IMG/VR virus record: IMGVR_UViG_3300007346_000047
Coordinates: 1-47,792 of that record
DNA length: 47,792 nt
Reading direction: 5' to 3' (one strand)
DNA from: a virus
Part shown: positions 1 to 47,792 of the stretch, piece after piece
How positions within the stretch are numbered: position 1 is the stretch's first letter
Layout: each line of letters begins with the position of its first letter
Translations under genes and position numbers: made by a program
The notes under the pieces: model-generated
Databases searched by the model: none
The model's input: only the letters and a program-made list of their open reading frames with translations
What the model was told of the DNA's origin: nothing

Positions 1-123
1 CCGTAACAGCGGTAATAGCGTCCGCCGTGACCGAAACAGAACCTACAGAGCCGGTGGAAGCTACACCCGTAACAGCGGTAATAGCGTCCGCCGTGACCGA
101 AACAGAACCTACAGAGCCGGTGG
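1..123. repeat. 66-bp tandem repeat (two copies)
   Basis: Positions 1-57 and 67-123 are identical over 57 bases, giving a period of 66 bp (22 codons). The copies lie in frame inside the partial tail-repeat gene. The array reaches the first base of the window, so more copies probably exist outside it. Confidence 0.9.
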
Positions 124-208
124 CTTTAGGTAGGTCCGTTTGGCCCCAAGGCATTGCGCCCCAGCCAGAGCGGCCCCAGCCGCCGAGGGGGACGACAATG
201 CCCGACAT
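1..208 (-). CDS. Repeat-containing virion (tail) protein, 3' end cut by window edge
   Basis: The ATG at 208 overlaps the stop of the preceding gene (TAATG), so translation is probably coupled. The visible 69 codons begin MSGIVVPLGGWGRSGWGAMP and then enter a 22-residue repeat of the type TGSVGSVSVTADAITAV, seen twice before the window ends. Gly/Trp-rich starts followed by TGxxGSVxV repeats are common in tail or capsid-surface proteins of marine podoviruses. Structural role is inferred from this resemblance and from its position after the adaptor genes. The C-terminus is outside the window. The contig probably ends here because of the repeat. Confidence 0.7.
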   Translation of the reverse strand, partial: MSGIVVPLGGWGRSGWGAMPWGQTDLPKATGSVGSVSVTADAITAVTGVASTGSVGSVSVTADAITAVT

Positions 209-642
209 TAGGCTATCCGGATGATGGCATTACTTGCGTCTGCGGCCGGGAAAACAACCGTAAAGTCGCCGGAAGTCGAAGTTTTATCTGATCCAAAATC
301 AAGGACAACCACAGTGGGGTCACCAGCCGCAGAATCGTTATAAATTAAGGCTCCACGCGCCGTTATGGTAGCGGAACTCCAAGTCGTATCCGCGAAATCA
401 GTGAGAGCGGTGGTGCCGCTAGTTGAAGGGTCCACTCGCGTCAAGGTGTTTCCGCCAGCCGTGTAGTTAGTTCCACTAACCTCGTTCGAAGCGGTGTAAG
501 CGGTTGTGGCCGCCGTGAAACTTGCGCTGTTGGTATACAGAGCGATTTTGAAGGTACTGCCACCAGAGTTTTTGAAGTTGTGTACGGCTTCCAAAAGTTC
601 TTTCTTAAAGCTGGTGCACATGAAATTACCCGAAAAGGCCAT
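208..642 (-). CDS. Conserved marine-phage structural protein (144 aa)
   Basis: The start MAFSGNFMCTSFKKEL is preceded by a good AGGAGA ribosome site. The rest is Ser/Thr/Ala-rich and beta-like (IALYTNSASFTAATTAYTAS). It resembles short proteins repeatedly found in the tail/adaptor module of uncultured marine podoviruses, but no biochemical role is known to me. It sits between the adaptor group and the tail-repeat gene, and its stop overlaps the next start, so it is probably a virion component of the late operon. Confidence 0.65.
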   Translation of the reverse strand: MAFSGNFMCTSFKKELLEAVHNFKNSGGSTFKIALYTNSASFTAATTAYTASNEVSGTNYTAGGNTLTRVDPSTSGTTALTDFADTTWSSATITARGALIYNDSAAGDPTVVVLDFGSDKTSTSGDFTVVFPAADASNAIIRIA

Positions 643-643
643 A

Positions 644-937
644 TCACATTCTCCTTATCATTTCGGCCAAATCTTTATGGCCTGCGTCATTCAACGCGTT
701 GTATACGGTAGTTCTATCACTTTTTACCGCTTGACGCATGTAGAAAGCTAAAACCGACGTTATGTTCTCACGAAACGCTTTAGCTTGGTCCCGGATGACC
801 GGATCAGCTTCGTCAGAAATAGAAATAATTTTGTCGGCCGCTATTTCGGCTATCTCTTCCGGAGCAAAACCGCGATGAGACGTGGTTTTAACTTCAACAT
901 GAAAACCGGGATTTAGCTGCATAGTTCCTACCGTCAT
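644..937 (-). CDS. Conserved hypothetical protein of the adaptor module (97 aa)
   Basis: Start overlaps the adaptor gene's stop (ATGA). A second ATG five codons in has a closer ribosome-site-like AGGA, so the start is uncertain by 5 residues. The protein looks mostly alpha-helical (FAPEEIAEIAADKIISI, then VLAFYMRQAVKSDR) with no recognisable catalytic motif. Its position between adaptor and structural genes suggests a small virion or assembly protein. Function unknown. Confidence 0.6.
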   Translation of the reverse strand: MTVGTMQLNPGFHVEVKTTSHRGFAPEEIAEIAADKIISISDEADPVIRDQAKAFRENITSVLAFYMRQAVKSDRTTVYNALNDAGHKDLAEMIRRM

Positions 938-1584
938 TGTTTGGGCCTAATTACCTTTCCGGTCCTATATTCGTCGGTAACCTCTTTGGCTTCCCCAAAC
1001 ATTTTCAAACTCTGGATTGCTTCTACAAACCGTTTTTCGTATTGAGCCATAATGTCCGGTTCACCTTTCATATAGATATATGCCTCAATCAAGGTTCCAT
1101 ACAAAAGGGTTAATTCTGCATTTTCGCTTAACCACGTAGTTCCCGAACCGGACCCTGCTGTCAAGCTGGCGGGCCTGTAGAAATAGTGTAATTCCACGGC
1201 GTAGGCGGAGTCCGGAGTAGGACCTAAAACGAAGTTGTCCACGTCAAAAACGGCATAATACCGAGGGTTTCCGGTTGTTGCGGAGTTTGGGTTAAAAGAC
1301 TGAACAAAATCTACGTCTTTAAAATCCAAAAAGACGTGGTCACTGCTTGAATCTACAAACGAAAGCGAAAAAGGAGCCAAAAAATCGCTGGGAACGGCCA
1401 AATATTTATTGGACGAGGTCATGTTCCCCGTCACGTTCTTGCGAAAAAAGCTCAATTGCACATTTTTAAGAATGCGCTCTTCGGCCTGACGGATAAACAC
1501 CGGAAGATTGTTAACGAAAGACGTTTCGTCGTTTTCGGTGTAGTCTTGAACGGCTTGTTTTAGCTGATCGTATGTGAAACTCAT
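934..1584 (-). CDS. P22 gp4-like head-tail adaptor protein (216 aa)
   Basis: The order of features matches the phage adaptor family: helical N-terminus (YDQLKQAVQDYTEND, IRQAEERILKNVQL), the LAVPSDFLAP turn, a beta region ending VELHYFYRPASL, and a helical C-terminus (ELTLLYGTLIEAYIYMKGEP). Such proteins sit under the portal and join head to tail. It overlaps the 101-aa gene upstream by 4 bp. A second adaptor-like gene lies at 1886-2554, so this phage has two proteins of this general fold. Assignment is from remembered family pattern, not a search. Confidence 0.75.
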   Translation of the reverse strand: MSFTYDQLKQAVQDYTENDETSFVNNLPVFIRQAEERILKNVQLSFFRKNVTGNMTSSNKYLAVPSDFLAPFSLSFVDSSSDHVFLDFKDVDFVQSFNPNSATTGNPRYYAVFDVDNFVLGPTPDSAYAVELHYFYRPASLTAGSGSGTTWLSENAELTLLYGTLIEAYIYMKGEPDIMAQYEKRFVEAIQSLKMFGEAKEVTDEYRTGKVIRPKQ

Positions 1585-1886
1585 GGCGTGCTCACCGTTA
1601 CTAAGCCGACCTGACCAAAACCGGGGCAGGGCCGAAGGGTGGGGTCCTCTATTAAAGGCAAACCCACGTAAACATCCATGGGTTCTATACGATCCGGTCG
1701 CGCATCGCGAAGCGCCTCGGGATCAGACACCTTTCGAAAAGGACCCAATTGAGGGTGTTTTGGTTCATATTGATCCGGGCCCACCAAAAGACCGTTCCAC
1801 TCCTTCAGCATAACCCTGTAAGGATATCGGAATCCCGAACGATCACAGATGGCGTAAGAGTTCTTACCCAGTGCAAACTTTGCCAT
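1581..1886 (-). CDS. Conserved small protein between the two adaptor genes (101 aa)
   Basis: Start codon overlaps the upstream stop (TAATG) and its stop overlaps the next start (ATGA), so all three are probably translated together. The N-terminal half contains SYAICDRSGFRYPYR and KEWNGLLVGPDQYEPKHPQ, a pattern that recurs in proteins of the same place and size in marine phages. The pair of aromatic-rich motifs looks like a small beta or zinc-less knuckle domain. Function unknown; a virion role is likely from synteny. Confidence 0.65.
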   Translation of the reverse strand: MAKFALGKNSYAICDRSGFRYPYRVMLKEWNGLLVGPDQYEPKHPQLGPFRKVSDPEALRDARPDRIEPMDVYVGLPLIEDPTLRPCPGFGQVGLVTVSTP

Positions 1887-2554
1887 TATCGGCCCCCGTA
1901 ATAGTCATATTTCGGGGCGACATTAAAGGAGGCCCTGTCGCGATCTTCTTCGGCCGCGCGTTGAAACTCCTCCTCATATACGGCTTTTAAGAGTTGAGTG
2001 CGCTCTGGCGCGCGTTTCAAAGACAAGTAGTACGACAATCCTGCGGCTAAACACGGATAAAAACGAAAGGGCATATCCATGGTATTTGTGTAAACATCCG
2101 CGTCATCCATACGAGTGAGCGCATCGTAAATCACAACATCCGAGGTGTTTTCCGGAGTTGGCCAAATCTTTAAATTTGGCGTGAGCTGACGGTCTAAGAA
2201 GAATTGATTAGGGCGGCCCTGCGTGGTTTTGGTAGGAATAGTAAGGTATTCGTCCCGGCTCAGACGATCCATGGAATAATCTGTTCCATCCCGACGGACA
2301 ATCACAGACAATACGTCAATGACGTCTGCTCCTAGATCGTATTCCCCGTCGCCTACAACCAGCGTCAACGAACGTTGTTTAATGGTCCATTGATTTAAGC
2401 CTCGATTAGCCCAATCTGCAAGCAACAGATTGAGAGAACGCTTTGCGGTTTTAAGGTCGTAACCGGTACGAACCTCAATACCACAACGCTCAAACGCCTC
2501 TTCTACATAATCAGCGACGTCTAACTCAAAATCTGTGCTTCCCGAAGTGGCCAT
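1886..2554 (-). CDS. Head-tail adaptor / stopper-like protein (222 aa)
   Basis: The frame stays open to 2848, but the extra 98 residues are an Arg/Ala-rich shadow of the neighbouring gene. The supported start is the ATG at 2554 (MATSGSTDFELDVADYVEEA), one base after the upstream stop. Visible elements are an acidic helical N-terminus, KTAKRSLNLLLADWANRG, a central beta part (LKIWPTPENTSDVVIYDAL) and a C-terminal helix ending in an Arg/Glu-rich segment. This pattern matches P22 gp4-type adaptors and overlaps in style with the 216-aa protein downstream. Likely a portal-proximal neck protein. Confidence 0.7.
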   Translation of the reverse strand: MATSGSTDFELDVADYVEEAFERCGIEVRTGYDLKTAKRSLNLLLADWANRGLNQWTIKQRSLTLVVGDGEYDLGADVIDVLSVIVRRDGTDYSMDRLSRDEYLTIPTKTTQGRPNQFFLDRQLTPNLKIWPTPENTSDVVIYDALTRMDDADVYTNTMDMPFRFYPCLAAGLSYYLSLKRAPERTQLLKAVYEEEFQRAAEEDRDRASFNVAPKYDYYGGR

Positions 2555-2555
2555 C

Positions 2556-2876
2556 TTATTTCTTCTTGACCATGCCGCCGCCGCGCATCTTCTTGACCAT
2601 GCCGCCGCCGCGCATCTTCCGCACAGGCGTCTTCTTAACCATGCCGCCGCGCATCTTCCGCACAGGCTCCGACTCCGGCTTCGGCTTCGGCTGTTTACGC
2701 GGGGGAGGCGGCTTCGCCATATTCTTTTTATTCTCTTCGTTCTGGGCAGCCACGGCAGAACCAAAATCGGGATCACCAACCGTTGTGTCCGAGCCGGAAG
2801 GCGGGCTCTGGAAACCACCCGCCCCCAAGTTAACGACAGAACCGCCATTGCTAAATCGCCTAGGTTTCATAGCCAT
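2556..2876 (-). CDS. Low-complexity basic protein with MRGGGMVKK repeats (106 aa)
   Basis: A clear AGGAG precedes the ATG at 2876. The N-terminus carries the RRFSNGGSV element that recurs in several virion proteins of this phage. The middle is Pro/Lys-rich, and the C-terminus has three copies of K-M-R-G-G-(G)-M-V-K-K. The DNA repeats at 2570-2660 reflect these copies. The basic repeat tail suggests nucleic-acid contact or a disordered virion peptide. I do not recognise a defined function. Confidence 0.6.
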   Translation of the reverse strand: MAMKPRRFSNGGSVVNLGAGGFQSPPSGSDTTVGDPDFGSAVAAQNEENKKNMAKPPPPRKQPKPKPESEPVRKMRGGMVKKTPVRKMRGGGMVKKMRGGGMVKKK

Positions 2877-3450
2877 TTTCTAGTCTCCTGTGAAAACGGT
2901 CCCGCTTTTCATAGATTTCACGGGCGTTATATTGATCGTCGTATACGTTATAATAACCTTTTTTATCCAGCTTGTCTGCGGCCTGTTGTAACTTAGATAA
3001 GCGCTGAACAAAAATCATCGCGTATTCTGTTGCTAGGCGCGGTGCAAAATCTACGTCCTGCACAAATTCGCTTTCCTCGTCATGTGGATGAAAACCCATA
3101 ACCCACATGTCCTTGTCGATGAACATGCCGTCAGAAATGGCGTCGTTTATTTGATCGAGATAATCGTGGAAAATTTTTGGGTCTTCGTCAAATTTAAAGT
3201 CTACAATTATGGCGAGGTCAAACAAATCGTCAAACCGAGAAATTGCGCTGTATAGACATTGCTTGTTGTTTTCGTACTTAAACAAGACAGAAACACTGTT
3301 GGATATCCAAGCTTGTTGAGCGTAAGGGCACGGTGGAAGGTCATTAAAGTGAGGACTAGGTTTTGACAGAACCTCAGAAGACCAATCTAGCAATTCTTGA
3401 TGAACCGCTTGTTCCGTATCCAAAGAAGGTGTCAAAAAAGCTAGGGTCAT
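2860..3450 (-). CDS. Conserved marine-phage hypothetical protein (196 aa)
   Basis: Starts on an ATGA overlap with the preceding gene. The segment NDLPPCPYAQQAWISNSVSV is a recognisable signature of a protein common in marine phage late regions. The rest is acidic and rich in aromatic residues, with a helical C-terminus (QRLSKLQQAADKLDKKGYY). No catalytic motif stands out. Its position among small basic proteins and adaptor genes suggests a virion or assembly role; this is inference. Confidence 0.65.
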   Translation of the reverse strand: MTLAFLTPSLDTEQAVHQELLDWSSEVLSKPSPHFNDLPPCPYAQQAWISNSVSVLFKYENNKQCLYSAISRFDDLFDLAIIVDFKFDEDPKIFHDYLDQINDAISDGMFIDKDMWVMGFHPHDEESEFVQDVDFAPRLATEYAMIFVQRLSKLQQAADKLDKKGYYNVYDDQYNAREIYEKRDRFHRRLENGYET

Positions 3451-3773
3451 GACTGCGTCACAGAACCCTTGGTTACTTTGCGTCGATTGTTCATAATCGC
3501 TCCACAGCCCCGCGCAACAACGCCACCCCGTGCCATGTTTTTTACTTTTGCGCTTTTTGTGTTGGAAACAACGTTTTCCCCCCTTGCGCCTCCTTTTTTC
3601 TTTTTACGAGCTGTAGCGGCGCGCTCTGATTGAGTGAGGCTCTTCGCTTTGCTGCGGGGCAAGCACCGGTCAGGGTTCTTTTTGTTTTTAGACGTCCCGC
3701 AGGCACCTTTGATTTTACCGTCCGTGCCTATTCTAACCCAATCTTGGTCGCGCCATTTTTTTAATTCACCCAT
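3447..3773 (-). CDS. DUF5872-like small basic protein with a GCGA-type tail (108 aa)
   Basis: The frame is open upstream to 4100, but that stretch overlaps two other genes. The ATG at 3773 begins MGELKKWRDQDWVRIG and overlaps the upstream gene by 8 bp. The N-terminal 80 residues (WVRIGTDGKIKGACG, then CLPRSKAKSLTQSERAATA and a Lys-rich stretch) match the DUF5872-type proteins found in marine phages and algal viruses. The last 30 residues (MARGGVVARGCGAIMNNRRK) match another small marine-phage family, apparently fused here in frame. Strongly basic; DNA or virion binding is inferred. Confidence 0.65.
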   Translation of the reverse strand: MGELKKWRDQDWVRIGTDGKIKGACGTSKNKKNPDRCLPRSKAKSLTQSERAATARKKKKGGARGENVVSNTKSAKVKNMARGGVVARGCGAIMNNRRKVTKGSVTQS

Positions 3774-3954
3774 TTTTTTTGCCCTTCGCCTTTTTGGCGT
3801 AGTTGGGGTCCTTACAATACTTTGAGGCCGCCATATTCGCATACGCGGATGGGTATGTGTCGAATGTACGCTCTGCCCAGGCTTTGCCTGCCGGACATAT
3901 TTTGCTTCCTTTGCTTTTTGAGGAAGATTTCTTAGACTTGCGTGAATAGGCCAT
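3766..3954 (-). CDS. Small Lys/Ser-rich conserved protein (62 aa)
   Basis: MAYSRKSKKSSSKSKGSKIC leads into AWAERTFDTYPSAYANMAA and a Lys-rich end. The WAxRTFDxYPSAYANxAAS pattern is recurrent in marine phages and large algal viruses, usually beside the DUF5872-like gene, as here. The protein is very basic (N- and C-terminal Lys clusters) and has two Cys residues that could bind metal. Function unknown. It overlaps the downstream gene by 8 bp. Confidence 0.65.
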   Translation of the reverse strand: MAYSRKSKKSSSKSKGSKICPAGKAWAERTFDTYPSAYANMAASKYCKDPNYAKKAKGKKNG

Positions 3955-3972
3955 TCCCTACTCCAAACAATT

Positions 3973-4257
3973 TTACCACGCCTTGCAAGACCAATACCTT
4001 GCGGAAAATTTATCTTTCGCGGTATCGCAAGAATGTCGAGCCCGGAAGTTGCTTCGACGTTTAGGCTGATCTTTTTTGATAGACATATTTGGGTCGCCAA
4101 AACGAACCAACTTAATTTCAGAACCTATTTTGGCGAGAACAGCGCTCTTTTTTGATTTACCGGGAGTCCGCTTTGGTTTGTTGTATCCTGCAAAGGTTTC
4201 TCCTCGATAACTCAATCTTCCAGAAGGAAGTCTTTTAACGTTTTTAGTAGTAGCCAT
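3973..4257 (-). CDS. Small basic conserved protein (94 aa)
   Basis: The sequence VKRLPSGRLSYRGETFAGYN, then FGDPNMSIKKDQPKRRSNF and RARHSCDTAKDKFSARYWSC, is a family signature shared by marine phages and algal viruses. The paired Cys residues near the end (RHSC, YWSC) could form a small metal-binding knuckle. It is the third small basic protein in a row, so these three may work together in the virion or on packaged DNA; that is inference. The start overlaps the upstream stop by one base. Confidence 0.65.
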   Translation of the reverse strand: MATTKNVKRLPSGRLSYRGETFAGYNKPKRTPGKSKKSAVLAKIGSEIKLVRFGDPNMSIKKDQPKRRSNFRARHSCDTAKDKFSARYWSCKAW

Positions 4258-5063
4258 TACGCCAAAACATCTCCGTTCTCAATGTAAATAAGCTCAAAAG
4301 CCGCAGAAATATCAAAACTCACAGAACCGGAGGATGATATTGCTCTTACCTCAATGTCCGACTTTTCGGCTACCTTGACCGGCACGGAAAATGTTTCTTC
4401 AACGTGCATCCCTGTTGTTAAAGACTTAACATCCTTTGACTGGAAAACTTCGCCATACGGCCTCACCGCTAAAATCATTTTACAGACCGCTGGAGTGTTA
4501 GAGGTCGTCCCGTTAGATATGTCATATTGGAGCAAGTACGCCGTGTATCCCGAAGGAACGGTCCAAAGAGCCATTAAGCTCTGATTTGAGCCGGTTACGC
4601 CGTTAATGCTGGCATAAACATTGGCTGGGACGCCGGAGGTAATAGTGCCTGTTCCTGTATAAATCACGCCTGCGTTAGCGCCACCAGAACCAGCAGATCG
4701 CACAATCATCCGATTGACCCGCAGGTATGATTTGGTGGTGTTTACGGCTGTCTGCCCATTCAGGGTGACAGTTTCAGAAATTTCATTGTAGTCGGCGTCC
4801 AGTCCAAAAACAGTCACCGTTCTTGCGCCAGTCCCAGCACTGGTATCGGCAGTCGAGCTACTGGAGACGGTCATCACCGATGCGCTGGGCGGGTAAACAT
4901 AAAGACCGCCTTCTGACCATATCGTTTCTAAGCTGTTTCCAACAGAAGCGTTGTTGCCGAACTTGAACAGCGGCTTGTGGTAAGCAATTTGCCCACGAGA
5001 AACTTGAAGCTCAAACGGTTCGGAAGTTCCAACGCGTGAAATAGAACTAACTTCGCGGGCCAT
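4257..5063 (-). CDS. Beta-rich phage structural protein (268 aa)
   Basis: MAREVSSISRVG is followed by a long Ser/Thr/Gly-rich, strand-like sequence. It includes a central GTGARTVTVFGLDADYNEIS repeat-like element and a C-terminal VEETFSVPVKVAEKSDIEVR. Proteins with this N-terminus and GTGARTVTV motif are common capsid-surface or tail proteins in marine podovirus metagenome contigs. It is followed closely by the 91-aa gene at 5073-5348 upstream of it in transcription order. Virion role is inferred from composition and synteny; exact role unknown. Confidence 0.65.
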   Translation of the reverse strand: MAREVSSISRVGTSEPFELQVSRGQIAYHKPLFKFGNNASVGNSLETIWSEGGLYVYPPSASVMTVSSSSTADTSAGTGARTVTVFGLDADYNEISETVTLNGQTAVNTTKSYLRVNRMIVRSAGSGGANAGVIYTGTGTITSGVPANVYASINGVTGSNQSLMALWTVPSGYTAYLLQYDISNGTTSNTPAVCKMILAVRPYGEVFQSKDVKSLTTGMHVEETFSVPVKVAEKSDIEVRAISSSGSVSFDISAAFELIYIENGDVLA

Positions 5064-5072
5064 GATAACCTC

Positions 5073-5348
5073 TTAGCTGTAGAAAATAGTCATCGCCGTG
5101 ATGTTGGTTGCAGTGCTCACATAAAAATCAGTTGTGAACAAAACACCTTCGTCAGGGATGTTTACAGAGTGGGAATCGGACGCCAAAAAGTCGATGTCCA
5201 AAACAGTTGCGCCGCCGTTACCGTCGGTAAGAGTAAGGCGTCCAGCTCCTGCGGCGGTCAAAACTTGCACCTGACGCAGACGGGAGCGACCAATAGAGGC
5301 CGCCCCTGTTCCGGTCAGACGTTTTGTTTTTACGTCTGAGTTTGCCAT
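5073..5348 (-). CDS. Small beta-rich structural protein (91 aa)
   Basis: Ribosome site AAGGAG precedes the start. The sequence is strand-rich with short turns (LRQVQVLTAAGAGRLTLTDG, VNIPDEGVLFTTDFYVSTA). Size and fold type are like capsid decoration or tail-accessory proteins, but no family is identified with certainty. It lies between two larger structural genes in the late operon. Confidence 0.6.
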   Translation of the reverse strand: MANSDVKTKRLTGTGAASIGRSRLRQVQVLTAAGAGRLTLTDGNGGATVLDIDFLASDSHSVNIPDEGVLFTTDFYVSTATNITAMTIFYS

Positions 5349-5358
5349 GACTCACTCC

Positions 5359-5976
5359 TTACGAGGCTACGTCATAGCCCAAGATGGTGATTACCAGACG
5401 GCCCGCCGTATATTCAGCGTCCGTAGTAGACCCTGCGACCAAATACAGGTACTGGTCGGCAGCAATAGTACCGCCCGCCACACGCGTACCAACAGCAGCA
5501 TCACCTGCGTTAATAATCAGTGTTTCCGTTAGATCACTGATCGGGCTGTCCTCAACGCCAGTTGCTTCCGTGGCAGAATAGAGGTCAATGTCTGGGTCGC
5601 CGCCCGCCGGAGCTTCAAAACACTCCATCGTAACGCCAAAGACAACACCCGAATTGGCCGTCGTAACCTGACCCAAGTAGGCTACGCCCGAGCCGTTCTT
5701 GCCGATAATGTCACCGGCGGCGGTGGACTGAAGACCGGTAAGGTCTAGCATAATAGTGGTTTTAACGAGGTTGACGTTAGTGCCTACGTCGCTTTTAAAG
5801 CGCTCCACCTGCGTGATGTAAGTTTCCGCGGTGCCTTCAATACCCGCACCAGCTTCGGCCTCCACGGCCATTTTGCTGCCGCTGGTGACCGTAATAGTAC
5901 CGGTAGTTGCGTTTTTAGAAACTGTCTGAAAGCCGTTCTCAGAACGGACTGGACCAGAAAACGTTGTCGAAGCCAT
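5359..5976 (-). CDS. Virion structural protein, capsid-proximal (205 aa)
   Basis: The N-terminus MASTTFSGPVRSENGFQTV and the beta-rich body with Gly/Ala/Thr-rich loops match a structural protein often encoded next to the capsid gene in marine phages. The C-terminus (YTAGRLVITILGYDVAS) is typical of jelly-roll-like ends, but fold is only inferred. A 177-bp gap with a terminator separates it from the capsid gene, so its transcription may depend on read-through or on a promoter in the gap. Confidence 0.65.
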   Translation of the reverse strand: MASTTFSGPVRSENGFQTVSKNATTGTITVTSGSKMAVEAEAGAGIEGTAETYITQVERFKSDVGTNVNLVKTTIMLDLTGLQSTAAGDIIGKNGSGVAYLGQVTTANSGVVFGVTMECFEAPAGGDPDIDLYSATEATGVEDSPISDLTETLIINAGDAAVGTRVAGGTIAADQYLYLVAGSTTDAEYTAGRLVITILGYDVAS

Positions 5977-6090
5977 GTCTTCACCTCATGCACAAGGGTT
6001 TGCCTTGCAGTCTGTGCAACGTCAGGAGGGCAGGGACCTGTCTGCAAAGCTTTTTTAATGCCCACAGGTGTCATTCTAACAAGAAAGTAA

Positions 6091-6130
6091 ACAAAAAAGA
6101 AGGGGCCTCCCTTTTCGGGAAGCCCCTTCT
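6091..6130 (-). terminator. Rho-independent terminator after the capsid gene
   Basis: On the minus strand a 9-bp stem (6098-6106 paired with 6122-6130), continued by a 4-bp inner stem around a TTTTC loop, is followed by a T-rich run (6091-6097). It lies 24 bp past the capsid stop. Partial read-through would give capsid transcripts in excess over the downstream structural genes. Confidence 0.85.
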
Positions 6131-6154
6131 CGCCGGCAGGTAAAACCTGTCGTT

Positions 6155-7066
6155 TTACGCTGCGCCGGGAGTACCGAACACAGAACGCCAATCGGAAACA
6201 CCGAAGCTGTAGCGTTCACGCGCTTTGAAGCGCATGTTGCCGGTGTCAAAATCACCTTCCATCGCCGTCTTAATCGGAGAGCGATTGAAGTATTTGAAAC
6301 CGTTTGGAGCGTCGGTTTTAATGAAGAATGCGTCCGTATCAACGAGGAAGTGATTAACTACCGCGCCGTCAGGAAGCATACCCATGGTCTTCATGGCATT
6401 GAGGTCGTTGTCGGCAGTACCAGAGCGGAGGTTAGAGTTGATAACTCGTTCCGCAATGAACTGAAGCTCTTTTGGAATAATGAGCTTCATACCGCGAACA
6501 GCAATCTTCAGACCACGTTCGTCCGTCAGACCTGCAATATCAATAAGCATCTGTTCCAGGGACGTCTCGTTAAGGTCAGCCGCCGTGGAAAGAAGGTTAC
6601 GTTGATTGCCGGAAAGACTTGGATGTGCCGTGGAGCAAAGCGCTGCGCCGTCACCAATTGCAGAAGCACCCGCCGTGAACGCATTGTTCAAGATGGCAGC
6701 CGCTTTAATCTGCTTGGTCTGAGCCATAGAGCGGGCCAGAGCCTTAGTGTACCGCGAAGCAAGACGGTCATAGAGGTTGTCTTCAACAGCCTCCTCAGTA
6801 ACCGAAAATGCCAGCGCAATGGTTTCATGCGTGTACCGAGCGGTATACGTCTCCTGAGCATCATCAAAAGTAATGGCGTTGCCTTCACTCTTAACAGGTG
6901 CCGTGGAGAAACCACCAAGCATCACTTCTTCTTCAAAGGCGCGGTCCGAAGACTCCTCCTCAAAGATTTCAGCGTGCTCGTTTTCGTAACGATCATACTC
7001 AAGACCAAACAGCGCATTAAGGCCGGGCTCAAGCTCTTTCGCAAGTTGTGCGCGAGAAATAGCCAT
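6155..7066 (-). CDS. Major capsid protein, HK97-fold / Mu gpT-like (303 aa)
   Basis: The protein has the acidic N-terminal part (IFEEESSDRAFEEEVMLGGF), the ITFDDAQETYTARYTHETIA strand, a spine-helix-like segment (SVTEEAVEDNLYDRLASRYT), and the A-domain pattern LKIAVRGMKLIIPKELQF. The C-terminal half (HFLVDTDAFFIKTDAPNGF) also fits gpT-type capsid proteins. Length is usual for the family. A strong AGGAGGG ribosome site precedes the start. It follows the scaffold and decoration genes and is followed by a strong terminator, which fits a highly expressed capsid gene. Confidence 0.85.
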   Translation of the reverse strand: MAISRAQLAKELEPGLNALFGLEYDRYENEHAEIFEEESSDRAFEEEVMLGGFSTAPVKSEGNAITFDDAQETYTARYTHETIALAFSVTEEAVEDNLYDRLASRYTKALARSMAQTKQIKAAAILNNAFTAGASAIGDGAALCSTAHPSLSGNQRNLLSTAADLNETSLEQMLIDIAGLTDERGLKIAVRGMKLIIPKELQFIAERVINSNLRSGTADNDLNAMKTMGMLPDGAVVNHFLVDTDAFFIKTDAPNGFKYFNRSPIKTAMEGDFDTGNMRFKARERYSFGVSDWRSVFGTPGAA

Positions 7067-7079
7067 TTCTTAGCCCTCC

Positions 7080-7730
7080 TTAAATGCCGGTGGAATCTGC
7101 GGTGGTCTGAGAATCAAACCTCCGAGAACCAGCGTTAAAGTGCGCGTTTAGACGAACGATCAGCGGAATACCCGCTGCCGCATAATCGGAGTTTGCAGCA
7201 TCGTCCATGATGCCGACAACTCGAAGCGGTAGCGTTGCTGTCGTCGCTACGGAAGAAACACTAAGCGCGCTGTTAGACGAGCCCGTGTCCGTCGAACCCG
7301 TTCGTGCCGAAGTACCGAGCGAGGCGTTAGCAAACACCGTCGCAAGAGCCGTAGCACGGTCCGTAAGGGACGCATCAGACGCAACTTTGAAAAGCTGATC
7401 TGGGTTGTCGGCCACAAAGGCCTTAACCGGGTGGTTGGTATCAACACTAACCGAGCCAGAGCCGGGCCAGTAATTGATAAAGATTGGTTTCTTGGAAACC
7501 GAATCTACGTATTCCACACCCATAAGGACGCCAAGCGCTTGCGTAGTGCCGCCAGAAGTGGCACCAGCAAAATCAATAACACCCGCGGCCAGAGGCACAC
7601 AGATACCGTATTGAAAGATTGCGTTGGTGTTGTTGGAAGCAATTTCGTACTGAGTAACGCCAGTAGAATTTACACCGCTGCCAACCATCCCAATAGGGCG
7701 AAGACCGTAGGCAGTGTTTTGATTTGCCAT
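7080..7730 (-). CDS. Capsid decoration-like structural protein (216 aa)
   Basis: MANQNTAYGLRPIGMVG is the start pattern of a common marine-phage structural protein encoded just before the capsid gene. The body is strand-rich and small-residue-rich (LAAGVIDFAGATSGGTTQAL, then a Ser/Thr-rich linker), with a C-terminal IPLIVRLNAHFNAGS strand. Ribosome site AGGAG lies upstream. A head decoration or cement role is likely from neighbours; a minor capsid role is an alternative. Confidence 0.7.
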   Translation of the reverse strand: MANQNTAYGLRPIGMVGSGVNSTGVTQYEIASNNTNAIFQYGICVPLAAGVIDFAGATSGGTTQALGVLMGVEYVDSVSKKPIFINYWPGSGSVSVDTNHPVKAFVADNPDQLFKVASDASLTDRATALATVFANASLGTSARTGSTDTGSSNSALSVSSVATTATLPLRVVGIMDDAANSDYAAAGIPLIVRLNAHFNAGSRRFDSQTTADSTGI

Positions 7731-7758
7731 TGGTTGTTCTCCTAAAGGGGCGGACCTG

Positions 7759-8244
7759 TTATTTAGGGCCGCCGAAGGTTACACGAGATTGCCGATCAGC
7801 ATTGCTGATCCGCATGGAGGAATGTGCGTTCTCGCGCATCATGTCGTGGTCAACAGCATTCATTTGATCGCGGTTACGATTACCGAAGTATTCGGTGCGT
7901 TCATGAATGGTCTCTTCCGGAATCCGTGCGAGAAGCAAGCCGCCGACGCCGAACACACCTTCGTATTTTCCCGAATCAACTACCGGGGCTTCAAAGTCAG
8001 GATGCTCATCCTTACGGACAAGTTCCCAACCTTCCCGGAGTTTAGAACTGACGTTTTTAGTATCATCAAAACCACGCGTTTCAGCGCGAATCCAACGATG
8101 CCTAAAACCGTCCGGTGCGGGCGGTGAATCGAGCATAGACGGGGGAGCCCAAGGCTTACGCATAGCCTTCTTCTCCCGAGTTTTTTTTGCGCGAGGAGTG
8201 CGGTCCACGGACGAACCTACAGAAAATTCTTCTTGCTCGGCCAT
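7759..8244 (-). CDS. Conserved head-module protein (161 aa)
   Basis: A basic N-terminal tail (PRAKKTREKKAMRKPW) is followed by DSPPAPDGFRHRWIRAETRG and SSKLREGWELVRKDEHPDF, a signature repeatedly found between scaffold and capsid genes of marine podoviruses. The C-terminal third is a conserved helix (RNRDQMNAVDHDMMRENAHS). Likely a minor head or assembly protein; no enzymatic motif seen. Confidence 0.65.
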   Translation of the reverse strand: MAEQEEFSVGSSVDRTPRAKKTREKKAMRKPWAPPSMLDSPPAPDGFRHRWIRAETRGFDDTKNVSSKLREGWELVRKDEHPDFEAPVVDSGKYEGVFGVGGLLLARIPEETIHERTEYFGNRNRDQMNAVDHDMMRENAHSSMRISNADRQSRVTFGGPK

Positions 8245-8248
8245 GTTC

Positions 8249-9133
8249 TTAATCCTTCACGTATTTCGCGTATTCTTCTAACGGCACACCCAATTTTTTG
8301 GCTATTGCCACTTGGCTCGGGGTGAGTCGAACCTTCTTTCCTGTGCGCCCATTTGGTGTTCGCGAAGCACCAGCAACCGTTTGAGCGGGCCGCCTGCTGG
8401 AGGTTTTTGCGCCGCCGCCAAATTTATCAGCGATACGACGATCTAATTCAGTGTAATACTCTGAACTGTTCGGGTCAAACCCTTCATTTTCTACAAGGGA
8501 TTTGTGTATTCCGAAGGCGGCATAAGTCATTGCTTCGTCTTGACCAAACCACGAGTTCCTAAGCGCCCACTGTTCCGCTTTTGCGTCAGGTTTTTTTACG
8601 GCTGCCGCTTGCGGCTGTTGCTGCGGCTGTTGCTGTTGCTGTTGATATTGTTGCGCCGCAAAAGCTTGGTTTCGCGAGTTTTCTTGTTGAAGCTTCGCCT
8701 GCGCCGCGCGATCTGCTTGAATCGCCAAAGACGTAAGCTTTCGTTGAGCCTCTACTGTGGCTGCGGAATCACCCAACTCTATGGACCGAGCCAGTTGTTC
8801 TTCCACGCGCTCCATTTCAGACGTAACTCGGTTAGAGTATTCCGAAACATAGTTTGTGTCCAAAGCCTCTACTTGGCTTTTTAGCTGAGTGGCTTCGCTC
8901 TGAACGGCGTGAGCGTAACGAACAGCTTCTTGTTCGCGACGTTCCGCTTCCCGCATTTTTTTGGTTAGGCGGTCAATCCTTTTTTGGGTTGCCGTTTCTG
9001 CACGTTCAAAATTTTCCGAAGAACCCTCAACCCGAGGAGAGTTTTCTTCCTCGGTTTTGTTTTCGAAAATTTCGATTTCGGTCTCTTCCGCGTCGCCCAC
9101 GTCTAATTCGACCGTGTTAGTGTCTTGAGACAT
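8249..9133 (-). CDS. Capsid scaffolding protein (294 aa)
   Basis: Very acidic N-terminus (VELDVGDAEETEIEIFENKT), a long heptad-rich region (about residues 45-150, RIDRLTKKMREAERREQEAV), a Gln-run linker near 165-175, and a basic C-terminus (TGKKVRLTPSQVAIAKKLGV). Acidic head, coiled coil and basic C-terminal capsid-binding part is the standard layout of phage scaffolds. Its place directly upstream of the decoration and capsid genes agrees. No protease domain is fused to it. Confidence 0.8.
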   Translation of the reverse strand: MSQDTNTVELDVGDAEETEIEIFENKTEEENSPRVEGSSENFERAETATQKRIDRLTKKMREAERREQEAVRYAHAVQSEATQLKSQVEALDTNYVSEYSNRVTSEMERVEEQLARSIELGDSAATVEAQRKLTSLAIQADRAAQAKLQQENSRNQAFAAQQYQQQQQQPQQQPQAAAVKKPDAKAEQWALRNSWFGQDEAMTYAAFGIHKSLVENEGFDPNSSEYYTELDRRIADKFGGGAKTSSRRPAQTVAGASRTPNGRTGKKVRLTPSQVAIAKKLGVPLEEYAKYVKD

Positions 9134-9144
9134 AAAAAAATACC

Positions 9145-9606
9145 TTACAGATGATGAATGTCTTCGGGATCAAGAATTGACGCTAGAATTTCGTCATCGT
9201 TTAAGATGCGAACTTCCCCACCATCAATTTGAAAACGAGAGCCCGCATAACGAGCAAACATGACCCATTGCTTCTCTTGGCACCACGGCCCGTCTGGGAA
9301 TTTTTCTGAGTCTTTGTAAGCCAAAGGACCCAGCTTTAGGACGTATCCCGCCTGCGTGGATATTTGGCTTTTTTCCTGAACAGAGCCCGGAAGGAAAACA
9401 CCGCCCGCCGTTTTAGACGTTCCTTGGTACGGAAGAATTAAAATGCGCCACCCCGTGGGATTAGGCATTCTGTCCAGCAGGTTTTCGCCTATTTTGTCGG
9501 GGTCAAGACGAGGGCTTTCCACATAAACGTCCGCCAAACTGGCTTTTTTGGGGACTTCCGGTTCGGAAAGCCTTTTTGCTATTTTGGTTAAATCTATTTT
9601 AGTCAT
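9145..9606 (-). CDS. GroES-like co-chaperonin (153 aa)
   Basis: After a 40-residue N-terminal extension the GroES beta-barrel pattern is visible: GWRILILPYQGTSKTAGGVF (including a mobile-loop-like TSKTAGGVFLP), GYVLKLGPLAYKD, WVMFARYAGSRFQIDGGEVR and LNDDEILASI. Phage GroES-like proteins cap host GroEL during capsid-protein folding. Length is longer than host GroES (about 97 aa). The gene sits between a 64-aa gene, with which it overlaps by 8 bp, and the scaffold, as expected for capsid-folding assistance. Confidence 0.8.
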   Translation of the reverse strand: MTKIDLTKIAKRLSEPEVPKKASLADVYVESPRLDPDKIGENLLDRMPNPTGWRILILPYQGTSKTAGGVFLPGSVQEKSQISTQAGYVLKLGPLAYKDSEKFPDGPWCQEKQWVMFARYAGSRFQIDGGEVRILNDDEILASILDPEDIHHL

Positions 9607-9793
9607 CGTATCGCTCCTGTTTTTCTAGCAGGCCCTTGAGTTCCTGTTCCACATGAGTAAGGCAATCTAGGTTGCCCATAAGCTCACGATAGTGCTCCAT
9701 AGATTTTAAATTACCGGCCGACATGTAAGAAATGCAGCCTTCTCGCCGGTCTTTTAAAATACGAAGCACCGATTCTGTTACAGATATATCTAT
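9599..9793 (-). CDS. Small helical protein with apparent ATA start (64 aa)
   Basis: An open frame of 64 codons ends 8 bp inside the GroES gene (GATGACTAA). It encodes DISVTESVLRILKDRREGCI and a C-terminal helix (HVEQELKGLLEKQERYDD), like a 60-70 aa helical protein frequent in marine-phage head modules. An ideal AAAGGAG ribosome site (9801-9807) lies 7 nt before an ATA codon, with no ATG, GTG or TTG in place. Either ATA is used, a base was mutated or mis-sequenced, or a shorter 41-aa form starts at the internal ATG. Confidence 0.6.
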   Translation of the reverse strand: MDISVTESVLRILKDRREGCISYMSAGNLKSMEHYRELMGNLDCLTHVEQELKGLLEKQERYDD

Positions 9794-9898
9794 GGGATAA
9801 CTCCTTTACTTGAGGTATACTAAACCATATTTAACACAACTTTATAAGACTTGCTAGGAGGAAATGTGTTTTTATGGGTTATATCCTCGTTAATACCT
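9794..9898 (-). promoter_or_regulatory. AT-rich intergenic spacer, possible head-gene promoter
   Basis: A 105-bp AT-rich gap, the widest in this part of the late operon, lies between the endolysin stop and the 64-aa gene. It holds the AAAGGAG ribosome site and TATAAA- and TAGTAT-like hexamers on the minus strand, but no matching -35 at 17 bp. I see no convincing core promoter. Confidence 0.25.
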
Positions 9899-10360
9899 TT
9901 AACTGTTTTCGAAATGGGGGCCATCAAGGAAGGGCCTACGACCTTCTGACCTTCGCAGGTCAATGTAAGCGTTCATAGCATCTTCCATAGTACCTTCGTG
10001 CAGACGTATATCCCGAACCTGCCACGCACCGCCCCAACGAATAGCAACCCCCGTCTCCTTAGCGGCCTGTTTCATGGCGTCCGCAAGCTCATCGTACGCC
10101 GACATCTCCCAACAAACTCGTCCCGATAGATAAGCCACGAGGTCTACAGCATTACCCGACAAGTGCTTAGAGTTCATGGTCTGACTTAAGCCTCGCGCCA
10201 CGAGCTCTTTCTGGCGCTCGATGGACCGTTTGCCCTCGGTAACACCAAAATCAATGGGGCTTAGTTCCAAAGCGCGCTTTACCGTGTCCGAAAGTTCCGG
10301 CTTAACCCCCAACAAACGTTCCCTAGAACGCGCAGAAAGTACCCAATTGTGACTGCTCAT
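9899..10360 (-). CDS. M15-type peptidoglycan peptidase (endolysin, 153 aa)
   Basis: The zinc-peptidase pattern of the L-alanyl-D-glutamate/D-Ala-D-Ala endopeptidases is present: TEGKRSIERQKELVARG, then SKHLSGNAVDLVAYLSG (His and Asp ligands) and the C-terminal DGPHFE (third ligand His). Length fits single-domain phage M15 endolysins. No signal peptide, so a holin is needed for access to the wall. It overlaps the 47-aa gene (ATGA), followed upstream by a holin and a membrane-coil protein, forming a lysis group. Confidence 0.85.
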   Translation of the reverse strand: MSSHNWVLSARSRERLLGVKPELSDTVKRALELSPIDFGVTEGKRSIERQKELVARGLSQTMNSKHLSGNAVDLVAYLSGRVCWEMSAYDELADAMKQAAKETGVAIRWGGAWQVRDIRLHEGTMEDAMNAYIDLRRSEGRRPFLDGPHFENS

Positions 10361-10500
10361 CGACCCTGCCCTCTATATTTTTTCCAATTTTTTCTTTTGT
10401 GTTTGTTCTTAGGGAAAGAACGGAAACTTTGACCAATGCTGGTGACGTGTTTGATCTTCGGCGGACGGGCCAAAGAACCAATTGATGCTCTGGCAACCAT
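10357..10500 (-). CDS. Small, very basic conserved protein (47 aa)
   Basis: Start overlaps the holin stop (TAATG) and stop overlaps the endolysin start (ATGA). The sequence MVARASIGSLARPPKIKHVT, then KNKHKRKNWKKYRGQGR, matches a short marine-phage protein ending in KxYRGQG(R/K). With 17 Lys/Arg in 47 residues it probably binds nucleic acid or acidic partners. No known function. Both overlaps argue that it is really translated. Confidence 0.6.
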   Translation of the reverse strand: MVARASIGSLARPPKIKHVTSIGQSFRSFPKNKHKRKNWKKYRGQGR

Positions 10501-10883
10501 TAGCTAATAACCTTACTGTCAGTTTTCTTGACCTTGTCGAAGCTCCTCATTCCCCCAATTCCGAGCATGCCTAGCAGAAGTGGCATCATCACGGACATAT
10601 CGGCCTGTGGAATCGACACTCCAAACCCCGCAGCAATGGGGCTGACCAAAAAATTCACCGCCATGCCCAGAACCGCCACATAGCCAGCCAACGGTCGCCA
10701 AGACGATTGAAACCAGTTGCCCTTTGCATCTGCCTTAAGCACCTCAATTTGCTGGAGAGTTACCTCCTGGGCATGTCGTTGTGACATCGTAGCCAGTTGA
10801 TGCGCGATTTTGGCTTTAGTGTCGGCGTCAGGAATTACTTTGTCCAACAATCCGGTAATTGGACCGATTAGTGCTGACAGCAT
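10500..10883 (-). CDS. Holin, GTA 3-TM type (127 aa)
   Basis: An amphipathic N-terminus (LSALIGPITGLLDKVIPDAD), a polar middle, and two clear hydrophobic segments (about residues 67-90, GYVAVLGMAVNFLVSPIAAG; and 97-114, VMMPLLLGMLGIGGM), ending in a Lys-rich tail. WFQSSWRPLAGYV before the membrane part is typical of holins known from alphaproteobacterial gene-transfer agents and related phages. It would permeabilise the inner membrane for the endolysin. Next to endolysin and membrane-coil genes. Confidence 0.75.
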   Translation of the reverse strand: MLSALIGPITGLLDKVIPDADTKAKIAHQLATMSQRHAQEVTLQQIEVLKADAKGNWFQSSWRPLAGYVAVLGMAVNFLVSPIAAGFGVSIPQADMSVMMPLLLGMLGIGGMRSFDKVKKTDSKVIS

Positions 10884-10892
10884 TTCAATCTC

Positions 10893-11243
10893 CTATTTCT
10901 CGTCATTGATGACAGGGTGCCTGCCATTGTGCATCGCAGCAAGTTTCGAGACCGAGCTATGAAGACTAGAAATTTCCGCCTGCATGGTGGCAACCTCGCG
11001 CGCTCGGCTCTCCATTTTGTCAGGTGCCAGCATACCGGACAAAACGCCCAGCTTCTGATTCGCCACTTCCATATGAGCCTGCTGCCGATCAACCGTTGAA
11101 TCCAATTTCCGCAGCCGGTGTTCGATGTCGGATAGCGTGTCAATGACTGCCGCCAATTTCGTTTTCACGATGACCGCAGCGCTGACCACCGAAACGCCCA
11201 TACCCGCCAGCGTGAGTATTAGACGTAAATCTAATTCACCCAT
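10893..11243 (-). CDS. Single-TM coiled-coil protein, lysis-associated (116 aa)
   Basis: Residues 8-27 (LILTLAGMGVSVVSAAVIVK) form one membrane segment. They are followed by a long helical stretch with heptad-like spacing (DTLSDIEHRLRKLDSTVDRQ, then MQAEISSLHSSVSKLAAMHN). Topology and neighbourhood resemble an inner-membrane spanin or a DUF2730-type protein. No outer-membrane lipoprotein partner was found, so a spanin role is only a possibility. Lies 9 bp upstream of the holin. Confidence 0.6.
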   Translation of the reverse strand: MGELDLRLILTLAGMGVSVVSAAVIVKTKLAAVIDTLSDIEHRLRKLDSTVDRQQAHMEVANQKLGVLSGMLAPDKMESRAREVATMQAEISSLHSSVSKLAAMHNGRHPVINDEK

Positions 11244-11270
11244 CGGCCTTCTCCAAAAACCTAGTGCGAG

Positions 11271-11471
11271 CTAACAACTAATGTAGCTCTTGCCTTTTAT
11301 GGCAGCACCTGCACCACGGACAGTCATAACCTTACGCGTATCGCCCAACATAGGAGCCTCTGCGGTCTTTCCGTAAGGAATGCGGCCTTGACCTTTAATG
11401 TCGGCATACGGTACCGCTTTAGGAGGGTCTTTAGGGGCCGACCCGTTTACTCGAACTGTGCGTTTTTTCAT
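11271..11471 (-). CDS. Small basic conserved protein (66 aa)
   Basis: Starts on an ATGA overlap with the portal stop. MKKRTVRVNGSAPKDPPKAV and a C-terminal TVRGAGAAIKGKSYISC are seen. The VRGxGAAxKGxxF/Y ending is widespread in small proteins near the portal gene of marine phages. Function unknown; possibly a virion peptide. Confidence 0.6.
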   Translation of the reverse strand: MKKRTVRVNGSAPKDPPKAVPYADIKGQGRIPYGKTAEAPMLGDTRKVMTVRGAGAAIKGKSYISC

Positions 11472-13933
11472 TGTGGCATACCTCCGCCATCGGGTTGTTG
11501 TTTCAAAATTTCTCGTTCCATTGCCGCATCAATGCGGGCCTGCGTTTGACGCTCTTGCGCTGCAATCCGCTCTTGGAACTGTTGTGCCCGCATTTCGGCG
11601 GTCTGCTGATCTAATTGTAACTTTCCTTGGTCAATTTGCGCATCCACCTGATCGGACTGCGCCCGAAGTTCCAGCTCTTTCTCCTTAAGCTGAACCACAG
11701 GGTCCGGAGCACCAGCCCCGGAAAGCTGACCAGAAAGTTCTTTTACTTGCTGCAAACCTTCTGCAATAAATTGAGCCGTTTGCTGCTCTATCTGTAGCAT
11801 CTCGTCTTCGTTTGCAACCCGACCACCGCGCTGTTGAACTTGCTGCATGTACTGAGACACAGACCTCTCGCTCGCTGCAATCCGCACATGCTCCATAATA
11901 TGTTTCTGTAGGCTCATAGCTATCGGGGGTGCTTGACCAACCAAGGCACTGCTCGCAAAAATTAAATGCGAGGTGATGTGAGCTTGGTGGTTCTGACCCT
12001 CAAAAGCTTTCAATGGCAACATATCTAAAGCGTTGATGTTTTCTTGAGCCGGGTCCAACGGTTCGGGAACTTCCGCCGGAATAGCTTTCATTAAACGATC
12101 TACGTCCGATACGCCTAAAGCCTCATACATGTCACGGTATACTTCGTGCATGTTGTGAATTTCCGGGGCCTGTGACGCCAATTGCATCTTTGTCTGAGCT
12201 AAGACAATTCTTTGAGCCTGACTAAACACATTTGGGTTGCTTACCGGAATGACGTCTACACGATCATCAAAGTCTTGAGCCATAACCGATTGGTCGTCGC
12301 CCGCCACGGCGTAAGGATATTCTTGCGGTAGACTTTCCGACATTACACGAGCCAAAATCTTAAACTCTTGGCGCATAGCATAGTGAAGGCGCTTGTGAAC
12401 GGCGCTCATGACCCTAGAGCCCTGCTCTAGCATCGCCATGGTAGTACCTACCGCAGCTTGATCGTTGCCGTCCCCAACCTTTAAATCGGTTATCGTAGCA
12501 AACCGCTGACCAGCTTGAACCACAAAACCTAAAAGATTGAATAACGTCTGATCCGGACCCTTAAACGGGAGCGGCATCAAACTATCCCGGATCGCGCCCC
12601 CCGGAGCATCCACGTCCCGGAACTCTCCGGGCTGAAGCGGGTCGTCATCGTCCCGGATGCGCAAACCACGCGCTTTAAAGCCCGCAGGGAGGTTGGAAAG
12701 GGTTCCAGCATCAATTAACTGACGAAGCGCCGACGTTGCCGTTCTTGACAAACCACCAATCGTGTGAATTAGGCCCAGTCCGTAAAAGCCGAAGCCCGGA
12801 AGGAACTTATAATGCGTGAAATACTGTATTTTACGCTTTAAAGTGTCATCTTCTTGGTAGTTCCGTCGAACAGACAGCACCTCGCCGTTATCCTGAGACA
12901 ACGTTACGATGTACGGAACTTTAATTCCAGTGGGTTCGCCGTCTTCGTCAAGGTCTTCGTAACCTTCCAAGTCTAAATCGACATGACACTCCAAAAGTGT
13001 GCAGTCGTAATCTACTTGATTAGGCTCAAAACCCTCAATTCTATCAATTTCTTGACCCACGCCTGAAGTGTTTTGCTGTGCAGGACTTACTTCAACGTCA
13101 CGATAGAAACCCGCAACTTGGTTTTTACGCAAATCGTTCAAAGACATTCGAACAACCTGCGTAATGTTAGGACATGTATCCAAATCAGACGTCTCGTAAG
13201 GAACGACAAGGTCCTCAGACGGGACAAATTTGGAAACCGCGCGACCTAACGTTTCGTCATAATACGTCTTTTTAAATGTTGAACCCGCCAAAGGCAGGTA
13301 GAACAACATTTGATCCATATCAGGCGTATATTCTTCCATCACACTCGTGATGTAATAGTTCATGAAAGTCTTTACGCGCCTAGCTTGCGCAACTTTCTCA
13401 CGAGTTTCGTTACCCATGACCACAGTTCGGACAGGGCCCGAAGAAGGCAACAATTCGTTAAACGCTTGAGCTTGAAATTGCGTCGCAGCTTCCGCCAAAA
13501 GCGGATGAGTGACGCCCGAAGCACCTCTAAACGGTTGCGTACGCTCGTTGTAAGTGAAACCCAGAAGGTCCAAACCATCCGCATAAGCTTCCTCCCATTC
13601 CTGCCTGCTCGCCTTATTAGAATCAAAATCCCCAGAAAGCTCGCTGGAAATACGACCTAGTTCACGCTCCGGGATTTCTTCTGCCAAGTTGGCGTAGAAA
13701 TCATCGGATTCGCCCCGCTCGTCCGACGGATCAAAGTCCACCTCGACGCTGCCGTCTTCTAAAGCCACAACCTCAACGGGGCCTTCGTCTTCGTCCTCTA
13801 ATTCATACGAAGCGTTTTCCAAAGTCCCCGGAAGCTCCAATTCGATTTCGGCCGCTAGGACGTCTGGGTCCAACTCAGAAGGAACACTGGTTTCCATTAA
13901 GCTGCTTTGAAAGCCGTTACGCTCTTCAGCCAT
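11468..13933 (-). CDS. Portal protein, P22-like (821 aa)
   Basis: The portal forms the dodecameric vertex through which DNA is packaged and ejected. The N-terminal 100 residues are very acidic. A core with AEAATQFQAQAFNELLPSSG, YLPLAGSTFKKTYYDETLGR and IHTIGGLSRTATSALRQLI is typical of podovirus portals. The last 120 residues are a Gln/Glu-rich helix (MRAQQFQERIAAQERQTQAR) like the P22 barrel. Start overlaps the stop of the 1251-aa gene (TAATG). Length is large but usual for this marine group. Confidence 0.85.
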   Translation of the reverse strand: MAEERNGFQSSLMETSVPSELDPDVLAAEIELELPGTLENASYELEDEDEGPVEVVALEDGSVEVDFDPSDERGESDDFYANLAEEIPERELGRISSELSGDFDSNKASRQEWEEAYADGLDLLGFTYNERTQPFRGASGVTHPLLAEAATQFQAQAFNELLPSSGPVRTVVMGNETREKVAQARRVKTFMNYYITSVMEEYTPDMDQMLFYLPLAGSTFKKTYYDETLGRAVSKFVPSEDLVVPYETSDLDTCPNITQVVRMSLNDLRKNQVAGFYRDVEVSPAQQNTSGVGQEIDRIEGFEPNQVDYDCTLLECHVDLDLEGYEDLDEDGEPTGIKVPYIVTLSQDNGEVLSVRRNYQEDDTLKRKIQYFTHYKFLPGFGFYGLGLIHTIGGLSRTATSALRQLIDAGTLSNLPAGFKARGLRIRDDDDPLQPGEFRDVDAPGGAIRDSLMPLPFKGPDQTLFNLLGFVVQAGQRFATITDLKVGDGNDQAAVGTTMAMLEQGSRVMSAVHKRLHYAMRQEFKILARVMSESLPQEYPYAVAGDDQSVMAQDFDDRVDVIPVSNPNVFSQAQRIVLAQTKMQLASQAPEIHNMHEVYRDMYEALGVSDVDRLMKAIPAEVPEPLDPAQENINALDMLPLKAFEGQNHQAHITSHLIFASSALVGQAPPIAMSLQKHIMEHVRIAASERSVSQYMQQVQQRGGRVANEDEMLQIEQQTAQFIAEGLQQVKELSGQLSGAGAPDPVVQLKEKELELRAQSDQVDAQIDQGKLQLDQQTAEMRAQQFQERIAAQERQTQARIDAAMEREILKQQPDGGGMPQ

Positions 13934-16900
13934 TAGTTTCTTCCTCCTAAGATCGACCGAAATGTATCCCTAAAGCGCCGGAACCGGCTCACAGGGTTTT
14001 TCGTGTCATCATCATTACCCGTAGAGTCCATACCAACAAAATGCGGTTCCGCACGAAGAACATTTTTCGTGTCATCATTATTACCCGTAGAGTCCATACC
14101 AACAAAATTTGTTTTTGGCCTGCGCTCAAAATCTTGTACTCCAAGGGCACTATCAATTTGAGCTTTGGTATAACCCTCCGAATTTAACGCAGACCTTATC
14201 TGAGTTGCGGCTTCTTCTTCCGCTCGACGCACAAGGTCAACAAGAGGTTGATATTCACGGTCTTTATATTTTTCAGGCAAATCCGCGACATTCCCGGTTT
14301 CCGACAAAGCCACGGCAGCCTTCATTTCCCCACTACTTAAATCGAGCATCTTTGAGTACAGGTCCAATTGTTTTTGGTTACGAGGGTCCATCCTACCATC
14401 GTCTACAAGACTTGATGCGTCATATATATTTATCAAAAACCGGTGTTCGTTTTTTCCGCCGCGGCCTCTTTCTCCTAGCACATTTGTAGTCAAAAGAGTT
14501 CCTAGCGCCGAATCTGTCCCCGTTGTTTCGATATAATCAGATAAACTGCTGCGAGCGCGAGTTAAAAAAGCATGTTCCAGTTCATGTCGAGACACTCTAG
14601 CCACGCGTTCATTGTTTGCTCGTGCGGCGTCACTGAGACCCTCTAAAGTATCTCCAGACGCTTCAGCCTGGGTTCTTCCGTATCGGTCTGTAATGTTGTT
14701 GACCAATACCCCTTTAACTCTGGGGTCCACAGTTTCTGGATTAAACCTGTCTCCCCCGTACATCAAACCTTGCAAGCCTTCATGTACAGGTATCGGAAAG
14801 CGCCCTTCAAAAACTGAACTATCATAAAGAGGCTTTCCCGAATCGAGATGGCGAAGGCGACCTCGGTATGCTTGATCGAGAAGGGTGGTACCCGAAAGAC
14901 GACGTAATGTTACGGGACGAACGTCAAGATCATCCGACAATAAAGGGATTTCAGTTCCTGAGCCGCCTAATCCCGGTCTTGTCTGACGCATCATAAGTTC
15001 CGCAGAAGCTAAAGGACTACCTTCGATGTGCGGAGCCACAGTGTGAGCAAACTCGTCGTCCGCTAGACGAATTAAATCTCGACGCGGAACGCGTGAGATA
15101 CCACCTAAACGGGGCGGCCTGTCCGGGGGCAACCGCTGAGATCGAACAGAACCCCCGTCTGCAAAGGTCTCTATAGAAAACAAGTCCGAGGCGGACCGTA
15201 ATAACCGGAGGAAATAGGTTTCTTCTTCCGGACCAAAAGCGGCCTCAATATGAGCTTGGGAAAAACCGTCTCTTTTTAAGACAGGTTTAATCTGTTCCAT
15301 AAGCTCTTCTTCCGCTTTTTTTAACTCCTTAGCCGCCTCTAAACTGATCTCCTTTACTTGATACTTTTCGGGTATCCTCAAGCCCTTGTCTTCTTCCGAC
15401 GAGCGATCCCTAGCTAATTCAATCCCGGCCTGCATGGCGGAAACACTGTTTCCGTTTAGGAAGCCCCAAGTATCTAGCTGTTCTTCGTCCGTCGGGTCTA
15501 AACTACCCGATTTAATTGCGGAGGCTACGTCTAAAATATTTATGTACGCCAAGTGATCGTTAGAAACGCTGGGCCTCTTATCTGGATTTGGTTGCAAAAT
15601 CCTGCCCAAGGCCGAATCTTTACCTTTTACGCTTACATAAGGAGGAGAGTTGGGATCGTACGCAGTCGTTCTAAGGTGTGTTAATCCAGCATGAATTAGT
15701 TCGTGTTGCAGCGTTTCCGCTTGAGAAACGGTTTTAACTTCTGAAGATATTTGTCCCGTATCCGGGTCTCTGTGGTATTTTTCTACGAAAGGGGGAGCGG
15801 TCTGATTAAGAAGTATTCCGGTTTCAGACCCGGTCAACGATTTGGGTGTTGGAAAGTTCGCTCCGCGGACACCGGGTGCCAACCGAGCCTGAAGTTCGGC
15901 TAGGCTTAAGCCGCGGTTACGCAACCCACCCAAATAGTAATTTTGGCGCACGTCGTTTCCGTCTTTTATGACCGGACGTACGTTTAAAAAGTCCGAAATA
16001 CTAGTCGGCTCGTTGTTCGGGGAAAATTCTTCACCCTCGTAAGCTCCCGGATTGGCCGTGCGACGCAAAAGCTCCATACGTGCAATGGGGTTTGTAATGT
16101 AAGGGTCAACCGTATGAACAAACTCATTATCCGCCATACGAACTAAATCGGGGCTCGGCGAAACTTCTTGAACACCACCTAAAAGGGGCGGCCTGCGAGG
16201 GGGCAACCGCTGAGATCGAACAGAACCCCCGTCTGCAAAGGTCCTTATCGGATCGCTCGAAGAATTAAGAATGCGACTAGCTTGATCCAAAACTTGTGGG
16301 GACGCGTTCCGGCCCAGAAGCTTACGGGCTACCGCGTCGTCCCGACGGTCCATGGACCCTAAACGAGCGGCCATAAAGTCCGGGAAGGTGCCCGCATCTC
16401 TAAACTCACGGGCCGCGGACAAACCTACAACTCCGCCGTCCGCATACTCTGAGCCGTCATCGGCTCCCATGCCATCATTTTCTGATCCATCCGGGCCACC
16501 AGAGCCACCGCCACCGCCGCCACCGCCGCCGCCACCACCGCCGCCACCGCCGCCATCACCGCCAGGGCCACCTCCGGTGTCGTCGCCAGCGGCATCGTTA
16601 TCTGTACCGCCGACAGCACCCTCGTTACCCCCTGGTCCTGGACCATCACCCCCCGCGCCGGTGTCATCGCCGCCATAGCCGCTAGGACCCATGCCCACGC
16701 TATGGCCCGTATCCATGCCGGGATCGGCTGGAGCATCATCCCCCAAACCTAGATAGTCCGCTATATTACCGAATATGCTTTTTCCCGTTGTCGCTTGAGA
16801 AACTGCATTTGCTATAGCCGAGACAGCACCAAGGCCCGTCGTCATACCAAGTGCTGTCGCGGCAGAGCCCATAAAAGACCCAATGTCGGGTGAAGTCGCT

Positions 16901-17688
16901 GTACCCGTATCGGTTGAAGGGTCCCCATAACCGCCACCGCCGCCATCTCCGGAACCCGTTAAACCGTCCGCCAATACCTCTGCACTGACCGAGTCCGCGG
17001 CGTAACTTACTGGACTGTCGAAAAGTCCGCCAATACCCGAACCGAACGACCTTTGTCTCTGAAATACCGGAGCCGAAGTCGTTAAAGGACCCGAATAACG
17101 CGCGGGCTCCATGCTGATCCGACCGCCGTTCGCGAACCTTCTCGGCTCGTCCAATTGATCCAAATACGGACCTATGCCGCCAACCGCGCCGCCATCTTCA
17201 AACCTATATTTTTTATTTAAATAAACCCCGCCTTCACCCGTTCTGGGATCATAACGTCCGCTTGCACTAAAACCCCCCGGAGACTCATACCGACCCTCAA
17301 GCGGCCCCCGCTCAATGCCGGGCGTGCCAAATTTTATATTTTCCGGCGCACCCCGTGCCCGTAATTCGTCACTAAACTCAACTTCGCCACTAAGGTAATT
17401 TAACGGAACACCCACCGTGAACCTATCGCCGTCAGGACCCACAACCGTTGCGCCAACCTTACCGCTACCGCCACTTTGACTAACCGTGAAACCGTCTCTC
17501 GGGCTCTCACGCCCAAAAAAACCCTCCGCAAACATCTCTGGTTCAATCCCAAAACCGGCTAAACCCGGAATCCCCACAGAAAAACCACGGTCCGTGGGCC
17601 GAGGAGAACCGGCACCTAAATCTACACGGCTACCACCCCCTTCGACCACTTTGTCAATTTCCGAGTCTTGTAATCGGTATCGGTCCAT
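13933..17688 (-). CDS. Large virion-region protein with two duplicated HExxH domains (1251 aa)
   Basis: The frame opens at 17739 inside terL; the ATG at 17688 (MDRYRLQDSEIDKV) is preferred. Residues 1-210 are Gly-rich and beta-like. Around 390-415 is a run of about 17 Gly. Two related modules begin at FADGGSVRSQRLPP (about residues 483 and 841). Each carries a zincin-like motif, HELIH at 662-666 and HELEH at 1035-1039. Each motif is followed about 40 residues later by (N/E)H and an INIxD element that could supply the third ligand. The C-terminus has two copies of FVGMDSTGN. Likely a virion protein with peptidase activity (inferred); it lies between terL and portal. Confidence 0.7.
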   Translation of the reverse strand: MDRYRLQDSEIDKVVEGGGSRVDLGAGSPRPTDRGFSVGIPGLAGFGIEPEMFAEGFFGRESPRDGFTVSQSGGSGKVGATVVGPDGDRFTVGVPLNYLSGEVEFSDELRARGAPENIKFGTPGIERGPLEGRYESPGGFSASGRYDPRTGEGGVYLNKKYRFEDGGAVGGIGPYLDQLDEPRRFANGGRISMEPARYSGPLTTSAPVFQRQRSFGSGIGGLFDSPVSYAADSVSAEVLADGLTGSGDGGGGGYGDPSTDTGTATSPDIGSFMGSAATALGMTTGLGAVSAIANAVSQATTGKSIFGNIADYLGLGDDAPADPGMDTGHSVGMGPSGYGGDDTGAGGDGPGPGGNEGAVGGTDNDAAGDDTGGGPGGDGGGGGGGGGGGGGGGGGSGGPDGSENDGMGADDGSEYADGGVVGLSAAREFRDAGTFPDFMAARLGSMDRRDDAVARKLLGRNASPQVLDQASRILNSSSDPIRTFADGGSVRSQRLPPRRPPLLGGVQEVSPSPDLVRMADNEFVHTVDPYITNPIARMELLRRTANPGAYEGEEFSPNNEPTSISDFLNVRPVIKDGNDVRQNYYLGGLRNRGLSLAELQARLAPGVRGANFPTPKSLTGSETGILLNQTAPPFVEKYHRDPDTGQISSEVKTVSQAETLQHELIHAGLTHLRTTAYDPNSPPYVSVKGKDSALGRILQPNPDKRPSVSNDHLAYINILDVASAIKSGSLDPTDEEQLDTWGFLNGNSVSAMQAGIELARDRSSEEDKGLRIPEKYQVKEISLEAAKELKKAEEELMEQIKPVLKRDGFSQAHIEAAFGPEEETYFLRLLRSASDLFSIETFADGGSVRSQRLPPDRPPRLGGISRVPRRDLIRLADDEFAHTVAPHIEGSPLASAELMMRQTRPGLGGSGTEIPLLSDDLDVRPVTLRRLSGTTLLDQAYRGRLRHLDSGKPLYDSSVFEGRFPIPVHEGLQGLMYGGDRFNPETVDPRVKGVLVNNITDRYGRTQAEASGDTLEGLSDAARANNERVARVSRHELEHAFLTRARSSLSDYIETTGTDSALGTLLTTNVLGERGRGGKNEHRFLINIYDASSLVDDGRMDPRNQKQLDLYSKMLDLSSGEMKAAVALSETGNVADLPEKYKDREYQPLVDLVRRAEEEAATQIRSALNSEGYTKAQIDSALGVQDFERRPKTNFVGMDSTGNNDDTKNVLRAEPHFVGMDSTGNDDDTKNPVSRFRRFRDTFRSILGGRN
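13997..14108. repeat. 46-bp direct repeat, 66-bp period, in C-terminus of the 1251-aa gene
   Basis: Positions 13997-14042 and 14063-14108 match with one difference and encode FVGMDSTGN(N/D)DDTKN twice. The 66-bp period equals 22 codons, the same period as the repeat at the left end. Confidence 0.9.
15125..16243. repeat. Perfect 45-bp direct repeats marking the duplicated domain
   Basis: Bases 15125-15169 and 16199-16243 are identical over 45 bp and 1074 bp apart (358 codons). They encode the FADGGSVRSQRLPP start of each HExxH module. The rest of the two modules has diverged much more, so the identity here suggests recent recombination or gene conversion at this point. Confidence 0.9.
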
Positions 17689-17701
17689 TAGACAAAAACC
17701 C

Positions 17702-19165
17702 TTAATAGTACGCACGCACCTTAACAGATGTTGCGTCATCTTCCCAGTCGTCCACCGGCAACTGAATAAAGTTACCCTGACGATACCGCATTAAAGCCTG
17801 CGTCATACTATCAACCAAATCATCATACTCCCCATTGGGAAATGCCGCTACCTCCTCAATCATCTCATCCGCCCAAGTCTCGTCCGGAACCCAAACCATT
17901 CCCGCCTCAAACAACGGACTCACACTGTGTACTCGCGAAACCTTGTCATTACCCCTACTAGGCGTGAAATTTACTACCGGAATGCCCATGTTCCGCAACT
18001 CCTGCGTCAACGGCAAACCACTCGCCTTAGCCTCAATGATAACCGTGTCCGGCTCCCAAAACCTATACAAATCTAAAGCCTCTTTTTTTAAATCCGGAAA
18101 ATCCCAACGGCCCTTCTTACTGTCTAACAATATTAAATTGGGACCACTCCCGCCCTCATTCGGGTAAAATACACCCCACGTCGTTATAGCACTGTAATCC
18201 GAAGTCTCTCGCTTACTGAAAGCCGTGTCGTAACTCTGTATGACATACTCTAACTGCGGAACACGATCCTTATCCCAACGCTTCCACCACTCCCGCGGAA
18301 TGATCGCATTCTCCTCACCCGTCGGATTCTGCTGATACTGAGCATTCCACTTGCTCGGAGGTATTGATGCGCGGACCGCGGTTAAATCTTCTAAACTCCA
18401 ATACTCCGGCCAACACGGAGAACCATCCTCAAATATCGCCGGTAACTCAACAATCTCCCACTGGTCCGCTAAAGGGTCCTTCGCCATCGCACGAACTAAT
18501 TGACCCGTCATGTCCTTCTCTGACCAACGCGTCTGAACCAAAACTATACTGCCACCCGGCTGTAAACGCTGACGAGGTCCACCAGTATACCACTCCCAAG
18601 CATCCTCAAAACCAGCATTCGACATAGCCGTCTGCTCTGAATGCGGATCGTCAATAATTACTAAATCACCACCGCGTCCAGCCAAGTTCGAACCCACACC
18701 AACCGCATAATACATCCCGCCAGATGACGTGTCCCAACGACCAGACGCCTTGCTGTCCGACGCTAACTTAACCTTCGGAAAAATCTCCTTGTACTCATCA
18801 CTCTCAATCAAATTCTTCGTCTTACGTCCAAAATTTACAGCCAACTCCGTCGTGTGCGTCGCCTGAATGATCTTCATTCGCGGACTGAGGCCCATCATCC
18901 ACGCCGGAAACAAAAATGACGCAAACTCACTCTTCGTGTGCCGCGGAGCCATGTTAATAATTAAACGCTTTAAATCACCGCTCGCTACTCGCTCCAACTT
19001 CTCCGCTATAATCTTATGATGACGGCCAGCAATGAACTCAGGCCAAACCGTCTTCACAAAACTTAAAAAATTATCTCGACAAGCTTCATTCTGCTCAAGC
19101 TGCGCGAGCCTTAGACGAAGCTTCAATTCTTTCTCATCTAAGGCCGCGGACCGCGGTGCTTTCAT
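17702..19165 (-). CDS. terL: Terminase large subunit (487 aa)
   Basis: The motor-nuclease cuts and pumps DNA into the prohead. ATPase motifs: a Walker A-like INMAPRHTKSEF, Walker B LVIIDDPHS and the coupling motif VQTRW. RNase H-like nuclease residues: QSYDTAFS (Asp), VIIEAKASG (Glu) and the C-terminal DDLVDSMTQAL (Asp). Start chosen at the ATG at 19165 after a GGGGG site; a TTG four codons upstream is possible. The small subunit is not adjacent but 4 kb away, and a repeat complex fills the upstream 700 bp. Confidence 0.9.
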   Translation of the reverse strand: MKAPRSAALDEKELKLRLRLAQLEQNEACRDNFLSFVKTVWPEFIAGRHHKIIAEKLERVASGDLKRLIINMAPRHTKSEFASFLFPAWMMGLSPRMKIIQATHTTELAVNFGRKTKNLIESDEYKEIFPKVKLASDSKASGRWDTSSGGMYYAVGVGSNLAGRGGDLVIIDDPHSEQTAMSNAGFEDAWEWYTGGPRQRLQPGGSIVLVQTRWSEKDMTGQLVRAMAKDPLADQWEIVELPAIFEDGSPCWPEYWSLEDLTAVRASIPPSKWNAQYQQNPTGEENAIIPREWWKRWDKDRVPQLEYVIQSYDTAFSKRETSDYSAITTWGVFYPNEGGSGPNLILLDSKKGRWDFPDLKKEALDLYRFWEPDTVIIEAKASGLPLTQELRNMGIPVVNFTPSRGNDKVSRVHSVSPLFEAGMVWVPDETWADEMIEEVAAFPNGEYDDLVDSMTQALMRYRQGNFIQLPVDDWEDDATSVKVRAYY

Positions 19166-19250
19166 GGGGGCCCCCAAAGTTATTTATATGCGATTAGTAC
19201 CTTATAATAGTACACCATATCATTTTTTATGGGAATATTTGTGAGAAACA
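19166..19250 (-). promoter_or_regulatory. AT-rich terL leader with TAATCGCATA motif
   Basis: The 85 bp before terL are AT-rich in an otherwise very GC-rich stretch. On the minus strand they contain TATTATAAGGTAC and then TAATCGCATATAA, sharing the TAATCGC core found at other promoter-like sites (22948, 23952, 28214). No good -35 box is seen at 17 bp. A palindromic GGGGGCCCCC lies in the ribosome-site region. Confidence 0.35.
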
Positions 19251-19353
19251 TGGCCCTAGCACCCGCCGGTCGGCCCCGGGGGCCGCGCGCCGGGGGCGGG
19301 CGGATCGGGCCGGGTGGTGATGGCGGAATGACCCGATATCCAGGGGCCCCGGG

Positions 19354-19720
19354 GCGACATCGGGCCGGGGGATGTCGGGCCGGGGATGTCGGGCCGGGGG
19401 ATGTCGGGCCGGGGCGACATCGGGCCGCCGGACATCGGGCCGGTGACATCGGGCCGCCGGACATCGGGCCGGTGACATCGGGCCGCCGGACATCGGGCCG
19501 GTGACATCGGGCCGCCGGATGTCGGGCCGGTGACATCGGGCCGCCGGATGTCGGGCCAGGCGACATCTGGCCGGGAGATGTCGGGCCGCCGGATGTCGGG
19601 CCGCCGGATGTCGGGCCGGGCGACATCTGGCCGGGAGATGTCGGGCCGCCGGATGTCGGGCCGGGGCGACATCTGCAGGGCAGATCGGGCCGCCGGATGT
19701 CGGGCCGGGGAACATCGGCA
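19354..19720. repeat. GC-rich array of ~25 units of about 15 bp upstream of terL
   Basis: Units of the form GACATC or GATGTC followed by GGGCCG recur 25 times, spaced mostly 15 bp, with alternating 14/15 bp (29-bp period) in the middle. The hexamer flips between its two reverse-complementary forms while GGGCC keeps its orientation. All frames are open on both strands only because of composition, and the 14-bp steps break any reading frame, so I treat it as non-coding. Confidence 0.85.
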
Positions 19721-19728
19721 GGGCAGAC

Positions 19729-19897
19729 GTCGACGCGCTGCCGACGTCAAAATGATGCGGGACGTGGTCAAAAAGGTGCTCTCTGGTCTATCTGGTGGTC
19801 GATTGCCGGGCAATCCTACGCTGAGATTGACCAGAGAGCACAAAAAAACCCCGCCGGGGATCGCCCGGCGGGGTTTTGACGTCGGCAGCGCGTCGAC
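19729..19897. repeat. Nested perfect inverted repeats (24 bp outer, 13 bp inner)
   Basis: Outer arms 19729-19752 and 19874-19897 are perfect reverse complements (24 bp) around 121 bp. Inside, 19776-19788 and 19829-19841 form a perfect 13-bp inverted repeat, and 19801-19815 forms a 7-bp hairpin. The right outer arm begins at the terminator T-tract and ends on the stop codon of the 88-aa gene. Confidence 0.9.
19842..19878 (-). terminator. Strong Rho-independent terminator after the 88-aa gene
   Basis: A perfect 14-bp stem (19845-19858 with 19864-19877) and a 5-base loop are followed on the minus strand by a run of seven T. The plus strand ends with four T, so weak bidirectional action is possible. 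It separates the accessory genes from terL. Confidence 0.9.
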
Positions 19898-20163
19898 TAG
19901 TCGTCGGCAGGTTCCCATTCCACCGGATCCGATGCCTCTCGCACCTCGCGACGGTTCCGGATATCGGTTAGGTCCTCATTCAGCGCGGACTCTAACTGAT
20001 CGAGCGCGCGGTTGAGCTGCCGGTTGATCTCGTCAACCTTCCACTTCTTAACTTTATCACCGGTCAGATTAATGCGGCCGTGAAGGATGTCGAGCAGGTC
20101 CGAAACATCCCGCGCGGCAAGGATGAAGTGCGCGCCGTCCTCTAAGGTGTACTGGTATTTCAT
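19897..20163 (-). CDS. Hypothetical acidic helical protein (88 aa)
   Basis: MKYQYTLEDGAHFILAARDV starts a protein with two helical segments (VDEINRQLNRALDQLESALN, EDLTDIRNRREVREA) and an acidic end. No family recognised. It is the last gene before a strong terminator, and its stop codon lies at the edge of a 24-bp inverted repeat. The high GC content matches the genes upstream rather than the late operon. Confidence 0.6.
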   Translation of the reverse strand: MKYQYTLEDGAHFILAARDVSDLLDILHGRINLTGDKVKKWKVDEINRQLNRALDQLESALNEDLTDIRNRREVREASDPVEWEPADD

Positions 20164-20183
20164 TGCTTAGTTTCCCTGATTAC

Positions 20184-20206
20184 GGCGCGGGCGGAATGCC
20201 CGCGCC
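20184..20206. other. Intergenic hairpin
   Basis: A perfect 9-bp GC stem (20184-20192 with 20198-20206) and a 5-base loop lie between the 88-aa and GP88-like genes. There is no T-run on either side, so it is not a typical terminator; it may protect or process the mRNA. Confidence 0.6.
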
Positions 20207-20239
20207 TGATGATGTTATAACCGGATAACAGGCGCGCCG

Positions 20240-20950
20240 TCAATCGGCCCCGATATCGCCCGCCACATGGTGGCGCAAGATAGCGCCGGGCGGTAACTGG
20301 CGCGCAAACTTGCGCACGGCCTGGGCGTCGCTTTCATCCTGCCCGGCCTGGGCTGTCGCGTTCCAATGGATGCGACAGTTGCCAGCATCGGCATAGCACC
20401 CGCCGGGATCATCCGCGCCAGCGGCAGCGGCGCGCTTGCCTGGACCGTGCGCCGTGAACCCTATAACAAAATCACGGCCCAGGCGCGCGCATAGCGGATC
20501 GCCATTGCCGCAATCGGAACAACTGAAACCCTTGGCAAGTTCCGCCGGGCAGCGCACGACCGGAACGCCCGCCGGTGTCGCGGCATTGCGACCGCTATCG
20601 CCCCAAGCCTCCGGGCTCATAACCGCGACAGCCGGAACGCCCGCCGCGTGCGCAGCATCGGCAGCGGCTAACGTATCCGCGCTGTAATTAATAACAGTGC
20701 GACCGTCGCGCAATTCGCCCGCCCATTCGGAAAATGGAAAATGAGAATAGGTGAACGCGACGCCGCGACGCGGTACGGCATCCAGAAGCGCGGCCAGATA
20801 ATCAGCGTCGACGGTCCCCGCGCCTTTGCCGGTAGGGTTTAAGGCGCACGTTGCCGGGCAGGTTCCGAAACGGTTCCCGGCACCGGCGCGGTATGTTACG
20901 GCGCATCCGGCGGTCTTTGTTGATCGACTAACGGCTACAGTTTTGAGCAT
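20240..20950 (-). CDS. GP88/DUF7227-like Cys-rich phage protein (236 aa)
   Basis: MLKTVAVSRSTKTAGCAVTY, FGTCPATCALNPTG, AFTYSHFPFSEWAG, VVRCPAELAKGFSCSDCGNG, VIGFTAHGPGKRA, GGCYADAGNCRIHWN and ILRHHVAGDIG are all signature blocks of a Cys-rich phage family related to gene product 88 of mycobacteriophages. Function is unknown; the conserved Cys and His residues suggest metal binding. The CYADAGN and RHHVAGD blocks stand at the C-terminus, whereas in relatives I recall they come before the FTYSH block. Very GC-rich. Driven by its own promoter at 20994-21022. Confidence 0.65.
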   Translation of the reverse strand: MLKTVAVSRSTKTAGCAVTYRAGAGNRFGTCPATCALNPTGKGAGTVDADYLAALLDAVPRRGVAFTYSHFPFSEWAGELRDGRTVINYSADTLAAADAAHAAGVPAVAVMSPEAWGDSGRNAATPAGVPVVRCPAELAKGFSCSDCGNGDPLCARLGRDFVIGFTAHGPGKRAAAAGADDPGGCYADAGNCRIHWNATAQAGQDESDAQAVRKFARQLPPGAILRHHVAGDIGAD

Positions 20951-20993
20951 GTTTAAACTCCCCTGGCGCGGCTGAATTGCGGCGCTATCTAAT

Positions 20994-21024
20994 TTTATAG
21001 AATATTATGCGATAACCCGCAAGG
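20994..21024 (-). promoter_or_regulatory. Promoter with palindromic operator upstream of the GP88-like gene
   Basis: Minus strand: -35 TTGCGG (21017-21022), 17-bp spacer, -10 TATAAA (20994-20999), 44 bp before the start codon. The imperfect palindrome TTATGCG-ATAACC-CGCAAGG (21005-21024) covers the spacer and -35 and matches two other sites (22475, 27979). Confidence 0.65.
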
Positions 21025-21189
21025 GAATAATAAACCGCCAGCGCCGGGCCGTGAGGCCGTATGCGATAGCGCCGGGCGACTGGGGGCGGGCAGGAGCCGG
21101 GATGGCCCGCCCTGGCGCTGCGCAGCGGCGGCCCGGTACGTTTGAAGCGCGGCCCGCGGGACAGGGGCGGGCTTGGTTAACTCTTAAAC

Positions 21190-21224
21190 AAAAACGCCCG
21201 CCAAGCACTAGGCCGGGCGGGCGT
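21190..21224 (-). terminator. Rho-independent terminator after the DUF932 gene
   Basis: A 9-bp stem (21194-21202 with 21216-21224) with a 13-base loop is followed on the minus strand by TTTTTGTTT. It lies 22 bp past the DUF932 stop and ends that transcript before the GP88-like gene's own promoter. Confidence 0.8.
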
Positions 21225-21246
21225 AAGGTGAGGCGCTGCGCAGCGC

Positions 21247-22437
21247 TTATGCGGCGACCTTATCCAGCAGCGCGCCCGCTTTGCGTTCTACCTGAATGCG
21301 GTCGTCTTGGTGCGGAACGTCACGCGCAATGGCGGTTATAGCCTGCGCAGCATCCCAAACGGTCTCAACCGGACGCCCTTCTTCCTCTATGTGCCGGGCG
21401 TTAGCGGCTCGCGCCATACGGGCAGACAATCCCGCACGCTTCGTTAGAAACGACAAACGGCTATCGTCGTCGTGCGCAATTTTGGCCGCCTTGGCTGCCT
21501 GGACGCCCTCAATGAATGTGGCTGTTTCGCCATGCGCAAAGCTGCGCAGCGCTGGCGCAGCCTCATGCGCGAACCGGTCCGGCGCGAACTTGGTGTGCCG
21601 AATTTTAATCTCTGAGAAGTTTTCGACGCCCCAAAGGCAACGGTTCATGCAAACGCCGCGAAGATACATGGCCGCAATACCTGCCGTTTTGCTTCCGGTC
21701 TCGCTGTTCCAGGCATAGAACCCCCGGAACATCAGGTCCGGTTCACCGTTCGGAAGCGTGCCGACCTCAATCGGGTTGCGATCATCTACCAAAAAGGCAA
21801 ACACGTCGCGGTCGCTGGCGAACAACGTCGTGGTCTCCAACGTAACCGGCACGTCCGGGTCATACACGGCCATGCCGTCGCGGCTGCCGGTCATCATGCC
21901 GGGCACCTTCCAGCGCCCGCCGCTATCGTCAACCAACTGCTTGATTGGTTCTAATATTTCCCAATCGAAGATGCGGCCATAATCCGGTCCGGTTGCAGCT
22001 CGCAGCTCGCCGCCTTCTGTTTGGCTGCCGTACACCTTAACCAGTTCGCGGTTCCGGTTATAACGCAGACCCCATTGGATGCAGTCGGCGGCCAACGGTG
22101 CGGGCAGGTCCCGCAAATATCCCGCAGGAGCGCCGGACAACGAGGCAAGCTGCCCGAACGACCAATTCGTCGGGGCGTTCTGATGCTCGCCATTAGCGTC
22201 ATCACGGTATTCAATAGTGATTTCGCCCGCCGTAGGGCTGCCTTCGTTAACGTCGCCCAGGACGTTCATCTTGTGAGTGTCCACGATGCGGCTAGTCATG
22301 CGGCCCGCATCGACTTTCTTAAACGCCAGCATATCGTCCAGCGACAGGAACTTCTGATCGTCCGGGCGGCTGAACCACTGGCTCGATACCTGCGTGTTGC
22401 CAATGCCATGCTGGAATGCGTTCGTAACGTAAGTCAT
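21247..22437 (-). CDS. DUF932 family protein (396 aa)
   Basis: The length and blocks such as TNWSFGQLASLSGAPAGYL, RDLPAPLAADCIQWGLRYNR, GRIFDWEILEPIKQLVDDSG, LFASDRDVFAFLVDDRNPIE and GFYAWNSETGSKTAGIAAMY match the DUF932 (phage/plasmid-like) family. These proteins are common on phages and plasmids, and no activity is established to my knowledge. It is followed by a terminator and preceded by an intergenic hairpin/operator, so it looks like a single-gene unit within the GC-rich accessory block. Confidence 0.8.
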   Translation of the reverse strand: MTYVTNAFQHGIGNTQVSSQWFSRPDDQKFLSLDDMLAFKKVDAGRMTSRIVDTHKMNVLGDVNEGSPTAGEITIEYRDDANGEHQNAPTNWSFGQLASLSGAPAGYLRDLPAPLAADCIQWGLRYNRNRELVKVYGSQTEGGELRAATGPDYGRIFDWEILEPIKQLVDDSGGRWKVPGMMTGSRDGMAVYDPDVPVTLETTTLFASDRDVFAFLVDDRNPIEVGTLPNGEPDLMFRGFYAWNSETGSKTAGIAAMYLRGVCMNRCLWGVENFSEIKIRHTKFAPDRFAHEAAPALRSFAHGETATFIEGVQAAKAAKIAHDDDSRLSFLTKRAGLSARMARAANARHIEEEGRPVETVWDAAQAITAIARDVPHQDDRIQVERKAGALLDKVAA

Positions 22438-22468
22438 GATATTCTCCCTATGTCAGCCGTTCAAAGCA

Positions 22469-22511
22469 AACGGCCTATGCGGGTTCTCGCATGGGCCGTT
22501 CTGGCAGTCAA
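22469..22511 (-). promoter_or_regulatory. Operator-like palindrome/hairpin before the DUF932 gene
   Basis: The palindrome CTATGCG-GGTTCT-CGCATGG (22475-22494) extends to a 13-bp hairpin (22469-22500). A TTGACT -35-like box (22506-22511) lies upstream on the minus strand, with a poor -10 (GAGAAC) inside the palindrome. The core is the same as at 21005 and 27979. Confidence 0.55.
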
Positions 22512-22528
22512 CATGTTTTTTTAAAAAA

Positions 22529-22636
22529 TTATCGTCGGCGTCGAGGCCTTCGCCTCTGCTGCACCATCCGCTCCGCACGATCCATTGTTTCTGCGCCATA
22601 GATCAGCCGTGAAATCCAATTGAACAGGAAAAACAT
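22529..22636 (-). CDS. Tiny Arg-rich protein (35 aa)
   Basis: Start overlaps the upstream stop (TAATG) and has a GGAGGA ribosome site. The product starts MFFLFNWISRLIYGAETMDR and ends in an Arg cluster (QQRRRPRRRR). The short hydrophobic start plus basic tail could attach to membranes or nucleic acid. No homologue recognised. Both the overlap and the good ribosome site support it being translated. Confidence 0.45.
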   Translation of the reverse strand: MFFLFNWISRLIYGAETMDRAERMVQQRRRPRRRR

Positions 22637-22908
22637 TATTGATCCTCCATAGACGCAATGGCCAGATCGCGGGCTAGGTCCCGCATTTTGGAGACGGCCT
22701 CAAACATTTCATGCGCAATTTCCAGATCGTGCGCCCGGCTCAAATTAGGCGAGTGCCTGCCTTGGTAGTTCCTGCCGTGAAACGGGGTTCCTACCAGATA
22801 TCGCAGCGCTGTCTCCATTTCTTCGGCAGCGTTAGAAATTAGCGCGCTGGACGCCGCGAAATCTTTCGCGTCGTTCCCGTTCAGGTGCGGTCTCGCACAT
22901 ATCGTCAT
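22636..22908 (-). CDS. Hypothetical helical protein (90 aa)
   Basis: The frame opens at 22962, but the ATG at 22908 (MTICARPHLNGNDAKDF) has a GGGAGA site at good distance and avoids overlap with the nuclease gene. The protein is mainly helical (SSALISNAAEEMETALRYLV, ARDLAIASMEDQ) with a central GTPFHGRNYQGRHSPN loop. No family recognised. Co-translated with the 35-aa gene. Confidence 0.55.
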   Translation of the reverse strand: MTICARPHLNGNDAKDFAASSALISNAAEEMETALRYLVGTPFHGRNYQGRHSPNLSRAHDLEIAHEMFEAVSKMRDLARDLAIASMEDQ

Positions 22909-22947
22909 GTCGTATCTCCCTTGGTTATGACGCAGCCGTTCTACGCG

Positions 22948-22953
22948 ATTATA
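22948..22953 (-). promoter_or_regulatory. Perfect -10 box (TATAATCGC) before the 90-aa gene
   Basis: On the minus strand TATAAT is followed by CGCGTA, as at other sites here. The expected -35 position lies inside the upstream coding region and is poor (GATTTT), so a promoter is possible but weakly supported. Confidence 0.35.
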
Positions 22954-23329
22954 TGGGAGCAATCAATCCTAAAATCATATCCCAATCAATTTCTTCTGAT
23001 CCCAGGTACAACGGCTCAACCGCCATGCCCTCTAATTTTAGGTCGGAGGCTTTCGATCCCGGATACAAACGCACCTCTTGCGGTTTGGTTTTCGTCGCGA
23101 CCTTCAGCACCAAAACCCAAACGCTGGCCTTTAACTTCGCATGTCGGTGGAGCCACGCGACCTGATGGGGCCGTAAATCGACTGCGCGGCCCGCTGTGGC
23201 CTTTAGTTCGACGAAATGGAACTTACCCTGCTCGTCGCATAGCATGACGTCTGGGACGCCCGGCAGCGCCCAAGACTCAAGACGGGTCGCCGTCAAGTTC
23301 CGGTTCGTCGTCGCCATCCCCGCTTTCAT
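22949..23329 (-). CDS. VRR-NUC-like PD-(D/E)XK nuclease (126 aa)
   Basis: The core LPGVPDVMLCDEQGKFHFVE followed by LK gives the PD...ExK catalytic pattern. DLRPHQVAWLHRHAKL after it fits VRR-NUC/Holliday-resolvase-like nucleases. Such small phage nucleases trim branched DNA before packaging or act in recombination. The frame is open to 23416; the ATG at 23329 (MKAGMATTNRN) follows GGAGG closely and overlaps the small-terminase gene by 53 bp. The ATG at 23317 is an alternative. Its position after terS suggests a role in preparing DNA for packaging. Confidence 0.75.
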   Translation of the reverse strand: MKAGMATTNRNLTATRLESWALPGVPDVMLCDEQGKFHFVELKATAGRAVDLRPHQVAWLHRHAKLKASVWVLVLKVATKTKPQEVRLYPGSKASDLKLEGMAVEPLYLGSEEIDWDMILGLIAPI

Positions 23330-23927
23330 CGTCCTCCAGAACCCGCTTTCCCTGTTCGCTGCCGTCGTCGGTATCGCTCGTTCTTTCGGGAGTAATGTCG
23401 ATAGTGATTTCGCCATTAGACTGTTTTAGCTCCTCTAAGGCCTTCATGACCTCGTCCTTCGACATACTGTCGATGCTGCCATGCCGGATTTCGGATTTGG
23501 AAACATAAATATCTCCCTGCGCCTGCCCTCGTCGATACTCGGCCTGGACGGCCGCAGAGTATGCCCCGTTCTGCAAAGCCACGTCCCGGATTTTTTGCAG
23601 GTCGCGCAGATGGCGCTGGTACGTCACGCCATACTTCTCGTCCAGCTCTTGGCGATAGGCTTGGATCGCTGCGCAGACGTGTGGGCTATGATCCGGGTTT
23701 GTCAGCTCATATGCACGGGTGTGTGCAGAGCCTGCCGTATATCCTGCGTTGATGGCGGCCTCGCGCAGTGTGATCTGGCCATCCTTTGCGACCAGCTCTT
23801 TTACAAACAATTCCTGCCTTCGGGTCAGCGGAGTGTTTACCGACACGCCCGGACGCCCAACCTCGCCCTGCCCAATCTTTTGCTTGTTCTTACCGCGCCA
23901 CGTGATTTTGTCTGACCGTGCAGTCAT
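23277..23927 (-). CDS. terS: Terminase small subunit (216 aa)
   Basis: The N-terminal HTH pattern of Terminase_2 proteins is clear: LTRRQELFVKELVAKDGQIT, LREAAINAGYTAGSAHTRAY. It is followed by a helical oligomerisation region (YQRHLRDLQKIRDVALQNGA, YSAAVQAEYRRGQAQG) and a very acidic C-terminus. TerS recognises the packaging site and recruits the large subunit. Start chosen at the ATG at 23927 (MTARSDKITWRG) after AAGGGG. It is separated from terL by about 4.1 kb of accessory genes and repeats, which is unusual. Confidence 0.75.
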   Translation of the reverse strand: MTARSDKITWRGKNKQKIGQGEVGRPGVSVNTPLTRRQELFVKELVAKDGQITLREAAINAGYTAGSAHTRAYELTNPDHSPHVCAAIQAYRQELDEKYGVTYQRHLRDLQKIRDVALQNGAYSAAVQAEYRRGQAQGDIYVSKSEIRHGSIDSMSKDEVMKALEELKQSNGEITIDITPERTSDTDDGSEQGKRVLEDDESGDGDDEPELDGDPS

Positions 23928-23951
23928 TCGTATCCCCTTCTGTCGTATGCG

Positions 23952-23981
23952 ATTGTACCCATAAACAGCCTTTATATACAA
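23952..23981 (-). promoter_or_regulatory. Putative promoter of terS
   Basis: Minus strand: -35 TTGTAT (23976-23981), 18-bp spacer, -10 TACAAT (23952-23957) followed by CGCATACG. The -10 plus CGCATA resembles the sites at 22948 and 28214. Confidence 0.5.
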
Positions 23982-24334
23982 TCCATTTCTGAAATCATTT
24001 TTTTTTTAAAAACCATTTACCCCCCCATTGAGGCAATTCTGCAAGTTACATAAACCCCGGTTCCGGCACTTTTTCAAAAACGACTTTGTGTGTCTACTTA
24101 ACCCTATATATATAAAGGGTTTTTAGCCGAAAGTTACACGGTTACACCGGTTACGGCTATTTTGACCAAATATTTTATTTTTATTTCTGGAGAATAAATC
24201 ACTATATAGGCCGAAAAAAGAAACCCCGGACCGTGGTCCGCGACCCGTCCCCAGAAGCTGGCGCTAGCTAATCTGGACCCGTGAGCCGCGATCCCCGATC
24301 CGGGGCTGTTGTTAATGCGCAGTTTTGCGCTCAG
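23982..24334. other. AT-rich non-coding block, candidate origin or regulatory region
   Basis: No gene is supported in these 353 bp. They hold a T-run (23999-24008), a C-run, an inverted repeat AACCCT/AGGGTT around alternating TA (about 24099-24121), repeated GTTAC elements (24133-24155), the palindrome GGACC-GT-GGTCC (about 24228-24240) and a CCCCG/CGGGG hairpin (about 24293-24306). AT-rich DNA with small inverted repeats, amid GC-rich genes, fits an origin or promoter region, but nothing here proves it. Confidence 0.45.
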
Positions 24335-25069
24335 TCAGAGCTGCGCCTGCAACAAATCTGCTCCAGTACCCGTAACGGCCTCCCGCTTCAATACTTCGGG
24401 GTGGCTATCAACACTATCCAGCATCCACAAATAAGCGGCGGCATGGTCGTTGTCGCCGTGCGTTTCCTCTATGGCAGCGCGGAACTCGGCGACGGTCTTG
24501 TCTTGGAAACAGCCGGTCCAAAAACGTAATCCGACGCCACACTTATGAACGATGGTGGTGTGCCGTCCCTCAGAACCAATGGGGCCGATGGACATAAACC
24601 AGTCGCCCTTTTCGATATTCGCGCGCGGGCCGATATTCGCGCCGGGGCCGATATCCGCGCCGAGGCCGATATCCGCGCCGAGGCCGATATTTGCGTTTTC
24701 GCCGATATACGCGCCGGGGCCGATCTTCGCGTCTTCGCCGATATACGCGTAAGGGCCGATATCCGCGTCGGAGCCGATCTTCGCGCCGGGGCCGATATTC
24801 GCGCGCGGGCCGATCTTCGCGCCGGGGCCGATCTTCGCCTCGGAGCCGATATTTGCGCGCGGGCCGACCTTCGCGTCAGAGCCGATCTTCGCGCGGGGGC
24901 TGATATACGCGTCGGGGCCAATCTCTATTGATGCGCTTAGTGTTAATCCCTCCGCAATCCGTGCCGTCACCGCGACAATAGCGCCTTCGGAACCATCCGG
25001 GTTGATATGCCTGCGGGCCTCGGCTTCAAGCCAACCGAAGAACTTGTGTGTGAAGATTTCGTTGCTCAT
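24335..25069 (-). CDS. Left-handed beta-helix (hexapeptide repeat) protein (244 aa)
   Basis: Residues 50-155 contain about 17 consecutive hexapeptides of the type I-G-x-x-A-x (IGPGAK, IGPRAN, IGSDAD and so on), the hallmark of LpxA-type left-handed beta-helices. The N-terminus (FFGWLEAEARRHINPDGSEG) and the C-terminal domain (FMSIGPIGSEGRHTTIVHKC, AEFRAAIEETHGDNDHAAAY) match domains known from other phage proteins of this kind. No acetyltransferase catalytic loop is obvious, so an adhesive, scaffold or DNA-mimic role is possible. Preceded by a coupled 20-aa leader. Confidence 0.75.
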   Translation of the reverse strand: MSNEIFTHKFFGWLEAEARRHINPDGSEGAIVAVTARIAEGLTLSASIEIGPDAYISPRAKIGSDAKVGPRANIGSEAKIGPGAKIGPRANIGPGAKIGSDADIGPYAYIGEDAKIGPGAYIGENANIGLGADIGLGADIGPGANIGPRANIEKGDWFMSIGPIGSEGRHTTIVHKCGVGLRFWTGCFQDKTVAEFRAAIEETHGDNDHAAAYLWMLDSVDSHPEVLKREAVTGTGADLLQAQL

Positions 25070-25128
25070 GCCCCGGCCTCCATTACGGCTTCGCCGGTTT
25101 CGGCGTTGACAATGATCCAGCTATTCAT
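25066..25128 (-). CDS. 20-aa leader peptide coupled to the beta-helix gene
   Basis: A perfect AGGAGG stands 7 nt before the ATG at 25128. The peptide MNSWIIVNAETGEAVMEAGA ends with TGA overlapping the start of the beta-helix gene (ATGA). The strong ribosome site and overlap suggest that this reading frame mainly delivers ribosomes to the next gene. Confidence 0.5.
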   Translation of the reverse strand: MNSWIIVNAETGEAVMEAGA

Positions 25129-25192
25129 GCTGCGCCCTCCTTTCGTGAGCGACAAGGGACTTCTTTGCGGAAAACGCAAACAAGTCACGTTT

Positions 25193-25285
25193 GTCACCGT
25201 CGGAAAGTCTCCCACCGGTTTGTCACCGTCGGAAAGTCTCCCACCGGCATGTCACCGTCGGAAAGTCTCCCACCGGCATGTCACC
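25193..25285. repeat. 29-bp direct repeats, three copies plus a partial one
   Basis: GTCACCGTCGGAAAGTCTCC begins each unit at 25193, 25222 and 25251, and a truncated copy (GTCACC) starts at 25280. Units differ only at the junction (GGTTT or GGCAT). The array begins at the stop codon of the DnaA-like gene. Tandem units without spacers exclude CRISPR; iterons or an operator are plausible. Confidence 0.9.
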
Positions 25286-25832
25286 CGTAATATTGGTCTC
25301 TTTTCCGGGCGATCTCTTTAGCTTTTTTACTGTCCCCCTCCCAAGGCTTACGTGTAAGCTCCTCCACGTTTGGACGTAAGCTTTTTGGTTTTTTCGCACC
25401 GACCAGTTGTCTGGGTTTTACCAAGAGATCAATCCCGTCTTTTGCGCTGTCTGCCATTTCTTTGACGCCATCCGCAAATTTGAGTTCACGTTGCGACAAA
25501 AGTTCTTTTGACCGGTTGTATGTCGAGTGGGCGTCGGTCTTTAATTTTTCGTCTCGTTTCATTTTCTTCCAGGCAAATCGGGCGGTGGTGTGATCGTAGA
25601 GACCGGCGAAGACGCAACAGGTCTCGAACGTACAACCGGACAACCGCGTTGCGCACATCAAAACCTGCCGAGCGTGCACCAATCTTTTTTGTTTAGACCT
25701 GCACATAAAATCGTCTGATCCGGTCACTTCCTCGGTGGCTTGGATCAAGCTTTTGTGCAGCGGTGTTCCGGTCGGAATGGATCGCATCCTGATCAAGCGT
25801 TCGTCATTTTTTTTGTCATTTTTGAGCGTCAT
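25281..25832 (-). CDS. DnaA domain IV-like DNA-binding protein (183 aa)
   Basis: Residues 27-95 follow the DnaA C-terminal pattern: RSKQKRLVHARQVLMCATRL, SGCTFETCCVFAGLYDHTTA, RFAWKKMKRD. This includes the DHTT signature loop that contacts the DnaA box. No AAA+ domain is present, so it cannot load helicase as DnaA does. The C-terminal 80 residues are Lys/Glu-rich. It overlaps thyX by 4 bp and ends on a 29-bp repeat array, so it may bind that array as a repressor or origin-binding factor (inferred). Confidence 0.65.
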   Translation of the reverse strand: MTLKNDKKNDERLIRMRSIPTGTPLHKSLIQATEEVTGSDDFMCRSKQKRLVHARQVLMCATRLSGCTFETCCVFAGLYDHTTARFAWKKMKRDEKLKTDAHSTYNRSKELLSQRELKFADGVKEMADSAKDGIDLLVKPRQLVGAKKPKSLRPNVEELTRKPWEGDSKKAKEIARKRDQYYG

Positions 25833-26479
25833 TGCACGAAATCCATAATCAAGGGAAAGACCGGAGTCAGGGCCTTGGCCGCGGCCCGCGCAACCTCCCG
25901 GTGTTCCTTCTGCGTCTCAGGCCCGGACCGCAGCTCACAGTAGTGTATCCACGAACGGATGGACCCGGTCATGTATAATCGTGTTTGGGTTAAGCCCTCG
26001 GGCAGCACGGCCCGTGCGACCTCTTTTGCCAGCCCGCGCTTGAGCGCTTCATCGTATACATCAAAAGTAGAAGCGATGAGGCTGTCTTGCACGTCACGCC
26101 ACCAATGGATAAGGCCTTCGTCGTCGGTCTCCAGACTATTTTGTCTGTTTTTAAGGTCTTGGAGCCGCGCTTCCTGCCGGTCGGTGTTTGTCTCGGTGGC
26201 CGAGTACCTTTGGCTAAACTCTTGGTATTTAAAGCTTCCGTGCCGAAGAATTTGTCTGGAAACTGCTCGGCTTGTTTCGATACAAAGGCAGGCGTGAGCC
26301 ATCTCGAAGGGGCTCCAGTGCTTGTTGCGGATCAGGTAGTTTATCAATCCGGGGTTGTTGAGGCCGCTGATTTGAGAGGTCGGATTACTGACACGCGCAA
26401 AATAAGCTATGTCATCGAGCAGGGTGTTACCGGCGCGATGATTTTGGCGTTGGCTGTAGCTTTCAAGTGTGACTTTCAT
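25829..26479 (-). CDS. thyX: Flavin-dependent thymidylate synthase (216 aa)
   Basis: ThyX makes dTMP from dUMP with FADH2 and methylene-tetrahydrofolate. VSRQILRHGSFKYQEFSQRY holds the signature RHxX7S (R79, H80, S89), with Gly in place of the usual third Arg. KHWSPFEMAHACLCIE and PEGLTQTRLYMTGSIRSWIH are also typical. Length is close to family average. It overlaps the HTH gene upstream by 17 bp and the DnaA-like gene downstream by 4 bp. Supplies thymidylate for phage DNA synthesis. Confidence 0.9.
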   Translation of the reverse strand: MKVTLESYSQRQNHRAGNTLLDDIAYFARVSNPTSQISGLNNPGLINYLIRNKHWSPFEMAHACLCIETSRAVSRQILRHGSFKYQEFSQRYSATETNTDRQEARLQDLKNRQNSLETDDEGLIHWWRDVQDSLIASTFDVYDEALKRGLAKEVARAVLPEGLTQTRLYMTGSIRSWIHYCELRSGPETQKEHREVARAAAKALTPVFPLIMDFVQ

Positions 26480-26750
26480 TGTTTTCCTCCAAGTTTTGTT
26501 GGCGCAGGGTTCGTATCAACAGGATTTGAGCGATGCTTTTGGCGGTTAGCGGTTGTTGGTAAGACGCCCCTTTTTTTTCCAATTCCGACAGCATGTCGTC
26601 CGGAAGCCGCAGGTTCAGTGCTTTGCCCCCGCTTTTCGTTCGATGCAGGAGGGTGCGGACTACCGCTGGGGTGGTTTGCAGCATCGTGGCGATGTCTTCG
26701 GCCGCGAACCCTTCCTGAGCCATATCTCCCGCTTTTTTTGTAGCGCTCAT
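26463..26750 (-). CDS. Small HTH / RHH-like regulator (95 aa)
   Basis: The N-terminal half (EGFAAEDIATMLQTTPAVVR) looks like a helix-turn-helix of the sigma/HTH-23 type. The second half (ALNLRLPDDMLSELEKKGAS, then a helix) looks like a ribbon-helix-helix strand and helices. A DNA-binding regulator is likely but not assigned. Start overlaps the SleB-like gene stop (ATGA). Operon partners are thyX and SleB-like hydrolase. Confidence 0.6.
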   Translation of the reverse strand: MSATKKAGDMAQEGFAAEDIATMLQTTPAVVRTLLHRTKSGGKALNLRLPDDMLSELEKKGASYQQPLTAKSIAQILLIRTLRQQNLEENNESHT

Positions 26751-27133
26751 TGTTTTCTGTCCTCCAAATAAAAGATGTGACGGCCTATTTTACCAAGGCG
26801 TGTCATGTTTGCGGAGCGCGACCATGTCGGTGAGACATAGTCCGCGTGATAGTGGGTCGCGCCCATATTTTCCCACGGATTTTCCCACGCTTCGCGGACG
26901 GCGCGTTGCGCTTCCGCCCAGGCCTTTGCATCTTTGGGGTTTTCGTCTTTGCCGTCCCAGTAGAACGAAAAAGCGTTTTTTTGCTTAATTACGGCGCAGG
27001 CATTGTCTGGGAATGCGGGGTGGTCCACACGATTTTCCGCTACATGCACTATGGCGCGCTGCCCGGCTGGTTCCTCGCCACGGGCTTCATAGTAGACGGC
27101 CAAAGCCAAGCACAGGAAGGCTGTTTCAATCAT
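26747..27133 (-). CDS. SleB-like cell-wall hydrolase (128 aa)
   Basis: The frame is open to 27289, but the ATG at 27133 (MIETAFLCLALAVYYEARGE) begins the recognisable domain. Hydrolase_2 features are the ALAVYYEARGEEPAGQRAIV block with the catalytic-type Glu16, the NRV turn, GATHYHADYVSPTWS, and the closing GRHIFYLE. Family members cleave glycan strands. The hydrophobic start is part of the domain, not a clear signal peptide. Being in the early operon, far from holin and endolysin, suggests a role in entry or superinfection rather than final lysis, or a second lysin. Confidence 0.75.
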   Translation of the reverse strand: MIETAFLCLALAVYYEARGEEPAGQRAIVHVAENRVDHPAFPDNACAVIKQKNAFSFYWDGKDENPKDAKAWAEAQRAVREAWENPWENMGATHYHADYVSPTWSRSANMTRLGKIGRHIFYLEDRKQ

Positions 27134-27305
27134 CTTCTTCTCCCTCAATCGAGCCGCTACCGCCGCACTCCAAGCACTCAATTTCACGGTCACGAATATA
27201 ACCGCCGTGGGTCCACGAAACGACGTGGTCCTCGACGGTAACCGTGCCGGTGCCGTTGCAAACGGGGCATTCAACGTAGTCCCCGGCATGAAACTTTCTC
27301 TTCAT
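27126..27305 (-). CDS. DnaJ-type zinc-finger mini-protein (59 aa)
   Basis: MKRKFHAGDYVECPVCNGTG and later IECLECGGSGSIEGEEDD give two CxxCxGxG motifs, the repeat unit of the DnaJ central zinc finger. They lie about 30 residues apart and could bind one zinc ion together. Start overlaps the upstream stop (TAATG) and the stop overlaps the SleB-like start by 8 bp. No J-domain, so not a true DnaJ. Small phage zinc-finger proteins of this kind are common, with unknown partners. Confidence 0.7.
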   Translation of the reverse strand: MKRKFHAGDYVECPVCNGTGTVTVEDHVVSWTHGGYIRDREIECLECGGSGSIEGEEDD

Positions 27306-27496
27306 TACACCGGCTCCTCCGCCAAAGTGATTTCCAAGTCTTCGCCTTTGTCGGCTCTGGCCCAGGGGGCCTCAAAGCACACGATTTCGTGCCTTCCCCT
27401 GCGGGTTTTAATTTTAATTTTCCTCCAATAAACCTTGTCCCTTTCTTGAATTGGACCGACCGTGATGTCGGTGACATCGTGCACACTGATATCCAT
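27305..27496 (-). CDS. Small beta-rich hypothetical protein (63 aa)
   Basis: The frame extends upstream to 27610, but that part lies in another gene; the ATG at 27496 (MDISVHDVTDITVGPIQERD) overlaps the regulator's stop (TAATG). The product has alternating strands (VYWRKIKIKTRRGRHEIVCF) and an acidic end. No family recognised. Its place in a chain of overlapping genes supports expression. Confidence 0.55.
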   Translation of the reverse strand: MDISVHDVTDITVGPIQERDKVYWRKIKIKTRRGRHEIVCFEAPWARADKGEDLEITLAEEPV

Positions 27497-27945
27497 TAGT
27501 TCGCTCCCAGCCAGCGTATCAGGGTCGGGAAGGCCAGTCCCAGGATCGCACCTAGCGCTCCTGCGCCCACGAGCGCTGTTGGCAACCCAATGGCTAGCTC
27601 CCTTTTCCAATTGTATGGCTCGGGGGCCGCGGTCTTTGGCACGGGCACCACCGTTTCGTTACGCGGTTTGCGGTTTTGAGGGCGTGGCGCGCTCCGACCA
27701 GTGCGCCCTGGGTTTGTTTGGCGCTCCATCCAAGCGTTTATTTCCTCCGCATCCCAACGGAGCTGCAAACGTTTAGCGCCGCCCTGGGCCACGGCCCAGA
27801 CTTTTTGAGGGCGGGGAAAACCTGCCCCACGAGATTTGCGATAAATTGTGCTTTCGCCAAAACCCGTCTGGTCAGCGACCTGAGTGATCGAAAGCATTTC
27901 CGCGTCATCCCGCGGCACTGGGTTGTGATAGCTGTTCGAAACCAT
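27496..27945 (-). CDS. AlpA-like HTH regulator with C-terminal membrane segment (149 aa)
   Basis: Residues 17-78 (MLSITQVADQTGFGESTIYR, FPRPQKVW, RWDAEEINAWMERQ) fit the AlpA/excisionase-type winged HTH. A Pro/Arg-rich linker follows, then one hydrophobic span near the end (LPTALVGAGALGAILGLAFP). A membrane-anchored regulator is unusual for AlpA proteins, which are normally 60-70 aa and soluble. First gene of the overlapping early operon, preceded by a promoter overlapping a palindrome that it might itself bind (inferred). Confidence 0.7.
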   Translation of the reverse strand: MVSNSYHNPVPRDDAEMLSITQVADQTGFGESTIYRKSRGAGFPRPQKVWAVAQGGAKRLQLRWDAEEINAWMERQTNPGRTGRSAPRPQNRKPRNETVVPVPKTAAPEPYNWKRELAIGLPTALVGAGALGAILGLAFPTLIRWLGAN

Positions 27946-27977
27946 TTTATACTCCTGTTGTGTTATGTAGAAGCAAC

Positions 27978-28006
27978 ACTATGCGGGTTATCGCATAGGT
28001 CGTCAA
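27978..28006 (-). promoter_or_regulatory. Sigma70-like promoter with perfect palindromic operator
   Basis: Minus strand: -35 TTGACG (28001-28006), 17-bp spacer, -10 CATAGT (27978-27983), 33 bp before the AlpA-like start. The perfect inverted repeat CTATGCG-GGTTAT-CGCATAG (27979-27998) fills the spacer and overlaps the -10, as expected for a repressor site. Confidence 0.7.
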
Positions 28007-28014
28007 CTGTTTTT

Positions 28015-28185
28015 TTATCCGACCAATATTCGGGTCCAGGCGTCGCGCATTTTTTGGATGTCTGCGTCGCGCTCTTCTTGAGTGCCCATCCCCCCAAGTT
28101 GTAAGAGAGCGATTTGGCTCTCGACCGCCTCTTCCACAACGAATTTAGCGTCGGACCAGGAGATTTTTTTTGTAATCGAAGTCAT
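28015..28185 (-). CDS. Small hypothetical protein (56 aa)
   Basis: MTSITKKISWSDAKFVVEEA and QLGGMGTQEERDADIQKMRD form a mostly helical protein. A ribosome site (GGGAAAG) and the strongest promoter in the window precede it. No family recognised. As the first gene after that promoter it may be a very early host-takeover or regulatory protein; that is inference. Confidence 0.55.
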   Translation of the reverse strand: MTSITKKISWSDAKFVVEEAVESQIALLQLGGMGTQEERDADIQKMRDAWTRILVG

Positions 28186-28213
28186 TTCGCTTTCCCTTTT
28201 TTGTGAGATAGCG

Positions 28214-28242
28214 ATTATATACGATTATATAAGAGTTATCAA
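28214..28242 (-). promoter_or_regulatory. Strong sigma70-like promoter
   Basis: Minus strand: -35 TTGATA (28237-28242), 17-bp spacer, perfect -10 TATAAT (28214-28219), 29 bp before the 56-aa gene. A similar CGTTGATAA element about 21 bp upstream duplicates the -35 region. TATAATCGC is shared with other sites here. Confidence 0.75.
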
Positions 28243-28281
28243 CGACTATATACGAATTATCAACGAGAACCATAACAATGT

Positions 28282-28323
28282 AAAAAAGCAGACGCCCCCG
28301 GACAGGGAGGAACCGGGGGCGTC
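28282..28323 (-). terminator. Rho-independent terminator
   Basis: A perfect 11-bp GC-rich stem (28291-28301 with 28313-28323), 11-base loop, then a T-run (28282-28287) on the minus strand. It ends transcripts from the right before the early promoter at 28214. Confidence 0.9.
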
Positions 28324-28371
28324 GCGGTCATCAACGGGAGAGGCACTGCACCGTCTGACCTTACGAGCAGT
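28282..28371 (-). ncRNA. Candidate ~90-nt small RNA
   Basis: The promoter at 28378-28406 would start transcription near 28371, and the terminator at 28282-28323 would end it, with no credible gene between (a short ATG frame lacks a ribosome site and runs through the terminator). This gives a transcript of about 90 nt whose 3' half is the terminator hairpin. It could be a regulatory RNA, an attenuated leader of the 56-aa gene, or just a buffer promoter. Expression is not shown. Confidence 0.4.
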
Positions 28372-28377
28372 AGGGTG

Positions 28378-28406
28378 AAAATAAAGCGCGTTTATGCGTA
28401 TGTCAA
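28378..28406 (-). promoter_or_regulatory. Sigma70-like promoter with consensus -35
   Basis: Minus strand: -35 TTGACA (28401-28406), 17-bp spacer, -10 TATTTT (28378-28383). Half-sites TATGCG (28393-28398) and CGCATA (28415-28420) of the shared operator flank the -35. Confidence 0.6.
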
Positions 28407-28427
28407 TGGTCTATCGCATACCTGCCA

Positions 28428-28598
28428 CTAATGTTTTATCTTCACGTCCATTTTTTGACTAGGTGTAACGTTTTTATACACCTCAAACATATATCGGAGT
28501 TGACCACTGATGGTGCGTCCCTCTTCGCGAGAGATTTTTTTCAATTCGTCATACACGTCACGGGGTGTCAAAACACTTTTCCAACGCTCGGTATCCAT
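28428..28598 (-). CDS. Ribbon-helix-helix-like regulator (56 aa)
   Basis: MDTERWKSVLTPRDVYDELK, then KISREEGRTISGQLRYMFEV, fits the CopG/Arc-type ribbon-helix-helix: a short strand, helix, turn with GRTIS, and second helix. A GGAGA ribosome site precedes the ATG. Such proteins dimerise and bind palindromic operators, so it is a candidate for the CTATGCG-N6-CGCATAG sites nearby, as is the AlpA-like protein. Follows the polymerase gene by 80 bp. Confidence 0.6.
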   Translation of the reverse strand: MDTERWKSVLTPRDVYDELKKISREEGRTISGQLRYMFEVYKNVTPSQKMDVKIKH

Positions 28599-28627
28599 AA
28601 TTCATCTCCATAAAAAGATTTTGTAAG

Positions 28628-28656
28628 AACATATGAGAATTTATCCGAATAAGCAA
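28628..28656 (-). promoter_or_regulatory. Weak promoter of the RHH gene
   Basis: Minus strand: -35 TTGCTT (28651-28656), 17-bp spacer, -10 TATGTT (28628-28633). Upstream, an 11-bp direct repeat (TTATTCTGCGG, twice in 28668-28689) includes the polymerase stop codon. Confidence 0.35.
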
Positions 28657-28678
28657 GGGCAATCCCGTTATTCTGCGG

Positions 28679-30574
28679 TTATTCTGCGGCCCCCCAGGAA
28701 TCTCCGATTTCGACGTCACATTTCGACGGAACCTCTAACGGCACGGCGTTTTCCATGATCTTCGCGACATCGAAAGCTTCTTCTTTTGACCCCACAGACA
28801 TGGCTATCTCGTCGTGAATTTGGATCATCGGTAGCCTACCGCTCTGGTAGATATCGACCATAGCCTTTTTTGTCATGTCGGCTGCGGACGCTTGGATCAA
28901 ACGGTTCAGAGCTTTGTATGTAAAGGCCCTTTTTAAGCGCGCCGTGGGCCCATGTTCGAGGACCGCGTCCTTGTAGGACATGGCCTTGTGCATGGCGAAC
29001 GAGTCCGGCTCCCAGAGGTCGAAGCGACACTTCCTGCCGAGTATGGACCGGAGCGAACCGGACGACGCCTTTTCGTTAAGACGGTTCATGACGCCGTTCA
29101 TCAATCCTTTAACGAACGGCACGCGATCATGATACTGCTTAGTCAGGCTCTTGGCCTCGTCCACGGATACATCCAATTGTTCCGACAGTTTGTTTACACC
29201 CATGCCATACATCATGCCCAAGTTAATGGTTTTAGCCTGCTTTCGGGAGATGTTGGCCATTTCCGCGACCATGGTATGAAAATCAGTGTCTGGATTTGTT
29301 GAGTAAGCTTCCACAAACTCCTCTGCGCCGCGCAGCGGCACGCCGCGGGCTTTACCGTAAAGGTGCGCGTAGTGGACCAAGATGCGTGGTTCCTGCTGCG
29401 AGAAATCAATGGCCGCCCACTGGTCGCCCTCTTCCGGTAAGAAAAGACTTCGGATCATCGGTCCGAGTTCTGGATCGCGGGCCGGGATTTGTTGCAAGTT
29501 GGGGTTGGACATTGAAATGCGCCCCGACACGGTTCCGCCGTCGTCAGAACGAATTTGGTTGATGTGGCTATGAATGCGGCCGTCGGCCCGGCAGTGCTTC
29601 ATTATTGTGTTGATGAACGTGCCGGACGTTTTGTTCAGGTTCCGCGCTTCGACAATAAGCTTCGCGATTGGATGCTCATGCTCTTGCAAAAACTGTTTGG
29701 TGAAACTTGGCGCGCCCTTTTCGGTCTTGGGATATCCAATATCCATACCATCAAACGCTTTGGCGAGGGATTGAGCGGCCCAGATTTCAACGGTGGTTCC
29801 GGTGATCCGTTTAATCTCCTGAAGAACGCTTTTTTCTCGTTTGAGAAGGCTGTTTCGCGTGATTTCGACCTTGTTCTGGTCAACGCGCACGCCACGCATG
29901 GTCATGTCTACGAGGCATGGCAGGAGGTTCAGTTCCAAATCGGCGATGGTTGTTAAGTTTTCTTTACGGATTTGTCCGGTGAAGTAGTTCCACAATTCAA
30001 GAGTAAGCTCGGCGTCGGCTTCCGCATACGGTCCGACGTACATGGCGGGCATCTTCCACATTTCGGCTTTTGGGTCGATGCCGAACTCGCGCGCTGCCTC
30101 TACCAGCCCCTTTTCCGATTTGGTTTTGTTCAGCAGGTCGTAGGATAGTGCGTTTAGGCTGTAGCTGAAGCGGTTTTCGTCCAGTAACGATGCGATGACC
30201 ATCGTGTCGATGATCCGACCATTAACTTCAAACCCGGTAGCCTTAATCCATCCGAGGTCGTACTGGGCGTTGTGCATCACCTTGTCTGCCGGGCACTCAA
30301 ACACCTTTTTGAGCCATCGGGACACGATGCGCTCGTCGAGATTTCCACCACCGAAATGCTTTACAGGCAGATAACCAGACCACCCGTCCACGGCGAGGGC
30401 GTATCCTACGATGAACCCGTCTTTGGTCGGCCACCCTGGACCGTTTGATTTCAGGTTTGGGTCCGACGTTTCAACGTCGATTGCAATTGTTTTTGCTGAC
30501 GTGATGTCGGGCAGCTCCAGCGGGGGGACCCATTCGCTTTTTGGCGGAAACATCGCCATTTGCAATTTAGTCAA
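28679..30574 (-). CDS. polA: Family A DNA polymerase with 3'-5' exonuclease (631 aa)
   Basis: Replicates phage DNA. Exonuclease motifs are intact: IDVET (D33, E35), HNAQYD (N102, D106) and YAEAD (Y183, D187). Polymerase motif A is AIDFSQQEPRIL; motif B runs RKQAKTINLGMMYG (K448, Y455); motif C is IHDE (587-589). The position matching E. coli Pol I Phe762 is Leu452. The 5'-3' exonuclease domain is absent, as usual for phage enzymes. It overlaps the DUF6378 gene by 8 bp and lies in a row with primase and helicase. Confidence 0.95.
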   Translation of the reverse strand: MTKLQMAMFPPKSEWVPPLELPDITSAKTIAIDVETSDPNLKSNGPGWPTKDGFIVGYALAVDGWSGYLPVKHFGGGNLDERIVSRWLKKVFECPADKVMHNAQYDLGWIKATGFEVNGRIIDTMVIASLLDENRFSYSLNALSYDLLNKTKSEKGLVEAAREFGIDPKAEMWKMPAMYVGPYAEADAELTLELWNYFTGQIRKENLTTIADLELNLLPCLVDMTMRGVRVDQNKVEITRNSLLKREKSVLQEIKRITGTTVEIWAAQSLAKAFDGMDIGYPKTEKGAPSFTKQFLQEHEHPIAKLIVEARNLNKTSGTFINTIMKHCRADGRIHSHINQIRSDDGGTVSGRISMSNPNLQQIPARDPELGPMIRSLFLPEEGDQWAAIDFSQQEPRILVHYAHLYGKARGVPLRGAEEFVEAYSTNPDTDFHTMVAEMANISRKQAKTINLGMMYGMGVNKLSEQLDVSVDEAKSLTKQYHDRVPFVKGLMNGVMNRLNEKASSGSLRSILGRKCRFDLWEPDSFAMHKAMSYKDAVLEHGPTARLKRAFTYKALNRLIQASAADMTKKAMVDIYQSGRLPMIQIHDEIAMSVGSKEEAFDVAKIMENAVPLEVPSKCDVEIGDSWGAAE

Positions 30575-30863
30575 CCTGTTTTTCCTTCAAAGCGAACTCA
30601 GCACCGAGGGCCGTGTACCCCGCCTTATCGACCCAGCTATCTTCATGATCCAGCGTGGATAACAGCCTGCATGTCTTGAGCCAGTCCATCATGAGCGCGA
30701 CGTGTGAGGGTGTCAGATATCCAGAATTTGACAACGCTCCGCGCATAATCACGTTCCAACCCTCTGCAATCCGAGCATGGTTTTCATAAGCGTCGCCATA
30801 ATCTGTAGCCCGTTGACCGTTAATTAGCTTTTCAGCTTTCGATAGGACTTGTTCACGGTTCAT
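30567..30863 (-). CDS. DUF6378 phage protein (98 aa)
   Basis: MNREQVLSKAEKLINGQRAT, DYGDAYENHARIAEGWNVIM and PSHVALMMDWLKTCRLL followed by DSWVDKAGYTALGAE match DUF6378, a small phage protein common in replication/nucleotide modules. Its DYGD/DSWVD acidic pairs recall MazG-like pyrophosphatases, but a catalytic role is not shown. Overlaps the helicase (4 bp) and polymerase (8 bp). Confidence 0.8.
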   Translation of the reverse strand: MNREQVLSKAEKLINGQRATDYGDAYENHARIAEGWNVIMRGALSNSGYLTPSHVALMMDWLKTCRLLSTLDHEDSWVDKAGYTALGAEFALKEKQVD

Positions 30864-32380
30864 ATGTAGTAGCTCCTTGCTGCATCTTCGGGTTCTACGA
30901 GGACAAGGGTGTCCTTGGTTCGAGTAATTCCGACATAAAACACCCGGTGCATGTCGTCCGGATTGCGCTGCATGTCATCATCTGCGGCTTTAGTCAGGCT
31001 AGTGTAGAGAACAACGTTGTCGGCTTCGCCGCCTTTTGAACCGTGGATCGTGGACAGCGAAATCCGGGGTTCGGCGTTGAACTTTTCGCCGCGGCGCAAA
31101 AGAGCCGTAACATACGCCCTGTCGGTCTCCGGAATTTTATCCAAAGCTTCTGACCAAATCATGGATTGATCTGCCAACAGGCCGTGGTTTTCCATCAGCG
31201 CGGACATACTAACCACGTCGTCGTCCTCTAGGCCTGTCAGCTTCTTAAATCCGCGCTTTATGCGCGTCCCGGCAGACATAAAAGCATAAACCTGCCGCGC
31301 TAGCACAACAGGGATTGAATGGCCCCGGCGTAAAGTCTCCCACCCGTTCACGGCATCGGATAATTTCTTGCCAATGGACCGTGAGCCGCGGTAATTAAAC
31401 AAATATCCGCCGGATTTAAGCCACGCGGCGGCGTCTTGCAGCATGTATCCCGCTTGAGACAAGATGAGCCATTCGCCACTGCTCATGTCTAAATATTCAA
31501 TGCCCGCCACAGTTTGGACGTGCCCCTCCTCGGGTTTTGGTTCGTACCTCTTCGGGAACCGGCGGTTAATGCGACTGGCGACGGTTTGCGCGACGGCATG
31601 AACTCGACGCGGCACTCGGTACGATTGAGAAAGCGTTTCTGAGCCGCCGGGGAGGTTGATGAAGTGGTCAACGTCGGCACCGGCCCATCGGTAAATCGCT
31701 TGGTCGTCGTCTCCTGCGCAATAAGTTCGCGTCGAGTTCTCGTCTAAAATATGCGCGAGGTCCCATTGCAGCGGGCTCAGGTCTTGAGCTTCGTCTATGA
31801 AGCACAGATCGAAATGCGGGCAGGTCATATGCGCGGACCGTATAAATTCATCCAACATGTCTGTGAAATCATAAAGGCCCATGTTGCCCTTGTATGCCTC
31901 CAGGCTTGTAGCAACGTAATTCACGACGTTCCACGACTCGTACAAATTGCTTTCGTTATATTGGTCTCTCAAATCCACCTTCCGCAGGCGGGCGAGGTTG
32001 ATAACGTTCAGGATGGGGTTTTTGTTCGACGTAATGGCAGTTATGTCTTCCTCGAACGCGCCTACTTGGGTGGAGCTGTAAACCTCTACGCCTATCGTTT
32101 CCGACAGCTCTCGGTAGTGCTCCTCCTGCATAACCTGCTCACTGCGGATATTGCTCAGAGACATGGCTAAAGAGTGCAGCGTTCGGAAGTAACTCAAGTC
32201 TTTCTTAGGGTCGAGGTTAAAACGCGCTGCGGCACGGTCCCTGGCCTCATTAGCAGCCTTGCGGGTGAAGGCTAAGAACGCAATCTTATGCGGGTGTACG
32301 CCGCTCTCCAGGGCTTCATCGACCATGTTCAGAAGCGTAGTGGTTTTTCCGGTGCCGGGCGGTCCAAAAATGCGAAACAT
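30860..32380 (-). CDS. UvrD/PcrA-like superfamily 1 DNA helicase (506 aa)
   Basis: Motif I GPPGTGKTTT (residues 6-15), motif II CFIDEAQDLSPLQ, motif III GDDDQAIYRWAGAD, motif IV-like LSQSYRVPRRV, motif V STIHGSKGGEADNV and motif VI FYVGITRTKDTLVL are all present. UvrD-like helicases unwind 3'-5' on ssDNA in repair and replication. At 506 aa it lacks most of the insertion domains of full UvrD. It overlaps the sigma-4-like gene stop by one base. Possibly the replicative unwinding motor, since no DnaB-like helicase is seen. Confidence 0.9.
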   Translation of the reverse strand: MFRIFGPPGTGKTTTLLNMVDEALESGVHPHKIAFLAFTRKAANEARDRAAARFNLDPKKDLSYFRTLHSLAMSLSNIRSEQVMQEEHYRELSETIGVEVYSSTQVGAFEEDITAITSNKNPILNVINLARLRKVDLRDQYNESNLYESWNVVNYVATSLEAYKGNMGLYDFTDMLDEFIRSAHMTCPHFDLCFIDEAQDLSPLQWDLAHILDENSTRTYCAGDDDQAIYRWAGADVDHFINLPGGSETLSQSYRVPRRVHAVAQTVASRINRRFPKRYEPKPEEGHVQTVAGIEYLDMSSGEWLILSQAGYMLQDAAAWLKSGGYLFNYRGSRSIGKKLSDAVNGWETLRRGHSIPVVLARQVYAFMSAGTRIKRGFKKLTGLEDDDVVSMSALMENHGLLADQSMIWSEALDKIPETDRAYVTALLRRGEKFNAEPRISLSTIHGSKGGEADNVVLYTSLTKAADDDMQRNPDDMHRVFYVGITRTKDTLVLVEPEDAARSYYI

Positions 32381-32568
32381 TACTGTTTCCTGCCAAAATA
32401 GTCCGGTCGATTTTCTAAGATCGCATTACCTTCCAGAACAATTTGACGAATCCGCTCTCGACTAAGATCAAACCGCTGGGCAATGCTGGGCAGCGTTCTT
32501 TTCTCCAGAACGCGCATCCGCCAAATATTCCAATTCCTCTCCCGGTGTCTCTTTCGAAAGTCCTCCAT
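32380..32568 (-). CDS. Mini sigma-region-4-like HTH protein (62 aa)
   Basis: RTLPSIAQRFDLSRERIRQI is the sigma70 region 4.2 helix-turn-helix pattern (compare xxIGQRFGxxRERIRQIE), which normally recognises the -35 box and contacts RNA polymerase beta-flap. The N-terminus is Arg-rich (DFRKRHRERNWNIWRMRVLE). No region 2 exists, so it cannot act as a complete sigma factor. Start overlaps the primase stop and its stop overlaps the helicase start. It may act as an anti-sigma-like or transcription-redirecting factor (inferred). Confidence 0.65.
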   Translation of the reverse strand: MEDFRKRHRERNWNIWRMRVLEKRTLPSIAQRFDLSRERIRQIVLEGNAILENRPDYFGRKQ

Positions 32569-34106
32569 CAGAACGGAACCTCCGCCTGACGTTTTAGCCG
32601 GGACGTATCGAAAACCATATCGGCGTTTTCAAAGGCAGGTATTTGCCACACACGCACGGAGCGTCCTTTGATTTTAAGAACGACGCTGTCGCCGTTAATG
32701 TCGCGCAGCCGTTGCGCAATCTTATGGCTTTTGTACTCGAAGAACTTATTTTTGCGCAGGTGCGCCTCAAAATCCTTCAACCGGAAAAAAGTCTGGTTCT
32801 TTTCTTCGTCGGTCCACGGACGTCGCAGCAAGATTTCTTCTTTGTCTTGAGCCTGCTGTAGGTGTCGGCAGAACTCTTCCAGATAGTCGTAGAACTGCCC
32901 GCTAATGCTGGCATCCTGCGCCACCTCTACAATGGCGCTTTCGTTGTCCCGCATCTCTGTCAAAAGCGCACCAATGCGTGCTTCCCACTGGGCCTTGGCC
33001 AACGACATGGGCATAAAATTCAACTGCTCCATGCAGGCTTTCTGAAACACCGGCTGGTTCATCAAAGCGTCAGTATCTAGCTCCAAAGGCTCCCCGTTCA
33101 CGTCCATGAACCACACCGGAGGGTTGGAATTATACTTACGCAAGTTGGCTACTGTAGCGCCCGCTACCGCCGCCCCTATCCCAAACTTTTTTGTTCGGCA
33201 CAGGTCTTTGTTGCAATGCGCGTTGATGGGACTGTCAGAGCACTTGTAGACATAGTCTTTGCGCTGTAGCTGCTTCGCGACAATGTTAACCTCGTTCAGC
33301 GGCAGCGGCGGCTCAAGGTAGTCCATGTTGAACCGCAGTATCTCGGACTCCCAGCTATCTGGGTAAGCTTTGCGCAGGTAAACCCCCAGGTTAAAGAGGC
33401 CGTTGTTACGACCGCCCTCCGAAATCTTTGAGTTACACAAAATCTGCAAGCACGGCGGCCCGTCTTTTAAATGGTCTGTTTTTCCAGACGTCTCGACTTG
33501 CAGCTTTAAAATCTGCTCGGGAGTTTGAACATGAGCCTCATACAGCTCAAAAAACTCGTCTAGCGTCGCGGACGTGCCGTCGTCTAAAAACCCGTACCGA
33601 AGACCCGCCTCGTGATCGAAGTAAGGAAGGTTCAGGAAATTCCCTACATCCCCTCGGTCCAAGTGCAAACGTATTTGCTTGGGGAAAATCTCGCTTTCAC
33701 CGTAGCCCAGGGCCGCGGACATATGTTGCAGGGCTTTCTGCATGTCAGCCGCGGCAATCCAATCCCTAGAAAACAAAAAACAATGCGCGCCACCAGACTT
33801 TGATCGGCAAACCACCAGCGGCAACTTCATCCGCCGTATTTTTTCAATCAGCATTTTGTGGTCTAGGGGATACTGGTCGATATCAATGCACCCCCACTTG
33901 CTTTTGTTGTCGGCGTTAATCGGAATAATTCCAATGCCCGCCCCGTCACCGTTTAGGTGGCCCTCCCAAAGCTTCGTGGTCCGCGGTTCGCGCAGGATTC
34001 CGGCCTTGCCTTTAGCCTTCCCGTTTGATCCGGTGCTTTCAATTTTGAAGTAGCCGTAGGCTTCCTTCAGGCCATCGAATATGGCCATGAACTGCTTGAC
34101 TTGCAT
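32568..34106 (-). CDS. AEP/TOTE-like DNA primase (512 aa)
   Basis: Archaeo-eukaryotic-type primase motifs: WGCIDIDQY (D75, D77), SKSGGAHCFLF (H108), and EIFPKQ...GNFLNLPYFD (about residues 139-165). A PriCT-like helical region follows (GRNNGLFNLGVYLRKAYPDS), then a Cys/His cluster (YKCSDSPINAHCNKDLC) that could bind zinc. The C-terminal 200 residues are helical with a basic strand. It would make primers for the family A polymerase. No helicase domain is fused, unlike T7 gp4. Same pattern as primases of TOTE-type systems and marine phages. Confidence 0.75.
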   Translation of the reverse strand: MQVKQFMAIFDGLKEAYGYFKIESTGSNGKAKGKAGILREPRTTKLWEGHLNGDGAGIGIIPINADNKSKWGCIDIDQYPLDHKMLIEKIRRMKLPLVVCRSKSGGAHCFLFSRDWIAAADMQKALQHMSAALGYGESEIFPKQIRLHLDRGDVGNFLNLPYFDHEAGLRYGFLDDGTSATLDEFFELYEAHVQTPEQILKLQVETSGKTDHLKDGPPCLQILCNSKISEGGRNNGLFNLGVYLRKAYPDSWESEILRFNMDYLEPPLPLNEVNIVAKQLQRKDYVYKCSDSPINAHCNKDLCRTKKFGIGAAVAGATVANLRKYNSNPPVWFMDVNGEPLELDTDALMNQPVFQKACMEQLNFMPMSLAKAQWEARIGALLTEMRDNESAIVEVAQDASISGQFYDYLEEFCRHLQQAQDKEEILLRRPWTDEEKNQTFFRLKDFEAHLRKNKFFEYKSHKIAQRLRDINGDSVVLKIKGRSVRVWQIPAFENADMVFDTSRLKRQAEVPF

Positions 34107-34153
34107 GTGCGCCTCAGAAAAATGTGGCGGGACCGAAGCCCCGCCACTTAGGA

Positions 34154-34934
34154 TCAGAACGGAATGTCGTCGTCTTGCGCTGCGGGCGACGCGCTTTCGT
34201 CCGAGTGCTTAACCTGAACGTCTCCCAGGCTGATGCTCGCCGCAAAGCTTTTAGCCCGCTGGTAAATATCAACGCTCTGCACGGGTCCTTCGACGCTCAT
34301 CTCCCAGCCATGCCAGGAGCCTTTGGAGTTCTCCTCCAAAATGGTTTTGAGGCGGTAGACGTGACTGAAACGAGGCGGAGTGAAAGGTCCATTCTTACCG
34401 TTCATCGTCCGGCTGGCCATCATGCTGTTCCACTTACGGCTCTTTTTGAGCTGAGTAGATTTCATAGCAATCAACGCCGTTTCAGCACTACCGTCTTCGT
34501 TTAGTACGATGACAAAATGTTGGTGCGTCTCCTCGATGTATTCACCAGAACCGTCGGCGACGTAATCCTTATTGTCGTCCGAAGACCGCTCAGTGCGCGG
34601 ACGGGTGTCCCCTGGCTCGTAGATAGCGCTGGGTGCGCCCGTTCCAGAGCCCCGTGGTGCCCACTGAATGAAACGGCGTTGATACGCGGCAGGAATGACG
34701 GAGATACCGTCCTTGCCTTTGTAAATGGCCCCTGACGGTGTTGTAGATGTCGCCCTTGCGAGCGTCGTCACGTTCGTCCAGAACAGGGTCGTTACCGCTG
34801 AGAACCTTTAGAAACGGCAGGGCAAGATCATCTTGTCCCATGTTTTCCATGCCCGCACCGGCATCCGCTTCAAAAAGGCTTTCGTCTACGACGGAAACAG
34901 CGTTATCTTCGTTTTTAGCCACAGCTCTTGCCAT
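34154..34934 (-). CDS. ssb: Single-stranded DNA-binding protein, apparently frameshifted
   Basis: Frame 1 from 34934 (MARAVAKNEDNAVSVVDESL, LPFLKVLSGNDPVLDERDDA, GDIYNTV) passes near 34730-34740 into another frame (SGAIYKGKDGISVIPAAYQR) that runs to 34154. Together they look like one protein of about 255 aa. The C-terminal tip is acidic and ends DDDIPF, identical to the bacterial SSB tip that docks host replication and repair proteins. A +1 slip at GTC-AGG or a 2-base deletion would explain the break; sequencing error is possible. It lies between the primase gene and the 188-aa gene. Confidence 0.65.
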
Positions 34935-34935
34935 G

Positions 34936-35502
34936 TTATTTGCTCCTCTTAATGACAGCGCGATGGCCTATCCAAGCGCCAAACAATTCCATTGGAAACT
35001 CATCACCAGCCTCGACGCGCTCTTTCACAAAGGCGCGCAAAGTCTGAGGATGAATTTCGGTTTTCTGCTCGGGTGCATAACCCTGTTGAGCGGCGAGGTC
35101 CGTAAACGATGCGGCGAGTTCGTCTTCTCCTCGACCGAAACGCACGTTCACCTGATTTTTAATGATGTCATCATAGTGGTGGTCTCGGAGCCACGCGTAT
35201 GCGGTCTCCCTGTTCGCCACTAAAATAGAAGCACCATAAGTTTGCTTGACCTCAACGGTGGAACCGTCGTCAAGTTCAAACTTGTTGATGCCGACCTCTT
35301 GCAATAAAGCAGGCAGCTCCTCGTCGGTAAGCTTCATCAAAGCCTTTTTTTCCGATTTGAGCGTTTGCTCCAAGTCGGAGATCAGCTCTTCTTTTTCGCG
35401 GATGGATCGTGCGATCCCCGCGACGCTGGACAAATCCGCCTGATCGACATTTTCGACAGATTGCGAATTTTCCTCTTCCATTAGACTAGTTAAATCAGTC
35501 AT
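34936..35502 (-). CDS. Conserved protein next to ssb (188 aa)
   Basis: The frame is open to 35547 with a TTG start, but the ATG at 35502 (MTDLTSLMEEENSQ) has AAGGAA upstream and fits the promoter better. A helical N-terminal coil (SIREKEELISDLEQTLKSEK) is followed by GINKFELDDGSTVEVKQTYG, AYAWLRDHHYDDIIKNQVNV and LRAFVKERVEAGDEFPMELF. The same arrangement occurs beside ssb genes in marine phages. Probably an accessory to ssDNA binding or recombination; not proven. Confidence 0.65.
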   Translation of the reverse strand: MTDLTSLMEEENSQSVENVDQADLSSVAGIARSIREKEELISDLEQTLKSEKKALMKLTDEELPALLQEVGINKFELDDGSTVEVKQTYGASILVANRETAYAWLRDHHYDDIIKNQVNVRFGRGEDELAASFTDLAAQQGYAPEQKTEIHPQTLRAFVKERVEAGDEFPMELFGAWIGHRAVIKRSK

Positions 35503-35540
35503 CCGTAGTTCCTTTTCGCTGTTGTAGGCCGTGTCCGACC

Positions 35541-35581
35541 TTGACAAAGACTGATATTATCTTATACCGGTATCGTGTCAA
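35541..35581. promoter_or_regulatory. Symmetrical divergent promoter pair
   Basis: Plus strand: TTGACA (35541-35546), 16 bp, TATACC (35563-35568) reading to the SNF2 gene. Minus strand: TTGACA (35576-35581), 16 bp, TAATAT (35554-35559) reading to the replication operon. The two face each other through an ATACCGGTAT palindrome (35564-35573), so their polymerases cannot bind together. Confidence 0.75.
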
Positions 35582-35596
35582 CCTGTTTTTAGGAGA

Positions 35597-37054
35597 TTGT
35601 TTGAAATGATTGGTTACGAGTTTAAAACGAAACCCTACAAACATCAGGAAAAAGCGTTAAGCGCTTGTTGGGACTCAACTTTTTTTGCTCTGTTCATGGA
35701 GATGGGGACCGGTAAGACAAAAGTCGCCATCGACAATATGGCTGTTCTTTACGAAAAAGGTGAAATAACTTCCGCACTCGTCATAGCTCCAAAAGGCGTT
35801 TACGACAATTGGGTTCGCAATGAAATCCCCACGCACCTGCCGGAAAGAATAAACCGTCAGGTCATGCGTTGGGTTCCGAAAAAAACTAAAACATATGAAT
35901 CGGAGTTGGTGGATTTTGTGCTTTCAAAAGAAAGCATGTTGAAGATATTTGTTATGAACGTTGAAGCGTTATCCACGAAGCGTGGAGTGGAAGCTGCGGA
36001 AGCGTTTTTGCACCAAAACCCAGAGAATTTTGTCCTCGTAGACGAATCCACCACTATAAAAAATAGAAAAGCCGCTCGTACAAAAAACATCATGTCACTT
36101 AGGGTGCTATCTAAATATCGACGCATCCTGACAGGGTCTCCCATTACGAAAAGCCCTATGGATTTGTTTAGCCAGAGCCTGTTCTTAGACAAGCGCGCCT
36201 TAAATTATAACAGCTATTTCGCGTTCCAAGCCCGATATGCCGTGGTCCGTCAACGATCCGTGGGGCACCGCAGTTTTCAAGAAATTGTTGGATATCGCAG
36301 GCTGGACGAACTGTCCGAAAAGTTGGACCAGTTTAGCTACCGCGTGCTCAAACAAGATTGTCTGGACCTACCGGAAAAAGTATTTGTCCGGCGCGAAGTT
36401 GAATTAACCAAAGAGCAGAGGTCCGCTTACGACCAGATGGTGGTATGGGCCTTGGCCGCTTTGGGCAACGGCGAAGTTGCGACCACGTCGAACGTACTGA
36501 CGCAAATTATGCGCCTGCAACAAATCTGCTGCGGTCACATAACGACCGACGAAGGTGTTTTAAAAGAACTTCCCAACAACCGCTTGTCTACTTTGATGGA
36601 TTTGGCCGAGGAAGTGCAGGGCAAAGCTATAATTTGGGCGACATACACTCATGATATCAAGAGCATATCTAATGCACTCAGCGACCGTTTTGGACCGGAT
36701 TCGGTGGCTACATACTACGGAGAAACGCCGCAGGACGAACGGCAGCAGATCGTTAATTGGTTTCAGGACGAAATCAGCCCGCTTCGGTTTTTCGTCGGAC
36801 AACCTAGAACCGGCGGATATGGCATTACGCTGACCGCGGCAAACACCGTCGTTTATTATAGCAACAGCTATGACCTAGAAATCCGCCTTCAATCGGAAGA
36901 CAGAGCGCACCGCATTGGTCAAACCAACAAGGTCACATACGTGGACCTTGTATCTCCAAAAACCGTGGATGAAAAGATTTTGGAAGCTCTACGAGATAAA
37001 ATTATTCTCGCGGGCGAAGTCCTTAAAGAAGAAGCCCGAAAGTGGCTGACCTAA
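35597..37054 (+). CDS. SNF2-family DNA helicase/translocase (485 aa)
   Basis: The only plus-strand gene. Motif I MGTGKTKVA (residues 36-44), motif II VLVDESTTIKN, motif III LTGSPITKSP, motif V-like TGGYGITLTAANTV and motif VI QSEDRAHRIGQTN are typical of SNF2 (DEAD/H SF2) proteins. Phage members of this type translocate on DNA in replication, repair or recombination. An AGGAG ribosome site precedes the ATG. It is driven by the rightward arm of the divergent promoter. Its 3' end overlaps the opposing gene by 4 bp. Confidence 0.9.
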   Translation: MFEMIGYEFKTKPYKHQEKALSACWDSTFFALFMEMGTGKTKVAIDNMAVLYEKGEITSALVIAPKGVYDNWVRNEIPTHLPERINRQVMRWVPKKTKTYESELVDFVLSKESMLKIFVMNVEALSTKRGVEAAEAFLHQNPENFVLVDESTTIKNRKAARTKNIMSLRVLSKYRRILTGSPITKSPMDLFSQSLFLDKRALNYNSYFAFQARYAVVRQRSVGHRSFQEIVGYRRLDELSEKLDQFSYRVLKQDCLDLPEKVFVRREVELTKEQRSAYDQMVVWALAALGNGEVATTSNVLTQIMRLQQICCGHITTDEGVLKELPNNRLSTLMDLAEEVQGKAIIWATYTHDIKSISNALSDRFGPDSVATYYGETPQDERQQIVNWFQDEISPLRFFVGQPRTGGYGITLTAANTVVYYSNSYDLEIRLQSEDRAHRIGQTNKVTYVDLVSPKTVDEKILEALRDKIILAGEVLKEEARKWLT

Positions 37055-38331
37055 ACAAGATTGGAAAATCCGCCCGCTTTTTCTTCGGCGGCCCGCGCCA
37101 AAAGTTGTTGGGTAAAATCAGCCCCCGCGGAAGGGTTGAAGTCGAAATAATCAGGCCTTTGCATGTATTCCGGCACAGCCAAGTATTCTGTGTTGTTTAA
37201 TAGCGCGCCGCCCGGTGCCCGGATAGGGCGTGGAGACCGTACCTGTGCCCGCGACTCTGGTCTTATCTGCATTGTTACAGGAGAAACAGACCCTTCTTTT
37301 GGTTCAGCGGCATATGCTCCGATCCCGCCAGAGGAGCCGTAGGCCGTGGCCCGCGCGACGTCGTCTTTTGAGGGGTCTCCAAAGTCCAAGGGGTCTTCAA
37401 AGTCCAAGGGGCCTACGTTTTCTGCGGGGGCTTCGCGGTTCAAGGTGTTTACGGCTCCCGCATCTTCCAACAAGTTAGAATAGAATTTACGAGACGCGTC
37501 AAAAACGGCCTTATATTCCGGCAAAGCCTCTGACAACAAACGTTCAAACTCACTAAAACTTCCATATTTGCTAAGAAGAATGTTATGGAAGTTTTCCAAC
37601 TCCCGCATCTCTACCGCAGATGATTCATCATTAATGTTGTTTCTCAGCTCTTCTAAGCGAGCGTAATCGGAAAGAACCTCTTCTTCAAAAGTTAACGACG
37701 GGTCGCCATCTGAAACCGACGTCACAGGGACTTCCAGTTCAGAAAGTTCTGGAACCCGGCCGCCCTCTGCAAAGGACTGCAAAGGACTACCAAACGGAGA
37801 CATATTTGATTGTCCGTCGCCGCTAAATAAATTGCCGAAGACAGACCCTATGCCCTGGCCTATGCCCTGTTGAGCAACAGTGGGCAGGGGCATGTTAGAC
37901 CCAAACGGAGATATATTTGATTGTCCGCCGCCGCTAAATAAACTGCCGAAGACAGACCCTATGCCCTGGCCAACGCTCTGAGAAAAACCCGGAGATACAT
38001 TTGACTGTCCGCCGCCACCAAATATTTGTTCTTCAGCGCGCCTAATGTCGCTTATAAAATCATTTAATTTTTTGTCGTTAGGTCTGATATGCTTGTTGCG
38101 AAGAGCATCAGCATAATCGTTAAGAAAATTCCCTGGGCCCCTATTTGAGCCCATTCTCGGACCTGTCGTCGATCTGTCTCGCGAGACATCATATATAGGC
38201 GAGCCAACCGAAAAAGCCGCCCCTGCGGGTAAAGGTCCATATTTGCTGGGATAACTATTTAAATTTTGAGCGCGCTTCCGCGCGCTGGGATAACTATTTA
38301 ATTCTTGTAAAGTAAGAACTGGCATGCTCAT
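37051..38331 (-). CDS. Gly-rich internal virion protein (426 aa)
   Basis: ATG at 38331 (MSMPVLTLQELNSYPS) chosen over an upstream TTG; GGGAG lies ahead. NSYPS is duplicated at the start. Three imperfect repeats of GGQSN(V/I/M)SP and VGQGIGSVFGSLFSGG occupy about residues 110-195, then SFAEGGRVPELSE, the GG element shared with other virion proteins. The rest is helical and acidic. Most likely a minor ejection protein. Ends the internal-protein cluster and overlaps the helicase gene's end. Confidence 0.6.
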   Translation of the reverse strand: MSMPVLTLQELNSYPSARKRAQNLNSYPSKYGPLPAGAAFSVGSPIYDVSRDRSTTGPRMGSNRGPGNFLNDYADALRNKHIRPNDKKLNDFISDIRRAEEQIFGGGGQSNVSPGFSQSVGQGIGSVFGSLFSGGGQSNISPFGSNMPLPTVAQQGIGQGIGSVFGNLFSGDGQSNMSPFGSPLQSFAEGGRVPELSELEVPVTSVSDGDPSLTFEEEVLSDYARLEELRNNINDESSAVEMRELENFHNILLSKYGSFSEFERLLSEALPEYKAVFDASRKFYSNLLEDAGAVNTLNREAPAENVGPLDFEDPLDFGDPSKDDVARATAYGSSGGIGAYAAEPKEGSVSPVTMQIRPESRAQVRSPRPIRAPGGALLNNTEYLAVPEYMQRPDYFDFNPSAGADFTQQLLARAAEEKAGGFSNLV

Positions 38332-38332
38332 C

Positions 38333-41300
38333 TCATAAACTCCCAATCCCGGTCATCATGGCATCACCCGGAAACAATTGTTGCATCCGGGCACGTTGTT
38401 CAGGGTTTGCAGCGCCGGTCATCGGGGCAGGAGCCGCGGGCCGCGGAGCGGTAGCCGGGGGACGGTAAGGACCGGCCGGTCCGGCAGGCATTTCCGCAGC
38501 GTTTGCTGTAGAGAAAATATTGAGGGCAGCGGACGAAGAGGTGTTCGAAGCAGGTGTTCCCAACCGTTCTGGAGTATTTTTCCTAAACTGCTCGGCTTCA
38601 TCTTCCTCAAAGACGGAGGGAACAACTTGAACGGCCGTTCTTCGAAGAGGAGGTACGATGGTGCCGTCTACAATGAGCTTCCGAACCAGTCCTCCTGCGA
38701 TACGAGCGTTTTCCTCTTCTGATTTACCTTTACGGAGAATATATTGAGCATACGTTGGGTCCTCCAAAAATCTTTTGATAATGTTTGCTCTTGTTATGCC
38801 GGGGGCCGCTTCAAAAACTTGCGCAGCTAAATCTCTTGCCGCTGCCGCCGTAGTTCCTTGAGCAATAAGTGAATTAGGCGAACCCATAGCTTGCGCCAAG
38901 TTTCCGCCAACAGAGGAACCGGCAACGCTGGCGAGAACTCTAACTCCCGGAGCCATTTGACCCATAATTTTGTCAAGTTCTGCGGGAGTTCCGGTTTTAA
39001 CTTGGTTTTGTAACTTAGCCGCTTGGCCCAAGGCCTTTTGTAAATTTTCCAAGTGGGTTTTTGAAAAAACCTTGTTATCCACCAACCAATCCGCCAAGGA
39101 TTGTTTTTCTTTACCTCTTTGATTGGAAGCAAAAAGGTTTTTGTACACTACCAAGGGGTCAAAATCTTTAGCCAATCGACCTGGGTTAGCCAAAGCGTAA
39201 TCCATAACGGCACTACGAAAACCGTCCATAGCGTCTTCTTTGACGTAAGTTACGTTGTCTATTTTGCTTACCCAAAAAGACGGGGCGTGACGGACAACGT
39301 CCAACAAACCACCCAGATTTTGAAAAGGCGTATCTGACTTGGAAAGAGCGGAATGAACTGCCGCAGCAGGGTTTTCAAACCCCCCACTGTCTTTGTCGGG
39401 AAGCAACGTGTAAAAAGAAAAATCTTTTTTCTTATCCGCTATCTCTCTTTTGGTTTTTTCTAACGTGTCTACAAATATATTTAAAAAGCCGGTTTCGCCT
39501 TTAAGTATGGCGTCCAAGTCCGCTTTTAAATCCGGCAACGCCTCTAAAGTTTCTTCATTTGCAGGATTATTAACCCATTTTTTTACCTCGGCAACATTAA
39601 ATGTTGCGGGTTTTTCAGGGTCGAATTTTTGAAAAGCTTGGTGTTTAATTTGGCGAAGCGCTGTTTCTAAAAGCCCGTCTGTGGTAATGGCATCTTCAAT
39701 TGTTTCGTTTAAAGAATCAAAAAGCGTACCGCTTTCAACCATTTTCCCGGTTAGTTTTCCCGTTTCTGGGTCAGAAAAAAACTGAACTTTATACCCTGAA
39801 TAAGATTCTAATTCCAATTTATTTTTACGATTATTAATCCATTTGCGCGCCTTTCGAAGATTGATAATGTCTCCATCTCCGTCTCCACGCTCTGGAAACA
39901 TTGAAACTTCCTTCAAGAAAGATTCTCTTAACCGTTTTCCAACCTCTGGTGCTCCCGAAAAAAGAGCTCCCATGTGTTGTACCGCGGCAATTTTGGCCAT
40001 TTGTGAAATTTCTCTAAATTGTTCACTTCCATTCAGGTTTCCGAAAGTTAAACCGACAATGTCGTCGGGGTTGATTATGTCCGCACGTTTTTTTCTACCC
40101 AAAATTTCACCCGGAAATTGACGTTTAAAAACGTCAACATATGCTGCGTAGTTTGCCCGAGCTACGTCCAAATCTACGCTGACTCCCGGCGGAAGCGCGT
40201 CTATATCCGCCTGAACCGCGGCTCTAAAAGCGTTAGCAATCTGCGCGGCCCTCGTTCCGGGAAAATCGTTTTCTATTTCTAAGGCTGCGCTGCGAATACC
40301 CACTAAACCTCTAACGGAAATTCCGTCGAAGTCGTTTTCGTCAGAAGGACCAGAACGACTATCCACTACGCCTTTTTGGATTTCGTTTCTTTTTGCTTGA
40401 ACTGCTTCAATGAGCGGTGTTTTAGTTTCACCGCGCCTATAGTTTCTGTTTAACCAATCGTCTAAGGACGTTAAAGTGGCTTGTCCGGGTTCGTCCCATC
40501 CTTTAGAAGCAGAAAGATTGTCAAAAGATTTTTTTAAATCCGGACTGGCAGACAAAGCATTGTAAAAATACTCAAAATTTAAACTTTGTTGAGTTGGGCC
40601 CGCAAAAGGTATGTTTAAATCTTTCGCTTTTTCTTTAGAATAGGCAATTAAATCCGATATTCTTCCAAACGCGACCCTGTCAGAATGTGTAGTTTCCGCG
40701 TCTATTATACTTTTCCAGAAAGAAACAACGTTTGGAACGTCGGTTTCTTCACCGGTGGAAAGGTCCACAAAATCCGCAACGCGGAGGTCCGGGTCTATGC
40801 GCTTATATAAAGCGTCAGAAATAGTTTTTGCCCTTCGCTGTTGTTCTTCGACCACGTTTTTTAATTTGCGACCCAAAAAAGCGGTTTTGTTTGTAGCCGA
40901 CATCAGTTCAGGATAATTGGGTGAAATTTTTTTTAAAGCATCAAGAAGGTTATCTTTAGCTTGGTCGGTTTTTAGCTGCAAAGATAATTCAAACGTATTC
41001 TTCATGTGTTCAGCCGCTGCGGCCGCAAGCGTAGAATCCCCAGAAAAATACATGTCCAAAATCATGGAAGAAGCTTCTTTGGCAAGCGTATCTTTTTGAG
41101 CCGCGGAAACAGACGCGCCTCCAAAAAAAGAATTTGCCAAAGCTTCTTCGAGTTTTAAAATCGCAGGGTTGTTTGTTGCGAGAGCAGTGGTTTCCGGCAG
41201 GCTTTTGCCGGGGTTGTTTTTTAGCCAAGATTCCCTGAATACTCCGTATTCGTTGTTGTCCAAAGATTTCAGAACTTCTTCAGTGGACGTTCCGTTTTTT

Positions 41301-42805
41301 TCCAAAAAAGCCTGTAAAAAAATTTGAACATCGGACTCTTGTTGGTCTCGGCGACCGGAAAAAAAATCGCCCCCAGAAGCCGCAATATTTTTGGCGGTCT
41401 GTATGGGGGAAAAAGCTGCTTTAGAAACACCTTTTAGAGCCGGAACGGCCTTCCTCAAAAGAAGGTCCATGCTGTAACCGGCACCCATGTTTGCACCCAT
41501 CTCCAAAAGAAAGGTGTTCAGAGCGGTGTTGTCGTTTTGTCGCGCCGACTCTTTTGCAAGCTGACCTGCGCCAGACGCGCCCAATTCAGTGCTCAGGAAC
41601 ACAACCGGGTGTTTCCGCGCGTCTTCTCCTATGCGGTTGATAATATCTTCCATAGTACGCGACGCACGGATGCTACCGGTTTCGCGAACAAGCCGACCCC
41701 TTTCGGGTTTGTAATAAGTTCGAGACTTAAATGCGCGGTTCACAACGTTTGGGTTGAAAACTTCCAGCGTTCCCGGATTGTTTAAGACAAAGTCCTTGGC
41801 CCGGTTTTTACCGGAAACCGTGCGCGGAAACCGCGCCACCACTTTTCCAGTGGCGTCTGCGACGGTGTAACCGTCCGACGCACCCAAACCCGGACCCGTA
41901 ATTACTCTTTTTTCGCTGGTTTCTATGAGGTTACGGTAGCCTAAGTTAGTGTTGTTTTGAATCCTGTTTACAAGCGAAACCCCACCAGCAACGTCTTCAG
42001 CCACGCCTCTCGTCACATTAGCAGGACCTTCCGTTCCCGGAAGAAGAATGTCTTCCTCCCCGAACAATACTTTTTCTGTAAGTTCTATGGGGGTGTTTGC
42101 CGCTATTGCAGCGGTAATGCCCCCACTAACGGTGGCTAACAACCGGGCAAGTAATGTTTTTCTGTTTTTCGGAATAACATTCCTCAACAAACGGTTAGTT
42201 TCTTCCATGCCCCACACGAAGGCGTATGTTTGCGCGGCTCCCGTTAAGGCCCCACGTTGTGCGTTCTCCAAGACCGCTGAAAGTGTGTCTCCTCGGACAA
42301 TCGGTTGGCCTCCCGGACCTCGGACAAAGTGCAAAATAATATTTTCGGGAGAATCAAAAATTATCCGTCGTTCTTCGTCCGTAAAATCAGGGGTTTCACG
42401 GAGAGCTAAAGGAGCCGTCCCGTCAAGCATAGTTTCTAAAGTGGCGTCTTGAGGGTTTCCGCCTGTAATTTCCCTAAGAATAAACCGCGCAAGGCCGCTT
42501 GAAACGGTTTCTGAGCTTAAGTTTTCTCGTTTATTTTGAGCATTTTTAAATGCAACCGATTCTGCCAAATTTTCTAATTCGCCTTTTTCAACATAAAAAA
42601 GACCGGGAAGACGTTCTTCCGAATCAGTGGGAAAATTCGGGTAATCATCGGGGTCAAAGCCGAACAACCTCTGCATGAAAGGCCGTTCAACACCCCCTTC
42701 CATAGAAGTTTCATTAGGAGTAGGTCCCGTTTCGGCCACCGTCTCCGTCTCCGTAGCAGTAGGTCCCGTTTCGAGGGGGTTTACGTTGTTAGGTGCCTCG
42801 TACAT
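38333..42805 (-). CDS. Giant internal/ejection protein (1490 aa)
   Basis: Almost entirely helical, with long heptad-like stretches and a probable membrane-active segment near residue 230 (ARLLATVSGGITAAIAANTP). C-terminus RARMQQLFPGDAMMTGIGSL resembles the (N/P)EQRxRxxxLFPxD tail of very large proteins in marine podoviruses, which are thought to be ejected into the cell envelope to guide DNA. N-terminus is acidic and Thr/Pro-rich. No lytic transglycosylase motif was identified. Spaced 6 bp from the upstream gene. Confidence 0.7.
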   Translation of the reverse strand: MYEAPNNVNPLETGPTATETETVAETGPTPNETSMEGGVERPFMQRLFGFDPDDYPNFPTDSEERLPGLFYVEKGELENLAESVAFKNAQNKRENLSSETVSSGLARFILREITGGNPQDATLETMLDGTAPLALRETPDFTDEERRIIFDSPENIILHFVRGPGGQPIVRGDTLSAVLENAQRGALTGAAQTYAFVWGMEETNRLLRNVIPKNRKTLLARLLATVSGGITAAIAANTPIELTEKVLFGEEDILLPGTEGPANVTRGVAEDVAGGVSLVNRIQNNTNLGYRNLIETSEKRVITGPGLGASDGYTVADATGKVVARFPRTVSGKNRAKDFVLNNPGTLEVFNPNVVNRAFKSRTYYKPERGRLVRETGSIRASRTMEDIINRIGEDARKHPVVFLSTELGASGAGQLAKESARQNDNTALNTFLLEMGANMGAGYSMDLLLRKAVPALKGVSKAAFSPIQTAKNIAASGGDFFSGRRDQQESDVQIFLQAFLEKNGTSTEEVLKSLDNNEYGVFRESWLKNNPGKSLPETTALATNNPAILKLEEALANSFFGGASVSAAQKDTLAKEASSMILDMYFSGDSTLAAAAAEHMKNTFELSLQLKTDQAKDNLLDALKKISPNYPELMSATNKTAFLGRKLKNVVEEQQRRAKTISDALYKRIDPDLRVADFVDLSTGEETDVPNVVSFWKSIIDAETTHSDRVAFGRISDLIAYSKEKAKDLNIPFAGPTQQSLNFEYFYNALSASPDLKKSFDNLSASKGWDEPGQATLTSLDDWLNRNYRRGETKTPLIEAVQAKRNEIQKGVVDSRSGPSDENDFDGISVRGLVGIRSAALEIENDFPGTRAAQIANAFRAAVQADIDALPPGVSVDLDVARANYAAYVDVFKRQFPGEILGRKKRADIINPDDIVGLTFGNLNGSEQFREISQMAKIAAVQHMGALFSGAPEVGKRLRESFLKEVSMFPERGDGDGDIINLRKARKWINNRKNKLELESYSGYKVQFFSDPETGKLTGKMVESGTLFDSLNETIEDAITTDGLLETALRQIKHQAFQKFDPEKPATFNVAEVKKWVNNPANEETLEALPDLKADLDAILKGETGFLNIFVDTLEKTKREIADKKKDFSFYTLLPDKDSGGFENPAAAVHSALSKSDTPFQNLGGLLDVVRHAPSFWVSKIDNVTYVKEDAMDGFRSAVMDYALANPGRLAKDFDPLVVYKNLFASNQRGKEKQSLADWLVDNKVFSKTHLENLQKALGQAAKLQNQVKTGTPAELDKIMGQMAPGVRVLASVAGSSVGGNLAQAMGSPNSLIAQGTTAAAARDLAAQVFEAAPGITRANIIKRFLEDPTYAQYILRKGKSEEENARIAGGLVRKLIVDGTIVPPLRRTAVQVVPSVFEEDEAEQFRKNTPERLGTPASNTSSSAALNIFSTANAAEMPAGPAGPYRPPATAPRPAAPAPMTGAANPEQRARMQQLFPGDAMMTGIGSL

Positions 42806-42811
42806 ATCTAA

Positions 42812-45067
42812 TCACTTCCCCCCGTTCCGGTTCCGCTTCCTCTCATCCGATTTCTTTTGAGCTTCCTGTCGCAAGCGACGGCCCTTAAAAAGGTCCTCGG
42901 GATCGTCCGCGGGTTTTACATATTCTAATTGATCCAATAGGCTTTGGTATTGATTGCGGAAAACCACACCATCAATCAAAAATTGTTCAAGAACGGCTAT
43001 TTGTTCGGGAGCTCGAACAATCCCGGATAGAAGCATCGCTTTTCCTGTTCGTAACCGTTGGTCTATTTCACGTAGTGTATTGACAGTGCGGTTTTTTACG
43101 TCCTCGGGACCGCGAGTAAAATCAGCCGATGGGAGTAATTTTTTGTAGTCTTGTGCGCGCCAAACGGAATCGCGCAATCCGGGTTGCCCAGAAGACCAAC
43201 GTTCAAAATCCGTGTTTATCTTTGACAGGGTTTCCCGAAGTTTAGTGGTTTGGGTGGCAATTCTAGCCTTAAAAGCCGTGTCAGCAATACGGGACGCGAT
43301 GTTTTTAATAGCACCTGGTACTCCAAAAGCATGCGGCACAAAACCCTCTTCAAACGCTGCAAAGGCACCAGTCTCGTCGTCTCCTAAGCTCTTAGTTAAG
43401 GCCTTATCTACGTTTTTAAGCAAACCTACTTGTTGTCGTGCCGGTAACGGGGTTAAACCCTCGATTTTTTCGTCATTTTCGTTACGAGGAACGGTTACCT
43501 TAAACTCGTCGAGCGAAGTTTTATAACCCAAAACACTTTGTGTCGTATCATAATCGGCGACGGCAGCGGCAGGGGTAACGGGAACGGGAACGGGATCGGC
43601 AGCGGCAGGGAGAACGGGAGCCTTATTCCCTCCCGCCAGGGCCGCATCATAACTGGCAACGGCAGCGGCAGCAGCCGCAGCGGGATCGGGATCGGCAGCC
43701 GCAGCGGGATCGGCAGCGGGAGCGGGAACCTTATTCATTCGCGCCAGGGCCGCATCATAGGCTTGTTTTACCGGCGGTATAAGTGTCAGGCCCCTAACCA
43801 CTGTTTCAGTGGGGCGACCGTCTACGCCAACCCCTCGTACTACTTGGTCTTGTTGAGCGATACGGAGTTCCTGCATAATGGCGTTTTGCTCGTTTTGAGG
43901 CATCGTCCCATCACGCAAGGCATTTACGCGGTCAGTCATTTTAGAAAAAGCCACGGCATGTTGTGCAGGCGTTGGTGTAGTACCAAAGATCATTCCGATC
44001 TCATTTGCCGTAGCCACCTCATCGGGACTGGATTTGTTTATGTTATGAGAAACCCCTGGTATACCCGGTAAGTACGCGGTGACGACACTCCTCTTACCCG
44101 GTTTTTGCGCTTCAATGCGCGCTTTTCTTTCTTCCGCCGCCGCTTTAAGCGCCGCGGCGCGTGCAGCTTCCCCCGCGCTCAACGCCGCAAGATCAAGACT
44201 TTGCAAATACTTTTTCTGGTCAGCTTGAATTTCGTTAATCGGAGCCGATCGGCCCGGAACATTGGCCAAAACGGGTGAGAAAGCCGCAGCCAAATTTTGC
44301 ATGACGCTGCCGCCCGGAACGGGGCCCGCGGCTAAATTCAGACCGGCCGCAGCCGCATCAAACAGAATGTTTGCTTCGGCCGTGTTCCGCGCACCTTCAG
44401 TCGCGGCTTCAAGTTCCGCCTCAGTCGCCCCAAACAACCGGCGATAAATTTCACTTCTTTCTTGCAGTGCTTTTTCTAGCTCGGCGTTTCCGCCTAAGCT
44501 AAAATTTACAGGGGGGCCCTCCATGGGAGCTTCTGGTCCGGGGTCCATATTTACCGTGGACATAATGCCCTCGGCCATCGGACCCTCGACGGGTACATCC
44601 ATGGCCCCCGCAGCAAGCCCGCCAACGCCCGCGTCCATGGGGTCCCCCCCCGCAGACGCCTGATCCATAATAATCACGGGCTGTAGCATGAGAAGAACCG
44701 AATCTGGTGTGCGGGCCGCGTCCTCCGGACCCACAAACTCGGCAAGTTCGTCCCTGCGCGCTTCAAGTGGAGCCGCGTCCTGACGGATGGCGTTAATAGC
44801 CTCCTCGACGTTGGAAGCCGCATCCAGATCACCAAGCACGTTCTGTGCGCCGGAAAGTCCCGCCATCAGCATTTGTTCGTCTTCGCCGGGCATGCCCATG
44901 TCCTGCGGAGCCATCGGAGGCGGAGCCATCGGAGGCGGAGCCATCGGAGGCGGAGCCATCCCCATATCCTGCGGGGGCATGTCGGTAGGAGCCATGCCGC
45001 CATACTGCATAGGCACGATTCCGCCGTCTCGGAACATCTGACGACCCATAATTGCTCTATTCATCAA
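42812..45067 (-). CDS. Internal virion protein with Met/Pro and Ala/Pro repeats (751 aa)
   Basis: Begins MMNRAIMGRQMFRDGGIVPM with the FxDGG element, then PPPMAP repeats (residues 35-50). The middle is helical (SLDLAALSAGEAARAAALKA). Residues 440-510 are Ala/Pro repeats around two YDAALA elements, reflecting DNA repeats at 43560-43760. The C-terminus is helical and basic (KKSDERKRNRNGGK). Likely an ejection protein; start overlaps the upstream stop (ATGA). Confidence 0.65.
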   Translation of the reverse strand: MMNRAIMGRQMFRDGGIVPMQYGGMAPTDMPPQDMGMAPPPMAPPPMAPPPMAPQDMGMPGEDEQMLMAGLSGAQNVLGDLDAASNVEEAINAIRQDAAPLEARRDELAEFVGPEDAARTPDSVLLMLQPVIIMDQASAGGDPMDAGVGGLAAGAMDVPVEGPMAEGIMSTVNMDPGPEAPMEGPPVNFSLGGNAELEKALQERSEIYRRLFGATEAELEAATEGARNTAEANILFDAAAAGLNLAAGPVPGGSVMQNLAAAFSPVLANVPGRSAPINEIQADQKKYLQSLDLAALSAGEAARAAALKAAAEERKARIEAQKPGKRSVVTAYLPGIPGVSHNINKSSPDEVATANEIGMIFGTTPTPAQHAVAFSKMTDRVNALRDGTMPQNEQNAIMQELRIAQQDQVVRGVGVDGRPTETVVRGLTLIPPVKQAYDAALARMNKVPAPAADPAAAADPDPAAAAAAAVASYDAALAGGNKAPVLPAAADPVPVPVTPAAAVADYDTTQSVLGYKTSLDEFKVTVPRNENDEKIEGLTPLPARQQVGLLKNVDKALTKSLGDDETGAFAAFEEGFVPHAFGVPGAIKNIASRIADTAFKARIATQTTKLRETLSKINTDFERWSSGQPGLRDSVWRAQDYKKLLPSADFTRGPEDVKNRTVNTLREIDQRLRTGKAMLLSGIVRAPEQIAVLEQFLIDGVVFRNQYQSLLDQLEYVKPADDPEDLFKGRRLRQEAQKKSDERKRNRNGGK

Positions 45068-47067
45068 AATAGCCCCGCTCTTGCTGCGCCTGATGCTGCG
45101 CTCAAACCACTAATACCAAATCCCAGCGCCTGTTGTCCGACAGACGGACCTGGGCTTAAGTTCTGACTGAACGACATTTGCGACGATGGTGTTTTAGAAT
45201 AAATGTCGGACAAGTACCCTAGCTGCTGCATCGGGTTAAACCGCTGCTGCATTTCGTTCTGTCGAGACGTATCAAACTGCGCTTGTTGCTGCTGTTGCTG
45301 TTGACGACCCAAGTCGAACAAGAACCCAGTTTGTTTCTGCCCCAAAGTCTGCGTACCTTCGGCAAGAGCACCTTGTTGCGTTGCAAGCTGGCCCTGAGTT
45401 TGAGCCGTGTTCAACCCGAGACGACCGTAATCTGTCCCCAGAGCACCCAGCCCTTGGCCGATAGCCGCTAATTGTTGAGCGCCCTGAAGACCCAATTGAG
45501 CTTGCTGACCTGCCCCCGTTTGCTGGAGCTGCGCCTGATTCTGACCTAAAGCGCCTTGTTGCTGCGCGGATCGTGCTGCAAGTTCTTGACTTGTAATGCC
45601 GAGGGCCGCGGCCCGATTGTCGATGTCGGCCTGTGACCTCAAGCCTTGAAGACCCAATTGCCCCGATTGTAGCCCCAACTGCCCCGCAAGCTGCGCGGCG
45701 TTAATGCCCGTCTGAGCTTGGAGTTGTTCAAAGCTAAGGCCCGTTTGCGCCAAGCTTTGTGCATTTGACGCAGCCAATTGTTCGGCGGCAAGGCGCTGCT
45801 GATTTGCAGCTTGTTGAGCCCCAAGACCAAGCTGACCTCCTTGTAAAAATTGCCCGGAAGCCAGTCTTTCCGCATCTAAGCCTAAAGCACCGGCCGACTG
45901 AGCGGCATTCGCCACGGAAGAAGAACCTTGTGCACCAAGCGCACCAGTAGACGTCGCCGCCTGCTGCGCGCGACCTTGCTGACGTTCAAACGCTTCTTGA
46001 GCCCGAGCGGAAGCAGATTCAAAACCAGCTTGCCGCATTTGAGCGGCGGTGCGACCCTGCTGTTCAAGTACATTTCGCGCCAATTCTTGTTCTGCCACCG
46101 CTTGCCGAGAACCGCCGAAAGCCCCCGCACCAACAGCTTGCGCAGCCACACTTTGTTGCTGTATATCACCCGCACGAGCAACGTCCGCCAAAGCTTGTTG
46201 TACGGCCTTGTCCTCAAACTCATTCATAAAAGCGCCTGCGCGGCCCGGATCAAATTCACCCGTCGTCTGTCCAAGTTGCGCAATTCCGGATAAAGCGCTG
46301 CTTTCACCCAAAGCGCCTGCGCGTTGGAGAGCAGAAGCTGCGTCCGCCGTTATGTTTCGTGCGTTCCGAACAGCACCTTGACTGCCTTGCAGCGCTTGTT
46401 CATAGGCGCTAATTCCTCCGGCAGAGGTGTCTTGAGCGGCTTGTCGAGCCTCTTGTGTAGCCGAACCGAGCTGTTGGCCAAGTTGTCCTAGAATAGGGGC
46501 CTGTGCAGCGTTAGCCGCAGCCGCAGTATTCAACCCAAGACCACTAGCTGCGCCCATCGCACCTTGGGCCGCACCAATCTGTCCGGGAATCTGTCCGGAA
46601 ATCGCACCTTGGTTGGCTAGATTGGCTTGCGCTATGTTTTGAGCGCCCCTTGCCGCCGCCCCCAGGCCCTGTTGAGCAAGACCCGTTTGGTTCAATCCAT
46701 ATTGTTGAGCGGCCGCTTGTCGCTGCGCAAGTAAAGCCTGTTGAACTGGGATTTGAAGGGCCGCTTGTTGAAAACGACTAGCGCCCTGATCTTGAAAGCG
46801 TTGCGCGCCGGGCATAACTCGGTTAGCCGACAGTTGCCCGGATTGCAGCCCCGCCGCAGCGCGGTTTAAAAAGGGTTGAAAGTTGTTTTGTTGGCTGAGG
46901 CCTTGATCCAAGGCTCGTTGTTGAAAGTCACTAAACCCCGCGGTTTGAAAATCAACCGGAGTTAAACCTCGAGCCACTTGAGCCCGCGCGTCGTTCAGAA
47001 GTTGGATGCGTGCCTGTTCAATTTCAGGGCTTTCCTGAAGAACTTGGACTGAGGTAGTTTCCGCCAT
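45064..47067 (-). CDS. Gln/Ala-rich internal virion protein (667 aa)
   Basis: Nearly the whole length is a Gln/Ala/Leu/Gly-rich helix with repeating LGLQ/AQLG-type elements (for example GLGAAARGAQNIAQANLANQ). Compositionally like marine-phage DNA-ejection or tail-core proteins. The last 60 residues (FNPMQQLGYLSDIYSKTPSS) form a more ordered tail. Function inferred from composition and neighbours only. Confidence 0.65.
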   Translation of the reverse strand: MAETTSVQVLQESPEIEQARIQLLNDARAQVARGLTPVDFQTAGFSDFQQRALDQGLSQQNNFQPFLNRAAAGLQSGQLSANRVMPGAQRFQDQGASRFQQAALQIPVQQALLAQRQAAAQQYGLNQTGLAQQGLGAAARGAQNIAQANLANQGAISGQIPGQIGAAQGAMGAASGLGLNTAAAANAAQAPILGQLGQQLGSATQEARQAAQDTSAGGISAYEQALQGSQGAVRNARNITADAASALQRAGALGESSALSGIAQLGQTTGEFDPGRAGAFMNEFEDKAVQQALADVARAGDIQQQSVAAQAVGAGAFGGSRQAVAEQELARNVLEQQGRTAAQMRQAGFESASARAQEAFERQQGRAQQAATSTGALGAQGSSSVANAAQSAGALGLDAERLASGQFLQGGQLGLGAQQAANQQRLAAEQLAASNAQSLAQTGLSFEQLQAQTGINAAQLAGQLGLQSGQLGLQGLRSQADIDNRAAALGITSQELAARSAQQQGALGQNQAQLQQTGAGQQAQLGLQGAQQLAAIGQGLGALGTDYGRLGLNTAQTQGQLATQQGALAEGTQTLGQKQTGFLFDLGRQQQQQQQAQFDTSRQNEMQQRFNPMQQLGYLSDIYSKTPSSQMSFSQNLSPGPSVGQQALGFGISGLSAASGAARAGLF

Positions 47068-47081
47068 GGTTCACAAACCTT

Positions 47082-47792
47082 TTACGAAGCGCGCGCTTCT
47101 AAATCACGCATGACTGAATACATGTTACGGATACCGGTTTCTAAATTACCTTTTCCGGCCCCGCGAACAGCATCTGTCGTCATCACAAATTCACCCGGCA
47201 TCAACAGCGCTCGCACGCTGTCTTTACCACGGACACCTTCATCCGGCATGATGCCGCCGTTCCTACGCGGGTAAATTGGACCGCCTTCAGCCGCCTGAAC
47301 GGGGCCGTAACCACTAGTTATTGGGGTGGTTGCATACGGGTTCCGCTGCTCCCTAAAGGTTGCCGGATCAAAAATAGGCGGAAGCGGGTCTAGCTTTCCG
47401 AAGCCCAAAGAATCCGCAGTTTCTTGGAAGGAAGGTCCTTCTTCTTCATCAAAAGCTCCCAGAGCATATGCGCCCACCCCAGCAAGAGCTGCGGGACCGA
47501 CATATTGTTTAAATCCGGGTTGTACGGCTGCCACGGCTTTTTCGGCCAGCTCCGGAGTAAAACCTTTTCCATATAGAGCTTTAGCGTCGGCAAGAGCTTT
47601 TTTATTTATCGCAGCTTGAGCCTCGGGGCCGCGGGGGAAAAGGCCGCTGTTGCCAACATCGTTGACTGTATTTTCTATACTAGTCACTGCTCGATCTACA
47701 AGGCTGGGTTTTGGAGCAAGTTCCATGCCAGCAAAAGAATCGCCGGTTCCAAACTCACCGACCCTTGGAGTCGGATTAAAACTGTCAAATAC
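47082..47792 (-). CDS. Internal virion protein with PGEFVMT motif, 5' end cut
   Basis: The frame is open to the window edge, past the internal ATG at 47726, so the true start lies outside. A Gly-rich AAEGGPIYPRRNGGI region precedes KDSVRALLMPGEFVMTTDAV, a pattern (DSVxALLMPGEFVM) typical of tail/ejection proteins in many phages. It ends with a helix (GIRNMYSVMRDLEARAS). Likely the first of the ejection cluster. Confidence 0.65.
   Translation of the reverse strand, partial: VFDSFNPTPRVGEFGTGDSFAGMELAPKPSLVDRAVTSIENTVNDVGNSGLFPRGPEAQAAINKKALADAKALYGKGFTPELAEKAVAAVQPGFKQYVGPAALAGVGAYALGAFDEEEGPSFQETADSLGFGKLDPLPPIFDPATFREQRNPYATTPITSGYGPVQAAEGGPIYPRRNGGIMPDEGVRGKDSVRALLMPGEFVMTTDAVRGAGKGNLETGIRNMYSVMRDLEARAS

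What the first reader, a model, noticed from the sequence alone, without database searches (positions are those of the whole stretch)
13933..17688. Virion-region protein with two duplicated HExxH (zincin-like) modules
Two related modules of about 350 residues each carry HELIH (662-666) and HELEH (1035-1039), both followed about 40 residues later by (N/E)H plus an INIxD element. Keeping HExxH in both diverged copies suggests selection for metal binding. A duplicated putative metallopeptidase in a gene between terL and portal is not a feature I know from characterised phages. It could process capsid proteins or act in host entry.
Basis: partly seen in the sequence, partly recalled or inferred. 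Interest (0 to 1): 0.75.

Follow-up and report, generated by a model that had tools for sequence, protein, structure and literature searches.

The report
Swappable zincin-like modules in phage cargo
A marine-type phage carries, between its DNA-packaging motor gene and its portal gene, a fast-evolving mosaic protein with two related metal-protease-like modules; in related phages the same spot holds many other swapped-in domains, so it looks like a loading bay for cargo proteins that may be carried in the particle and injected into the host.

Summary
The ORF is on the minus strand (13933-17688, 1251 aa). It has two ~357-aa modules, 33% identical, each with HExxH and, 47-50 residues on, [D/E]H plus INIxD. 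Homologues at ~20% identity keep H, E, L, H and a [D/E]H. This supports a zincin-like metal site, but the fold is not proved: no Pfam or PDB match, no significant Foldseek match, and similarity to the N4 virion-RNAP metallopeptidase domain is confined to 12 columns at the motif.

The larger finding is the locus. In 49 relatives where terL and portal were both seen, five have nothing between them. The others carry proteins of 114-951 aa. Most share an N-terminal tag (VNLGAG-like) and F/Y/M-x-D/E/N-GG motifs. Their bodies vary: zincin-like modules (single or paired, two independent pairings), a second HExxH type, ART-PolyVal, PcfJ, DUF6973. The window gene evolves at dN/dS 0.48-0.94 against 0.02-0.16 for terL and portal, and near-identical phages differ in which module they hold.

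Best reading: a polyvalent-type modular cargo or effector protein, probably packaged and delivered, rather than a capsid-maturation protease. New variant of a known kind.

The parts
13933..17688 (-). slot protein (1251 aa): mosaic protein with tag, glycine-rich region, and two zincin-like modules
   Evidence: reading frame kept in L001-L005
17608..17631 (-). SRVDLGAG: the N-terminal tag shared with most proteins in the same slot of related phages
17188..17202 (-). FEDGG motif
   Evidence: kept in L003, L004, L005
17122..17136 (-). FANGG motif
16432..16446 (-). YADGG motif
15169..16239 (-). module 1 (aa 501-857 of the long frame), HELIH type
   Evidence: profile hit E 1e-163 (the module is itself a row of that profile)
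15691..15705 (-). HELIH, candidate metal-binding and catalytic motif of module 1
   Evidence: invariant H, E, L, H in 13 aligned modules
15553..15558 (-). Asp-His (D728 H729), candidate third metal ligand of module 1
14095..15165 (-). module 2 (aa 859-1215 of the long frame), HELEH type
   Evidence: profile hit E 3e-142 (the module is itself a row of that profile)
14572..14586 (-). HELEH, candidate metal-binding and catalytic motif of module 2
14443..14448 (-). Glu-His (E1098 H1099), candidate third metal ligand of module 2
16199..16239 (-). 41-bp linker DNA (FADGGSVRSQRLPP) at the start of module 1, identical to that of module 2
15125..15165 (-). 41-bp linker DNA at the start of module 2, identical to that of module 1
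13996..14106 (-). C-terminal tail with a twice-repeated FVGMDSTGN(N/D)DDTKN peptide
   Evidence: translation
17702..19177 (-). terL (large terminase), one border of the slot
   Evidence: phrog_38 E 2e-111, PF17289
11468..13933 (-). portal, other border of the slot
   Evidence: phrog_1216 E 3e-51; HTVC027P portal 52% identical

Best explanation
The gene is the occupant of a hypervariable cargo slot between terL and portal in a large group of podovirus-like phages related to pelagiphages HTVC023P/HTVC027P. It makes a mosaic, polyvalent-type protein: an N-terminal tag and a probably beta-rich region, glycine-rich linkers with F/Y-x-D/E/N-GG motifs, and two tandem zincin-like modules. Each module probably binds one metal ion through HExxH and the downstream [D/E]H. 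The most likely mode of action is that the protein is made late with the head genes, is loaded into the particle through its shared N-terminal part, enters the host with the DNA, and there the modules cut host (for example defence) proteins or release parts of the protein itself. Modules are gained, lost and exchanged, helped by near-identical linker DNA. Shown here: motif and residue conservation, the slot, module turnover, fast evolution, and swapping with other conflict-type domains. Inferred: metal binding, proteolysis, packaging, delivery, and target.
For: Homologues at ~20% identity in the same slot keep H, E, L, H and a [D/E]H. The slot is variable: 5 of 49 empty, the rest 114-951 aa (up to 1251 aa with the window family). 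The tag is present in 42 of 55 complete slot proteins, and GG motifs number 65 against 5.9 expected. HExxH is found in 10 of 61 slot proteins against 0.16 expected, in at least two unrelated types plus L097. Same-slot domains include ART-PolyVal with a weak GNAT match (L031), PcfJ (DSL-LC04) and DUF6973. L031, L085 and L087 share the same C-terminal end but carry ART or HExxH domains. Module turnover: phages with 99% identical portals have both modules, only module 1 or only module 2. A second, independent pairing exists in L102/L103. dN/dS is 0.48-0.94 against 0.02-0.16 for terL and portal. Polyvalent proteins with 1-5 metallopeptidase domains, thought to be packaged and injected, are documented (PMC5512222).
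Against: No profile or structure library names the module a peptidase. Two AlphaFold models (pLDDT 61 and 75) found no significant PDB match. Profile similarity to the N4 vRNAP metallopeptidase covers only 12 columns at the motif (P 7e-4, probability 27%). Nothing shows that the protein is in the virion; packaging rests on position and analogy. High dN/dS could also reflect weak constraint.
Confidence: 0.5

Rival explanations
1. Self-processing protease: the modules cut their own polyprotein, for instance at the repeated F/Y-x-D/E/N-GG linkers, to free the N-terminal part or the modules before packaging or after entry.
For: GG motifs lie at the junctions of the N-terminal region and of both modules and are kept in L003-L005. 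Autoproteolysis is the role proposed for the P1 DdrB metallopeptidase (PMC5512222).
Against: Most slot proteins have the GG motif but no HExxH module. The motif also occurs in other late-region proteins of the window.
Confidence: 0.2
2. Capsid or head maturation protease.
For: Position among head genes; no other prohead protease was recognised in the window.
Against: Absent from most relatives with the same head genes, slot empty in five, fast evolving, and the module content differs between phages with 99% identical portals.
Confidence: 0.05
3. Not packaged: an accessory protein made in the cell during infection (anti-defence or superinfection exclusion) that only happens to sit between terL and portal.
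For: No direct virion evidence. Accessory genes are often inserted between structural genes in phages (general knowledge).
Against: The tag shared by otherwise different cargoes in one slot, and the conflict-type domains typical of packaged polyvalent proteins.
Confidence: 0.17
4. Degenerate or binding-only module: the HExxH is kept for structure or binding, without catalysis.
For: dN/dS near 0.5-0.9 in the modules; no fold match.
Against: H, E, L, H and a [D/E]H are kept in every complete module seen, across ~20% identity and across both paralogues.
Confidence: 0.08

Closest known systems
Phage-type polyvalent proteins with zincin-like MPTase domains (J Bacteriol 2017, PMC5512222)
   Same: Large multidomain proteins of terminase-portal phages; one to five HExxH domains per protein; slot relatives carry ART-PolyVal and PcfJ-like domains; high domain turnover
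   Different: No recognised MPTase, LPD or other polyvalent domain profile in the window protein itself; fixed position between terL and portal; shared N-terminal tag and GG motifs, not mentioned in the passages of that paper read here
C-terminal metallopeptidase domain of N4 virion RNA polymerase (Schitoviridae)
   Same: HELxHA motif preceded by an ETL-like stretch; an acidic third-ligand candidate further downstream; large phage protein
   Different: Profile similarity confined to 12 columns; no RNA polymerase part; N4 vRNAP is a virion protein, this one is untested
PcfJ-like protein of phage DSL-LC04 (OR003939)
   Same: Same place between terL and portal, with MADGG and FAEGG motifs; portal 51% identical to the window's
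   Different: PcfJ domain instead of HExxH modules; no hit to the module profile
P1 Dar proteins (DarA, DdrB)
   Same: Internal head proteins ejected with DNA; DarA loses an N-terminal piece during assembly (PMC12810830); DdrB was reported to carry an MPTase domain (PMC5512222)
   Different: Different phage type; no sequence comparison made here

Membership tests
Zincin-like metallopeptidases | HExxH in a helix | tested here: met
   Motif in 13 of 13 modules; in both models it lies in a long helix
Zincin-like metallopeptidases | Third metal ligand (E, D or H) downstream, in a second helix | tested here: inconclusive
Zincin-like metallopeptidases | Core beta sheet before the HExxH helix; overall zincin fold | tested here: inconclusive
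   Homologue model shows short strands at 80-110 before the HExxH helix 116-136; window module model lacks a clear sheet; no PDB match below E 1
Zincin-like metallopeptidases | Significant sequence or profile match to a known family | tested here: not met
   Pfam, PHROGs, NCBIfam, PDB sequences: none; N4 domain profile P 7e-4 over 12 columns only
Phage polyvalent proteins | Several unrelated effector-type domains in one polypeptide | tested here: inconclusive
   Window protein has two copies of one module plus unannotated N-terminal parts; a slot relative (L031) has ART-PolyVal with a weak GNAT match
Phage polyvalent proteins | Encoded by phages with portal-terminase packaging, with variable domain content | tested here: met
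   terL and portal flank the gene; slot census
Phage polyvalent proteins | Packaged in the head and delivered to the host | not testable with these tools
   Needs virion proteomics
Prohead maturation proteases | Conserved, essential head gene | tested here: not met
   Slot empty or without HExxH in most relatives; module content varies among phages with 99% identical portals

The most novel reading that the evidence does not exclude
The short N-terminal peptide (V/I-N/D-L-G-A/S-G/A), together with F/Y/M-x-D/E/N-GG motifs, is a loading signal that sends interchangeable cargo enzymes into the heads of a widespread group of phages, with the terL-portal gap as a dedicated cassette site for effectors, including a new family of zincin-like proteases.
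Probability: 0.3. Interest if true: 0.75.

Novelty: new variant of a known kind. Interest (0 to 1): 0.55.

Why it matters
If the protein is packaged, this locus would be a natural catalogue of injected phage effectors, found by position rather than by homology. The shared N-terminal tag would give a testable head-loading signal. The HExxH modules would be a new peptidase family to test against host defence proteins. Even if it is not packaged, the slot explains why such proteins are annotated as unknown: the bodies change while the borders and tag stay.

Tried and rejected
Family searches of the window protein (Pfam, PHROGs, NCBIfam, PDB sequences) gave nothing usable. tblastn against 50,697 annotated phages found no relative of the protein. 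A scan of genome contigs with the homologue alignment A5 found no relative, so there is no host or prophage copy by that test. Fold search of the window module gave only nuclear receptors and similar noise. Fold search of the better homologue model gave no PDB match, and viral hits that include virion and polyvalent proteins but at E 0.3 or worse, so they are not used as evidence. Comparison of the module with the second HExxH type (L085, L087) showed no relation. Further viral scans with narrower alignments added only L102/L103 and re-found known loci. Considered and rejected: a single simple internal duplication as the full story, because each module also exists alone in other phages and a second pairing arose elsewhere. 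Capsid protease: rejected on dispensability. Whether the GG motif is a cleavage site could not be tested here.

Full report
Observation. The gene is on the minus strand. The two modules are real: 33% identical over ~360 residues, E 4e-48. Each has HExxH (679-683 and 1052-1056 of the long frame) and 47-50 residues later [D/E]H followed by INIxD. Two HExxH are not expected by chance (0.015% of shuffles).

Relatives. A scan of viral contigs found 11 loci. Some have both modules (L001, L002, L004), some only the HELIH module (L003, and the truncated L006, L007, L009), some only the HELEH module (L005, and the truncated L008); every complete module keeps HExxH. The flanking genes are almost unchanged: portal 99.3-99.6% and terL 99.2-99.8% identical between the window and L003, L004 and L005, while the slot protein is only 85-96% identical in its aligned parts. 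dN/dS is 0.48-0.94 in the slot protein and 0.02-0.16 in terL and portal. In L009, L006 and L007 the module has a much lower dS to the window than the portal has (0.15 against 0.69 in L009), as expected if modules spread by recombination. The first 41 bases of the two linkers are identical, and identity falls to 57% over the first 180 bases, so the linker DNA is a likely crossover site. The last point is inference.

The slot. Portal relatives (74% identity or more) gave 80 loci. In 49 the end of terL was seen; five of these have no gene between terL and portal (gaps of 18-40 bases), and the others have one or two proteins of 114-951 aa. Of 55 complete slot proteins of at least 130 aa, 42 have the tag [VI][ND]LG in the first 45 residues. 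In 61 slot proteins, including the window family, there are 65 [FYM]x[DEN]GG motifs against 5.9 in shuffled sequences. The bodies are linked in one large single-linkage cluster because they share pieces, which is what a mosaic family gives; six clusters in all. In cultured phages the same place holds a PcfJ-like protein (DSL-LC04), two proteins (HTVC027P), a 201-aa protein (HTVC023P), or nothing (CRP-902, overlapping genes).

HExxH in the slot. Ten of 61 slot proteins have HExxH against 0.16 expected. L023, L074, L078 and L102/L103 carry homologues of the window module at ~20% identity. L023, L074 and L078 helped build the profile, so the independent test is the first domain of L102/L103, which was not in it: E 9e-53. 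L102/L103 carry two such modules, HELAH and HELEH, in an independent pairing. In the module tree the window's two modules and their copies form one group and the L023-type modules another (100/100, midpoint root), so the window pair goes back to a duplication within its own group, followed by gains and losses. L085 and L087 have a different HExxH protein (HELQH/HEVQH, GEAEARNVQRR), with no profile relation to the module. They share their C-terminal end with L031, whose middle is ART-PolyVal (E 4e-8) with a weak GNAT match (E 0.009). This is domain exchange within a constant shell.

Is it a zincin? For: the motif; the [D/E]H found in every module; and a homologue model (pLDDT 75) in which short strands precede the HExxH helix and [D/E]H sits in the next main helix. 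This resembles the order described for polyvalent metallopeptidases in PMC5512222. Against: no database names it, fold searches are not significant, and the profile match to the N4 domain, though above all 40 shuffled controls (score 35.0 against at most 17.1), covers only 12 columns around the motif. The register of the third ligand is uncertain: the automatic alignment sets the window His against Glu (or Asp) of the homologues, while matching the [D/E]H pairs sets D/E against D/E. I put a metal-binding zincin-like module at about 0.65.

Function. PMC5512222 reports that about 36% of polyvalent proteins have one to five metallopeptidase domains, that the phage-type ones come from terminase-portal phages and are likely packaged, and proposes self-processing or cutting of host proteins. 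The window protein fits this kind by position, mosaic build, turnover, and the company of ART-PolyVal and PcfJ in the same slot. It does not carry any of the named domain profiles itself, so it is filed as a new variant, not a proven member. Packaging and delivery are inference. A paper on HTVC023P-type genomes did not mention this slot in the terms searched (PMC9599517).

Limits. Most relatives are contig fragments. The census depends on ORF calling with a simple rule and on motif patterns chosen after seeing the data, so the enrichment figures describe the pattern and are not formal tests. dN/dS values are simple pairwise counts. Only two structure models could be made, and no coordinates were available. 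The host is unknown.

Noticed in passing
window 19349-19718: G+C-rich tandem array (15, 29 and 60-base periods) just upstream of terL; the ORFs called there look spurious.
   Followed up: no
window 24335-25069: Protein with many IGPxAxIG hexapeptide repeats (18-base DNA period), likely a left-handed beta-helix.
   Followed up: no
window 9899-11243: Possible lysis genes (SxHxxGxAxD-like motif of M15-type peptidases, two small membrane-type proteins) lie between portal and scaffold; read by eye, no family search made.
   Followed up: no
window 37051-38346, 42812-45067, 3447-4100: FAEGGRV, FRDGGIV and MARGGVV motifs in other late-region proteins; 3 against 1.06 expected, so weak on its own.
   Followed up: partly
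L031:1-1296: Slot protein with ART-PolyVal and a weak GNAT match, in the same C-terminal shell as the HExxH proteins L085 and L087.
   Followed up: partly
L086:1897-4855: Two slot proteins in a row, the first with tag and GG motifs, the second with the L085-type C-terminal shell but no recognised domain.
   Followed up: no
L097:128-1375: A third kind of HExxH slot protein (HEVAH) with no detected relation to the others.
   Followed up: no
window 2561-2619: Perfect 27-base tandem repeat inside the arginine-rich start of ORF 1886-2848, which may be a wrong start or a frame artefact.
   Followed up: no

Follow-up and report, generated by a model that had tools for sequence, protein, structure and literature searches.

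A conserved, single-copy cis region upstream of terL in marine phages carries a fast-changing GC-rich repeat tract and may be an initiation site

Introduction

Short repeated words are a feature of several well-described initiation sites. In phage T7, short repeats (SRL and SRR) made of imperfect units of about 7 bp lie beside the terminal repeat, and the sequence of the heptamer is fixed. The pac site of phage P1 consists of clustered hexamers, and pac sites are often found in or beside terS. Iterons, as in the lambda origin and in plasmids, are conserved in sequence and are bound by a known initiator.

In the 47,792-nt viral record IMGVR_UViG_3300007346_000047 (the window, by which we mean the whole stretch that was analyzed), a GC-rich repeat array lies beside terL, and comparison with relatives supports the view that the array belongs to a conserved cis region that is non-coding, occurs once per genome and lies immediately before this gene. 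By analogy, the region may work like the repeat-bearing sites of lambda, P1 and T7, although we claim no family membership for it. It resembles the T7 repeats in having short imperfect units of about 7 bp next to a putative site for processing packaging or replication intermediates, but its period is common to the phages while its words are phage-specific. With P1 pac it shares the clustering of short words near packaging functions, but it has no palindromic Dam site, and the terS candidate is 4.8 kb away. As in iteron origins, direct repeats lie beside an AT-rich stretch, in a single copy and at a change of strand skew, whereas the words of the tract are not conserved in sequence and the initiator is here only postulated. 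What sets the region apart from all three systems is a tract with a common period but without a common sequence, which is unusual and calls for a mechanism.

Results and Discussion

TRF reported a 15-bp unit in 24.9 copies at 19349-19718; the higher-order periods that it gave are 29 and 60 bp. TRF, direct parsing and comparison with relatives together delimited the array at about 19351-19711, with higher-order steps of 29, 44-45 and 60 bp. Direct parsing revealed 23 GAYRTC hexamers between 19356 and 19701, 12 of them GACATC and 11 GATGTC. Successive hexamers follow each other at 14, 15 or 16 bp, except at two places, where the step is longer (28 and 30 bp). The word after the hexamer is GGGCC in 20 of the 23 cases, TGGCC in two and TGCAG in one. 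The original prediction had described about 25 units of roughly 15 bp, with either hexamer before GGGCC and beside terL, and in these respects our analysis agrees with it. The downstream gene (17702-19177, minus strand; TTG start at 19177, with an ATG at 19165 also possible) encodes the large terminase subunit, as judged from matches to PHROG 38 (E 2.4e-111) and Terminase_6C (E 1.3e-10), and the array is situated some 180-540 bp upstream. Genes for a PolA-type polymerase, helicases, a primase and a portal were also identified in the window.

We then compared the sequence upstream of terL among relatives. For this, 80 IMG/VR loci with TerL 84-100% identical were fetched by one database search ranked by terL similarity; the set is partly redundant, and periodicity was tested on non-redundant subsets. 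In the orientation of terL, the layout runs from the terminator that ends the upstream gene through the repeat tract, block 1, a fixed interval of 90-95 bp, block 2 and an AT-rich stretch to terL. Block 1 (19329-19350 in the window, minus strand; GGGGCCCCTGGATATCGGGTCA, family GGGTCCCNNNNNTATCGGGTCA) and block 2 (19236-19256, minus strand; GGGCCATGTTTCTCACAAATA, family GGGCCATGTTTCTCNCAAATA) were each found in 64 of the 65 loci with enough upstream sequence, the 90-95 bp being measured from start to start. Block 2 is single copy in the window and in all 12 records searched, which are up to 56 kb long, and it was absent from terL itself and from the sequence beyond it (811 kb, counting both strands). 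Block 1 is single copy in 11 of the 12 records and is missing in G016, whose contig stops short of it. The AT-rich stretch between block 2 and terL (19178-19235, minus strand) carries TTAACTGTCTTATATTTG...CATATAAT in relatives. At the terL start lies a perfect palindrome, GGGGGCCCCC (19166-19175), in place of which relatives have GGGACCCC or GGGGCCCC. MAG contigs with related terL come from mixed taxa and point to no single host, and CtrA sites (TTAAN7TTAA) were absent near terL in the three relatives checked.

On the far side of the tract, the intrinsic terminator that closes the upstream gene (19845-19877, minus strand) is enclosed in a nested inverted repeat (19724-19906, minus strand), the long outer stem of which surrounds the terminator hairpin and a second long hairpin. 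This structure folds strongly (z = -10.0 against 200 shuffles) and was seen only in the clade of the window; among the window and its close relatives L001 and L002, the outer stem shows two compensatory pair changes, and 8 of 65 pairs are broken in L001. In about half of the loci tested (for example L007, L009 and L028), two further elements, ACAGTTAAA and CCAAACCTACSGG, lie on this side, mostly 38-39 bp apart and 120-250 bp upstream of block 1. The window clade is without them and has the nested inverted repeat there instead. An Rfam search of the region gave no family above cut-off, the best matches being far under gathering scores and mostly on the terminator hairpin.

The tract upstream of block 1 is rich in GC, with a mean of 63% against 50% for the loci, and GGNCC and GGCC are 2.2 and 2.4 times as frequent as in mononucleotide shuffles; for periodicity and GGNCC alike, the shuffles kept single-base composition only. 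In 43 non-redundant tracts outside the window clade, autocorrelation peaked at lags 7, 14, 21, 28, 35 and 42 (z 19-46), with four-letter matches at lag 7 reaching eight times the expectation (z 46), and the 7-bp period was individually significant in 33 of 44 tracts. Relative to terL, the signal falls only at about -600 to -200, and it does not recur elsewhere within about 3-4 kb. The words that carry it vary by phage (CCGCTGG, GGGCCGT, GGACCGT, ATGCTCG, CACCGGG and others) and show a strong strand bias, with 59 CCGTGG against 3 CCACGG, and counts of 47 against 2 for AGTTAA. Lag analysis of the window array itself gave peaks at 29, 15 and 14, not at 7. In our own reading, the unit of 14 bp can be split into a pair of heptads (GATGTCA CCGGCCC), and that of 15 bp can be split likewise, with one base left over.

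Judged by TerL, the nearest sequenced relatives include phage 023Pt_psg01 and Pelagibacter phage HTVC027P, and the HTVC023P/HTVC027P-type pelagiphages and lake phage DSL-LC04 stand at 56-63%. DSL-LC04 has a GC-rich tract of 7-bp period before terL, as the group does, whereas the tracts of the SAR11 phages (HTVC023P/HTVC027P-type) are short and richer in AT. Neither parS nor, on reading of the upstream sequences, block 1 or block 2 was found in these records. The parts of the literature that we searched gave no published account of either block, of the heptad tract or of parS in front of terL.

The same control region is marked in many relatives by parS. The sequence TGTTNCACGTGNAACA is the chromosomal ParB site, as printed in papers on ParB and parS. 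Of the 74 loci whose sequence extends 120 bp or more upstream of terL, 44 have a perfect copy, and 18 of these have two; the copies (TGTTTCACGTGAAACA, TGTTCCACGTGGAACA) lie between block 2 and terL. Counted from where the terL match starts, they are at -65 and -41 in both L024 and L028 and at -45 in L046, with 41 more loci carrying them. Only one further match was detected elsewhere in 537 kb; in whole records of up to 54 kb the matches are solely at the terL site. By chance, 0.0002 matches per 54 kb would be expected. Unlike these relatives, the window has no copy of TGTTNCACGTGNAACA. No ParB domain was detected in the 15 records searched, although positive controls were, and hence parS, if it works, must use the ParB of the host. 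The sequences thus suggest that the parS-bearing relatives use host ParB; with over half of the relatives having a perfect parS before terL, lytic phages may draw on this host protein.

Strand composition changes at the same place. On the terL strand, GC skew is about 0 (-0.05) before the region and rises to +0.20/+0.29 in terL (up to 81 loci), fading soon after the gene. Detrended cumulative skew is lowest within 100 bp of where terL starts in two genomes, the window and G019, but 5.3 kb away in G006; in G010 a minimum at the region is trivial, as the contig begins there. Fourfold-degenerate sites in terL have C at 0.10 and G+T at 0.76, compared with 0.27 and 0.57 in other genes, and the G-over-C skew of 0.60 at these sites is by far the strongest of any gene in the window, with a mean of 0.48 in 69 relatives. 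This bias is not present in the distant phages HTVC027P, HTVC023P and DSL-LC04. Taken together, the skew jump and the fourfold bias point to replication or heavy transcription that begins at the region, continues into terL and affects the two strands unequally; the skew could also come from strong late transcription or from a codon choice peculiar to terL.

The best explanation of these data, which we favor tentatively and with a little less than even confidence, is that the array is a lineage-specific version of a fast-changing, short-period, GC-rich tract within a single-copy control region, and that this region is a cis-acting initiation site at which DNA replication, or else packaging, starts. 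We counted for this reading the two blocks, their rigid spacing and single copy, the GC content, GGNCC excess and 7-bp period of the tract, the confinement of that period to this place, the strand bias of the words, the skew jump, the skew minimum of the window and G019, the fourfold-site bias of terL and an ancestral trimer described below, and against it the 14/15-bp period of the window array, the early fading of the skew after terL and the displaced skew minimum of G006. In mechanistic terms, a phage initiator or terminase complex would assemble on blocks 1 and 2, the tract would serve as a repetitive loading or spacer platform, and replication, or else packaging, would begin there; the repeats themselves could be neutral filler. 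That the region is a cis-acting site is a much firmer claim than which kind of site it is. Repeats beside an AT-rich stretch, once per genome, are what an origin calls for, and a position in or next to terS or terL is what a pac site calls for; the region has both, being directly upstream of terL with the terS candidate 4.8 kb upstream. Between the two, we place a replication origin slightly ahead. In either case, the region gives a precise place for testing where replication or packaging starts in a large group of uncultured marine phages.

Packaging stands as the main rival, given where the region lies and that there is a terS candidate. If the region were a pac site, TerS would bind the module of blocks 1 and 2, or the array, TerL would make its first cut nearby, and headful packaging would follow. 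Besides the proximity of terL and the rigid, single-copy two-block module, a probable terS at 23277-23981 (minus strand; PHROG 51, E 1.6e-11; Pfam Terminase_2 just below cut-off), with matches at a similar relative place in 21 loci, speaks for this. Weak support comes from the likeness of TerL to that of phage Aaphi23, which is described as a headful-packaging phage (PMC3556154). Contigs also end far more often in the 600 bp before terL (28 of 61) than downstream (7 of 70; p 4e-6), but the ends are spread over hundreds of bases with no single position. This scatter speaks against a physical terminus at one base, and we take the excess as assembly failure in a repetitive, variable, GC-rich tract, which fits better than a fixed physical end. 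The distance of 4.8 kb to terS also weighs against packaging. The skew test does not separate an origin from a pac site. All in all, a pac site seems somewhat unlikely. The pac site proposed by the original prediction is one possible function of this conserved single-copy cis region next to terL, while the evidence for an origin, namely the skew jump and minimum, is at least as strong.

It is improbable, in our view, that the region serves transcription control only, as a terminator, an insulating repeat tract and a promoter of a late operon led by terL. A terminator does lie on one side and the conserved AT-rich stretch on the other, before terL, and a strong late promoter could produce strand skew as well. 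However, a promoter needs neither a second conserved block 90-95 bp away nor a tract of conserved period; block 2, occurring once per genome, is no general late promoter, and no convincing sigma-70 promoter was found at this place in the window.

Within the favored reading of an initiation site, a more daring version can be imagined, which we regard as quite improbable as it stands. The region would be a single-copy start site whose tract is built in steps of 7 nucleotides, for instance by staggered nicking and fill-in at each initiation, such that the period is inherited and the words are not, and sister phages would recruit host ParB there through parS.

The tract turns over rapidly. Relatives with terL DNA 98-99% identical have arrays of different length and units. 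L001 and L002 are 98% identical to the window in terL DNA and 89% in the adjacent control stretch, and since their array differs, the distance from the terminator hairpin to terL is about 435 bp instead of 701 bp. The original prediction had named absence of the array beside a normal terL in close relatives as evidence against it; the exact array is indeed absent at 98-99% terL identity, but a related, shorter array takes its place and the region is conserved. Its suggestion of a recombination hotspot holds in the sense of a hotspot of turnover, where the tract may grow and shrink by repeat slippage or unequal recombination.

The array is identical base for base in the IMG/VR contigs L004, the terL of which is 100% identical to that of the window, and L097, which terminates within the array. 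Its presence in three assemblies argues against a private misassembly, although the contigs may or may not stem from separate samples. That repeats accumulated neutrally in the space between two operons, or that they are an artefact of assembly there, is very improbable. The fast turnover of phage-specific words, the non-coding nature of the tract and the frequent contig breaks would fit it, but the three assemblies agree, the flanking blocks are rigid, the 7-bp signal is restricted to the sequence upstream of terL, and period, strand bias and GC content are common to the phages though sequence is not.

The original prediction had the hexamer flipping between orientations, and here our results differ from it. 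In the place of the array, L001 and L002 have 2.5 copies of a 44-45 bp trimer. Its monomers carry, in this order, GATGTT, either TACATC or GTCATC, and GATCTG, and every monomer has a spacer of its own. One copy of this ancestral trimer (GATGTT / GACATC / GATCTG), common to L001 and L002, is kept at the upstream edge of the window array (19681-19716 and adjoining bases, minus strand), and the next units align to it; alignment of the array edge with L002 gave 98 identities, 9 mismatches and 6 gap positions. GATGTC is one substitution from GATGTT, and GACATC is one from TACATC or GTCATC. Since both forms are thus a single change from different, already neighboring monomers, they are best read, from these three arrays, as two ancestral monomers reshuffled by array growth, and the hexamer has probably not flipped in place. 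Segmental copying of units of 29, 45 and 60 bp would later have mixed the two monomers, with exchange between repeats needed only where GATGTC is now followed or preceded by the spacer that belongs to the other monomer.

Other origins of the two forms were weighed as well. GACGTC is present at 19726 and 19743, and its CpG decay into both forms is possible, but the trimer of the relatives gives the forms by single changes and the other CpGs of the array are intact. Selection of hexamer orientation through hairpins was rejected: the mixed array folds, as single-stranded DNA, at -124.9, compared with -109.7 for all GACATC and -101.4 for all GATGTC, but random orders of the same mix did equally well in 45 of 150 cases, and the order is therefore not tuned. 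Scarcely credible are a protein-coding repeat and an element that is truly invertible or phase-variable, in which a recombinase acting at inverted repeats would turn the unit round where it stands: the forms are reverse complements and all three minus-strand frames are stop-free across the array, but the forms trace to different ancestral monomers, the mixed steps of 14, 15 and 16 bp do not hold a frame, as the original prediction had pointed out for the 14-bp steps, and no frame is kept in the arrays of close relatives.

Two other repeats were observed in the window. An 18-bp tandem array at 24613-24919 is coding and ordinary, unlike the one at terL, and belongs to a hexapeptide-repeat (left-handed beta-helix, PF00132) protein at 24335-25069. 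At 25192-25285, there is a 29-bp direct repeat in 3.2 copies with 96% matches, iteron-like in appearance; most of it falls between two genes, one at 24335-25069 and the other at 25281-25832.

Follow-up and report, generated by a model that had tools for sequence, protein, structure and literature searches.

The window analysed here, a 47,792-nucleotide (47.8-kb) IMG/VR phage contig (IMGVR_UViG_3300007346_000047), carries nearly all of its recognisable phage genes on the minus strand. A DNA-metabolism operon that includes polA, helicase and primase genes ends with thyX and a gene for a 183-aa protein resembling the C-terminal DNA-binding domain (domain IV) of DnaA (dnaA-C), the start of which overlaps the thyX stop at ATGA. 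As the earlier note had described, the gene is followed by tandem repeats that overlap its own stop codon. The coordinates of these features are collected in Table 1. Just upstream of thyX, a 95-aa protein (26463-26750) was observed whose HTH resembles sigma region 4 (E = 0.005) and whose C-terminus looks ribbon-helix-helix; a similar ORF is present in the related contig L057 (7069-7338), likewise before thyX.

Table 1. Features of the dnaA-C locus, in coordinates of the window
Feature	Position	Strand	Remarks
terS (terminase small subunit)	23277-23924	minus	First conserved late/packaging gene downstream
Left-handed beta-helix (hexapeptide) accessory gene	24335-25069	minus	Between array and terS
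Hairpin	25158-25186	minus	Directly after array; MFE -13.3 kcal/mol, z -5.2, no T run
Tandem array	25192-25285	minus	29-bp unit, 3.2 copies; overlaps dnaA-C stop codon
27-bp core, unit 1 (in + strand order)	25192-25218	minus	
27-bp core, unit 2	25221-25247	minus	
27-bp core, unit 3	25250-25276	minus	
Solo DnaA domain IV-like protein gene (dnaA-C)	25281-25832	minus	183 aa; ATG start, TGA stop at 25281-25283
Codons for D80-H81-T82-T83	25584-25595	minus	From hhalign register and A3 alignment
thyX	25829-26479	minus	Upstream, overlapping neighbour of dnaA-C

The best Pfam match of the window protein was Bac_DnaA_C (PF08299; E = 0.0059), at 17 bits below the gathering score of 31.5 bits, and its sole NCBIfam match was TIGR00362 DnaA (E = 0.027). 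Every homologue scanned, from the seven sequences of alignment A2 to more divergent ones, also gave Bac_DnaA_C as its first Pfam match (E = 0.006 to 6e-5); the relatives scored 20-23 bits, and the L057 protein, with 34 bits, was above the cut-off. Within the contig, the window protein was the one PF08299 match (E = 8.8e-5 per genome). Neither Pfam nor NCBIfam revealed an AAA+ domain in the 183 residues, in agreement with the earlier reading. PHROGs held no family for the window protein or its homologues, and no homologue was found in named phages.

In hhalign, a ten-sequence alignment (A3) scored 28.1 against E. coli domain IV (sequence identical to 1J1V), compared with a maximum of 16.9 for 150 shuffles and, for 141 pieces of other window proteins, one score of 26.0 and all others at or below 18. 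The register spans residues 40-104 and places E. coli DnaA D433-H434-T435-T436, at the start of the recognition helix, on D80-H81-T82-T83, which is the DHTT signature recognised earlier. DnaA R399 falls on K49, where the second clade has T or P. D80, H81, R55 and Q56 are invariant in A3 and T82 is nearly so (DHT and ARQ motifs present). The protein shares with domain IV (PF08299; 1J1V, 3PVP) the helix order and the HARQ/ARPRQ and DHTT motifs, but differs in lacking the other DnaA domains, in its long C-terminal helix and in a conserved RPxVExLxRKPWExD...EIARKR tail.

A single-sequence AlphaFold model was discarded as poor (pLDDT 52), its structure matches being meaningless. The model built from ten sequences was only fair (pLDDT 60), and its secondary structure follows domain IV. 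When this pLDDT 60 model was compared with the PDB using Foldseek, the best matches were DnaA (1l8q, 3pvp), with 1j1v at rank 6 (TM 0.53-0.54 to 3PVP/1J1V); the fold check suggested earlier therefore returned DnaA among the top matches, but none was significant (E 0.6-2.8), and the model points only weakly to DnaA. In the viral structure library (BFVD), many of the best matches were to phage proteins that carry the name 'Chromosomal replication initiator, DnaA C-terminal'; the solo DnaA-C type is thus already known in phages. Those from uncultured Caudovirales (A0A6J5MQZ8, A0A6J5MPW1 and others) have the same size, architecture and predicted fold class; they share 11-22% identity with the window protein in structure alignments and have no described repeat or function. 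Based on the Pfam match in every homologue, the hhalign score above the controls, the structure matches and the above-threshold homologue at the same locus, the earlier assignment of the window protein to DnaA domain IV is supported, as a divergent solo form.

The array has a period of 29 bp (96% matches, score 174) and begins within the last codon and stop of dnaA-C (GGG-TGA-C). Three exact 29-bp repeats had been reported; the 27-bp core TGTCACCGTCGGAAAGTCTCCCACCGG does occur exactly three times, but in one full 29-bp unit two bases differ from the others (TT versus CA). A threefold tandem array cannot be a product of chance, and beyond the array the core was not found in the 47.8-kb contig at up to three mismatches. 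The hairpin that follows the array was seen only in the window and L004, the lineages with the hexapeptide gene. Within the repeat unit, an RNA hairpin was rejected as not above shuffles (z -0.4), and no sigma-70 promoter was found in the array beyond chance. A T7/SP6-like promoter reading of GGTGACA-N5-G was also dropped, the upstream part being missing from the second unit. No exact DnaA box (TTWTNCACA) was present in the 47.8-kb window, where about three were expected by a uniform-base estimate (p about 0.05). The nearest match in the repeat, TTTGTCACC, agrees at 7/9 positions, which is at chance level by estimate.

Related contigs of the same phage type (L004-L016) carry dnaA-C at 79-100% identity wherever they cover the locus, while L057 has a different gene. 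The repeat unit was present in 12/12 contigs of this type, a figure that is partly circular since most were found by searching with the unit. As counted in metagenome assemblies, the number of tandem units was one in L008, L015 and L016, two in L014, three in the window and L006, four in L004, and at least three in L007 and L011; since the contigs of L007, L012 and L057 stop within the array or shortly beyond it and that of L011 begins inside it, their counts are lower bounds. In the single-unit form, GGTGACAAAC stands on each side of the unit, 29 bp apart, which is what tandem duplication by slippage would need. The range of one to four units among close relatives suggests that array length varies by slippage between these 10-bp direct repeats. 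In lineages that lack the hexapeptide gene, an additional unit follows after a further 127 bp, and the core common to both unit copies is CCAGTGGGAGACTTTCCGACGGTGACAAACGT.

The contig L057 matches the window at 94.8% identity in polA and 71% in thyX. In this contig, thyX is followed by a small ORF and then by a different dnaA-C gene, the DNA of which showed no blastn similarity to the window. Over 161 residues, its product and the window protein share 28% identity, and the C-terminal KxKSLRP...WxxD...IAR motif lies within this aligned part. At the GGG-TGA stop of this gene the repeat resumes, with 23 bp at 100% identity before the contig ends. Because the unit stands at the stop codon of a gene without blastn similarity to the window's, both dnaA-C and the unit appear to have been retained within the phage type while the allele was exchanged. 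This persistence of the unit at the stop of a swapped gene is a new observation, made in one contig.

In relatives, about 0.9 kb of non-coding DNA separates dnaA-C from terS. This region is AT-rich in places and holds CTAGGACAC repeats in both orientations; where it is complete, about 215 bp of it contain GTGACAA/TTGTCAC 5-7 times. In the window this motif was found inside the array only. The hexapeptide gene, which itself has 18-bp DNA repeats, replaces most of the relatives' region in the window, including the second unit and the CTAGGACAC repeats, and displaces terS to about 1.3 kb away. A different accessory gene was seen in L015 (about 4747-5180), with a sigma-70-like promoter nearby. Between L006 and L015, intergenic identity is 95.6%, compared with 85% in the dnaA-C tail; between the window and L015, it is 82% for the whole of dnaA-C and 94.4% for terS. 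Judged from these alignments, intergenic conservation is about that of terS and not exceptional.

Clusters of CTAGGACAC with inverted arms precede terS in L006 (510-650) and L015 (4387-4515), with none in the window, and a cluster of CTAGGAAAA precedes terS in HTVC023P (11597-11764); motifs of the CTAGGACAC/CTAGGAAAA type also occur in other viral contigs (L058-L062). In the window, a larger, apparently non-coding GC-rich array of 14-15-bp units (GGCCCGATGTC / GGCCCGACATCC) lies at 19349-19718; it is flanked by a rho-independent-like terminator and by terL (17702-19177). The recurrence of GGTGACA every 29 bp in that array was rejected as a second copy of the repeat, as it arises within the different 14-15-bp units.

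Contigs of another phage type (L022-L026) keep dnaA-C at 48-52% identity. In L033, a longer version of L022, thyX again lies upstream, and this neighbour is also kept in L057. The repeat unit is absent from L022-L026, where dnaA-C abuts a methyltransferase gene or convergent genes. The unit thus belongs to the backbone of the window's phage type and not to the protein family. Loss of the repeats from relatives that retain the gene had been named in the earlier note as grounds for refutation, and this is the situation in L022-L026. The related named phages DSL-LC04, HTVC023P, 023Pt_psg01 and HTVC027P have polA in the order primase-helicase-polA-then-terS and gave no PF08299 match. Neither relatives of the window protein nor the 24-bp unit core were found in genome contigs, so these searches yielded no host link.

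The closest tested precedents for the protein are GafA and GafY. GafA, which regulates the gene transfer agent of Rhodobacter, has an N-terminus similar to the DNA-binding domain of DnaA and binds 75-125 bp upstream of the agent's terS (PMC6363796, PMC9638019). GafY, its Caulobacter counterpart, activates via sigma-70 with IHF and works with GafZ, and recruitment of RNA polymerase has been proposed (PMC11150451). By analogy, the window protein would share with them a DnaA-DBD-like domain, the character of a phage-derived regulator and a target region upstream of the terminase. It differs in that GafA has a DUF6456/sigma-like half and GafY the partner GafZ, neither of which was found here: the DUF6456 (PF20057)/GafZ partner was absent from the window and nine relatives (partial contigs) and was found in RDJL Phi 1. 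No homology was detected between the window protein and the RDJL Phi 1 GafA homologue. Since both partner and homology are missing, we say that the protein may work like GafY and do not call it a GafY.

Such a role suits a gene that closes the operon and precedes terS, as dnaA-C does. We tentatively favour, at somewhat less than an even chance, the reading that the protein is a GafA/GafY-like DNA-binding transcription regulator, encoded where the DNA-metabolism operon meets the packaging genes. The protein would act on a control region of the phage itself, between the operon and the terminase and late genes and, as a transcription factor, help to switch on the packaging and structural genes, as GafA and GafY do. 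The identity of the domain, the place of the gene in the operon, the conserved unit at the junction and the variable copy number are observed, whereas DNA binding, target site and activation are our inference; the best candidate binding site would be the conserved 29-32-bp unit at the dnaA-C stop codon. The array would have grown locally from one unit through slippage at the flanking 10-bp direct repeats, and copy number would not be critical. Against a regulatory role, the relatives at 48-52% identity lack the unit, and their gene runs straight into others; the displacement of terS by the hexapeptide gene in the window and the unexceptional conservation of the intergenic region also count against it.

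Replication initiation is a close rival, although we consider it somewhat unlikely. The protein would bind the intergenic region as a phage origin and recruit the phage helicase, primase and PolA, the units and the relatives' CTAGGACAC repeats being origin iterons. The domain is the one with which DnaA binds origins, the operon that dnaA-C closes includes polA, helicase and primase, and the repeats in both orientations and AT-rich stretches of the relatives, together with the CTAGGA cluster just upstream of terS in HTVC023P, would suit an origin. The protein nevertheless lacks the AAA+ domain that would melt DNA, the window has no CTAGGACAC repeats, and the four named phages have no DnaA-C match. 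No GC-skew inflection was seen at the locus in the window or in related complete phages; the cumulative skew proposed as a check was run and, in the window as in three related phages, tracks nothing but gene strand, so that it is uninformative on the origin. The locus does resemble the iteron origins of plasmids and phages in having direct repeats beside a DNA-binding protein gene, and the unit always lies downstream of dnaA-C in this phage type, even with the 28%-identical gene. In contrast to such origins, array length is not kept, shrinking to one unit in three relatives, the unit is absent at 48-52% identity, and there is no initiator domain. The feature is real and its domain and repeats were correctly read in the earlier note, while their interpretation as iterons went too far. 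It is also quite unlikely that a DnaA domain IV without AAA+ and a 29-bp site at its own stop form a minimal exchangeable initiator/switch cassette, in which divergent alleles are swapped and the site stays.

The repeats and the protein might instead be functionally unlinked, the unit being a boundary or packaging (pac/cos) element upstream of terS at which the modules on either side are exchanged by recombination. Packaging sites typically lie ahead of terS, and this was counted in favour of such an element. The fixed unit is bordered on one side by any of three dnaA-C alleles and on the other by non-coding DNA, the hexapeptide gene or a different accessory gene, and it is missing from the phage type that otherwise keeps dnaA-C. 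Nonetheless, each contig of the window's type that covers the position has a DnaA-C protein directly before the unit, including the 28%-identical one, and we regard the absence of a functional link as unlikely. An action on the host, in which the protein would occupy host DnaA boxes and block or redirect host replication or DnaA-controlled genes during infection, is very unlikely. The DHTT recognition residues are kept and the lack of exact boxes in the window is consistent with targets outside the phage, but that zero count is weak, the second clade does not keep the counterpart of R399, and nothing ties the protein to a host.

In the literature searched, no paper was found on the function of solo DnaA-C proteins in free phages. 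The locus offers a specific and testable candidate site, and it shows an unchanged unit next to a replacement gene whose product is 28% identical. Binding of the protein to this unit, if it occurs, would show how phages reuse a reader of replication origins and would connect free phages to the GafA/GafY regulators known from gene transfer agents.

Follow-up and report, generated by a model that had tools for sequence, protein, structure and literature searches.

The most familiar antisense RNAs of phages come from temperate phages that infect laboratory bacteria, and they often have one target. The sar and OOP RNAs are encoded opposite or beside theirs. Both the sar RNA of P22 and the OOP RNA of lambda are antisense RNAs that lower a phage gene, with one target each (ant and cII, respectively) in the account given by PMC12197685. 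The c4 antisense RNA of phages P1 and P7, a structured RNA described with one target, ant, base-pairs in the region of a ribosome-binding site on a phage mRNA, and its complementary stretches are likely to sit in loops (PMC12197685). The same account presents VpdS of phage VP882 and PreS of lambda as trans-acting, Hfq-binding phage sRNAs that act on host mRNAs and, in the case of VpdS, also on phage mRNAs (PMC12197685).

Here we examine a locus in a viral sequence, IMG/VR record IMGVR_UViG_3300007346_000047, whose whole stretch of 47,792 nt is referred to as the window. The original prediction, made from the letters of the sequence, had proposed a phage small RNA at this locus, and that reading is supported by a conserved promoter, operator, and terminator, by covariation within a wider RNA family, and by antisense complementarity to ribosome-binding sites in that family. 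The operator, the RNA family, and its targets are additions beyond what had been predicted. We conclude that the locus probably encodes an operator-controlled, trans-acting antisense sRNA of about 90 nt with which the phage represses its own genes.

Promoter, Predicted Transcript, and Terminator in the Window

A consensus promoter with a 17-bp spacer, followed by a terminator and with no credible gene in between, had been predicted for the locus without a strand, and all of these parts were located on the minus strand. The -35 hexamer TTGACA (28401..28406, minus strand, by consensus scan) and the -10 hexamer TATTTT (28378..28383, minus strand) are separated by 17 nt in a promoter spanning 28406-28378, from whose position transcription would be expected to start at about 28371. 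The predicted small RNA (28280..28371, minus strand; about 92 nt, with the start inferred) ends, as had been anticipated, about 90 nt past the expected start in a terminator hairpin (28291..28323, minus strand). The 11-bp stem of this GC hairpin, GACGCCCCCGG/CCGGGGGCGTC (28323-28313/28301-28291), forms 11 of 11 pairs; its 11-nt loop reads UUCCUCCCUGU (as DNA, TTCCTCCCTGT; 28312-28302), and the stem is followed directly by the U-tract TGCTTTTTTAC (28280..28290, minus strand). The loop is our proposed pairing seed, and folding gave it a mean unpaired probability of 0.93. The 93-nt RNA as a whole folded at -40.6 kcal/mol (z = -3.80), with none of 200 shuffles equally stable. An ORF scan found no minus-strand ORF of at least 30 aa inside the RNA, and at the level of sequence the non-coding stretch lies between its own promoter and an intrinsic terminator. 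A 98-aa, GTG-started frame on the plus strand (28082-28378) overlaps the RNA and was judged not credible.

Folding of the first 36 nt placed a hairpin at the predicted 5' end (ACUGCUCGU-AAGGUCAG-ACGGUGCAGU; 28345..28371, minus strand). Between the two hairpins lies a linker, here GCCUCUCCCGUUGAUGACC (28326..28344, minus strand), in the position that UCCGUAGUU holds in most relatives; the UCCGUAG motif is absent from the linker of the window RNA. A loop GGUC may also form a pseudoknot with GACC. By consensus scan alone the region is unexceptional: 19 kb contained 15 promoter-like sites against 11.5 expected (sd 3.4) and 35 terminator-like sites against 26.2 expected (sd 5.1), and it is conservation that lifts the promoter-terminator pair above chance.

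Conservation Among the Closest Relatives

Conservation of the hairpin and promoter in relatives, the check named with the original prediction, was borne out in an alignment (A1) of eight sequences, the window and seven relatives (L002, L004-L009), which keeps the promoter and operator, and the terminator nearly so. Invariant in A1 are TATGCGA, TTGAC of the -35, CGCATA, and, in the -10 hexamer, the A at position 2 and the T at position 6 (columns 59 and 63). The terminator is nearly invariant; the transcript that precedes it diverges, and in L006-L009 the divergence is almost complete. The terminator loop is identical in seven of the eight sequences (the window, L002, and L004-L008), with a different, C-rich loop in L009, and the terminator stem differs in L008 by one compensated pair, C-G to U-A, the only stem difference among those seven. 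A leader peptide was also considered and rejected, the single short frame through the terminator not being conserved in A1 by eye.

The 5' hairpin was folded in a set that partly differs from A1 (the window, L002, L090, L004, L086, L006, L008, and L009). When the first 36 nt were folded alone, the hairpin formed in all eight sequences, built from about four unrelated stem sequences; in the minimum-energy fold of the whole RNA it was missing from the window (by 3.5 kcal/mol), L002, and L008. In comparison with shuffled sequences, the hairpin is weak in the window (494 of 2000 were as stable) and also in L004 and L006, and strong in L008 (10 of 2000) and L009 (39 of 2000). Structural support at the level of the clade consists of the one compensated pair in L008 and these 5' hairpins of unrelated sequence.

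These results bear on the reading that the hairpin is the ordinary terminator of a DNA-polymerase/RHH operon, with an incidental promoter upstream and no functional RNA. Its position just after the RHH gene, the near-chance consensus counts in the region, and the unremarkable 5' hairpin of the window all agree with such an arrangement, but it leaves aside the conserved operator and -10 positions directly upstream, the conserved terminator loop, and, as described below, the covariation of the 5' hairpin across 39 relatives and the antisense matches. We regard an ordinary terminator as very unlikely.

Operator and Neighboring Genes

The -35 hexamer is overlapped by an inverted repeat, TATGCG-N16-CGCATA (28393..28420, minus strand), which we treat as an operator. 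The repeat occurs with exact spacing in 40 of 80 DNA-polymerase-related viral loci (L002-L081), a set with several near-identical members, many contigs that break off early, and others that carry a CCCATA variant. An exact inverted repeat (N4-18) is present in six of nine long records, and the other three (G002, G006, and G008) carry the form TATGCG...CCCATA instead. Scanning genome contigs with the operator pattern gave 31 matches in unrelated taxa, fewer than a uniform-base estimate expects by chance, and they were treated as chance. The genome-contig matches (L250-L280) were left out of later analyses, and the comparisons of two-site leaders described below left out L245-L249 too.

A sequence scan found a second operator, TATGCG-N6-CGCATA (27980..27997, minus strand), before an AlpA-like HTH gene (27496-27945; Phage_AlpA E 4.4e-5, above the cut-off). 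The half-site TATGCGATA/TATCGCATA has four copies in the window, all on the minus strand, at 28420, 27997, 21068, and 21014, which stand upstream of the RNA, the AlpA-like gene, and DUF7227 (twice). Partner half-sites accompany the copies at 28420 and 27997 at spacings of 16 and 6 nt, a difference of one helical turn. In most relatives, TATGCGATA or a near form is present in the region upstream of DUF7227 too. The four half-sites likely mark the regulon of a phage transcription factor, and because TATGCGATA fronts both the RNA and DUF7227, the RNA and a gene among its targets (DUF7227) probably answer to one and the same phage DNA-binding protein. We infer that the protein binding the operator is probably the AlpA-like protein. 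Upstream of the RNA lies a 56-aa ribbon-helix-helix-like gene (28428..28598, minus strand) with a weak match to RHH_5 (E 6.4e-4; 19.8 bits, below the Pfam cut-off of 26), and, taken with the AlpA-like gene, it makes the earlier description of the locus as adjacent to early regulators a fair one.

A Wider Family of RNAs

Most of the operator-bearing loci share one type of RNA, consisting of a 5' hairpin, the linker UCCGUAGUU, and a terminator-like hairpin in which a covarying stem closes the loop CGGUUGCCCCC. Among the viral contigs searched, this type is represented by 51 distinct sequences. Altered linkers are found in L036, L042, L043, L048, L059, and L062. In L103, the same RNA type lies at about 2700-2830 behind a different promoter and has a U8 tract; a promoter-like site of its own lies further downstream, ahead of another gene.

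A covariance model, R1, was built from 32 relatives' sequences, none from the window's clade, and recovered 39 of 40 sources at E 1e-4 or better (32 of 32 training sequences and 7 of 8 others, with L009 missed). Across these 39 relatives, the window not among them, 92.2% of cells pair in an alignment of a kind that leans towards the structure of the model. In that alignment, the two stems together hold 96 double-changed cells, against a mean of 24.2 (sd 4.9) in shuffles (0 of 500) and 4-12 in slid controls, and the covariation score was 0.459, against 0.165 for shuffles and 0.03-0.11 for slid versions. Counted by pairs that show a double change, the alignment (10) did not exceed shuffles (8.6; 74 of 500).

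When long records were searched, the model gave one strong match (E 7.1e-15 or better) in each of the nine that bear the element, no comparable match in seven outgroup records (G017, one of these, gave two weak matches, E 0.01 and 0.46), and nothing at E<=1 in the window. The best and only full-length match in the window (28280-28363, minus strand) scored 14.1 bits (E 1.1), and L009 is intermediate at 21.5 bits (E 0.017). With this weak model score, the window's apparent membership in the family rests on position, operator, architecture, and the intermediate L009.

Rfam 15 gave no match at gathering thresholds in the window or in 11 relatives. There was no model match in the named phages with the closest DNA polymerases (DSL-LC04, 023Pt_psg01, HTVC023P, and HTVC027P), which come from lake or sea water, or in phages with DUF932 relatives (Mae-JY30, S-ESS1, and ZS04). 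Among the literature matches listed, judged by title and the start of the abstract, nothing describes this RNA and none combines HMO-2011, phage, and small RNA.

Genes Downstream of the Terminator

In the window, the next gene is a 56-aa ORF (28015..28185, minus strand) that by eye resembles the small protein following the RNA in L014, L036, and L206. It has separate promoter-like sites at 28284-28256 and 28242-28214 (28214..28284, minus strand; 10 and 11 of 12 matches), both downstream of the RNA terminator, and the second of these is recognizable by eye in L002 and L004-L008 of A1. A tandem 21-bp near-repeat at 28215-28256 gives the ORF its two stacked promoter-like sites; L004-L008 have one copy of this unit. 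In many relatives (L020, L016, L062, L048, L015, L009, and L052 among them) the hairpin is followed directly by a conserved protein of 68-73 aa (FV[DN]GL), of which one 54-aa fragment had no Pfam or PHROGs match; in the window, tblastn gave no match to it better than E 2.9.

The main rival to an antisense sRNA is an attenuator or antitermination leader, in which a short leader would end at the terminator until a phage factor permits read-through into the next gene, as exemplified by the lambda late promoter with its 6S RNA and Q. In most relatives, by eye, a ribosome site and gene lie within tens of bases of the terminator-like hairpin with no promoter between, and because the gene follows at once, the RNA could be a leader in these phages, which is a counterweight to the sRNA reading. 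The overlap of the operator with the -35 also suits a leader. The lambda-like arrangement, with a terminator directly before the controlled gene and no other promoter, is present by eye in most relatives but is not found in the window, where a separate promoter-like site follows the terminator, as it does (by eye) in L002, L004-L008, and L103. Moreover, an attenuator needs neither a conserved linker and loop nor antisense matches to distant ribosome sites, and inspection by eye showed no conserved alternative pairing able to break up the terminator. We consider a leader unlikely as the explanation, although leader and antisense roles could both hold in most relatives.

Candidate Targets in the Relatives

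The linker and loop of the relatives' RNA are antisense to the ribosome-binding sites of DUF932 and DUF7227 (both Pfam domains of unknown function), primase, and other genes. In five relatives, the complement of the linker, CTACGGAG, occurs at ribosome sites more often than any other of the 256 NNNNGGAG words, with 21 of its 24 sites located there against 8 for the next word; four own-antisense sites had been removed from this count automatically and one, at G002 41666, was missed, without which the 21 becomes 20. The pattern CTACGGAG-N3-14-ATG, once matches on the antisense strand of the RNA itself and sites counted twice had been taken out by hand, occurs at 34 sites in 388 kb of eight RNA-bearing records, at 4 sites in 237 kb of seven outgroup records, and at none in the window, the outgroup being a weak control of more distant records with no DUF932 match and a DUF7227 match in one only. 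Both the 34-site and the 21-site counts are not independent because they include orthologous genes in several phages.

Perfect complements of at least 8 nt to the linker or loop of the phage's own RNA were found in 28 of 338 start regions of the five relatives, against a mean of 4.0 (maximum 14) for 200 shuffled seeds that keep CTCC/CCCC; counted among the 28 are one region on the antisense strand of the RNA itself and several TTAACTAC/ACTTAACT matches in G013 that look like chance. For complements of at least 9 nt, the count was 16 start regions against a shuffle mean of 1.0 (maximum 7). Weighing against the sRNA reading is that a CUCC resembling an anti-SD sequence will pair to some extent with any good ribosome site.

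An energy scan of the same five relatives listed 9 linker complements beyond the RNA itself, of which 7 are ribosome-binding sites, among them those of DUF932 and of several small genes of unassigned function. Loop complements lie mostly away from ribosome sites but include those of DUF7227 and primase, and in many relatives GGGGGCAAC or GGGGGCA precedes the primase start. The loop word GGGGGCAA falls at a ribosome site in 1 of its 17 sites, under a rule that excludes starts closer than 3 nt and misses GGGGGCAACCATG and GGGGGCAACAATG. G013 has no target by energy scan and three CTACGGAG sites by word and perfect-match counts.

For DUF932, 16 distinct trimmed sites of relatives (from 19 of the common type, the others repeating a trimmed stretch) match one representative common linker, not each phage's own, over 7-12 nt (mean 9.75); the same 16 match the window's RNA over 4-5 nt. 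In phages without a model match, TACGGAG is absent from five ribosome sites of DUF932 or DUF7227 homologs, and ZS04 has CACGGAG. The scan of viral contigs for linker plus loop also matched the opposite strand of phage leaders in L180, L184, L189, L193, L241, and L290. These two-site leaders consist of a hairpin loop GGGGGCAACC, then ACTACGGAGG or CCTACGGAGG, then the start codon, and with the antiparallel order right, a single small RNA could pair with the two of them simultaneously.

That the same CTACGGAG ribosome site is common to many genes would also be compatible with the shared sequences being bound by a host factor or by an RNA-binding regulator of translation, with the small RNA as a decoy or a coincidental complement. 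However, the RNA carries the complement of the site and not a copy, both seeds are antiparallel in order to the two-site leaders, and the window, which is without the linker, is also without the ribosome-site word. We find such a protein-binding explanation highly improbable.

Candidate Targets in the Window

On moderate evidence from complementarity, the best candidate target of the loop UUCCUCCCUGU in the window is the DUF932 gene (21247-22437). The proposed target is its ribosome-binding site, ending in GACATAGGGAGAATATC (22438..22467, minus strand), which reads ATAGGGAG and would pair with CUCCCUGU of the loop over 8 bp including one G-U (6 Watson-Crick pairs in a row, 8 with the G-U). Among 47 hand-picked minus-strand start regions, this site ranks second by energy. 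In the close relatives L087 and L089, the DUF932 site is ACAGGGAG, a perfect match to the loop over 8 of 8 nt, and in L089 it ranks first of 48 candidate starts, which can include several per gene, by match to a window-type loop. At the L087/L089 site, the loop gives -14.7 kcal/mol vs -11.1 kcal/mol for the common linker; at the window's site, a common-type linker gives -13.7 kcal/mol, about equal to -13.3 and -12.8. A perfect-match score of 7 was reached by two other start regions of the window, those of 11468-13933 and thyX.

The ribosome-binding site CCAGGGGAGTTTAAAC (20951..20975, minus strand) before the DUF7227 gene (20240-20950) is a weak candidate, with at most 6 bp to the loop, and its homologs in the wider family are clearer targets. 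By eye, the primase ribosome site of the window has no match to the RNA. The window has no CTACGGAG start site, and energy rankings in the window with the linker, the hairpin-loop, and the whole 5' part gave no clear target.

Elsewhere in the window, 24335-25069 encodes a hexapeptide-repeat protein, with a repeat that keeps long frames open on both strands, and low-complexity repeats at 19180-19900 and 2535-2880 are open in several frames on both strands.

Proposed Mechanism

We propose that the element has its own sigma-70-type promoter, which would be switched by a phage DNA-binding protein recognizing TATGCG(A) half-sites. The short transcript would fold into a 5' hairpin and a terminator hairpin joined by a single-stranded linker. 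Its linker and/or terminator loop would base-pair with the ribosome-binding sites of genes of the phage itself, blocking ribosome entry and lowering translation at a set time in infection. Two seeds, the linker UCCGUAGUU and the loop CGGUUGCCCCC, would serve most relatives; the window's clade lacks the linker seed, which would leave the loop UUCCUCCCUGU as the remaining one.

A broader scheme, which we offer tentatively and hold as possible rather than probable, is a phage-wide regulon in which a two-seed sRNA shuts down the phage's own genes through a shared ribosome-site word and answers to the same transcription factor as some of its targets. The window's clade would then have been rewired, with the linker seed and the CTACGGAG sites lost and the loop taking over DUF932. 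If true, this would provide a simple post-transcriptional means by which a phage could turn down a set of its genes in concert. The locus appears to belong to a conserved, uncatalogued RNA family of uncultured phages, whose apparent RNA-target co-evolution predicts seeds, targets, and compensatory tests.

Comparison with Known Systems

The 6C RNA and the alphaproteobacterial ar14 RNA are small RNAs with C-rich or anti-Shine-Dalgarno loops. Both are bacterial, chromosomal families, unlike the phage element described here, and the window scores below both thresholds (26.1 bits for 6C, RF01066, gathering 47; 18.3 bits for ar14, RF02344, gathering 58.8). Like sar and OOP, the RNA is proposed to be a phage antisense RNA that lowers phage gene expression; unlike them, its complementarity is short and is to genes elsewhere. 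VpdS and PreS resemble it as trans-acting phage sRNAs, a likeness drawn by description only.

The C4 family of Rfam gave no gathering-score match in the window and is absent among the matches for 28240-28440 at E up to 10. The likeness to c4 as described is that of a structured phage RNA pairing at the ribosome-binding site of a phage mRNA (PMC12197685). In contrast to c4, the element comes with a promoter of its own under operator control, and its apparent targets are several and lie in other parts of the genome. While not a member of the C4 Rfam family, the RNA most likely works by a mechanism like that of c4.
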